A DNA stretch of 38,201 nt from a virus. This document shows, one piece after another, positions 1 through 38,201 of this stretch. Each line of letters starts with the position of its first letter. The stretch's first letter is position 1. Location: IMG/VR virus record IMGVR_UViG_3300024346_000210, positions 1 through 38,201 of that record, one strand, 5' to 3'. The notes beneath the pieces are model-generated. The model saw only the letters and a list, made by a program, of their open reading frames with translations. It had not been told where the DNA came from and searched no databases. The position numbers were made by a program, and so were the translations under genes.

Positions 1-1754
1 CTACTTGATTCTCCGCCTGCGCCATTTTGGGTGCCGTCAACAAAAATGTTTATGTAATCACTTTGATTAGCTTTTGTTGCTATACTTTGTACATAGTTGC
101 CTGTTGTATCAGTTCCAAGTGCAATACTGTTGCTACCTGAAGTTACAGTTAATATAACACCAGTTGATCCATCAAATGATGCACTACCGCTTACATCGCC
201 GTCTAAAGTTAATGTTATTGGTGCTGCCCATTTATCAGCTGTAGATGCATTTCCGTTCATAGCGCCAATAAATTCATTTGCGTGTAAACTACCGTCTTCA
301 TCTCTAATTGCAACACTATCTGGAACATCAGATATTCCGTTTGCTACACTAGCTGATCTGTACTCATATTGATTTACTCCAGTTGAAACTTGAACTGTGG
401 CAGCTCTAGTAGCAACTCCATTAAATTGGTTAGCAAATAAGTTTCCGCTACTGTCTCTTAGTGCTAATTTGTCTGCTGTGCTTGCTGTAGTAGCGTTTAC
501 ATAGGTGCTAGTACCGTCTACTTGTACACTATCAGCTTTAGTAACTCGCGCTGTAACAGCGTCTGCTGCGTTTGTACTGTTGTATAATGCTGTTCCACGG
601 AAGCTAGTACCAAATATATCGCCTACGCTGTCACGTGTTACAATAGTATCTACAGTGTTTGCTTTATCAGCATTTTTATAAGTTCCGTTACTTAATAATT
701 GATCAGCTTTGTCTGCTATACCTTTAAAGTTTACAGAGTGTACTTCATTCCATCTTTTAGTACTGCTACCTAAATTAAATATACCACTTGAGGCATCTGC
801 ACTAGGAAGTATTCCTGTAGCTGTAATCTGTGCTGGAGTAAGTGTACTTCCGCCGCTGTCTTTTACTTTTAAATTTATAGCTGCGCCATTAATAGTTGAT
901 TCAATAACTGGCTCATTTGAGCTAACTTTTAATAAAAATTCGTCGTTTGGTCCAATTAATAAACCATCATTATCAGCAATATCAACTTGTGTAATAAACG
1001 TTGGATTTGATCGTTGTACAAATTCTGCTGCTAGTGTTCCGCCTAATTGTAATGCATTTGATGCACTACCGTGAAATCCATAATTTCCAGTTGTTACGCC
1101 ATTGTTTGCATTTTCAGTATTAACTAAGGTAATACCCTTTTTAATTCTATCAAATCCACTAATAGCATTACTGTCATCTAAGTCAAACTCGTCGTTACTC
1201 ATAGTAAAGACTACAACATCATTAATAAAGCCTTTTAAGATTTTGTGTTGATATGGTGTTGGGTCTGCTTGTCCTGCAAATAAACTATCGTAAACTGTAG
1301 CATCTTCAATTATAGTTTTTATACTTTGGTCACCTGATGGACCAACTAATACAAACGGATCACCTGCTAACGCACCATTATGTGCATACAACTGATTTGT
1401 AACATCGTCCCACCATAAGTCGCCTTTATTAACATTTGCTGCTGTAATTGCTGCGCCTGACGGTTTAGCTCCAATATGAACGTTTCCAAGGGGAACAAAA
1501 ACGCTTTCATTGTTGCCGTCGTATGCTTTTAATTTTTGATCGCCAGTATCAAACCATAATTGACCTGCAATTGGCCTTGGTGGTTGATTTGCTCCTGCAA
1601 AATTTTCTAAAAGATATACAAAATTTTCATTTTGTATTTCGCCATAACCAGCATAGTTTTTACCTATTAATTTTAAGTCTGTGGTATTATCAATTGTACC
1701 ATCTTCAACTACTGCAAGCTCATTATTGCGAGTATTAAATATTGTGTAAGCCAT
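1..1754 (-). CDS. Tail-fibre-like structural protein, 3' end outside the window
   Basis: Open for 584 codons from ATG (1752-1754) to the left edge without a stop, so the C-terminus is missing. An AGGGGAA ribosome site lies about 8 bases before the ATG. The first 145 residues match the starts of the next two fibre genes: a G-K-N-Y-A-G-Y-G segment, LLENFA, then two copies of a G-x-[LI]-W-x-[DN]...L...DG unit (GQLWFD and GDLWWD), ending in VLVGP. Further on come units of the type W-x-x-V-x-x-x-x-F-x-G-x-A-x-x-A-D, repeated several times with short spacing (KRWNEVHSVNFKGIADKAD is the clearest). Such repeats are usual in trimeric T4-like fibre shafts. A virion fibre role is inferred from these repeats and from its place after the baseplate genes. 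What it binds is not visible. Confidence 0.8.
   Translation of the reverse strand, partial: MAYTIFNTRNNELAVVEDGTIDNTTDLKLIGKNYAGYGEIQNENFVYLLENFAGANQPPRPIAGQLWFDTGDQKLKAYDGNNESVFVPLGNVHIGAKPSGAAITAANVNKGDLWWDDVTNQLYAHNGALAGDPFVLVGPSGDQSIKTIIEDATVYDSLFAGQADPTPYQHKILKGFINDVVVFTMSNDEFDLDDSNAISGFDRIKKGITLVNTENANNGVTTGNYGFHGSASNALQLGGTLAAEFVQRSNPTFITQVDIADNDGLLIGPNDEFLLKVSSNEPVIESTINGAAINLKVKDSGGSTLTPAQITATGILPSADASSGIFNLGSSTKRWNEVHSVNFKGIADKADQLLSNGTYKNADKANTVDTIVTRDSVGDIFGTSFRGTALYNSTNAADAVTARVTKADSVQVDGTSTYVNATTASTADKLALRDSSGNLFANQFNGVATRAATVQVSTGVNQYEYRSASVANGISDVPDSVAIRDEDGSLHANEFIGAMNGNASTADKWAAPITLTLDGDVSGSASFDGSTGVILTVTSGSNSIALGTDTTGNYVQSIATKANQSDYINIFVDGTQNGAGGESS
1320..1754 (-). repeat. 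Fibre N-terminal module, copy 1
   Basis: Codes for about 145 residues shared with the starts of the two upstream fibre genes. The shared frame is G-[RK]-N, then LLENFA, then P-I-x-G-Q-L-W-[FY]-D, then a second G-D-L-W unit and VLVGP. This copy differs by a longer linker between the two W-D units. It is likely the attachment or trimerisation end of the fibre. Confidence 0.75.
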
Positions 1755-1781
1755 TAGTTAACTTCCCCTATTACGATATAG

Positions 1782-1789
1782 TATTTATC
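1782..1789 (-). promoter_or_regulatory. Late promoter octamer (gp55-type)
   Basis: Read on the minus strand the octamer is GATAAATA, followed by CTAT. It lies 28 bases before the ATG of the partial fibre gene, inside the 53-base gap after the 761-aa fibre gene. The T4 late consensus is TATAAATA, so 7 of 8 positions agree. The same element precedes three other minus-strand genes here. Confidence 0.6.
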
Positions 1790-1807
1790 GCATTTGCCTC
1801 AGTTTGG

Positions 1808-4093
1808 TTACGGTGTCCACCCTACTGGTGGAATACTATCACCCGGTGATTCTCCGTAAGGTCCAATTGCAGAAGATTGCCAAACGTTTGTTCCGGCAAC
1901 ATCTACAACTTTATAAAATCGTTTTACTCTAGTCGATGCTGGAGTTCCAGCACCATCGTCTGCTTTAATAGTAACAGTACCGTCTACTGAGCTAATAAAA
2001 CCAATAGAGTCTATTATCTGTTGGTTGTTACTACCATTAGAAGTTGGTACAGCACCATACGGATCAACAGTATTAATATCACTAAAATCAACACCAATAC
2101 TTGATACCTGTATTGCATCTTGTACGTTAATTCCTGATACTTGCCCTCTCAATGCTGTTGTAAGAACTCTTGCAAACGTATTTTCTCGTAGTTCGTACGG
2201 TGGATGTAAAAATGTAATTGTGTCAATAATTTGTTGTTCAAGCGTTGAAAAACCAGGTTGCGGCATATCAGTTACATCTAACTGTAGTGCAATAGTTTTA
2301 CTTTCCATACGTGTATCGACATAGTCTTTGTTAGCAACGTCGGCTGTATTACCAGTGTAATATTGAGTAGTTGCTGCACCAGTAAGCATAACATTACTTG
2401 AACTATTTTTAAATGTAATAGTGCCAGCACTATCAATTGTAAGAGGTGCCGATGTTGCAATAGTTGGTGTTCCGCTAAGTTCATCAAGTAGCATACTACT
2501 ATGAATTCTTAAACGATCCATAATACCTATATCTCTTAATCCGGATGCTTCTTCAATTGCAGCACCTAGCTCGTGAAAAGTATTGCCACTATTCTCTCGA
2601 ATCATTGTAATGTCATTAATTTTAAATGCTTTACCGTCGACAAGATTTATATTATCGCTAAATTCCCAGTTAGTTCCGTTAACCGTATCGTTAATCCACT
2701 TAACGTGTTTATCGTATAAATTTGTAGTGGACGCAGGACCTTTAACAATTATACCAGCACCGTCTGCTGTTGCATCAGTTCGTTGTGCAACACTGCCAAT
2801 ATTAACTTCAGTTGCTCCGTCTGCTTGATATAATACTCCGGCACTTGCCGCTGTTACTGTATTTGTACTAGCTGTAAAATTACCGTCTCTTGGTTCCATT
2901 ACAATCTGTGTTCTATCTGTAGAAATACTCTTAAAAAATCCACTTGCATTTGTTGTAGATTGTGTAATAATCTCATTAACAGACAATTGCGATGCAATAT
3001 TTGAAGCTACAGCAACATCTAATGTAACTGTGGTGTCGCCTGCTCCCAGTTCAATATTATAATCATCAACAGTAAGAGTACTTGTTTCAATTGTAATACT
3101 ACTACCTTGAACTGTTAAGTCACCTCTAATGATTGTATCACCGTTAACTTCTAAATTTGCTGTTGGTAAATCACCTGCACCTAAGTTAATACCAAATCCT
3201 CTATTTGCTGGATTTATTACTATGCCGTCATAGTCTGTATCTCCTAACAGTCTATATCTAAATGTATCATTAATGGCATTGTTTTGTATTACTGTGCCTT
3301 CAGCAGTAACAAACATTCTAGTTTGTCCACTGTTACCAATAGTTAAACCTGACTGATTTTGAATAAACAACGATCCTGTTGTTGTTCCATTAGATCCTGA
3401 TGGTAAAAATTGACCAGCTGTTTTTCTAATTCTTAGTCCTGTGTCAGGATCTAATTGGTCAGTAATTAATGAATCAGCAGCGTCAGCAACACCATAAATT
3501 CTAAAATTATCTTCATCAACAAAACTAATACCTTTTCTAATACCAGTTGTTATTCCTAATTTTGATTGTTCTTCTAATGTAGGAGTATATACATCATTAC
3601 TTACAAATGCTACTAGTACTCCGCCTACATACATTTTTAATAGAGTATGGTCAACTGCTGACCTATCACGTACTGTGTCAACTTCCCAGCCACTTAGTCC
3701 TTGTGCATTTTCCCATACAGGTCCTACTAATACTAAATCTGTTCCGTCAAAAAAGTATAACTTATTTGTCGAATTATTAATCCAAATATCACCAGCAACC
3801 ATTTGAGGTTGTGTGTTTTGTACTATAGGACCATTTGATTTGAATGCAGAGCCATCATACACTTTTAGTCGTGCTTCTGACGAATCGTACCAAATTTGTC
3901 CTGTAATCGGTGTAGACGGAGCGCCAGTACTAGCAAAATTTTCAAGCAATTTTATTAAGTTTTCATTAAATGCTTCGCCAAAGCCAACATAATTTCTACC
4001 TATAAGTGTTAAATCGCAGGAAGTAGTGTCTATTTGTCCGTCTACTAATTCTGTTAGTAGTGTTCCGTTTGTTTTATTAAGTTTGTAAGCCAT
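1808..4093 (-). CDS. Tail-fibre-like structural protein (761 aa)
   Basis: Starts with the shared fibre module (residues 1-128: GRNYVGFGE, LLENFA, GQIWYD...YDG, GDIWIN...FDG, LVGP). The middle (roughly 290-350) has beta-rich shaft text including GDLTVQGSS, a phrase type common in phage fibres. The C-terminal 150 residues have no motif I recognise; there is no collar domain and no HxH. The ATG overlaps the stop of the upstream fibre gene by one base (TAATG), so translation is probably coupled. It ends 53 bases before the next fibre gene, which has its own late promoter. Virion fibre or adhesin is likely; the receptor cannot be told. Confidence 0.8.
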   Translation of the reverse strand: MAYKLNKTNGTLLTELVDGQIDTTSCDLTLIGRNYVGFGEAFNENLIKLLENFASTGAPSTPITGQIWYDSSEARLKVYDGSAFKSNGPIVQNTQPQMVAGDIWINNSTNKLYFFDGTDLVLVGPVWENAQGLSGWEVDTVRDRSAVDHTLLKMYVGGVLVAFVSNDVYTPTLEEQSKLGITTGIRKGISFVDEDNFRIYGVADAADSLITDQLDPDTGLRIRKTAGQFLPSGSNGTTTGSLFIQNQSGLTIGNSGQTRMFVTAEGTVIQNNAINDTFRYRLLGDTDYDGIVINPANRGFGINLGAGDLPTANLEVNGDTIIRGDLTVQGSSITIETSTLTVDDYNIELGAGDTTVTLDVAVASNIASQLSVNEIITQSTTNASGFFKSISTDRTQIVMEPRDGNFTASTNTVTAASAGVLYQADGATEVNIGSVAQRTDATADGAGIIVKGPASTTNLYDKHVKWINDTVNGTNWEFSDNINLVDGKAFKINDITMIRENSGNTFHELGAAIEEASGLRDIGIMDRLRIHSSMLLDELSGTPTIATSAPLTIDSAGTITFKNSSSNVMLTGAATTQYYTGNTADVANKDYVDTRMESKTIALQLDVTDMPQPGFSTLEQQIIDTITFLHPPYELRENTFARVLTTALRGQVSGINVQDAIQVSSIGVDFSDINTVDPYGAVPTSNGSNNQQIIDSIGFISSVDGTVTIKADDGAGTPASTRVKRFYKVVDVAGTNVWQSSAIGPYGESPGDSIPPVGWTP
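3710..4093 (-). repeat. Fibre N-terminal module, copy 2
   Basis: Second copy of the shared N-terminal module (about 128 residues) with both W-[DN]...L...[YF]-DG units and the closing LVGP. The copies differ at most positions between the motif residues, so the duplication is old. Confidence 0.75.
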
Positions 4094-6267
4094 TAATTGT
4101 CTTCTCCTGCATAAATTAGATAGTTTAGTGTTACAAACGGATTTAATATATCAAATGGTTGACCAACTGTACTCTGTGAAAGTATTCCGCCTGTACCTGC
4201 ATATAATGCACCAGTACTAGTACCAATTAAATCAGCATCTTGTACTGTATGATCTGCTGATAAATTTTGTACTGCGGCTGTCGGGCTAATTGCATAAAAT
4301 TGCGAACCTGCTGCTTCTGCACCTGCTCTATCGTTTACCATATCGTGTTCGTGTTCTGGTAAGTTAGTTATTCCAAGTGTTACTCTTTCTAAACCACTCT
4401 TACCACCGTGTTGATCAGCAGCGTCACTATCTACAACATTTGCTGATCCTCTGCTACCCATACTGTCATTGCCTAGTGGGAATCTTCCACGCATATCTGG
4501 AACAGCAAAATATTGATCTGCTACTCCTTGTTCTGTATCAACATCGCCTTTTGGTTTAAAACTATATCCAACTCTACTAAACAATGAACCAAAAGAACTA
4601 ATTAAATAGTTTGATCCGTCACATATTAACCATCCTGCAGGCAATGGAATATTAACATCGTCAGTTATTCCTGCATAAGGCATAATTGACCCAACTGGAA
4701 CAATTGCTTTAATGCCTCCTAGTATTCTATCTCTAGGCATTTGAAACAATCCAGCAGGTTTGCTTATTAAAAATAAATCTGTTGCTTCTGATGCAACTGG
4801 TTGAGCTGCATCTCCAACTCCTGTATTTGCTGGTGCTGTATTAATAAATGCACTATCAATTACAGTATTAAATGTAACTGTACCTTGCTGACCGTCAAAA
4901 CTAATATTATTTGCTGAAACATCTCCAGTCATTTGGAATACAGTTGGTGATGACAGTCTATCTGATTGTCCAGATCTACCTGATACTGATCCTTGTACGT
5001 CTCCTCGTAAACTTCCTACAAATTCTGTAGAGTATACTGCACTAAAAACTTTATCTGGCTGTCCAATAGTTCTTAAATTATTTAAATCCGGTAAAATTGC
5101 TGCTGATACTGGATTAACTGATCCAGTATCTGGATTAATAAGATTTGGTTTACCTATAACTAGGGGTCCGTCTATATCAGCAATGCCGCCAACGCTTAAA
5201 TTTTTAGCAATACCAGCGCCGCCACTTGTTATAATGCTTCCGCTACTAACACCACTACTATCTGTTAAGCTAGTAACACGTATTTGTTCATCTGTTTGTA
5301 TTGTTCCGTCAACATCTAATGCATACTGCGGGCTTGGATTGTTAATACCAACCTTTTCAGTACTATCAACAGTTATTACTGTCTTTGTAGTGCCAGCATT
5401 ATTCATTCTTATTTGTAAATTAGAGCCGCTTATATCGTGCTGTAGTACACCTGCAAACCCATCTACATATAGTTTAAGCTCGTTTGTAAGACCAATATTA
5501 ACACCTGATGCGTTTTTAACTTTAATAGGCCAATTAGTAGTGTTTTCTGCGTCTTTGCGCATAACATTGCTTGCTGTAATCAACACATCATTTGCTGCAG
5601 ATAGTCCTGGAACAACTAAATTTAACGATTTTTCTGAAATACCGTTGAACTGCGGCGTTCCGTCACCTGCTATATTGTTTGCTGATAAATTAACCCCAGG
5701 TCTAACTCCATTTGGAAATCCTTCTATTGAAGATTTTGGTGTAAACGCTTCACTTGCAATTACGCCAAGTATTTCACCTTTTACTTCAATATATACAACA
5801 TCGTATTCGTTATTGTCAATAGCAACAACTTTTCCTGGTCGTGTACCAGTTGCTAAGCCTTGTGCAAATTCTGGACCTACTAGCACCCATCCTGAGCCTG
5901 CAAACAAGTAAAGTTGTGAGTTGTCTGTATCTACCCAAAGATCTCCAATAATACTATTTTGTGCTTCTGGTGGAAGATTTGATTTTTTTAATCCTCCTGC
6001 TGCTACCCAAGTTGTACCATCCCATAATTTAAGTTGATCAACTCCTGGGCTATTGTCGTACCACAGCTGACCTTCTACTGGATTAAGCGGTTGCGTTGAA
6101 TTAGCAAAATTTTCTAATAATTTTAAAAAATTGCCAGCAATACTAGCACCGTAAGCAGTTGTATTTCTGCCTGGTAAATCTAAGGAAGTATCTTGGTTAA
6201 TTGTATTGTCTTCAATAACAATACTACCCTTGTTTACAAAATCTGAATATCTAATCTCGTATGCCAT
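4093..6267 (-). CDS. Short-tail-fibre-like protein with tail-collar domain
   Basis: 724 aa. Residues 1-132 are the shared fibre module (LLENFA, GQLWYD, GDLWVD, VLVGP). The C-terminal third is a phage tail-collar domain of the type at the tip of T4 gp12: VPVGSIMPYAG (about 520), P-x-G-W-L-I-C-D-G-S, then PDMRGRFPLG (about 595), then LPEHEHDM (about 635), and a final NPFVTLNYLIYAG. In T4 fibres an H-x-H near this place holds metal along the trimer axis; HEH is the matching candidate. The stop overlaps the next gene's ATG by one base. Upstream, three bases separate it from the 205-aa gene. It is probably the receptor-binding short fibre of the baseplate. Being gp12 itself is an inference from the domain alone, since the N-terminal part is unlike T4. 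Confidence 0.85.
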   Translation of the reverse strand: MAYEIRYSDFVNKGSIVIEDNTINQDTSLDLPGRNTTAYGASIAGNFLKLLENFANSTQPLNPVEGQLWYDNSPGVDQLKLWDGTTWVAAGGLKKSNLPPEAQNSIIGDLWVDTDNSQLYLFAGSGWVLVGPEFAQGLATGTRPGKVVAIDNNEYDVVYIEVKGEILGVIASEAFTPKSSIEGFPNGVRPGVNLSANNIAGDGTPQFNGISEKSLNLVVPGLSAANDVLITASNVMRKDAENTTNWPIKVKNASGVNIGLTNELKLYVDGFAGVLQHDISGSNLQIRMNNAGTTKTVITVDSTEKVGINNPSPQYALDVDGTIQTDEQIRVTSLTDSSGVSSGSIITSGGAGIAKNLSVGGIADIDGPLVIGKPNLINPDTGSVNPVSAAILPDLNNLRTIGQPDKVFSAVYSTEFVGSLRGDVQGSVSGRSGQSDRLSSPTVFQMTGDVSANNISFDGQQGTVTFNTVIDSAFINTAPANTGVGDAAQPVASEATDLFLISKPAGLFQMPRDRILGGIKAIVPVGSIMPYAGITDDVNIPLPAGWLICDGSNYLISSFGSLFSRVGYSFKPKGDVDTEQGVADQYFAVPDMRGRFPLGNDSMGSRGSANVVDSDAADQHGGKSGLERVTLGITNLPEHEHDMVNDRAGAEAAGSQFYAISPTAAVQNLSADHTVQDADLIGTSTGALYAGTGGILSQSTVGQPFDILNPFVTLNYLIYAGEDN
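5872..6267 (-). repeat. Fibre N-terminal module, copy 3
   Basis: Third copy of the shared N-terminal module, about 132 residues, with an extra insertion before the first W-Y-D unit and GRNTTAYG in place of GRNYVGFG. Confidence 0.75.
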
Positions 6268-6270
6268 CTA

Positions 6271-6888
6271 TTACACCTCGTTAAAACCGGTTAAACTTTG
6301 CACTCTTACAGTGTAATCAATCTGGATAAGTCTATTAAGACTCTTTTGCACAGGGTGGAAAATAACGTGTGTTAGTAATCTACCATCTGCGCCACTAGCG
6401 CCTGCACTTATTAAGCCTAATTCGTCAAACACATATAAATTTTCTGTATTTGTTGTAGTATCAAAAGCATCTTGTCCACTAGGTTCGCCATAATCTAGCA
6501 AACAACTAACAAGTATGTCTGTATAGTTAGTACCACTTACGTGTCTAGTTTCAATTTTGTTTCTTACAGGATCTGTATTATTACTTGCTTGATCGTCCAC
6601 TACTTTAGCAAAAGTTTGATTATACAGACTTGCATTTGTACCAGTTGAGTTTGGAGTTAAGTAAGTAATAATGCCAGTTGGATCTACTGCCGTTCCGCCG
6701 TTACCAAATGCCATTTTATATATGGGTCCTTGTCCTGCGTTCGCCAACGATTCGGCAAGTGCTATACTCATATTCTCATAATGAATAGCATTTCGTTTGT
6801 CTATTAAAACTTCGCCACTTTCAGGATCAGTAATCTTGATGTGTCCTTGTAGTAGTACGCCGTTTAAGTCTTTAAATGTATCTGTCAT
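6271..6888 (-). CDS. Virion structural protein, probably baseplate-associated
   Basis: 205 aa. Begins near DLNGVLLQGHIKI and carries DKRNAIHYENMSIALAESL, FGNGGT, LVSCLLDYGEPSG and, near the end, HVIFHPVQKSLNR and IQIDYTVRVQSL. I recognise this wording from structural proteins of marine T4-like phages but cannot tie it to a named T4 gene. Its place after gp6 and the giant gene is where T4 has gp8, yet gp8 is longer (334 aa) and I see no clear likeness. An AGGAAG ribosome site precedes the ATG, and a late promoter octamer lies 19 bases upstream across the stop of the giant gene. It ends with tandem stops TAA TAG just before the fibre ATG. Confidence 0.75.
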   Translation of the reverse strand: MTDTFKDLNGVLLQGHIKITDPESGEVLIDKRNAIHYENMSIALAESLANAGQGPIYKMAFGNGGTAVDPTGIITYLTPNSTGTNASLYNQTFAKVVDDQASNNTDPVRNKIETRHVSGTNYTDILVSCLLDYGEPSGQDAFDTTTNTENLYVFDELGLISAGASGADGRLLTHVIFHPVQKSLNRLIQIDYTVRVQSLTGFNEV

Positions 6889-6906
6889 TTTATCTTCCTG
6901 CTAGTG

Positions 6907-6914
6907 TATTTATT
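6907..6914 (-). promoter_or_regulatory. Late promoter octamer overlapping a stop codon
   Basis: On the minus strand AATAAATA followed by CAC, 19 bases before the ATG of the 205-aa gene. The TAA stop of the giant gene (6910-6912) lies inside the octamer. A start about six bases downstream would give an RNA that opens almost at the AGGAAG ribosome site. Confidence 0.55.
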
Positions 6915-9900
6915 TAGGTAAGTCAGTTGTTGCTCCGCGGATGAAATTCGCAATTGAATTATCTGCATATCTTAGTTGTTCTCCTGGCAATTGCCACGTT
7001 TTTCCAAGTTTTCTTACTACTAATATCCTGCTATTCTCAGCTGGAGTTTCTACAAGACTAACTGTAGCAATATTATCGTCTATTGCTAGTGTAAATTCTG
7101 GTTGTAGTACAGTATCTCCTTCTGGGCTATTTTGATCAATAAGTCCTGTTATTACGTTTCCGCTTGCATCAACTTCTTGGAACTGGTATGACGGTATTGC
7201 ATTTTTACGCAATCTACGTCCACCAACAAATATTTCAAATTCGTTAACTCCTTTAGTCGGTACCCAATCAAGTACCACCTGCGTTGACTCGTCATCTAAT
7301 GCAATTAACGAAACCATTTGATCAGTATAAGGTATAGTTTCAGAATTACTTTGATCCATACACTCAGTACCGGCTTCGTATGTGTCTTTTGGTCCGGTTC
7401 CTAATGTTCCTCTATGTAACTGGCCTAATGTATTATTAGATACAGTAAAGTATTCTATACGTTCACCTTCTACAAATAACACCCCTGGAACATTAAGTTC
7501 TTTACTAGGTTGCGTAATATTTGTTGCATTATCTAGTACTATTGTCTTATCAGTAATATTTAATGGTTCTGCAAGTGTATAAACATTATCTTTGTTCAAT
7601 CTCTTATAATGAGTTCTGTTAAGCATATCTTTAAACAATCTAAATCCAAACTTTTCGTTTGACGGTGTTGCTGCAAAATGTATAACTTGAACTACATCAT
7701 TTGTTTCTAATTTTCTAGCAATATGTATGTATGTATCTAATTTTACTAATTTATAGTCTACATTAGGTGTTAACAATTCTCCATTTAAACTTACCCAAAC
7801 ATATGCAGTATCAAGTGCAGCAGATCTTAGTTTAACAAGACCTCTACCTAATCTATGAGCATCATAATAATCTTCGCTGCCAACATTAAGAGTACTACGA
7901 ATTACATTTGTTCTTGTTTCCATCTGAATGTCTTGTATTTCGTGTCTGCTAAACTTATACACATCAATAGTATCGCCATCATTTGGGGCCTGTGTAAGTA
8001 CTAAACTATCGCCAGCTTCAATTAAATCTACTCCCAGTATAGTTTCTGATGTTGCTCCACTAGTTACGCCAGTAACTGGTAAAGTATTATCGTCATCAAC
8101 TGCTTCAACTAGTCCAGCAAGTGTTCCTACAATTACTAAGTTTCCGGCTGCATAAGACTTAACTACAGCACTATAAACTGTACTATCACCTGTTCCAACG
8201 TTTACAGTTTCACCTACTTCAAAAGTACCTGTAACGCTTGCAAGACTTATTCTAGTATTTTGTGAAAATTGATAGTCTCTATCTTTTGGTATAACTATTT
8301 CAAGATCATCACCTGTTTCGCCAACATTATCAAACAGAACTACTTGACTATTAGCAAAATCCCAGTTATAATCATTAAGTAAAAGTAATTTGTTACCATT
8401 TAAGTATACATCAACTTCATCTGGACTTAAACTACTTGGAGCTTGCTGTGAAGGATCTAACGGGTATTCTCTAGTAGGAACTACGTACCAGTGTTGAGTG
8501 TAACCTGGGTATAATATTGTATTGTTAACTTTAACAATAATATTATGACTCAATGGCAACTTCGTAAATGGTGCTGGATCTAATTGATATCCTACTGTAC
8601 TACCGTCTCCAACAAATCTATTGACAGTTACTTCACTGTAACGTTGAATATCTTCTTCATTAGTGTCATACAATGCATAAAATATATGTGAATTTTCTTC
8701 TGGTGGAACAACAAATTCAATTCCAACTAATCCTTCAAGCTCACCGTAGGAACTATCTGTTTTGAATACTTCAACTTTTGCTGACACACCATCTGCTGTA
8801 ATATATGATTGTATTCCGTCAATATGAACGACATTAGTTACAAATATTTTAGTATTTCCGTCGCCAGTGAAGTAATCTATATCAAGAATTCTTTCTCCGT
8901 TTCCTGCCATCGAAATTATGTTTACTCTATCTCCTAAAGTTAGCCCAGTGTTAAGAGTAACAATTTTTAAGTTGTAATCAATTACATAATCAGTTTCGAC
9001 AAGTAATGCTCCGTTTACTTTTACTAACAATGAGTAAATGTTATGTGGTAGGATATCAAGAGCAAATATTTTTTGTGATGCTGTCGCAACATAGTTTCGA
9101 GTTGATATTGCGCTGCCGCCAGCTGCTGCTCTGTCATAAACTTTTAAGTCCAGTGTATCGTGTAATTGTCCTGGAACTAATTCTTCCGGTCCTTTTGATG
9201 TTGTCGGAGTAACAAATCCATCACCATCAATATTAATGTCTCCTGCATCTAATCCTGTTGCAGTACCATACTGTAAGTTACCACCTTCAATAAGACTGTC
9301 AAAGCCAGCGCCACTTGGAAGGAAACTACCGTCACTTGTTGATTTTCTAATAGTAATAGTTGGATCTGAAGCAACGCCTGGTATTGCAGGAATTTCTGGT
9401 GATCCTGCTGACAATATGTCTACAACATATCCTGACGCACCTGCCAAACTTGGGTCGTCTTGTGCTGGTGTATTGCCGTCTCCAAATATGCTTCTAATAG
9501 TAGCAAGTGACGGCTTACTGATAACCGGAGCAATATATGTGTTGTGGAAAGCATAACCTAGTGGGTTATTTGCTTGAATTCCTGCTTGGGTACGCACACT
9601 ATCTGCCCACTCAGGAGCAAGACTGCCGCCGTCCCATAATTCTGTATATTCAAACATACTAAAGTTTAGCAAGTACAAATACTCTTTTGCTGCTACTTCA
9701 AATGCGTCTGCATCTGTTTTCCAATCATCTGCATTTACTTGATAACCTGTGGGATCCCAAAATCCGCCGTCAAATGCTTCTTCCATTGCTGCATATAAAG
9801 GACCAGTTGCCCAATCTGCACTAAGATATGAATACAGTTTTATGTCGTCTGTTAGACCGTGCATATGTAGCGTGTGAAATACGTGTTCAATAACTTCTTG

Positions 9901-12900
9901 TGCGTCTATATCACCATCGCCGTAGCCAGCACCAGTTGAGTTCAAGTACCACACCATATCATTTTGTACGTGAGCATCAAACAAGTCTGTTAAGTTCCAA
10001 CTAATAACACCTGGGTCAGTTAAGAAGTTCGGAGTATAATCTGCTCCTGCGCCTCTGGCTACTCTTTGTATAGTAGGTAACCCTTCGTGCCAAGTTCCTG
10101 TATCACCGCTTAGTGTTTGGATCATTGCTCTTTGGTACGTTTCGTTAATGCTGGCGCCATTTGGATCTAAGAATAAATCAAACATACGTGCTACTTTTTC
10201 TAGCCACGCATCTGGAACCGCTGTTTGTCCACCCACTGTGCCAGCACCCATAATTCTCACACCGTTGGTTGTAACTTCACGTTTGAAGAAGTCACTACCG
10301 TCACCAACAACATCAATAACTGAACCATTGTTGTATTCCGGATCTGCAACTACTGCTGGTACTGCTGGTACTGCTGGGGTGCCTTCAGAAGCAAAAAATT
10401 CTTCCCAGTCATCAACATTTTGTATATTAACTTTATAAACAGGTAATCCGCTTGTATCAGTAGTTACTTCATATTCGTCACTTTCAGTAGTAAGCGTTTT
10501 CATTATTGCATTAGGATTTCCTAATGCAAGTATTGTGGACCCATCATCTGATAGATATGTTTTTGTACTACCATCATAATTTGGATCATCAACTCGTGTA
10601 GTGTTTACGTAGACATTATATAATGCCTCTTCTTCTAACGGTTTACTTAATGTAAATGAAGTAGTTAATCCTTCAGTAACAAAACTTTCATCATCAAAGT
10701 TTTCATCGTAAGTGTCCCAAGCAGACGTATACCAAGGTTGTGAATCAAATCCTGCATCTTGCCCAAATTCAAACGAACGTACTTCTACTCCGCCATAGTC
10801 GACTCCGTCCATTAACTGTCCTAAGTCTTTACCATACTGCCCTGTTTCAGGATTGTATAACAAACTAATTCTGTCTGCAGCATTTAAAAGTTCATAACCT
10901 TTATTATATTCTACTTTAATAAGTGTTCCTGCAATCTTACTGCTGTTTAATAAAATATATCCAACTTCTTTTGTATAAGATTTATCACTAACTAGTACTT
11001 CTTCATTATTATAAGTAAATTCGCTACTAAGTGCTTCAACATTATTAAAAAATACCCTAATATTAGATCTAGTTAAATCCATTGGATATTTTAAACCTAA
11101 TTTTAATTCAGTACCAGTACTTGTAAATGTTTCAGACTCTGGTAAATTAAATAATTCAAAATTTGGTGTAATTCTATCAAATTTTTGTTTTACATTAAAC
11201 GTTCTAACTTTTTGATTTTTAAGTATTACTGAAACACTAGGAAGTTTACTATTTTCTGCTTGTGTTCCTATAATAGTAACTGTTGGGGTACTTGTATATC
11301 CACTACCTGGGTCAGTAACAACAACCGATGTAACACTTCCGCTACCAATAAATGCTCTAGCTTTAGCGCCGGTGCCGCCGCCGCCAACAATAATTATTGA
11401 CGGTGCTTCAGTGTATCCTGTTCCACCATCTTTTACGATAATTTTATCTATACCATATGTAAAATTATCAATCCAATGCTTTTGCGGATATTCAGTTTCG
11501 TCAAAATTTATGCCCGATAGTACGCCGTCGGTTATTTGTACTTGTGGCGATACTATTTTTCCTAACTGTACACTAAAGAACGGTGATAATTCAAAGTCTG
11601 TTACAACACTCTGTGTATTATCTGTTTTTTCATATGCAGACAAATATTCTCTAATTTTAGTTTTATATGGTTTAACTTCGTTTGTGTATTCTTCAAAACT
11701 AGGCAAGTTATCATTTTGATATGTTGTTTTTTCAATTAATTGGCCAACATTATGTTTTGCTTTAACAAAACTAGTTTTGAATAACCAATCTGCATAATTT
11801 TGCTCTGATAAGACATATCGCAAACTTGCAAAGAACAACTGGTTGTATTCATTTGCTAGTTCGTCAACAAACAAGTCATCTCTGATAGTTTCTAATATTT
11901 TTCGTAATTCTGTTTTTCCTTCTTCAGAAGTATAAGTTTTCTCTAAGAATTTAATAGTTCCGTTTTGTCTAGCAACTGTCTTATACCCTGTTGTATAATC
12001 CGGAGTATCAATATTAATAATTTTTTCTAATAGAATCCAACCACCGGTACCAACATTAGATATTTTTACAATATCGCCAATACTATCATTAATAACATTC
12101 AATTCATAATAATCGTCTATTAAATAATCAAATGATGTTAACTCGCTGTATCCTGTAGCATACCAATCTTTGTATTCCCAATATTGAGATACATCATAAT
12201 ACTGTTGTTTAGATACTGTCCAATTTCTATTAACACTATCCCAAGCATATAATGACCATATTCCCCCTAGCGTAGAATCAGCACGTACAAGCGCCGTTAA
12301 GGGTCGTACAGCAAGGGTAATGTTGTCTTGGTAGTTAGTGCCGCCATCAATTATATTAACGCTAGATATAGCTCCGATGTTGTTTAAAACAACTTGTAAC
12401 TCTAAATCTTCGCCTGTACCAGTAACTATAATATTAGGAGGATTACGATATCCTCTACCTGCATTAACTATATTAATTTTAGTTACAGTACCGTCTACAA
12501 CTACTGCTTCAAGTTGTGCTTGCGTTGCTCGCACTGTACCAACTAGTCTTAATTCAGCCTCAGTATCAATTGCTTCGTCATATTGTCCTGATAGTAATGT
12601 TGGTATTGGATCTTTTTCAGATAATTTTGTAAGATTAAGATTATCAATAGCAAGCTGAGATTCTAATACTCTGTTAACTCTTTCAATAACTTCTTTTAGT
12701 GCTTCAACTCTATTAACAAACCAACTCTGTCTAGGTCTATTTAAATTACCATATTTTTGTTTAACACTTAGTGTTGGATCAGGAACTGGTCTATGATATA
12801 AATCTTGTCCAACTAAACTATCAAACCATTTTTGTTCAATTATGCTCTTAGGTCGACTTGTTTCTAACCCATCAGTAATAATTTGATATTCTGTATGAAT

Positions 12901-15900
12901 ATTATTATCTTGATTGTCAATAGTCCAATAACGGAAATTAATTGCCGTTTCTTTATTTTCAATCAAGTTATTACAGTTATAAAGGATAAATCTATCGCTA
13001 CCGAGTATATTAACAAATTTTAATTTTTGTCCTGAAGGATCTGCAATAATATTTGCAATATCAAAACCGCTGCGTATTCTTCCTTCTACACTTGGAACAA
13101 TCTTTTTGTTTTTAACCCAGAAATAATAACGCTTGCTAAACGTTTGTGAAATTTTATCATATATGTCTTTTTCAACATACTTGCTATCACCGTATTTTGT
13201 CTGTCCACTATATCCTCTAGAAGTGCCTTCGTTAGTATCGGCTTGGTTATCCCAAGCACTTGGGAGTATTTTTGATTCAACCCATTCGTAAACATCTATA
13301 CTAGCACCTTTTGCTAATGTATTCCAGATATTTTGTGAAAATGTAATTTTACCTTGTCTGTAGTCTAGGAATTTTACTGTGCTTAAATCCCACCATAACT
13401 TTCCTACGTTTTGATCGTTCCAGGCAATGAACTTCTCTTTAGTATTTGCAAAACCTACATTATAACTTGCAGGATCGTAATATGTCTTATAAGACAATTC
13501 TTGTTCTGCAATTCCTGAAATCTTTCCTTGTAAGGGATCAATTATGTCAAGTCTTGTTAACATTTTGTTTTCAACAGTATTATAAAGGAACGATCCTCTA
13601 AATTTCTGTATTGTTATAGGATCAACTGGGCTTCTTAATACACTCCAAGTACTGCTATCTGCATCTTTGATATATACAGCAACTTTACCAGAAAGTGTAC
13701 CGTCAACACTAAGGTTTGGTAGCCCTACCATAATAGTGTCATTTTTAACAAGAATGTTATCACCAAAATCTTTAACATCAAAATTATTATATGTTAGTCG
13801 TTGACCAAATATTAATGAGTCATTTATATTTTCGTATATGAAAACAAGACCACTATCTTCAATTCTTCTTGCATAAGTTGTAAAGCCGCCGTCAAATACT
13901 GTTTCTCCAACCTGCAATACACTTCTTGGATCATTAACATACGTTGATCCAGGCTTCTTATTTTGATACCTATCAAAAGTAGTATCTAAAACTATATCAC
14001 TAGTAGTACCAGTGACTACTAACTGATTACCGTCAAATCCTAATCTAGAACCAAACCCTTCAGCAAGTTCTTTATTAGGACTGTTTAATGTTTGGAATAA
14101 AGTAAATGTTCCGTTAACATTTTTATATACAAAAATTTGTCCTTGTTTTAACTGCGCAGTATTTGTAGAAGATGCTCCAACTGCAATTAAGTTACCATTA
14201 TCAGATACTGCAATAGCATTTCCAAATCCTGTACTGGTCACTGGGGCAGTGAATTCTGTTACATATTCAAAATGCGAGTCGGTTAGGCGATAAATTACTA
14301 ATTTACTAGTTCCGTCGCTGTATTTTGCAATAGTTGCAAAAATACTTCCTGATTCGCTTATATCAAATACAGTACCAAAGTCACTAGTGTTTAAATTAAC
14401 TATACTTGAGTCGTCTCCAGGGAATACAAATCCAGATGTATTTGGAACATATCCAACAAAGTCAGCGTGATCACTAACTAGTTGCCATTTAGAACTATTA
14501 AATTCTTCATTGTTTAAATTAGTTAATGCTTTGTAAAAAGAATCTTGATAAATTACAATTTGGTCAACATAATAAGCCGAAGTATTTCTATAAATTCCTT
14601 TAAAGTTTTTGTTACGGCCTTGCTCCCAATCATATGTGCCAAACTCGTCTTGACCGTTAATAACAAAATATATTCTTCCTTTGCCTGTAGGACTTACTTC
14701 TTGCTTTGCGTCATTTGCGTGTGACTCATTACTGTTAATTGCTAACTTATAAAAATTTTCGTTATTAATTAATTTTACTTGTTTACCTAATCGTCTATCA
14801 GTTTCTCTGTTAGGTAAAATATAACCATTAACTAAATCATATTGATCAGTTTCATTATTGTGTTTATATACAAAGAATGCACCTTCTCTAGTATAAGAAC
14901 TTGCATCTCTACCAACATTTATTGGAATATTATTTACTTCTGCCCAGTCATTGTTTTCTGTACTAGGTACTAGAGAAACTCTTGAAGTTCCTGGTTTAAA
15001 TTCTTCAATCCAAGTTTGGTATTCAACACCTGTTATAAATTCTACTTCGTAGTCTGCAATTTCATCAGTCTCACTATTAAGTGCATAAGTTAATGTAGGC
15101 GGAATTGTTAAGTTTTCTGTATGTTGGAATACTGCTAATTTACCTATGTCGTCGTCGGCTAGTTGTCTTGATTCAGTAGTACCAATTCTTGTTAGAACAG
15201 CACCAACTTGCTTGTATATGAACATAGAAGCTGGAGCTACACCTGTTATATATCGAGTACCAAATGTAAATGTACCTGCAACATTTTTAACATAAATTCT
15301 AACTTGATCACCGTCACGTTGATAATAAACTACTTCTGCTGTTGCTCCTGTTTCGCCTTCTCTAATAATATCCCCAACTTCTAAATCCAAAGTTAGGTCA
15401 AACACATCATAATCAATATATCCGTCCCATAAATCTACTGGAACTGTTGTTTGATTTATAATATTGAAAACATCTGTACCAAATCCTTTGTTTGTCAAGT
15501 CTGGAGTGTTTCCATCAGATGATGGAAGATCGTTTAAGAACACACCAACATACGGATTAGGAGTAGACGCATTAGCAAATGCTGATGTTGCTTTATCAGA
15601 CACTGCTTTAGGTATTCTAACAACATAGCGTGAATCTAACACATCGGTCTCAGTAACTACTCCTGCAACACCTTGACTTTTATGACTTAACACTCTAATT
15701 AAGTCAACTTCTTTTTGGAATGGTTGGTCAACACCAACAAGTATTTGAACAGGATTGTCTAATGCATTTTGTATGCTACTTTTGTACGGTAATAGTGCTG
15801 CACTTTCAGTCCAGGTAGCGTCCGGCGATGAATAGTTGCTAGGATTATAATTATTTTTTACATCTTTAATAACTAATCCGTAAGCATTATCTTTATGACT

Positions 15901-18900
15901 AGTAGTAGTAGTTACTGACTGCGGAAGTGCTATTTCCCAGAAGCCTCCTAGTACACTACTTCTATCAATTTCGTCGTGCAATGGGCGTTCATAATTACCA
16001 ATTTTAAATTGATCGTTAATAAACAATTCGCCTGTTGCATCAAATACACCATTTTTATCGTTAGCATAAATTACAAGTTTACCTAGTTCGTTACGTGAAT
16101 ATACAACTGTAGCGTTACCAGTAGAAGTAGTTACTCTTACGCCTTCATCAACAATTGATGTAACTGCTGAAGGTACAGTATTGCTTGCTACTACTGTCGT
16201 TTCTCCGCTAGTATAAGTAATATTTCCGCCACCGTCGACTCCAGTCTTAAATATACCCGAAATATCTATAACTTGTATTACGTTGTTATTAATTTGTTTT
16301 ACTGTTCCTACAACAGTATTGTTTTCTTGCCTTATAATATCACCAACATTTACAGCATTAGGAAGATTTCCTGCTAGTGTTAATTCTACAGGAATATCAG
16401 GAATGTTTACAGGATCTAAAACATAAAATACATCAGTAATCTTACGTCTAATAGTATGAACATCAGACGTTAAAAATGTTTTCCAAGGAATGCCAGGTTC
16501 TGTAATATTTCTAAACGGAGTTTCAATTTGTCTTATTGTTCCCTGTATAGTGCCGTCACCTAAATTTAAGTTTCCGGCAGCAGCTCCAATTGGCTGTCCT
16601 GAAAATCCTATATTTGCATTTACTCTTTGTAATAATGCAGAATCTTCATATAACTCAATTTGCTGTGCTGAAATAACTTTAACAAAATATGTTCTGTTTT
16701 CTAAGCCTTTAACACCTTGCTGTTGAATAGTATCATACGGAACATTAACATTACTATTATCAAATTGTCCAGTATCAGGTAACACAATGTTATCATTTGG
16801 TACGTCGGTAATTATTATTGTATCAGCATCAGACAAACCGTGATCTGTTTGTGTAATTAGTTTCATTGGCGATGTCATATCAATTCCAGTAATATTAACA
16901 CCAGAATTATTACCATAAGCATTTGATAAATCATTCCAATCTAAATACAACCTGTCTCCAATATTACTTCCTTCATAAGAATCAATCGGAGCTCTTACTA
17001 AAATATGATCAGTTGACACTGCTAATGGTAAATCACCCATTGCAAGTGTAGAGAAATCTGCATAAGAATTATGAACTTTGTATAGTTCTGAACGCCAGCG
17101 GCTTGCGCTGTCAAAAGAACCAAATACTATATTATCAGTATTACCTTTTACGCTTCTTCTTGATTTATATAGTCCACCTTCATATTGTACAATAGCACCT
17201 AATTTATAATCACTTGTGAGTGTAAAGTTGTCTTTAAATGCACTTTTAACATATGTTGCCTCTGGAGCACCAACAACAATATATTCTCCATCTGGACTCA
17301 TTGCAACACTAGATCCAAACTTACTTGCGCCGTTGTCAAAGTTTGTAATTGGTTCTAGTGTTTGGTGTGGTTGCAGTGTTCCATAAACTGTGCTGCCATC
17401 CTGCTGTCGCTTGTATATGTGAACTTTGCCTTCACTATTTTCTGGAGAGCCAATAGCAACAAAAGTGTTTGTAGTATCAGCAGCAATTGATTTACCAAAA
17501 CTTGTATTTGATTGTGTTGGATTTATAACATCTTCATCTAAATCGTATGCAGGAGATGATTGTATTACATTCCATCTACCTTTGTCGTCAGCACTATCAA
17601 TCCAAATCTTTTCCTTAGTTGCAATATCTCTTTGTGCGTACTCATTTGCATCTTCTAATTTAGAAACACGATTGGAAACAAATGTTGTTAAAATTCCTAC
17701 TGTACTGCCGTCTGATTCTTCTACACCTGTAAAAGCTACATCACCTAAGTCTATATCAATTCTATTTACAGAACTACTTAATACTTTATAAAATCCGTTA
17801 AGATCAGTAATATTTTGTATTCCAATAAAGTCGCCTTCTTTAAAGTTGCTTATTTTATCAAGAACTAATGTGCAAGCATTTCCATCAGGTATTGCATCTA
17901 TTATAGTATAGTTTGTATCGATATGTTTGTATACATTCCATTCTTGATCTTCAAATGTTACCCAAACATATTCATTTCTGTCAAAATCTGTTATATCTAA
18001 ATTTAAAATTTCATCTTTATTAGTTACAATAAAATTAACATCATCTTCTCTTACATATCCAGCAGTTTTAATCGGAGTTTCTTCAACATATGCTGTTGGA
18101 AATGGCTTTCCGTTATAATCTTTAGGAGCAACATATACACTAGACGGTAATTGACGGTATATTAAATCTGAAACATCATCAGGTATTATACTTGTTAATA
18201 ATATTGGCTGAGGACTTAATCTAAATTGTTCTTCGTCTAATAAAAATTCAAGTTCTTCATATCCGTCAGCTGCACCGTACTGTCCTGTTCTAACAGCCCA
18301 CTCTTCATAAAAATTTAAACTTTCTTTATCTACTGCGCCGAGTGCATCAAACAGTTTAGTTAATGCGTTTTTAGTACCTTTGTCAGCAATAAAACCTTGA
18401 TAAAATTTATACTGACTAACATCGTCATTAATAATATTTGCTAGATAATCACGCTTTTGATAACCAATTAAATGCTGTGCAACTTCTTGCTGACTAACAT
18501 CAAAGTTATCAGTGTCTAAATCGTAGAAGTCTGCAAACTGATTAGTTTTGTATTCTAAATTAGTTAATAGTCCCGGAGTTGGTTTTTCATCTAATCTATA
18601 CCAGTTCTTAGAAACAAATACTTCGCTACCAGTTATTTTTTTAGTTGCAGTGTAATAGTATTCTTTGTATTTAACTACGTCACCAATTGCATAATCTTTC
18701 CAAGGTGTCCATTCTGTTACTACTGCTTGGTCGTATATAAATCCTGGAATATTTAATCCACCAGACCAATCAGCAGTTCTGTATCCTAATACACGAATTC
18801 TTTCTTGTCTATAACCAGGTTCTAGATCGTAAATAGTGTCCTTAAACGCTGTTTCATTATCTAAAATTACTACGTGTTCTTTTTGAACTAATGGAAGTTT

Positions 18901-21900
18901 TATTGCGTAAATTCCGTCAGCAGTATTTTTAACAGTGAATAAAAACTCATTGTCGTTAGTTCTTAAAATATTACAAAATTCTGATTTTAGTTTAGTTCCG
19001 TCTGCCTTTACAAGTCCGTAATCATAAAATGTATCAAATACGTCATCAACAACTGCATCACTACGTTTAAACTCAATTCGCTGAGCCGACGGGCTTACTG
19101 TAAGTAAGGATCCGGTATCCCAATTCTGTAAAGTCCAGAATAAAAATTCTTTTGAACTTAATTTCCAATTTTCAATTTGTTCTAAATTACTATTAAAATT
19201 GTTAAAAACAAAACCTTGATCTAATAAATGCTCGCCGTATCCTAACAAAAAGTCTACAACAGCTTGACTATCAGGTAGTACAGATCCGTATGGTAATTGT
19301 TGTACAAAAGTTTTATCAAACTTTGATCTAAATATTGCAGATCTTCCGCCAGTAACTGGCAAGCTAGGCAATCTAGCGAATTTAGATGTATCAAAGTTTC
19401 CAGTACTAGTATGTGTTTCTTTAGTTCTATAATAAGCATTATTATACTCAACTATTGAACTTTCAGTATACCGTTTTCTTTCAGCCCATTGAATATACGA
19501 AGCACTAATGCCGCCAACACTGACTGTTGGGTCTTTTTCGTTTTTATCAAACTTATAATATTTAAAAGCAGGGTTAGTTACATCATATCCTCTAATAACA
19601 TATCCTGATGATATTTTTTCTACAACAACACCGCTATAAGTAACAATTTCAATAGGACTACTTGTTTGTAACGTTACATTATAATTTTCTTCTGGAATAA
19701 AAACGTTGCCTTCATTTAAAGGTGTTCTAGAATCAAGTATTAAATTAAATTTAGACTTATCAGTGAATCCGCCTATTTTAAATGCCATTTGATTTGTAAT
19801 ACTTTTTATATTATTTTGATAATTTTGATAGTTAACTAAAATATTACTTGCAAGGTAGTTTGAAATAAAGTTTATAAATCCAGAACTATATACACGATTA
19901 GCAGTTTCTTGCGCTGAGTTATTAGGAAATACTAAGTCTTGTAGACGCAGTCTTTTGTTAGTTTGAGAATAAACTAACTGTCCGGCACTATTTCTAATTG
20001 TGCGCAATCTATCAAAACCTAAACCTATAATTTTTGAAGGTTGATTTAAAATCCAAGATTTAAATAACGAGAAAGGATAATCTGAACTTTTCCTCCAAGC
20101 AGTTTCAACAGGAGCTTCGTCACCAAACTTAAATGGTTGACGAGTTAACGCATTTACATAGTCACGAGCATAGCCGCTATCTAAAGGACTTAATAACTCT
20201 CCTTGTCCATTAACTGGCAAATTTGAAGTTAAGTTTGGTCTAATGTATTTTTTTAATATTACTTTTGCTTTGTTAGGCTCATTAATTATACCCTTTTCTA
20301 AATCAGACCACATAACATCATTATTACTAGTATAAGGAGCAGGCCCATATTGTGTTTCCCACCAACTTGGTTTAATATTAAAACCTAACATTTCCCAAGG
20401 ATGAGTATGCGGCCTATCAGTATCATAAGCCTGATTATATATTGCTCGCCAGTAGCCTGGTAATATTGTTCCAGTTGGGGACGTCATTGAGCTATAGTTA
20501 TAAGTAAATCTGTCTTCTCTATTATAAAAACTCGAATCAGTATAATCAACATTGCCAACAGTGTTTAGCCAAGATGCAAAATCTTTTAACATTGTGTTGT
20601 TTATAGAATCAAAGGATATTCCGGTTGTTCTAGCTGCGCCTGGAATAAAACTATGAATATCAATTAAATTACTGTTATACTGTACTTTTAAATTGTTATA
20701 AATTCTCTTTTCAAGTTCTAGTATTAAGTCATCTCTATAGTCATTAAACGCAGCAGTAATCGACCCATCGTGGCCTTGAATAACTGTCTGGGGTGTTGCA
20801 TAAGAACTGTCAACAAACAGTTTTGGTTCAAATTTTGGATATAAACCTAACTTTGTTGGAGTCGGCGGAACATAAGAACCGTCAGTTGTTTCGAATTCAA
20901 ATATAGTAATTTTATCAGTGGATTCTAGTGTAGTAGTAATTTCACAAAAACCATCTGCATTAAATGTATAATCCTTATCGTAAGTTAATTGTACATCATT
21001 TAAGTAAACGTTAACAGCTAATATGCTAGGAACAGTGATGTCAAATGCTTGTGTAAGTGCATAATATACATTACCTGGTATAGCATCATAGTCAAGTCTT
21101 CTTGCTGCGCCAGTTGGAACCATATCACTAAAGTAAAATGGTAAGTTACTTGTTTTGTTTTTGTTTAACTCTTTAAAAATTAAATCAACGTGTGCTTTAG
21201 GTGTACCGTCAAATCCTAATCCTAATGATGTTTGTAAAAATAATCTTTTAAATTTTGCGTATTCTCTTCTAGCAAAATCCATAGACTTAATAATATTTGC
21301 ACTCTTATCTGTAATATGATAAAGTGATAAATTAGTCGGTCCACTATGTTGTAAGAATCTTCTACCATATTGTGCAGCGTTGCTAATATCACGTAAATTT
21401 CCTGGTCCAGGATAAGTTCCAAAAAATTCATCTGTTTCTTGTACTATAGTAGAAACGTGTTCGTTAACTTCGCCTAATGTAAATGTTGTTACATCGTTGT
21501 TTAATGGATTGCGTTCTAAGTTTCCAGCAATTTCATATATACCATTTTCATTTTTGGTTGTAGCAGAACGTGTTCTTAGTACTACAATATCATTTTCATT
21601 TAATGGATTATTAAATCTTACTGTTGCAATTGTTCCTATGTTTACAATTTCATAGTCTATGTTAACAAATTTAAGATTGTTATTTACTGTAATTCGAATA
21701 TTTAAATCTTCAAGTATACTGCTGTTGTCGTATACATCTACTGCAAAATCTGTTTGGTTTGTATTAGCAACATACTGACGTAACACACGCTGAGTACTTT
21801 CAGTATTTGCTTTGATCCATCCGTTAACACTATTGTAATTATTTCTAGACGAGTAGTTATGTAACACACATACATCAGTGCCTTGTGTTACTGTTGCTAA

Positions 21901-23784
21901 AGATGTATCTGTATACGTGAACGTGTCTAATAATAGATCAAAGTTAAAAACTAAATCTCCAATATTTTGTATACTTTTATAAGATAACGGAAATCCTAAT
22001 TCACTGTCGGTAATTCCTGTACCAGTTTTATAAGAAAATAATTTAGTTCCGTTAAATGTTGAATTAGGATACATTGACGGATCTGCGTAACTATCACCTA
22101 CATCATCAAATAGATCAAATAGTGGTGACTGATTAACTTGTGTTTTTTCTTGCGTTAAATTCCACGAAGTTCCATTATAGTAAAACATTTTTCCTTGGTA
22201 TGCTTCACCTTGTAATGCTAATACTGTTTCGTTTTCTAAAGGATTAGAATCAGACTCTTCAACTAAACTTATTTGTCTACGACCTTTATGTCTAACAAAT
22301 TCAATTTTATAAATTTTACCTGCTTCTCGAATATCTTCGTCAGCAGTAAACAATACACGCATACCATTTACAAGATCTATTCCGTCAACATTATATCCTA
22401 AAGATCCTTCAATTATTGAAAATATATCTTTAGTAAATGTATCAATAACATCTACGTTCTTTTTGTTGCTTGTTCCAAAATTAAATAATTTTAATCCTGC
22501 TTCAAATTCAACAATTGGTCTAGTAGCTCTAGCACTTTGATCAGCACTTACAGTTTGTCCATTTGCTATTGCAGATGCTTCAATTACATCTTTATGGAAC
22601 CATCTATTATATCTGGTCCACATATTTTTATCAAGACTTCCGCGATTAATTACGATATAATCTTTTGCAGTTGGGTATCCGTTAGCATTTGCAAATGGTA
22701 ATCTATCAAATGCATTTGTATCAAACGGAACATCTTTATTGTCTGCATACGATCCAGGTATTTCTAAACTAGACTCTTTTATTAATTTAATAGAACTGCC
22801 AACGCCCTCTACATACCAATCACCCTCTGCATACTCTGCAGGAGTTACAAATCCTGCAAAAGATATTTTCATACCATTTGAAAGTACTGTACCTTGAGAT
22901 GATTTATATGTTGTTTTACCTAATACTTCTTTTTCGACATCAATTTCTGTATTTTCTTCAATATCTTTAATTTGTATTAGACCAGTATTATTAATATCAT
23001 TTTCAGCAACATAGTATAATACTTCAGGAGTAGAATTGCCAACTGTAAATGTTATTTTTCCTTTTTCTACGGCTTGCGCACTCACTCCATCGTCATAGTT
23101 AAAACTTTCTTCTAGCGTTCTTTTTGTTTTAATAGTAATTGGGGTACCAACTGCATCTACATCAAATGTATATGTTTGGCCTCTATACAAAATTAGTGTT
23201 GGATTATTGACTAATTCATCTGTACTAAAACTATATGTAACATTGTCTACATTATTAATAAGTTTAACAGCAATAGTACTTTCAACACCACGTTCTTGTC
23301 CTGCAATTCTTACAGTTTGTGGACCATACGGTAACCAATAATACTCACGAAAGTTACTAAACTTATCCCAATCAATATGAGGATTCCACGCATAAAATTC
23401 TTGTGAATTTAATATATCTTGATTTTGAACGTTACCGCCAAAACTGCTAATTTGATTTAAGTAGTCATTGTAATCTTTATAAAAAGTTACATTGTCTAAA
23501 TTGTCTTTAATTATTGTTGCTGGTTCAAACTGATAGTTTTCTCTGTTCGTTGACACATCGCCAACGTAGTTGTCGTCGGCATTATATGCTTTTGAAATTT
23601 GTCTGCCGTAATAACCATTTAGCTTTTCAGCAACTCCTGGTTGAGTAAGCTGATCTAATGTTGCTTGTAAAAACTTTTTATTCGTTTCTGTTCTAAAAAA
23701 TCGAGGTAGTAAAGATTCACTTTTTCTGTTATTATTACCTTCTGCTGGCAACGGATATTCATTCTGATCGTTGTCGTATGACAT
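6910..23784 (-). CDS. Giant mosaic baseplate/tail protein (5,624 aa)
   Basis: One unbroken frame of 16.9 kb, starting at an ATG that overlaps the gp6 stop (TAATG). N-terminus (1-180): FYKDYNDYLNQ, W-N-P-H-I-D-W, YYWLPYGPQTVRI. Residues 190-272: cupredoxin-like fold lacking metal ligands. About 1,130-1,240: YWRAIYNQAYDTDRPHTHPW and KPSWWETQYGPAPYTS. Four CBM5/12-like motifs at about 1,435, 1,691, 2,183 and 3,060. FG-GAP-like blades at 2,090-2,176 and 3,136-3,375. GxGY repeats near 3,770, 3,810, 4,115 and 4,155. An inserted domain lies at 4,484-4,790. C-terminus: FRLFKDMLNRTHYKRL, GERIEYF, LHRGTLGTG, IFVGGRRLRKN. Several of these blocks recall giant structural proteins of marine T4-like phages. 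There is no signal peptide or membrane span. By position it stands where T4 has gp7, the peripheral baseplate wedge (about 1,030 aa), so a wedge scaffold enlarged by adhesive modules is my inference. A long side fibre is the alternative. Confidence 0.8.
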   Translation of the reverse strand: MSYDNDQNEYPLPAEGNNNRKSESLLPRFFRTETNKKFLQATLDQLTQPGVAEKLNGYYGRQISKAYNADDNYVGDVSTNRENYQFEPATIIKDNLDNVTFYKDYNDYLNQISSFGGNVQNQDILNSQEFYAWNPHIDWDKFSNFREYYWLPYGPQTVRIAGQERGVESTIAVKLINNVDNVTYSFSTDELVNNPTLILYRGQTYTFDVDAVGTPITIKTKRTLEESFNYDDGVSAQAVEKGKITFTVGNSTPEVLYYVAENDINNTGLIQIKDIEENTEIDVEKEVLGKTTYKSSQGTVLSNGMKISFAGFVTPAEYAEGDWYVEGVGSSIKLIKESSLEIPGSYADNKDVPFDTNAFDRLPFANANGYPTAKDYIVINRGSLDKNMWTRYNRWFHKDVIEASAIANGQTVSADQSARATRPIVEFEAGLKLFNFGTSNKKNVDVIDTFTKDIFSIIEGSLGYNVDGIDLVNGMRVLFTADEDIREAGKIYKIEFVRHKGRRQISLVEESDSNPLENETVLALQGEAYQGKMFYYNGTSWNLTQEKTQVNQSPLFDLFDDVGDSYADPSMYPNSTFNGTKLFSYKTGTGITDSELGFPLSYKSIQNIGDLVFNFDLLLDTFTYTDTSLATVTQGTDVCVLHNYSSRNNYNSVNGWIKANTESTQRVLRQYVANTNQTDFAVDVYDNSSILEDLNIRITVNNNLKFVNIDYEIVNIGTIATVRFNNPLNENDIVVLRTRSATTKNENGIYEIAGNLERNPLNNDVTTFTLGEVNEHVSTIVQETDEFFGTYPGPGNLRDISNAAQYGRRFLQHSGPTNLSLYHITDKSANIIKSMDFARREYAKFKRLFLQTSLGLGFDGTPKAHVDLIFKELNKNKTSNLPFYFSDMVPTGAARRLDYDAIPGNVYYALTQAFDITVPSILAVNVYLNDVQLTYDKDYTFNADGFCEITTTLESTDKITIFEFETTDGSYVPPTPTKLGLYPKFEPKLFVDSSYATPQTVIQGHDGSITAAFNDYRDDLILELEKRIYNNLKVQYNSNLIDIHSFIPGAARTTGISFDSINNTMLKDFASWLNTVGNVDYTDSSFYNREDRFTYNYSSMTSPTGTILPGYWRAIYNQAYDTDRPHTHPWEMLGFNIKPSWWETQYGPAPYTSNNDVMWSDLEKGIINEPNKAKVILKKYIRPNLTSNLPVNGQGELLSPLDSGYARDYVNALTRQPFKFGDEAPVETAWRKSSDYPFSLFKSWILNQPSKIIGLGFDRLRTIRNSAGQLVYSQTNKRLRLQDLVFPNNSAQETANRVYSSGFINFISNYLASNILVNYQNYQNNIKSITNQMAFKIGGFTDKSKFNLILDSRTPLNEGNVFIPEENYNVTLQTSSPIEIVTYSGVVVEKISSGYVIRGYDVTNPAFKYYKFDKNEKDPTVSVGGISASYIQWAERKRYTESSIVEYNNAYYRTKETHTSTGNFDTSKFARLPSLPVTGGRSAIFRSKFDKTFVQQLPYGSVLPDSQAVVDFLLGYGEHLLDQGFVFNNFNSNLEQIENWKLSSKEFLFWTLQNWDTGSLLTVSPSAQRIEFKRSDAVVDDVFDTFYDYGLVKADGTKLKSEFCNILRTNDNEFLFTVKNTADGIYAIKLPLVQKEHVVILDNETAFKDTIYDLEPGYRQERIRVLGYRTADWSGGLNIPGFIYDQAVVTEWTPWKDYAIGDVVKYKEYYYTATKKITGSEVFVSKNWYRLDEKPTPGLLTNLEYKTNQFADFYDLDTDNFDVSQQEVAQHLIGYQKRDYLANIINDDVSQYKFYQGFIADKGTKNALTKLFDALGAVDKESLNFYEEWAVRTGQYGAADGYEELEFLLDEEQFRLSPQPILLTSIIPDDVSDLIYRQLPSSVYVAPKDYNGKPFPTAYVEETPIKTAGYVREDDVNFIVTNKDEILNLDITDFDRNEYVWVTFEDQEWNVYKHIDTNYTIIDAIPDGNACTLVLDKISNFKEGDFIGIQNITDLNGFYKVLSSSVNRIDIDLGDVAFTGVEESDGSTVGILTTFVSNRVSKLEDANEYAQRDIATKEKIWIDSADDKGRWNVIQSSPAYDLDEDVINPTQSNTSFGKSIAADTTNTFVAIGSPENSEGKVHIYKRQQDGSTVYGTLQPHQTLEPITNFDNGASKFGSSVAMSPDGEYIVVGAPEATYVKSAFKDNFTLTSDYKLGAIVQYEGGLYKSRRSVKGNTDNIVFGSFDSASRWRSELYKVHNSYADFSTLAMGDLPLAVSTDHILVRAPIDSYEGSNIGDRLYLDWNDLSNAYGNNSGVNITGIDMTSPMKLITQTDHGLSDADTIIITDVPNDNIVLPDTGQFDNSNVNVPYDTIQQQGVKGLENRTYFVKVISAQQIELYEDSALLQRVNANIGFSGQPIGAAAGNLNLGDGTIQGTIRQIETPFRNITEPGIPWKTFLTSDVHTIRRKITDVFYVLDPVNIPDIPVELTLAGNLPNAVNVGDIIRQENNTVVGTVKQINNNVIQVIDISGIFKTGVDGGGNITYTSGETTVVASNTVPSAVTSIVDEGVRVTTSTGNATVVYSRNELGKLVIYANDKNGVFDATGELFINDQFKIGNYERPLHDEIDRSSVLGGFWEIALPQSVTTTTSHKDNAYGLVIKDVKNNYNPSNYSSPDATWTESAALLPYKSSIQNALDNPVQILVGVDQPFQKEVDLIRVLSHKSQGVAGVVTETDVLDSRYVVRIPKAVSDKATSAFANASTPNPYVGVFLNDLPSSDGNTPDLTNKGFGTDVFNIINQTTVPVDLWDGYIDYDVFDLTLDLEVGDIIREGETGATAEVVYYQRDGDQVRIYVKNVAGTFTFGTRYITGVAPASMFIYKQVGAVLTRIGTTESRQLADDDIGKLAVFQHTENLTIPPTLTYALNSETDEIADYEVEFITGVEYQTWIEEFKPGTSRVSLVPSTENNDWAEVNNIPINVGRDASSYTREGAFFVYKHNNETDQYDLVNGYILPNRETDRRLGKQVKLINNENFYKLAINSNESHANDAKQEVSPTGKGRIYFVINGQDEFGTYDWEQGRNKNFKGIYRNTSAYYVDQIVIYQDSFYKALTNLNNEEFNSSKWQLVSDHADFVGYVPNTSGFVFPGDDSSIVNLNTSDFGTVFDISESGSIFATIAKYSDGTSKLVIYRLTDSHFEYVTEFTAPVTSTGFGNAIAVSDNGNLIAVGASSTNTAQLKQGQIFVYKNVNGTFTLFQTLNSPNKELAEGFGSRLGFDGNQLVVTGTTSDIVLDTTFDRYQNKKPGSTYVNDPRSVLQVGETVFDGGFTTYARRIEDSGLVFIYENINDSLIFGQRLTYNNFDVKDFGDNILVKNDTIMVGLPNLSVDGTLSGKVAVYIKDADSSTWSVLRSPVDPITIQKFRGSFLYNTVENKMLTRLDIIDPLQGKISGIAEQELSYKTYYDPASYNVGFANTKEKFIAWNDQNVGKLWWDLSTVKFLDYRQGKITFSQNIWNTLAKGASIDVYEWVESKILPSAWDNQADTNEGTSRGYSGQTKYGDSKYVEKDIYDKISQTFSKRYYFWVKNKKIVPSVEGRIRSGFDIANIIADPSGQKLKFVNILGSDRFILYNCNNLIENKETAINFRYWTIDNQDNNIHTEYQIITDGLETSRPKSIIEQKWFDSLVGQDLYHRPVPDPTLSVKQKYGNLNRPRQSWFVNRVEALKEVIERVNRVLESQLAIDNLNLTKLSEKDPIPTLLSGQYDEAIDTEAELRLVGTVRATQAQLEAVVVDGTVTKINIVNAGRGYRNPPNIIVTGTGEDLELQVVLNNIGAISSVNIIDGGTNYQDNITLAVRPLTALVRADSTLGGIWSLYAWDSVNRNWTVSKQQYYDVSQYWEYKDWYATGYSELTSFDYLIDDYYELNVINDSIGDIVKISNVGTGGWILLEKIINIDTPDYTTGYKTVARQNGTIKFLEKTYTSEEGKTELRKILETIRDDLFVDELANEYNQLFFASLRYVLSEQNYADWLFKTSFVKAKHNVGQLIEKTTYQNDNLPSFEEYTNEVKPYKTKIREYLSAYEKTDNTQSVVTDFELSPFFSVQLGKIVSPQVQITDGVLSGINFDETEYPQKHWIDNFTYGIDKIIVKDGGTGYTEAPSIIIVGGGGTGAKARAFIGSGSVTSVVVTDPGSGYTSTPTVTIIGTQAENSKLPSVSVILKNQKVRTFNVKQKFDRITPNFELFNLPESETFTSTGTELKLGLKYPMDLTRSNIRVFFNNVEALSSEFTYNNEEVLVSDKSYTKEVGYILLNSSKIAGTLIKVEYNKGYELLNAADRISLLYNPETGQYGKDLGQLMDGVDYGGVEVRSFEFGQDAGFDSQPWYTSAWDTYDENFDDESFVTEGLTTSFTLSKPLEEEALYNVYVNTTRVDDPNYDGSTKTYLSDDGSTILALGNPNAIMKTLTTESDEYEVTTDTSGLPVYKVNIQNVDDWEEFFASEGTPAVPAVPAVVADPEYNNGSVIDVVGDGSDFFKREVTTNGVRIMGAGTVGGQTAVPDAWLEKVARMFDLFLDPNGASINETYQRAMIQTLSGDTGTWHEGLPTIQRVARGAGADYTPNFLTDPGVISWNLTDLFDAHVQNDMVWYLNSTGAGYGDGDIDAQEVIEHVFHTLHMHGLTDDIKLYSYLSADWATGPLYAAMEEAFDGGFWDPTGYQVNADDWKTDADAFEVAAKEYLYLLNFSMFEYTELWDGGSLAPEWADSVRTQAGIQANNPLGYAFHNTYIAPVISKPSLATIRSIFGDGNTPAQDDPSLAGASGYVVDILSAGSPEIPAIPGVASDPTITIRKSTSDGSFLPSGAGFDSLIEGGNLQYGTATGLDAGDINIDGDGFVTPTTSKGPEELVPGQLHDTLDLKVYDRAAAGGSAISTRNYVATASQKIFALDILPHNIYSLLVKVNGALLVETDYVIDYNLKIVTLNTGLTLGDRVNIISMAGNGERILDIDYFTGDGNTKIFVTNVVHIDGIQSYITADGVSAKVEVFKTDSSYGELEGLVGIEFVVPPEENSHIFYALYDTNEEDIQRYSEVTVNRFVGDGSTVGYQLDPAPFTKLPLSHNIIVKVNNTILYPGYTQHWYVVPTREYPLDPSQQAPSSLSPDEVDVYLNGNKLLLLNDYNWDFANSQVVLFDNVGETGDDLEIVIPKDRDYQFSQNTRISLASVTGTFEVGETVNVGTGDSTVYSAVVKSYAAGNLVIVGTLAGLVEAVDDDNTLPVTGVTSGATSETILGVDLIEAGDSLVLTQAPNDGDTIDVYKFSRHEIQDIQMETRTNVIRSTLNVGSEDYYDAHRLGRGLVKLRSAALDTAYVWVSLNGELLTPNVDYKLVKLDTYIHIARKLETNDVVQVIHFAATPSNEKFGFRLFKDMLNRTHYKRLNKDNVYTLAEPLNITDKTIVLDNATNITQPSKELNVPGVLFVEGERIEYFTVSNNTLGQLHRGTLGTGPKDTYEAGTECMDQSNSETIPYTDQMVSLIALDDESTQVVLDWVPTKGVNEFEIFVGGRRLRKNAIPSYQFQEVDASGNVITGLIDQNSPEGDTVLQPEFTLAIDDNIATVSLVETPAENSRILVVRKLGKTWQLPGEQLRYADNSIANFIRGATTDLPK
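9412..10334 (-). other. Inserted His-rich domain in the giant protein
   Basis: About 307 residues (4,484-4,790) that are globular and helical in look, unlike the beta-rich surroundings. Motifs include AWLEKVARMFDLFLD, IEHVFHTLHMHG, DWATGPLYAAMEEAFDGGFWDP, KEYLYLLNF and NPLGYAFHNTYIAPVI. It is bracketed by matching linkers, GTPAVPAVPAVVADP before and GSPEIPAIPGVASDP after. Two rows of 60 bases that I counted inside it (from 9,901 and from 10,081) hold 30 and 29 G+C, against 12 in a row from 11,161. Function unknown; the clustered His and Glu residues could bind metal. Confidence 0.65.
13660..14379 (-). repeat. FG-GAP-like propeller blades, second block
   Basis: Residues about 3,136-3,375 of the giant protein. 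Repeated pattern: FG-x-x-[FIL]-x-x-S-x-x-G, then I-x-[VT]-[GI], then G-x-[VI]-x-[VI]-Y. Examples are GFGNAIAVSDNGNLIAVGAS with GQIFVYK, and FGSRLGFDGNQLVVTG with GLVFIYE. The pattern is that of integrin-alpha-like beta-propeller blades. Confidence 0.6.
17257..17517 (-). repeat. FG-GAP-like propeller blades, first block
   Basis: Residues about 2,090-2,176: SFGKSIAADTTNTFVAIGSP with GKVHIYKR, then KFGSSVAMSPDGEYIVVGAP. Two blades only; the rest of the set appears some 960 residues later. Confidence 0.6.
22969..23217 (-). other. Degenerate cupredoxin-like domain
   Basis: Residues about 190-272 of the giant protein: NPTLILYRGQTYTFDVDA, then VGTPITIKT, then GKITFTVG, TPEVLYYVAEND and TGLIQI. It follows the plan of the cupredoxin-like domain common in cyanophage structural proteins, but the usual H-P-F and C/H/M-type ligand positions are replaced (GTP for GHP; AENDINN in the later ligand loop). 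Confidence 0.5.
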
Positions 23785-26700
23785 TAGTAACTTAGTCCTC
23801 CACTTGATGAGCTACTGCTTGAGATATTGCTCGAGACATTGCTTCCTGAAGCACTAACTACTCCTGATGCTTGTGTTGCATCAGCATATATTGCTCCAGT
23901 TGCTTTTAATTTTGACGCTGTTAATGACGATACTACTTCTATATTTTCTACAGTTGCAGAGCTAATAAACACTTCGTCGGCTTCACTTCTTACTTCAAAC
24001 ATACTACCAAAAGATAGTGATTCTTGTATTGGTACAATTACAAATGCTGCAAGATCAGGAGCAAGTTGTGTCATTACATAATTACTAAGTTCTGAAAAGT
24101 AAAATGTATCTCCAAACTCCCAATTTTCAATTGCAAAAAATTCATTTATTGCTGCAATTACATTAGCTTTTAATTCGTTTTCGTTTACAACTCTATCCGG
24201 GTTTTTAACTATTTTAAACATTGCTTTTAAATCATCCGATGCTTCAGTACCAAATAGTACTTTGTACTTAACCGGATGATAAATTACTTCATCTGATATC
24301 GACTTAATTTTGTTAATTTCTTCTCCAAAATTAACATATAAAGTATCTGAACTAGGTGCTAGTGGTCTAGTTTCTATTGCTCCTTGCAAATACTGTCGAT
24401 ATAATGTATCGTATTGCTTTGTAAGCATATATACATCAATAATATTAGAACTACTAGGATCAATTCTACTACTTTCGTCAGCAGCGTGTTCGTATTGGAA
24501 AATGATTTTATCTCTTCCTGAATATGCTCTATAGTCAACTGACAATTCTAATTTTTCTGTTGTTACATTATAAACTTTGAATATGTTTTTATCTATCTGA
24601 TAGAAAACAGAATTATCAGGATAGCTACCTATACCATTATCAGTTATTTCTGCTTCGTTATCTACTACTTGTATGTTTTCAGTTGTTTGATCAACATATC
24701 TAAAATCGTCAACATTGTCAGTTGTAATATATTTCTTTAAGAATATATATTTCTTACTTGCATTAGTAGTAATAAATTTGTCAAATATTTCTGGATCGTC
24801 AACTACGCCGTCATCGTCGCTATCAAAAAACCCTACTTCTATCTTCTTAGAATCAACATAACCTTCGCCGTCTCTGTATTCTTTAACAATTTCCCAATTG
24901 AACGGAACTGTAAATGGTGTTAAGGCATAACCGCTGGCGTCTGGTTGAGTATTAATAGACATTAACGATATTTTGTCTTTTATAATTTGATTAGTTAAAG
25001 GATCATATACTTTATCTGAACTGTCATAATAGAATCTTATTTCTCTGTCACTTTCAAATACATAACGCTGACCTCTATAGGTTATTGTATATGTTTCGCC
25101 ATTGGTTTGAAATAATAGTACCCAACTTGCATCTAAGTTTTGATTAGATAAATCTCCAGTTTTACCAGTACTAAAGTTTGAACGTATATCAAGATCAGCT
25201 TCTAGTATAACACGCCAAGTATTTGTTTGGAAGTCATATCGAAGTCCAAACGTTTTATAAGTAAATATTTGGTCAATTATTTGTGTTTTAATTTGTGTTT
25301 CTACTTCTGTAGTAAACAACGGTTTAATTTCTGTTAACTGAGGAGCTGTTGTTATATCATTATTAATAGGACCTGGAATGATGTCGTTTAGAACAATAGC
25401 ACCCTGTCCGTCATTTGTATTGTTAACTCCAGAACCACTAACGCTTACAACTTTAGTCCATTTATAAGTTGTTGCACCAGGATGATCTGCAGAACCTGCC
25501 ATTATAGTTCCATCAGGCATAAAATGATACCCGGACGGAGCTTCAAATTTAAGCATTGCTCCAGGTTCCAAGTACTGCAACGTTGATGCTGTAAATGTTC
25601 CCGTTTTTAATTTAGAAAAATCTGCATCTGTTAGATAACCTGTAGTTATGTTTTGCGCTCGGGTAACTTGATTCCATCTTGCTCCAATATCGCTAACTAA
25701 TATTTTTGCAAACTGTGCATAGTAAAAGTTTTTAACTTTGTAGTCTTTTAAAATTCTTTCAATTTGAGTTTTAATAATACCTTCAATATCTGTCTTTGTA
25801 TTAAATGTAAATGTCTCTTTATTTGTTAGCGTTTGTGTATAAAGTATTCCATCTTTACCGTATAAGTTAGTTTTACTGTATTTTCCAGTTGCATCTAGCA
25901 AATCGTAATATCGTGATATTCCGCTCGACGTTCTGTTTACACTTTTTACTTTTATAATTTCTTGACTAACTGCTAGTGGTGCTATTTGATAATCTTCACC
26001 TGTAACCATTCTATTTTGTGTATAGTATGTTGCAGGTGCATTTGCTTTTATTTCATTATTTGACTCAGAAGTAGTACCATTGTCAACTGTGTATTTTAAC
26101 GCTAAGCCAATTGTAAGTTTTTCGCTTGTTCCTGTTTTACTTTGATAAGGAATGCTAATTGTAATATTAATTAATTCGTCTGGAGTAATGACGTAATTTC
26201 TATTATCACTAGTTCTATAATATATTTTAAAGTTTCCTTTTGGTAAAGATCCAAAAGTTCCGTCACTAAAAACTAAACTAACTCTATCTTCAACACGAGT
26301 TAATACACTATAAATGTTTCTAATATTTTTACTTAAACTATTATACACAATATTGTTGCCTTCTACAGCATCAACCTTTGTCCATAATTCTGATTCGTTG
26401 CCAAGGTTATCTAATTTATATAACCAAGTATCTGAATTGTTAACATTAATTGCATCAATAGCAACAACTTGATTAGCACTTGGTTTAGAAATATTAAAAT
26501 CGCCTTGATCTAATCTTCCTTGTCTAAAGTGTGCAAAAAATCCTGTGTTATTTGATCCAGCACCCTGACCGTCATCTCTATACAAAAACGCAAAATTACT
26601 TCCTGGTAGAGGAGCTTCTTCAATAATGTTTCCAGAACCAATATCAGTACTAACTATTTCAAACTGTGTAGACTTACCGTCTACACTTTTACTAAAGCCA

Positions 26701-27296
26701 AATACTGGAATATCAGTGTTTGTGCCATTTACTCTATACTGTTCTGCACTTATACCATTAACTGTATCAGTTTTGTTTGGTCTTCCAAAAACTCCATTTG
26801 CTGGTAGTGCTGAATTTAATACTTTAACAAACTGCTCGTACCAGTCTTGATTTGAAATATCGTTCCATACAATAGTCTGTCCTGATAAATTAGTTCCGTT
26901 AGAATCAAATAAATCTTCAGTTGTACTAATTGTTTCAAACTTTAATAATCCGTTGGATGCTTGATTACGTTTAGGATTATAGGAAAGCAATCTTGCTAAA
27001 CGTAATACGCTTTCACGGCGTTCTGCTAATTCTAAAAAGTTTTCACGGGCATTTAAATCAATTCGAAAACTAATATTTTGACCTAAGAAAGCAATAAGAT
27101 CAATTAATGCCAAGTATTCACTTGACTCTACATAGTCATTAAAATCTTCTGGATAGTTTTCTCGTAAATATGAGATCATTGTTCTGCGAAGATTGTCAAA
27201 GTCATAGCTTTGAAAATCCGCATTGCGGAATGACTGGTAAACACGCTTCCAATCTTCTGCTAATAATAGTCTGTTTTGTCTGTCGGTTGTTGACAT
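23784..27296 (-). CDS. gp6: Baseplate wedge subunit gp6
   Basis: 1,170 aa. The first 120 residues carry the gp6 hallmark: DWKRVYQSFRNADFQSYDF, MISYLRENYPEDFNDYVES, LALIDLIAFLGQ, DLNARENFLELAERRESVL, then LLSYNPKRN. In T4, gp6 dimers link the wedges into the ring around the hub and belong to the baseplate-J-like family. It is much longer than T4 gp6 (660 aa), as in marine relatives; the extra part is beta-rich. The C-terminus ends in a Ser-rich tail (NISSSSSSSGG). It starts at ATG 27,294-27,296 after an AGGAAAG site, with a late promoter octamer 26 bases upstream. Its stop overlaps the start of the giant gene. It lies directly after gp25, as is usual in T4-like phages. Confidence 0.93.
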   Translation of the reverse strand: MSTTDRQNRLLLAEDWKRVYQSFRNADFQSYDFDNLRRTMISYLRENYPEDFNDYVESSEYLALIDLIAFLGQNISFRIDLNARENFLELAERRESVLRLARLLSYNPKRNQASNGLLKFETISTTEDLFDSNGTNLSGQTIVWNDISNQDWYEQFVKVLNSALPANGVFGRPNKTDTVNGISAEQYRVNGTNTDIPVFGFSKSVDGKSTQFEIVSTDIGSGNIIEEAPLPGSNFAFLYRDDGQGAGSNNTGFFAHFRQGRLDQGDFNISKPSANQVVAIDAINVNNSDTWLYKLDNLGNESELWTKVDAVEGNNIVYNSLSKNIRNIYSVLTRVEDRVSLVFSDGTFGSLPKGNFKIYYRTSDNRNYVITPDELINITISIPYQSKTGTSEKLTIGLALKYTVDNGTTSESNNEIKANAPATYYTQNRMVTGEDYQIAPLAVSQEIIKVKSVNRTSSGISRYYDLLDATGKYSKTNLYGKDGILYTQTLTNKETFTFNTKTDIEGIIKTQIERILKDYKVKNFYYAQFAKILVSDIGARWNQVTRAQNITTGYLTDADFSKLKTGTFTASTLQYLEPGAMLKFEAPSGYHFMPDGTIMAGSADHPGATTYKWTKVVSVSGSGVNNTNDGQGAIVLNDIIPGPINNDITTAPQLTEIKPLFTTEVETQIKTQIIDQIFTYKTFGLRYDFQTNTWRVILEADLDIRSNFSTGKTGDLSNQNLDASWVLLFQTNGETYTITYRGQRYVFESDREIRFYYDSSDKVYDPLTNQIIKDKISLMSINTQPDASGYALTPFTVPFNWEIVKEYRDGEGYVDSKKIEVGFFDSDDDGVVDDPEIFDKFITTNASKKYIFLKKYITTDNVDDFRYVDQTTENIQVVDNEAEITDNGIGSYPDNSVFYQIDKNIFKVYNVTTEKLELSVDYRAYSGRDKIIFQYEHAADESSRIDPSSSNIIDVYMLTKQYDTLYRQYLQGAIETRPLAPSSDTLYVNFGEEINKIKSISDEVIYHPVKYKVLFGTEASDDLKAMFKIVKNPDRVVNENELKANVIAAINEFFAIENWEFGDTFYFSELSNYVMTQLAPDLAAFVIVPIQESLSFGSMFEVRSEADEVFISSATVENIEVVSSLTASKLKATGAIYADATQASGVVSASGSNVSSNISSSSSSSGGLSY

Positions 27297-27321
27297 ACTT
27301 GCTTTCCTTTATGTGTAACAG

Positions 27322-27329
27322 TATTTATT
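27322..27329 (-). promoter_or_regulatory. Late promoter octamer before gp6
   Basis: AATAAATA followed by CTGTTAC on the minus strand, 26 bases before the gp6 ATG, inside the 61-base gap between gp25 and gp6. This is the best placed of the four copies: a start about six bases downstream leaves a 20-base leader holding the AGGAAAG site. Confidence 0.65.
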
Positions 27330-27357
27330 AAGATTAGATAAGTGCGTATATAATTCT

Positions 27358-27804
27358 TTAAGTTAAAATTGAGTTATCTTCGTCAAATCTCATACGCATA
27401 CTTTCTGAGATATTATACGGCAAATACAGTAATGTACACTCTATCATAATGCCGCTTTCGTATGTATCTACAGTAACTTGTTCTACTTGAACACGTGGAT
27501 CATAATTAATAATTTCTGTAACGTTATTTGCTATTGCTTCTCTTAAAAGTTCGGTCATTGGTTCAAAAATAACGTCCCAAATAATAGTTCCAAATTCAGG
27601 ATTCTCAAGTTTTTCGCCTACACGAATATGAAAGTGATTAATAATATCTTGCTTTATAAGAGCAATATCATAAAGATTAAAACTAGTATTTTCTGGATTT
27701 GTTGTTGAAATGCCTCTGTAAGCACGACTTTCGACTGGGGCGGAAGGACGTTTATTTCCTTTTACTGTTACTTCTTTGTATAATTTTTTTTCTTGTGTGC
27801 TCAT
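27358..27804 (-). CDS. gp25: Baseplate wedge subunit gp25
   Basis: 148 aa, close to the T4 length (132). It holds the GPW/gp25 domain: DIALIKQDIINHFHIRVGE, then NPEFGTIIWDVIFEP, then NNVTEIINYDPRV and a final LLYLPYNISESM. In contractile tails gp25 sits next to gp6 and gp53 in the inner wedge and its EPR-like motif meets the sheath; here the place reads FEP. The first 35 residues are a basic extension. An AGAGGG ribosome site lies 10 bases before the ATG, 14 bases after the gp5 stop. It is followed by a 61-base gap with a promoter for gp6. Confidence 0.93.
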   Translation of the reverse strand: MSTQEKKLYKEVTVKGNKRPSAPVESRAYRGISTTNPENTSFNLYDIALIKQDIINHFHIRVGEKLENPEFGTIIWDVIFEPMTELLREAIANNVTEIINYDPRVQVEQVTVDTYESGIMIECTLLYLPYNISESMRMRFDEDNSILT

Positions 27805-27818
27805 AACGTATTTACCCT

Positions 27819-28550
27819 CTATTGCGGACCTGCCGCAGGATCTACACGATTACCTGCTTCAATGTTTGTTCCTGCTGGTTCTGTTGTAATACTTGCTACA
27901 GGAGTTAAGTCGCCAGTTATAATTTTGCTTGCAAACCCTCTTCCTAAACCAATACGATTAGCAGTTTCACTGCCGCCTTGATCAGCATATCCAACTGCTC
28001 TGCGGAACTGCTGTCCTAAAGCACCGAAGTCATAACTAGTCCAAGTTACCGTTTTAGATTGAATGTATGCACAAGCAATTCTTACAGCAATTTCAGGATC
28101 ATTAACTAAATCTGGATTTTGAACAATTTCAGGGTGTCCTGCTTTAGGGCCGTATGTTTCGTAGTTACCTTTAAACGTTAACTGTATTAGTCCTCTACCA
28201 CGGTACTTGTAGCCTTCGTTTTGTGCGTTGCCGTATCGATTTCCGTAAATAGTGTTACCAATAGCAGCAGGACCTGCTGCTGCAAGTTCTTGTGCAAACG
28301 CATCTGTTTTAACTCGCGTTGGGAATACTCTACGTAATGTACTTGCTCTATAATTTAAGTTTTCACTTCTTGGTTTGAATCCACATTCTGCTTGTATCTG
28401 TGCCATTGCCATACCAAGTGCTTCTGCATTACCTGGAGTTTCTCCTTCGGCAAGTCTATTAGGATCTGCTGATTTAAGTGCATTTGCTGGATCTAATCCA
28501 ATTTTCTTAATTAATTCATTTAAGAAGAATTGTTGTAATAATGTAACTTC
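27819..28550 (-). other. GH19 peptidoglycan hydrolase-type domain of gp5
   Basis: Residues about 580-823. The paired Glu, the NRYGN phrase and the GRGLIQLT phrase are all present, so activity is plausible. The catalytic region reads A-E-C-G-F, whereas phage GH19 enzymes more often have H-E-[ST]-x-G-F, so the His before the Glu is lost and the loop may be a residue shorter. Confidence 0.8.
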
Positions 28551-30290
28551 AACTGGTTTAGCTGGCTGATCTCCTGTAGGTCCTACTTGACCAGGAACAA
28601 CTGTCTGCGGACCGTTTGTATTTGCCGCTGTAACTGTTGCGCCGCTTGCAGCGCCAGCACTTGTAGTTAAGTCACTATCACTACTTAATAACGGTGTAGA
28701 TTCTCTTAATGCAGGACTTGGAGATCCACTTGCTTGTGTAAATCCTGGAGTAAATGTTCCAGGGTCTAAATGCTCGTGGCCTAGCCACGGCTCGTGTACT
28801 GGAACACGCACAGGCCACAGAGCAGGGGCTGCAACTTGTGCTTGAGCTGCACTTCCTGCCGTTGCTGCTTCAGTCGCTGCTGGACCATTCATATGAATTT
28901 CAGTGGCTGTTTCGTTATGATTGCCGCCACTCAAAATATCTGTATTTCCGCCTGCTGTGAAATAATTATATCCTCCAGTGTTTAAGTCTAAATTTGCCTG
29001 TGTATCTTTTCTGTTACCTTTAGTATTAATGTCTAGTGTTGCGTTATTTGTAATAGTATGAGCACCAGTTACAATTAAATCTCCAGTAGCGCCAACAAAT
29101 ATTTTCTGTGATGCACCAACATAATGATTTTCATCAGCGCCAATCTCCATATTGTGTTTGCCGCCAACTTTATAGTCACTGTTATTACCAACAGTAAGTT
29201 TGTAATCTCTGCCTGCATTGTAATTAATATCACGTGCCGCAGTCATATTAATATCTCGATCAGCACTTATATTAAGATCATTTTGAGTCCTAATACTAAT
29301 ACTATCTTGTGCATAGATATCAATTTTGCCGTTGGCAGTCATTTCTATCCAAGAACTACCTGTTGCATTGCCAATATAAATTAAGTCTTCTGAATTATGT
29401 AGAAGAATTTGATGACCTGTGCGTGTCCTAATTCTAAAAGATTCACCTTTAGGTAGTGTCTTAATGCCGGTAGTTGCTTGAGGGTCAGCAACTACATCAG
29501 TATATAACATTGCGTCTTGTCCAGCAAAACTATTTCTTAAAAATTGTTCGTCGCCGTCATCCATAACAATACTAGAACCACCTAGTATACTTGTAAATGT
29601 TTGTGTACTATACTCCTTTGGGCCAACTGAACTTTTAGGAGCTCCGTTTCTTTTGTCTCGAGGACCCGGAGTACTAATACCAAATACACTACTAGGTAAG
29701 TTTCGTCTGCTAGTACTATTAGCAGGGCCTCTAATATCGTCATCTACTAGACCCTGTCTTCCAAGTATAGTATAAAAATCATTATTAACAGGTTTAATAT
29801 ATTTTGAAGGATCGTTTCCGACGCCAGATGAAAGTCTTTTATTGTACTCTCCTGTAGGAAGTTTTTTAGAACTGTCAGTATTATTGTATTCAGTGCCGGC
29901 CCACGGATCTGGTGTCATATGATTTTGATACACGTCCGGAACACATCCTATCCAATAGCCTCTTGCTATGTTACCTTCTGCAAACATAACAAGTACCTTT
30001 GTTCCTACACTAGGAGGTACCGCCCAAAATCCGTAACTTTTCTGTGTTCCTTGAAAGTCGTCTTGACTGGTAGTTCCGTCAATTGGTGTTACTCCGGCAA
30101 ACGGACTCATATATTGTACTGTAACAATTTGTCCTGATCGTTCAGGCTGATTACCCGAAGTGCTATTTTTTAATAGTTCAACTTGTATTGCACCCATTCT
30201 TTTTGGATCAAGCAAGGATACAACCAACGCTTCATATGGCCCTGGATTGATTACTAGCGTTTTTCTCGCTGAACGTCCATCAATTGCCAT
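27819..30290 (-). CDS. gp5: Baseplate hub/spike gp5 with C-terminal GH19 domain
   Basis: 823 aa. Residues 1-125 form the gp5 OB-fold (VVSLLDPKRMGAIQVEL, YGFWAVPPSVGTKVLVMF, GYWIGCVPD). Residues 285-470 are the spike beta-helix, with short repeats such as ISADRDINMTAARDINYNAG. Next come VPVHEPWLGHEHLDP (496-510) and a Pro/Ala/Ser linker. Residues 580-800 are a glycoside hydrolase family 19 domain: A-E-C-G-F with E635, SENLNY with E643, NTIYGNRYGN, then YRGRGLIQLT (696-705). GH19 enzymes cut chitin or peptidoglycan by two acidic residues, and E635 and E643 fit these. T4 gp5 instead has a T4-lysozyme-type domain between OB-fold and spike. The ATG overlaps the stop of the 813-aa gene (TAATG). Role: pierce the outer membrane and open the wall during injection. 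Confidence 0.9.
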   Translation of the reverse strand: MAIDGRSARKTLVINPGPYEALVVSLLDPKRMGAIQVELLKNSTSGNQPERSGQIVTVQYMSPFAGVTPIDGTTSQDDFQGTQKSYGFWAVPPSVGTKVLVMFAEGNIARGYWIGCVPDVYQNHMTPDPWAGTEYNNTDSSKKLPTGEYNKRLSSGVGNDPSKYIKPVNNDFYTILGRQGLVDDDIRGPANSTSRRNLPSSVFGISTPGPRDKRNGAPKSSVGPKEYSTQTFTSILGGSSIVMDDGDEQFLRNSFAGQDAMLYTDVVADPQATTGIKTLPKGESFRIRTRTGHQILLHNSEDLIYIGNATGSSWIEMTANGKIDIYAQDSISIRTQNDLNISADRDINMTAARDINYNAGRDYKLTVGNNSDYKVGGKHNMEIGADENHYVGASQKIFVGATGDLIVTGAHTITNNATLDINTKGNRKDTQANLDLNTGGYNYFTAGGNTDILSGGNHNETATEIHMNGPAATEAATAGSAAQAQVAAPALWPVRVPVHEPWLGHEHLDPGTFTPGFTQASGSPSPALRESTPLLSSDSDLTTSAGAASGATVTAANTNGPQTVVPGQVGPTGDQPAKPVEVTLLQQFFLNELIKKIGLDPANALKSADPNRLAEGETPGNAEALGMAMAQIQAECGFKPRSENLNYRASTLRRVFPTRVKTDAFAQELAAAGPAAIGNTIYGNRYGNAQNEGYKYRGRGLIQLTFKGNYETYGPKAGHPEIVQNPDLVNDPEIAVRIACAYIQSKTVTWTSYDFGALGQQFRRAVGYADQGGSETANRIGLGRGFASKIITGDLTPVASITTEPAGTNIEAGNRVDPAAGPQ

Positions 30291-32731
30291 TACTGCGGAT
30301 TCCCTGTATTATTTGTAATTTGTTCCTTGCCTGCATCGGTGTTTTCTGTCGACTTTACTGCACCCGGATCACTAGATTGTCCAGTAATTGGTGAGTCGTC
30401 TTGTTTTGGTCTTCTGTTCATACTTAACACCTGTGTAAATTTTCCGCCACTAAAACTGTTTTCAACAATGTTTACTTTGTATAATCCACTAAATGCCTTT
30501 ACTGGAATAGTATCCTGTGGAAATATCATTGATCCTGTTTCGCCGTTATAATCAATAGGTGTACGGAAATTAACATTCACTTCAACTTCACTTCTTTGAT
30601 AATCCATTGACCCGTCAGCAGTGTATGCTTTCGCTGCAACTGGTGAGCTATAATTTCCAACTCCACTATCTGCTAGGTAGTAAGGATCTCCAAGAACAGT
30701 AAGATCCATAACAATCATATCAACATTATTATTTACTATTGCTTCGTTAAACATTCTAGCAACCTGAACTGCTGGAGAATCCATTGTCGATCCTCCTCCT
30801 TTACCTGTGCCGTTAGCATCTCCTACGTCAGACACATTAGGATTAGAAAATCCACTGCCTTCAGAATTTCCTTCAGATGCATTATAAGATTCTTCAGTCG
30901 ACCCATTTGATCCGTTTTTTGCTAAAAGTCTAGAATCACCACTACCGTTTATATTTGTGTTTAATGCTTTATAAAATGAATTATTAAAATTAATTTCAAA
31001 GTCGAGTATATCGTCGTTTTTTCCTGTATAGATATAATCATATGTTTTAGCTGCCTGCTGTTTACGTTTTTCAATACCAACTGACGGTTGTGAAGCATTA
31101 TTAAAGACTGACGAATGAACTTTATAAGGAACAACAGCATATACAAATACTTTTGGATTTTCACCGCTTACACTCCTTACTTGTTCATCAGGTACTAAGA
31201 ATGTTTGAGTATGAATTCTAAACCAGTTTATCATCCCGTCTGAATCTGGAGTAAATTCTGTTGCAGCAGATTTACCATAAGAACTTAAGATGACTATTTC
31301 TTCGATAATTTGTTCAACACTAGTACCTAGCGGAAATGTAAATTCTCTAAAATCATTTGAGATTGTAACTTTTTCTGAAACATATACATCATTTTCGTTT
31401 TTTGTGTATGCTTCGATACCAAACGGGGTATTGCCTCCTTCAACCATTGACTTTGCAATAGTTCCCTTGCCAATTGGATTGGCTAATTCAGAACTTTCTG
31501 CAATTCTTCTAACAGCCGAAGCTACATTATTGTTAGTTACATATAATTCTTTATACTGATCAAAAGCAGTTTGTACTTCTTCTTGTCCAGCTTTTGGAAG
31601 CTCATTATAATTTAGTAAACCTTGCGTCTTTCTATAAAATTCGTCTACTGTCATTGCTGCATTATCACTAGTACCACTATCGGTTTGAGTGTCTAATCCT
31701 AAACTAGATGTTAGTTCTTTTGGAAACATAATAACATATTCATCTTTGTTTATTGGAGCAGGTTCTCCTTCGGCTTTTTCTCTTATACGCTTGTTCATAA
31801 TAGTAGTCAAACTATTTGGACCTTTTTGTAATAATTCAAGAACACTGTCGCCACTAATTTTTATATCACTTTTAGTATGCTGTGCAATATTACTTAATGC
31901 GCTTTCGTTAAATGCGTGTGCTGAAACATTATATGCCGAGCCTCCAGCATTTACATCAAAATCCATTTTATTAATTTTTATTGGAAATACTCGTCTACCC
32001 AATGCTCCTACACTGTGCGGGTTTCCGTTATCATCAAACCCTTTAAAATCAATAATAAGAGCATACGGTGCTTTTAAGTAATCAGCGTGTCCTGCATCTA
32101 GTGCTGCAATCATTAATGTTTGTAGAAATAATCCCATACTGTATGGTTCGTGAACTACAAAACTAAAAGTAGTAGCATTAGATGTTCTAGTTGCTGTTGT
32201 CGGAGCCATAACTGAATTCATCTTTAGCTCATCAATAAAATATTCTAATTGTGCATCTGATGTTTCGTATGCTGTTAGTGCCTTTCCTGGAGCTCCACCA
32301 CCCGAACGTAATACTGTTACTTGAGGTGCTTTGACACGGTATGTAGTGTTAGGAAAATTTAATTCATTAACAGTTAAACAAGCAAGGGTTATGTTATAGT
32401 TATATGACGCATATTTTTTTAATATATTATCAGTAGAACCTAAAATTGTATTTGGATTTAGTGCTGTTTGTGTTATTACTTCGGCTGCTTGTTCAAATGA
32501 TGGTGCTGACAAACCTATCTTATTAGCAACATCAATTGTTGAACCGGTCAAGACATCTTCAACACTATCTTTAAAACTGTCAATAACTTTAATACCACTA
32601 TTAAGAGCATTAGATCCTTGACGAAGTAAGTTTTCAGCTTGCGCAGACGGATCTGATAATAGAGATTCTCCAACGCCTTTAGCACGTTCAAGACTTTGCT
32701 GGGCTATTTTTGTTGCTCTAGGGATTGCCAT
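30290..32731 (-). CDS. Baseplate hub-like structural protein (813 aa)
   Basis: Helical first 100 residues, then beta-rich text: NFPNTTYRVKAP (about 125-136), TFSFVVHEPYSMGLFLQTL (188-206), APYALIIDFKGFDDNG (221-236). Further on are VVPYKVH, YDYIYTGKNDDILDFEINF, a Gly/Ser/Asn-rich linker (about 600-655), then VLGDPYYLADSG and FSGLYKVNIVENSFSGGKF with TQVLSMNRRP near the C-terminus. This plan recalls hub and tube-initiator proteins of marine T4-like phages. Placement directly before gp5 suggests it supplies the platform on which the spike sits, the role of gp27 in T4. That assignment is inference; T4 gp27 is 391 aa. It lies one base after the gp53 stop and its own stop overlaps the gp5 start. 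Confidence 0.7.
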   Translation of the reverse strand: MAIPRATKIAQQSLERAKGVGESLLSDPSAQAENLLRQGSNALNSGIKVIDSFKDSVEDVLTGSTIDVANKIGLSAPSFEQAAEVITQTALNPNTILGSTDNILKKYASYNYNITLACLTVNELNFPNTTYRVKAPQVTVLRSGGGAPGKALTAYETSDAQLEYFIDELKMNSVMAPTTATRTSNATTFSFVVHEPYSMGLFLQTLMIAALDAGHADYLKAPYALIIDFKGFDDNGNPHSVGALGRRVFPIKINKMDFDVNAGGSAYNVSAHAFNESALSNIAQHTKSDIKISGDSVLELLQKGPNSLTTIMNKRIREKAEGEPAPINKDEYVIMFPKELTSSLGLDTQTDSGTSDNAAMTVDEFYRKTQGLLNYNELPKAGQEEVQTAFDQYKELYVTNNNVASAVRRIAESSELANPIGKGTIAKSMVEGGNTPFGIEAYTKNENDVYVSEKVTISNDFREFTFPLGTSVEQIIEEIVILSSYGKSAATEFTPDSDGMINWFRIHTQTFLVPDEQVRSVSGENPKVFVYAVVPYKVHSSVFNNASQPSVGIEKRKQQAAKTYDYIYTGKNDDILDFEINFNNSFYKALNTNINGSGDSRLLAKNGSNGSTEESYNASEGNSEGSGFSNPNVSDVGDANGTGKGGGSTMDSPAVQVARMFNEAIVNNNVDMIVMDLTVLGDPYYLADSGVGNYSSPVAAKAYTADGSMDYQRSEVEVNVNFRTPIDYNGETGSMIFPQDTIPVKAFSGLYKVNIVENSFSGGKFTQVLSMNRRPKQDDSPITGQSSDPGAVKSTENTDAGKEQITNNTGNPQ

Positions 32732-32732
32732 T

Positions 32733-33032
32733 TTAGTATCCTAAAAATTTTTGTAATTGATCTTGCTTTGGCAAATATATTTTTATACCAGCAACTAAGT
32801 CAAATACAGGATCTTTTAATATGTCCATATTTCGTTGTGCAAAGACCCACCAAAGTTTTGATGTTCCGTAAACTGAATAAGCTAATAAGTCGGGTCTATG
32901 TGTAAACTGTGGTTGTACTTCATACAACACATCGTCATCTTGCTTAGGCACTGGACGAATTGTTAACACATCCAAGTATTGATTATTTTGTATTTTTGTT
33001 CTTCCCCAGGGGCTTTGCGATGAATATGACAT
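32733..33032 (-). CDS. gp53: Baseplate wedge subunit gp53
   Basis: 99 aa, shorter than T4 gp53 (196 aa), which has an extra N-terminal part. The conserved core is visible: QFTHRPDLLAYSVYG, then KLWWVFAQRNMDILKDPVFD and GIKIYLP, the Y-G-x-x-x-x-W-W plus G-x-x-I-x-[IL]-P plan of the gp53 / LysM-like wedge family. In T4 gp53 clamps neighbouring wedges around the hub. The ATG overlaps the stop of the tube-initiator gene (TAATG), and a GGAGGA ribosome site lies just before it. It is followed after one base by the 813-aa gene. Confidence 0.87.
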   Translation of the reverse strand: MSYSSQSPWGRTKIQNNQYLDVLTIRPVPKQDDDVLYEVQPQFTHRPDLLAYSVYGTSKLWWVFAQRNMDILKDPVFDLVAGIKIYLPKQDQLQKFLGY

Positions 33033-33886
33033 TAAATAAATCCTCCACCATTTCCGCCGCCGCCTAAGTAATCACCTTTAACAAAAGAACCTAAACTAAA
33101 CTGTGATACTTTTGCTCTTGAGAATACCGGAGTAACAGTAACAGAAACTTGACTTTGTGCTGGTGCCCATCCAACTAAATCGCCAGTACCTGGATCGCTA
33201 GTTGTAACATCAACTCCTATATCACCTTCAACTTTTGTTTTAATATAATCAACATCTGCAGGTAAGTCAACAGTAAAGTTTCTAATTGCAACAGGAACTT
33301 TTGGAAATACAAAGTCTCCGTAACCAGATAATTTTACAAGGGGCGGAGGTGCTCCGGAATTATCATCTGTTCCGTAATTCATTTTTGTTATACTTCTTAA
33401 GTAGTGTACCATTGCTGTCCAATACTGTGCATCTTTTGCATTTTCGCAGAAAAAATCTCCAGTAATAACAATATCTTCAATTTGGCTGTTTTGGTATTGC
33501 GGAAAGGGATAATTACTATGTACAGGCTGCAATGCATCATAGTTAGCAGTATGTTGAACTAATATTGTAGGAGTATAAGGAAAAACTAATCCATTAGTTT
33601 CTATTAAAGGATCAAAAATTGTACCAGCATCTTTTCCAACAAAGCCCGGCGGCAAACTTAATTTGACACGCCAGTCGTTACTGCCACTAGGCTCTCTAGC
33701 AACTGTCTGTGTTTTTAGTGCAGGCATCGAACTAGGGCCATTTAATAGTGCTTTTAATAGGCCGCCAGCAGGGCCTATAGCATCAAGTGCAGAGTTAGCA
33801 AGTTTGCTTCCTAAACCCTTAGTTGTATTTTCAACAGAGCTTTGGAGGTTTTCTACATTTGATTGTATTATTTTATTTAATGCCAT
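33032..33886 (-). CDS. Tail-tube initiator-like baseplate protein (gp48/gp54 type)
   Basis: 284 aa. After a helical first 50 residues come SNDWRVKLSLPPGF, NGLVFPYTPTILVQHTANY, HSNYPFPQYQNSQIEDIVI with TGDFFCENAKDAQYW, TKMNYG, GAPPPLVKLSGYGDFVF and LPADVDYI. This matches the tube-fold proteins at the base of the tail (T4 gp48 and gp54, 364 and 320 aa), which join hub and tube. The C-terminus is a Gly run (GGGGNGGGF). I cannot choose between gp48 and gp54, and only one of the pair is in the window. It is the first gene of the leftward late block, with AGGAG before the ATG and a late octamer 20 bases upstream. Confidence 0.75.
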   Translation of the reverse strand: MALNKIIQSNVENLQSSVENTTKGLGSKLANSALDAIGPAGGLLKALLNGPSSMPALKTQTVAREPSGSNDWRVKLSLPPGFVGKDAGTIFDPLIETNGLVFPYTPTILVQHTANYDALQPVHSNYPFPQYQNSQIEDIVITGDFFCENAKDAQYWTAMVHYLRSITKMNYGTDDNSGAPPPLVKLSGYGDFVFPKVPVAIRNFTVDLPADVDYIKTKVEGDIGVDVTTSDPGTGDLVGWAPAQSQVSVTVTPVFSRAKVSQFSLGSFVKGDYLGGGGNGGGFI

Positions 33887-33905
33887 TTTGGTAATCTCCT
33901 ATAAG

Positions 33906-33913
33906 TATTTAGT
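33906..33913 (-). promoter_or_regulatory. Late promoter octamer heading the leftward block
   Basis: ACTAAATA followed by CTTATAG on the minus strand, 20 bases before the ATG of the first late gene. It shares base 33,913 with the -35 hexamer of the opposite-facing gp55 promoter. It is weaker than the other copies at the first two positions of the T4 consensus. Confidence 0.5.
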
Positions 33914-33941
33914 TGACAGAATTAAGTATGTAGTTTATAAT
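33913..33941 (+). promoter_or_regulatory. Perfect sigma70 promoter for gp55
   Basis: TTGACA at 33,913-33,918 and TATAAT at 33,936-33,941 with exactly 17 bases between them, both hexamers full consensus. The expected start is near 33,948, leaving a short leader with GGAGA about six bases before the gp55 ATG. This fits early expression by the host RNA polymerase. Confidence 0.85.
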
Positions 33942-33964
33942 AGAGTAATAACCTGGAGAAATAT

Positions 33965-34801
33965 ATGCGTAGAGTAAATTATCTTAATAATAAAGATATG
34001 TTAAAAGAGATACACAAATCAAAAACTAACTTTTGTAGTTATATTGAGCCCGAATATAATCAATATGATATAATTTTATTAGATATTAGTAAAATTAATA
34101 TAAGGACCATTGCAGAAGCTAAAAGAAACAAAGCAAAAAGACTAACACTAGCTGATTTTGAAGCACGTAAACTAGCAGGTGAAAAGGTTAAACAAGCTGA
34201 GTGCGAAGTTGATTACAAAAAAATTACAAAAGAAGAACTAATTTTTAGAATTATGACGTTTGATCATATTCCAGAAGAACCTGGTCGTAAGAAAAATCCT
34301 AAAACAATAGCAGATACAAAAGTTAAGTTAAATTTTCCACCATTTGTGCATTACAAGTTCAACGAAGATGGTGAACTAGTGTTAATCGGAAAGAGTCACT
34401 GGGAAGGTGGGATGGAAAACGGCAACTTTAGTATGAGACACGCTAAAGCAACAGACGAGCTTGCTCGAATGTGGATTAAATTATGTGAAAGGTATGCAAC
34501 AAGGGGAAATGTACGTGGATATACATACAATGACGAAATGCGAGGACAGGCAATCTTACAATTATCACAAATTGGTCTACAGTTTGATGAATCAAAGTCC
34601 AACAATCCATTCGCTTATTACACAGCCGCCGTTACCAATTCCTTTGTCAGAGTTATTAACCTCGAAAAACGAAATCAAAACATTAGAGACGACATACTCG
34701 AGATGAATGATATGAATCCTAGTTACACTAGGCAGCATAATGCTGAATGGGATGCCGCTATGAAAAGAGAACAAGCTGAAAAAGCCGCAAAAAACACTTG
34801 A
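33965..34801 (+). CDS. gp55: Late-transcription sigma factor gp55
   Basis: 278 aa. Residues about 180-245 hold the gp55 core: RGYTYNDEMRGQAILQL, then FDESKSNNPFAYYTAAVTN and SFVRVINLEKRNQ, the region that in T4 corresponds to sigma region 2 and reads the TATAAATA late element. The N-terminal half is basic and longer than in T4 (gp55 is 185 aa). T4 gp55 ends with a short hydrophobic sliding-clamp-binding tail; here the end is a charged AEKAAKNT with no such motif, so clamp coupling may differ. First gene of the rightward block, behind a perfect sigma70 promoter. Its TGA stop lies inside the -35 hexamer of the next promoter. Confidence 0.92.
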   Translation: MRRVNYLNNKDMLKEIHKSKTNFCSYIEPEYNQYDIILLDISKINIRTIAEAKRNKAKRLTLADFEARKLAGEKVKQAECEVDYKKITKEELIFRIMTFDHIPEEPGRKKNPKTIADTKVKLNFPPFVHYKFNEDGELVLIGKSHWEGGMENGNFSMRHAKATDELARMWIKLCERYATRGNVRGYTYNDEMRGQAILQLSQIGLQFDESKSNNPFAYYTAAVTNSFVRVINLEKRNQNIRDDILEMNDMNPSYTRQHNAEWDAAMKREQAEKAAKNT

Positions 34802-34826
34802 CTTTAAGATATAAAGATAGTATTAT
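34798..34826 (+). promoter_or_regulatory. Near-consensus sigma70 promoter for gp47-gp46
   Basis: TTGACT at 34,798-34,803 and TATTAT at 34,821-34,826, 17 bases apart, five of six matches in each hexamer. The gp55 stop codon TGA (34,799-34,801) is part of the -35. The start would fall near 34,833, about 20 bases before gp47. Confidence 0.7.
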
Positions 34827-34853
34827 ATTATTGTATATTATGGAGAACTTAAA

Positions 34854-35864
34854 TTGTTTAAGAAAGCAGCCGTCTTTACAGACATCCACTTTGGATTAAA
34901 AGGCAATTCAAAAGTACACAACCAAGACTGTGAAGACTACATAGATTGGTATATTGAACAAGCAAAAGCTAACGGTTGCGAAACCGGTATCTTCTGCGGA
35001 GATTGGCACCACAATAGAAATAGCCTTAATCTTACAACTATGGACGCAACTATACGGTCTATGGAAAAACTAGGTAAAGCATTTGATCAGTTTTACTTTT
35101 TTGACGGTAACCACGATTTATATTATAAAGACAAAAGAGATGTAAATTCAACAGCATTTGCAAAACATATCCCTGGCATTACGTTTGTAGACGAAATTAC
35201 TACAATTGAAGATGTAACTATTGTGCCGTGGCTTGTAGGTGATGAGTGGAAAAAACTTAGAAAATTAAAAAGCAAATATGTATTTGGTCACTTTGAACTT
35301 CCTAGTTTTTATATGAACGCTATGGTACAGATGCCTGACCACGGAGAGCTTAGAGCAGAAGATTTTGCTAATCAATCATATGTGTTTAGTGGACATTTTC
35401 ATAAACGTCAACAGCAAGGTGTTGTACATTACATAGGTAATGCATTTCCTCATAACTATGCCGATGCTTGGGACGATGATAGAGGTATGATGATACTCGA
35501 TCGTGAGAATAACAAAGAGCCCGAGTATCTTAATTGGCCAAATTGTCCTAAATACCGCACAATTAAACTTAGTAAACTAATAGACGAAGCTGATTCTTTT
35601 ATTAAACCTAATATGTACTTGCGAGTTAACTTAGATTTGCCAATTAGCTACGAAGAAGCAAGTTTTATTAAGGAAACATTTATTAATCAATATAAATGTC
35701 GTGAAATTAGTTTAATTCCACAAAAACAACTAGAAGAAATTAGCACACAACTAGATATACAACAGTTTGAAAGTGTCGATCAAATTGTTGCTGGTGAAAT
35801 ATCCGCAATCGACTCAGACAACTTTGACAAAAAGATGCTAATGGACATTTACAACGAACTATGA
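34854..35864 (+). CDS. gp47: Recombination nuclease subunit gp47 (Mre11-like)
   Basis: 336 aa, close to T4 gp47 (339). All metallophosphoesterase motifs are present: TDIH (D10, H12), CGDWHH (D50), GNHD (85-88), GHFE (145-148) and SGHFHKR (179-185). With gp46 it forms the nuclease complex that resects DNA ends for recombination-dependent replication and helps degrade host DNA. The start is TTG at 34,854: GGAG lies eight bases before it, the protein begins at the expected place before the first motif, and the nearby ATG at 34,840 is in another frame. It overlaps gp46 by four bases (ATGA). Confidence 0.95.
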   Translation: MFKKAAVFTDIHFGLKGNSKVHNQDCEDYIDWYIEQAKANGCETGIFCGDWHHNRNSLNLTTMDATIRSMEKLGKAFDQFYFFDGNHDLYYKDKRDVNSTAFAKHIPGITFVDEITTIEDVTIVPWLVGDEWKKLRKLKSKYVFGHFELPSFYMNAMVQMPDHGELRAEDFANQSYVFSGHFHKRQQQGVVHYIGNAFPHNYADAWDDDRGMMILDRENNKEPEYLNWPNCPKYRTIKLSKLIDEADSFIKPNMYLRVNLDLPISYEEASFIKETFINQYKCREISLIPQKQLEEISTQLDIQQFESVDQIVAGEISAIDSDNFDKKMLMDIYNEL

Positions 35865-37633
35865 TAAAAATTAAAGACCTCACAGTACGAAACTTTATGA
35901 GTGTAGGTAATCAAACTCAGGCCGTAGACTTTAATCGAGAACAACTTACACTTGTACTTGGTGAAAACTTAGACCAAGGTGGCGATGACAGTGGTTCACG
36001 TAACGGTACTGGTAAAACTACTATCATTAATGCATTATCATATGCATTGTACGGAAAAGCACTTACAAATATTAGAGCAAACAATTTAATTAATAAAACT
36101 AACAGCAAAGGTATGTTAGTTACGCTACATTTTGAAAAAAATAATGTAGATTACAGAATTGAACGAGGTCGTGGACCTAATTTATTAAAATTCTTTGTAG
36201 ATGAACAAGAACAAGATTTAACAGACGAATCACAAGGTGATAGTCGTAAAACACAAGAATTTATTAACGACTTATTAGATATGAGTCACGATATGTTCAA
36301 ACATATCGTTGCACTAAACACATATACCGAACCGTTTTTAAGTATGAGGCAAAACGATCAACGTGCAATCATTGAACAGTTGCTTGGTATTACTATTCTT
36401 AGTGAAAAAGCTGATCATCTTAAAGATCAAACTAAACAAACTAAAGATGCTATTACCGAAGAAACATTAAAAATTAATGCTATTCAAAGTGCAAACGAAA
36501 AAATTCAAACAACTGTTGATAGTTTAAGTAGCACACAACGTGCTTGGCTATCTAAGAAAGATCAGGACTGTACAAAATTACAATCAGGCATTACTGAATT
36601 AGAAAAGTTAGATATTGATGAAGAGTTAGAAGCTCACGAAAAATTATCTAATTGGACACAGCACAATAACGCTATTTCTGCTCTTAAAAAAGAATTAAGC
36701 ACACTTGAGCCAGCATTAGTACGTGCTACTAAGAGTGTTGAAAAGGCACAAAAAGATATTGCTGATTTAGAAGATGCTACGTGTTATACTTGCGGTCAAG
36801 AGCTTCACGCAGATAAAAAAGCTGAGATTGCAGAGCGCAAATCTAAAGAGCTTATGGATGCTACAACATATCAAGCAGAAATTGAAACTAAAGTAAGTGA
36901 CGTATTAAAAGGTCTTGAAGATATTGGCGATATCAATGGTAAGCCTAGTGTATTTTACGAAACTGCAAAAGAAGCATACGATCATAGACAGAATGTTGAC
37001 AGTTTAAAACAAGCACTTACTAATAAGAAAGATGAAACTGATCCGTATCAAACACAAATCGACGAGTTAACTGCAACTGCAATGCAAGATATTGACTGGA
37101 GTTCTGTTAATTCACTTACTGAATATAAAGAGCACCAAGAGTTTCTAATGAAACTGCTTACAAACAAAGATAGTTTTATTCGTAAAAAGATTATTGATCA
37201 AAACTTAGCATACTTGAACAACAGGCTTACATATTATCTTGATAAGTTAGGGTTGCCGCATCAAGTTGTATTTCAAAACGACCTTGCTGTTGAAATTACC
37301 CAATTAGGACAAGAATTAGACTTTGATAACTTGAGCAGAGGCGAACGTAACAGACTTATACTCGGTATGAGCTTTGCATTCCGTGATGTTTGGGAAAGTT
37401 TGTATCAAAAAATTAATTTAATGTTTATTGATGAACTTATTGACAGCGGTATGGACACTGCTGGTGTTGAAGCGGCACTAAGTGTTCTTAAAAAGATGGG
37501 GAGAGAAGGTGACAAGAATGTTTATCTTATCTCACATAAAGACGAACTTGTAGGGCGTGTTAACTACGTTATGAAAGTTGTTAAAGAAAACGGGTTTACA
37601 AGTTACGAAAATGATATTGATATTATAGAATGA
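35861..37633 (+). CDS. gp46: Recombination ATPase subunit gp46 (Rad50-like)
   Basis: 590 aa (T4: 560). Walker A is GSRNGTGKTT (about 45-54), preceded by a Gly/Asp-rich loop. Two coiled-coil arms flank a zinc hook, C308-Y-T-C311. The ABC signature LSRGERNR is at about 491 and Walker B with its catalytic Glu, LMFIDE, at about 520-525; SHKDE follows. It is the SMC-type ATPase partner of gp47, holding DNA ends together for resection. The ATG lies within the gp47 stop (ATGA), and the same overlap links it to the next gene, so the three are probably one translation-coupled unit. Confidence 0.96.
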   Translation: MIKIKDLTVRNFMSVGNQTQAVDFNREQLTLVLGENLDQGGDDSGSRNGTGKTTIINALSYALYGKALTNIRANNLINKTNSKGMLVTLHFEKNNVDYRIERGRGPNLLKFFVDEQEQDLTDESQGDSRKTQEFINDLLDMSHDMFKHIVALNTYTEPFLSMRQNDQRAIIEQLLGITILSEKADHLKDQTKQTKDAITEETLKINAIQSANEKIQTTVDSLSSTQRAWLSKKDQDCTKLQSGITELEKLDIDEELEAHEKLSNWTQHNNAISALKKELSTLEPALVRATKSVEKAQKDIADLEDATCYTCGQELHADKKAEIAERKSKELMDATTYQAEIETKVSDVLKGLEDIGDINGKPSVFYETAKEAYDHRQNVDSLKQALTNKKDETDPYQTQIDELTATAMQDIDWSSVNSLTEYKEHQEFLMKLLTNKDSFIRKKIIDQNLAYLNNRLTYYLDKLGLPHQVVFQNDLAVEITQLGQELDFDNLSRGERNRLILGMSFAFRDVWESLYQKINLMFIDELIDSGMDTAGVEAALSVLKKMGREGDKNVYLISHKDELVGRVNYVMKVVKENGFTSYENDIDIIE

Positions 37634-37839
37634 TAGACGACGACACACACGATAAGTTAACAAAGGCGTATATAGAATATTTCAAGTCTAACGAATCGTT
37701 TGAGTCTCGGAAGAGTCATAGAACACACGCTGCCAGTAGACGTTGGCTGCGAGAGATTCGAAAACTTGCAAAAGAACGTATGGACGAGATACATAATACG
37801 TATCAAGTCAAGAAAGAGGCAAAACGCAAAGGCAAATAA
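37630..37839 (+). CDS. Small basic protein of unknown function
   Basis: 69 aa, rich in Lys, Arg and Glu, predicted helical throughout (YIEYFKSNESFESRKSH, then ASRRWLREIRKLAKERM). The RRWLREIRKL segment is an amphipathic basic helix that could bind nucleic acid or a partner. I recognise no family. It overlaps the gp46 stop by four bases (ATGA), so it is very likely translated with gp47-gp46. In T4-like phages the space between gene 46 and the clamp gene 45 holds small genes of this sort. A real gene by coupling; function unknown. Confidence 0.7.
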   Translation: MIDDDTHDKLTKAYIEYFKSNESFESRKSHRTHAASRRWLREIRKLAKERMDEIHNTYQVKKEAKRKGK

Positions 37840-37850
37840 TAAGTATCACT

Positions 37851-38201
37851 ATGAAGTGGACTTATCAAGGCAAAGAAATAGATATCATACCAGACGAATA
37901 CGAAGGATTTGTTTATCTTATCACAAATACCACTACAGGTCAGAAGTACGTAGGCAAGAAACTAGCAAAATTTAAAACTACTAAGCCACCCCTAAAAGGC
38001 AAAAAAAATAAAAGACGAGGCTACAAAGAAAGCGACTGGAGAACATACTACGGTAGTTCAGACAGACTAAACGCAGATGTTGCTAACCTAGGCGAAGATA
38101 AATTTACAAGAGAAATACTATACCTATGTAAAGGTAGGGGCGAAATGTCCTACATAGAGGCAAGAGAACAGTTTGATAGGCGTGTACTTGAAACAGATGA
38201 T
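37851..38201 (+). CDS. GIY-YIG-type nuclease, 3' end outside the window
   Basis: 117 codons are visible from ATG 37,851, open to the right edge. Residues 19-35 read GFVYLITNTTTGQKYVG, the GIY-YIG hallmark with both Tyr and the Y-V-G turn. WRTYYGSS follows as the place of the family's catalytic Arg, and YIEAREQF near the visible end fits the metal-binding Glu. Between them is a Lys-rich loop (KPPLKGKKNKRRG). The family includes homing endonucleases (T4 Seg proteins) and repair nucleases. No intron or DNA-binding tail can be judged from the fragment. It starts 11 bases after the preceding gene with no strong ribosome site. A free-standing homing or phage DNA-processing nuclease is likely. Confidence 0.75.
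   Translation, partial: MKWTYQGKEIDIIPDEYEGFVYLITNTTTGQKYVGKKLAKFKTTKPPLKGKKNKRRGYKESDWRTYYGSSDRLNADVANLGEDKFTREILYLCKGRGEMSYIEAREQFDRRVLETDD

Follow-up and report, generated by a model that had tools for sequence, protein, structure and literature searches.

The 78-base gap in front of the gene for a gp55-type late sigma factor in an uncultured giant phage holds two divergent promoters, very likely both real, whose elements are interlocked. An early sigma70 promoter directed towards gp55 and a late promoter directed towards the structural genes share one base, and a second, upstream element of the late promoter (the box) lies within the spacer of the sigma70 promoter. What is new is this second late element and its interleaving with the early gp55 promoter. 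It appears somewhat probable that these are two real divergent promoters at a site that is handed over from the host polymerase to the gp55-polymerase.

The DNA analysed, referred to as the window (positions 1-38,201 of the 38.2-kb IMG/VR record IMGVR_UViG_3300024346_000210), is part of the genome of a jumbo myovirus that is related to the phages RaK2, CBB and PA5oct and belongs to a marine giant-phage family. The gap separates a leftward structural gene (33032-33886) from gp55 (33965-34801); a gp53-like wedge gene lies further leftward, and SbcD and SbcC lie on the other side. The same gene order was found in PA5oct, RaK2, CBB, GAP32, XaC1, Vibrio phage 2.275.O and others; Atu_ph07 and Phosso keep it apart from small insertions. 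Ten diverse relatives were tested for the leftward gene, and in each it belonged to phrog_12050. The features discussed below are as follows.

23784..27296, minus strand: baseplate wedge gene, gp53-like, 1170 aa (phrog_10646)
27322..27329, minus strand: late octamer AATAAATA of the wedge gene, in the second copy of the two-element late promoter
27339..27348, minus strand: upstream box TACGCACTTA of the wedge gene, 9 bp from its octamer
33032..33886, minus strand: virion structural protein gene, first in the leftward late block (phrog_12050)
33896..33899, minus strand: Shine-Dalgarno GGAG of the structural gene (from sequence)
33900, minus strand: predicted late transcription start (+1), from T4 late geometry with the octamer at -13 to -6 (PMC1524935)
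33906..33913, minus strand: late octamer ACTAAATA of the leftward structural operon, TATTTAGT on the plus strand (from sequence and conservation)
33913..33918, plus strand: -35 element TTGACA of the early gp55 promoter (from sequence; TTGAC conserved in relatives)
33923..33932, minus strand: upstream box TACATACTTA, within the sigma70 spacer (from matrix and conservation)
33936..33941, plus strand: -10 element TATAAT of the early gp55 promoter (from sequence and conservation)
33948, plus strand: predicted early transcription start, from sigma70 geometry
33955..33958, plus strand: Shine-Dalgarno GGAG of gp55 (from sequence)
33965..34801, plus strand: gp55-type late sigma factor, 278 aa (phrog_12791, phrog_234 and PDB match)
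34798..34826, plus strand: early promoter of SbcD/SbcC, TTGACT-17-TATTAT, separate from that of gp55 (from sequence)

The sigma70 promoter (33913-33941, plus strand) matches the consensus at 12 of 12 positions with a 17-nt spacer, and is the sole perfect TTGACA-17-TATAAT in the window, where 0.10 would be expected. Base 33913 belongs both to its -35 element and to the leftward octamer, the two elements thus overlapping on opposite strands. The octamer alone is unremarkable, with one TATTTAGT-type copy in the AT-rich window against 4.9 expected; under a first-order Markov model of the window, TATTTA(G)TTGAC occurred in 0.014% of random 78-nt gaps and both elements together in none of 51,282. 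The starts predicted from T4 and sigma70 geometry lie about 48 bp apart. The sequence-only reading had described a perfect sigma70 promoter and a leftward octamer that share one base within 78 bases, and these coordinates proved correct, as did the placing of gp55 on one side (phrog_12791, E 5e-80; T4 gp55, E 2.6e-8; fold Z 12.3) and of a structural block, starting with the leftward phrog_12050 gene, on the other. Its view of them as an early and a late promoter is also supported, both being very likely real and their overlap being kept in 130 of 133 relatives, but it missed the second element of the late promoter; this element lies inside the sigma70 spacer, so that the interlock is tighter than was first seen.

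Alignment of the gap across relatives had been suggested as a check of whether the overlap is kept, and was carried out on 168 distinct relatives with upstream DNA, 133 of which, with gp55 about 75-93% identical, form the window's clade. In this clade TATTTAG(T)TGAC, the exact 17-nt spacer and the -10 element are found in 130/133 relatives; the interlocked group is defined by motif match, so its internal identity is no proof and it is this fraction that counts. The 130 comprise 127 full matches and three relatives (L138, L146 and L159) with TATTAT as the -10 element, and the fused block reads TATTTAGTTGAC in 116 of them and TATTTATTGAC in 14. This fraction carries weight because the fourfold-degenerate sites of gp55 are near saturation, being only 0.43-0.46 identical at 60-85% protein identity (0.36 for random), while in the same comparison the box is 0.70-0.73 and TATAAT 0.97-0.99 identical. 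The DNA 3' of the -10 element is only 0.34-0.41 identical among relatives. Such conservation means that the octamer does not stand in the gp55 gap by chance. The interlocked module occurs once per record and at the gp55 site only (26 of 30 records). One relative, L075, carries the full module and also a second TTGAC..TATAAT promoter directly downstream of it, just before gp55.

Several observations indicate that ACTAAATA is a credible late octamer. As in T4-type late promoters, it is close to TATAAATA and lies on the strand of the late gene. Three long contigs of the clade were counted for ..TAAATA just upstream of genes: on the gene's strand there are 14, 25 and 16 copies, where 4.9, 3.1 and 2.2 would be expected, and on the opposite strand 6, 5 and 6. 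These octamers peak 10-30 nt before the start codon, and the ACTAAATA site is at 19 nt. The forms.ATAAATA and.CTAAATA stand before many genes, and ACTAAATA agrees with them in its letters, its strand and how far it lies from the start codon. The late consensus of phage Aeh1 is CTAAATA from -12, i.e. a variant with C at -12 (PMC1524935), and it is this consensus, together with the similar octamers before late genes, that makes ACTAAATA credible as a late octamer.

The 17-nt spacer of the sigma70 promoter is itself conserved (consensus TTAAcTgCGTA on the plus strand), although conservation of spacer sequence is not a sigma70 requirement. Within it stands the box TACATACTTA, which spans about -32 to -23 of the late promoter, upstream of the octamer at a distance of exactly 9 bp. 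A matrix trained only on the gp55-gap site was run on late octamers elsewhere; the only distance from TAAATA that scored was gap 9, and 24 other gaps gave nothing. Gaps in these runs are measured between TAAATA and the edge of the matrix; counted in bases, 9 bp separate the 8-base octamer from the 10-base box at each of the two sites in the window. All three gap-9 matches elsewhere belonged to the baseplate-wedge gene. This gene was fetched from 80 contigs, giving 48 distinct promoters, of which 35 scored at gap 9 and six one base closer (gap 8); no box was found at other gaps among the 48. A letter pattern for the wedge box was chosen post hoc and is not counted as a test, the matrix runs being the tests. 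The wedge site has no sigma70 promoter, and TTGAC is absent from the gap in the wedge promoters (by eye). Thus the sequence within the sigma70 spacer is the upstream box of the late promoter, since the same box recurs at the same spacing before a gene that lacks a sigma70 promoter. In T4, late promoters lack a conserved upstream element (PMC2988020), whereas a subset here carries a box at a fixed 9-bp spacing, found in 41/48 wedge promoters and in the gp55 gap; these are therefore a variant of the T4-type late promoter rather than the T4 form. The box accompanies two or three of about 37 late octamers in the 260-kb contig G031, and thus marks a small class. As far as the search went, it would be the first sign that some gp55-type late promoters exceed the octamer. 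The second two-element late promoter of the window lies within 27296-27357 and is conserved in most of the 48 distinct relatives.

Other origins of the spacer sequence were considered and rejected. It is not part of a general early promoter, as TTGAC-17-TATAAT sites elsewhere in the same contigs do without it and the box survives where the sigma70 elements are lost; it is not a palindromic operator, as the symmetry (AACTACGTAGTT in some relatives) is lost across relatives; and the box is not a free-standing genome-wide repeat, as box-only matches are no commoner than in shuffled sequence. Only the box plus octamer at gap 9 exceeds the shuffled background.

The sequence-only reading had held that relatives with the two elements far apart would speak against it. 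Apart from the 130/133 that keep the overlap, one lineage in the clade (L050, L081 and L112; gp55 90-97% identical to that of L081) has its gp55 sigma70 promoter about 65 bp nearer to gp55, and distant relatives hold the two promoters adjacent and unfused. At the old site of this lineage TTGAC and TATAAT have decayed, the box is kept, and the octamer has the T4 consensus form TATAAATA. Because the octamer takes this form where no -35 element overlaps it, ACTAAATA may be a compromise with the -35 element; the lineage also suggests that the box and the octamer can stand without the early promoter. In the same three relatives a rightward late octamer (ACTAAATA or TATAAATA) is present about 70 nt before gp55.

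In 11 of the 130 interlocked relatives (L036, L047, L064, L069, L070, L071, L073, L139, L170, L177 and L263) a rightward AATAAATA stands 16-20 nt before gp55, fused to the gp55 -10 element so that the two read TATAATAAATA; the late polymerase might re-make gp55 there. No rightward late octamer was found before gp55 in the window.

The distance from the octamer to the -10 element is 24 in the clade and 27 to about 60 bp in distant relatives. By eye, TATTTA and TATAAT are separated by 27 nt in RaK2, 28 in CBB and GAP32, 29 in XaC1, 38 in Vibrio phage 2.275.O and 46 in PA5oct. In RaK2, CBB, GAP32, XaC1 and PA5oct the promoters are back to back but unfused, and in Vibrio phage 2.275.O and the metagenomic relatives of PA5oct the gp55 promoter likewise backs onto a leftward octamer. 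Atu_ph07 has TATTTAGTTGACA without a good -10 element at 17. Fusion thus belongs to the window's clade, and adjacency is older. In the PA5oct-like relatives L268-L311 the DNA from the octamer to the -35 element is also conserved (ATAAACxGCTxxTTTTATxxxGAAAC), possibly a diverged box.

From the sequence, its conservation and the place of the box in the late promoter we infer that both promoters are active and exclude each other sterically, that their use is ordered in time, and that gp55 synthesis is finally shut off. The rightward consensus promoter would allow the host polymerase to occupy the site and make gp55 early in infection. The leftward promoter, of the gp55-dependent type and with octamer and box, would start the baseplate/structural operon. 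As gp55-polymerase accumulates and sigma70 activity drops, the site would reverse direction, the structural operon would then be transcribed and gp55 synthesis would fall. The 9 bp that separate the octamer from the box contain the -35 element, and the box in turn falls between the two sigma70 elements; with the elements interdigitated in this way, neither polymerase could bind without covering elements of the other. Provided that both promoters fire, this geometry makes mutual exclusion nearly forced on steric grounds and simultaneous binding of both polymerases very unlikely, and the site may act as a self-limiting switch for gp55. A strict shut-off is opposed by the promoter moved in one lineage, the unfused distant relatives and the rightward octamer in 11/130. 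Other late genes have promoters that are not overlapped, so the site in the gp55 gap cannot control the whole late programme. SbcD and SbcC need not be silenced when gp55 is blocked, since they have an early promoter of their own; its -35 element overlaps the gp55 stop codon (TTGAC contains TGA), and a similar promoter was found in 100/127 relatives.

The proposed hand-over has to be weighed against other accounts of the overlap. That the leftward octamer is a coincidence and the sigma70 promoter alone is functional would fit the commonness of TATTTAGT-like 8-mers in AT-rich DNA (the 4.9 expected), but it is highly improbable given the near-universal conservation, the correct distance to the structural start codon, the genome-wide enrichment of late octamers, the attached upstream box and the change of the octamer into TATAAATA once freed from the overlap. 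An account in which both promoters are real and clash, with the overlap having no regulatory role, is rather unlikely. Early and late use would then be separated in time, and the fusion would be kept since altering one element breaks the other. The overlap alone can be explained by compaction of the genome, which is compact, with a gap of 78 bp; changes in the shared block affect two promoters, which alone could explain the deep conservation; and the loss in L050, L081 and L112 and the looser spacing in distant relatives show the fusion to be dispensable. This account has difficulty with the offset, which is constant within one base over near-saturated neutral divergence, and with the distant relatives, which have space to separate the pair and still hold it adjacent.

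A further question, compatible with the interlock on any answer, is what binds the box. The gp55-like gene matched phrog_12791 and also phrog_234, the hmmsearch match to T4 gp55 in the PDB was to 7d7c_F, and the predicted fold superposed on 7d7c_F over 120 residues with an rmsd of 3.5; sequence and predicted fold both point to a sigma region 2 homology domain. The protein is longer than T4 gp55 (278 against 185 aa). About 125 conserved extra residues are inserted near the N terminus (residues ~30-157), where sigma70 has its non-conserved region, and the alignment shows a variable C-terminal tail. Upstream DNA is contacted in T4 by gp33, which is seated on the flap (PMC7892883). By its position and conservation the insert is a candidate reader of the box, and it is conceivable, if unlikely, that the promoter has two elements, that the box is recognised by the additional domain of the enlarged gp55 (or by a tightly bound partner), that the early promoter was built inside and that gp55 represses its own gene. 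Alternatively, the box might be an operator for a separate phage regulator, an activator or repressor in a MotA-like position, rather than a contact of the gp55 holoenzyme, which is a serious contender, if slightly short of even. The restriction of the box to a small class (two or three of about 37 late promoters in the 260-kb contig) would suit such a regulator. T4 middle promoters carry a MotA box, and the box here, near -28, resembles it in position. The lack of a conserved upstream element in T4 late promoters (PMC2988020) also agrees with a separate regulator, while the rigid spacing to the octamer (9, sometimes 8) at two unrelated loci fits a single polymerase complex better, and no such protein was identified in the analysis. 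The insert is predicted with confidence to be mixed alpha/beta; a Foldseek search with residues 1-156 gave no convincing PDB match, which does not imply a novel fold.

The limits that phages set on their own late sigma factor are poorly known, and the interleaving of the early promoter of a late sigma factor with a late promoter offers a small, testable design for the hand-over of transcription from host to phage. As in other divergent overlapping promoter switches, the elements themselves overlap (base 33913, and the box in the spacer). In phage lambda, PR and PRM are divergent promoters that share DNA and compete for polymerase. Overlapping divergent promoters also compete for polymerase in the conjugation switch of plasmid pLS20 (PMC4207663). 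Both of these systems depend on a repressor and use one host sigma factor, whereas at the gp55 gap two sigma factors would be used, one direction making the sigma factor of the other. T4-type late promoters (TATAAATA, gp55-dependent) are similar in the octamer, the short leader and the gp55-type sigma factor encoded nearby, and the Aeh1 variant CTAAATA (PMC1524935) matches ACTAAATA. In RB49 and S-PM2, T4-like phages, early sigma70 and late gp55 elements are close together (PMC2984593), but both are thought to serve one gene, replacing middle promoters, while here they diverge. For CBB and GAP32, PMC5259590 reports ATAAATA as the late motif ahead of structural genes, and also an RpoD-like promoter directly preceding the gp55 gene; the passages found make no mention of divergent abutting promoters or an upstream late box. 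The CBB sequence has the same divergent arrangement as here, with promoters adjacent and not fused. No description of the overlap or of the box was found in the open-access papers searched.

Two further reading frames of the window may be mentioned. A leftward ORF of 5624 aa (6910-23784) matches the virion structural family phrog_10938 over its first 1200 aa. A partial ORF at 37851-38201 matches the SegE GIY-YIG endonuclease domain (PF19835, E 4e-34); its best PHROGs family is labelled NAD synthetase, a label that is probably wrong.
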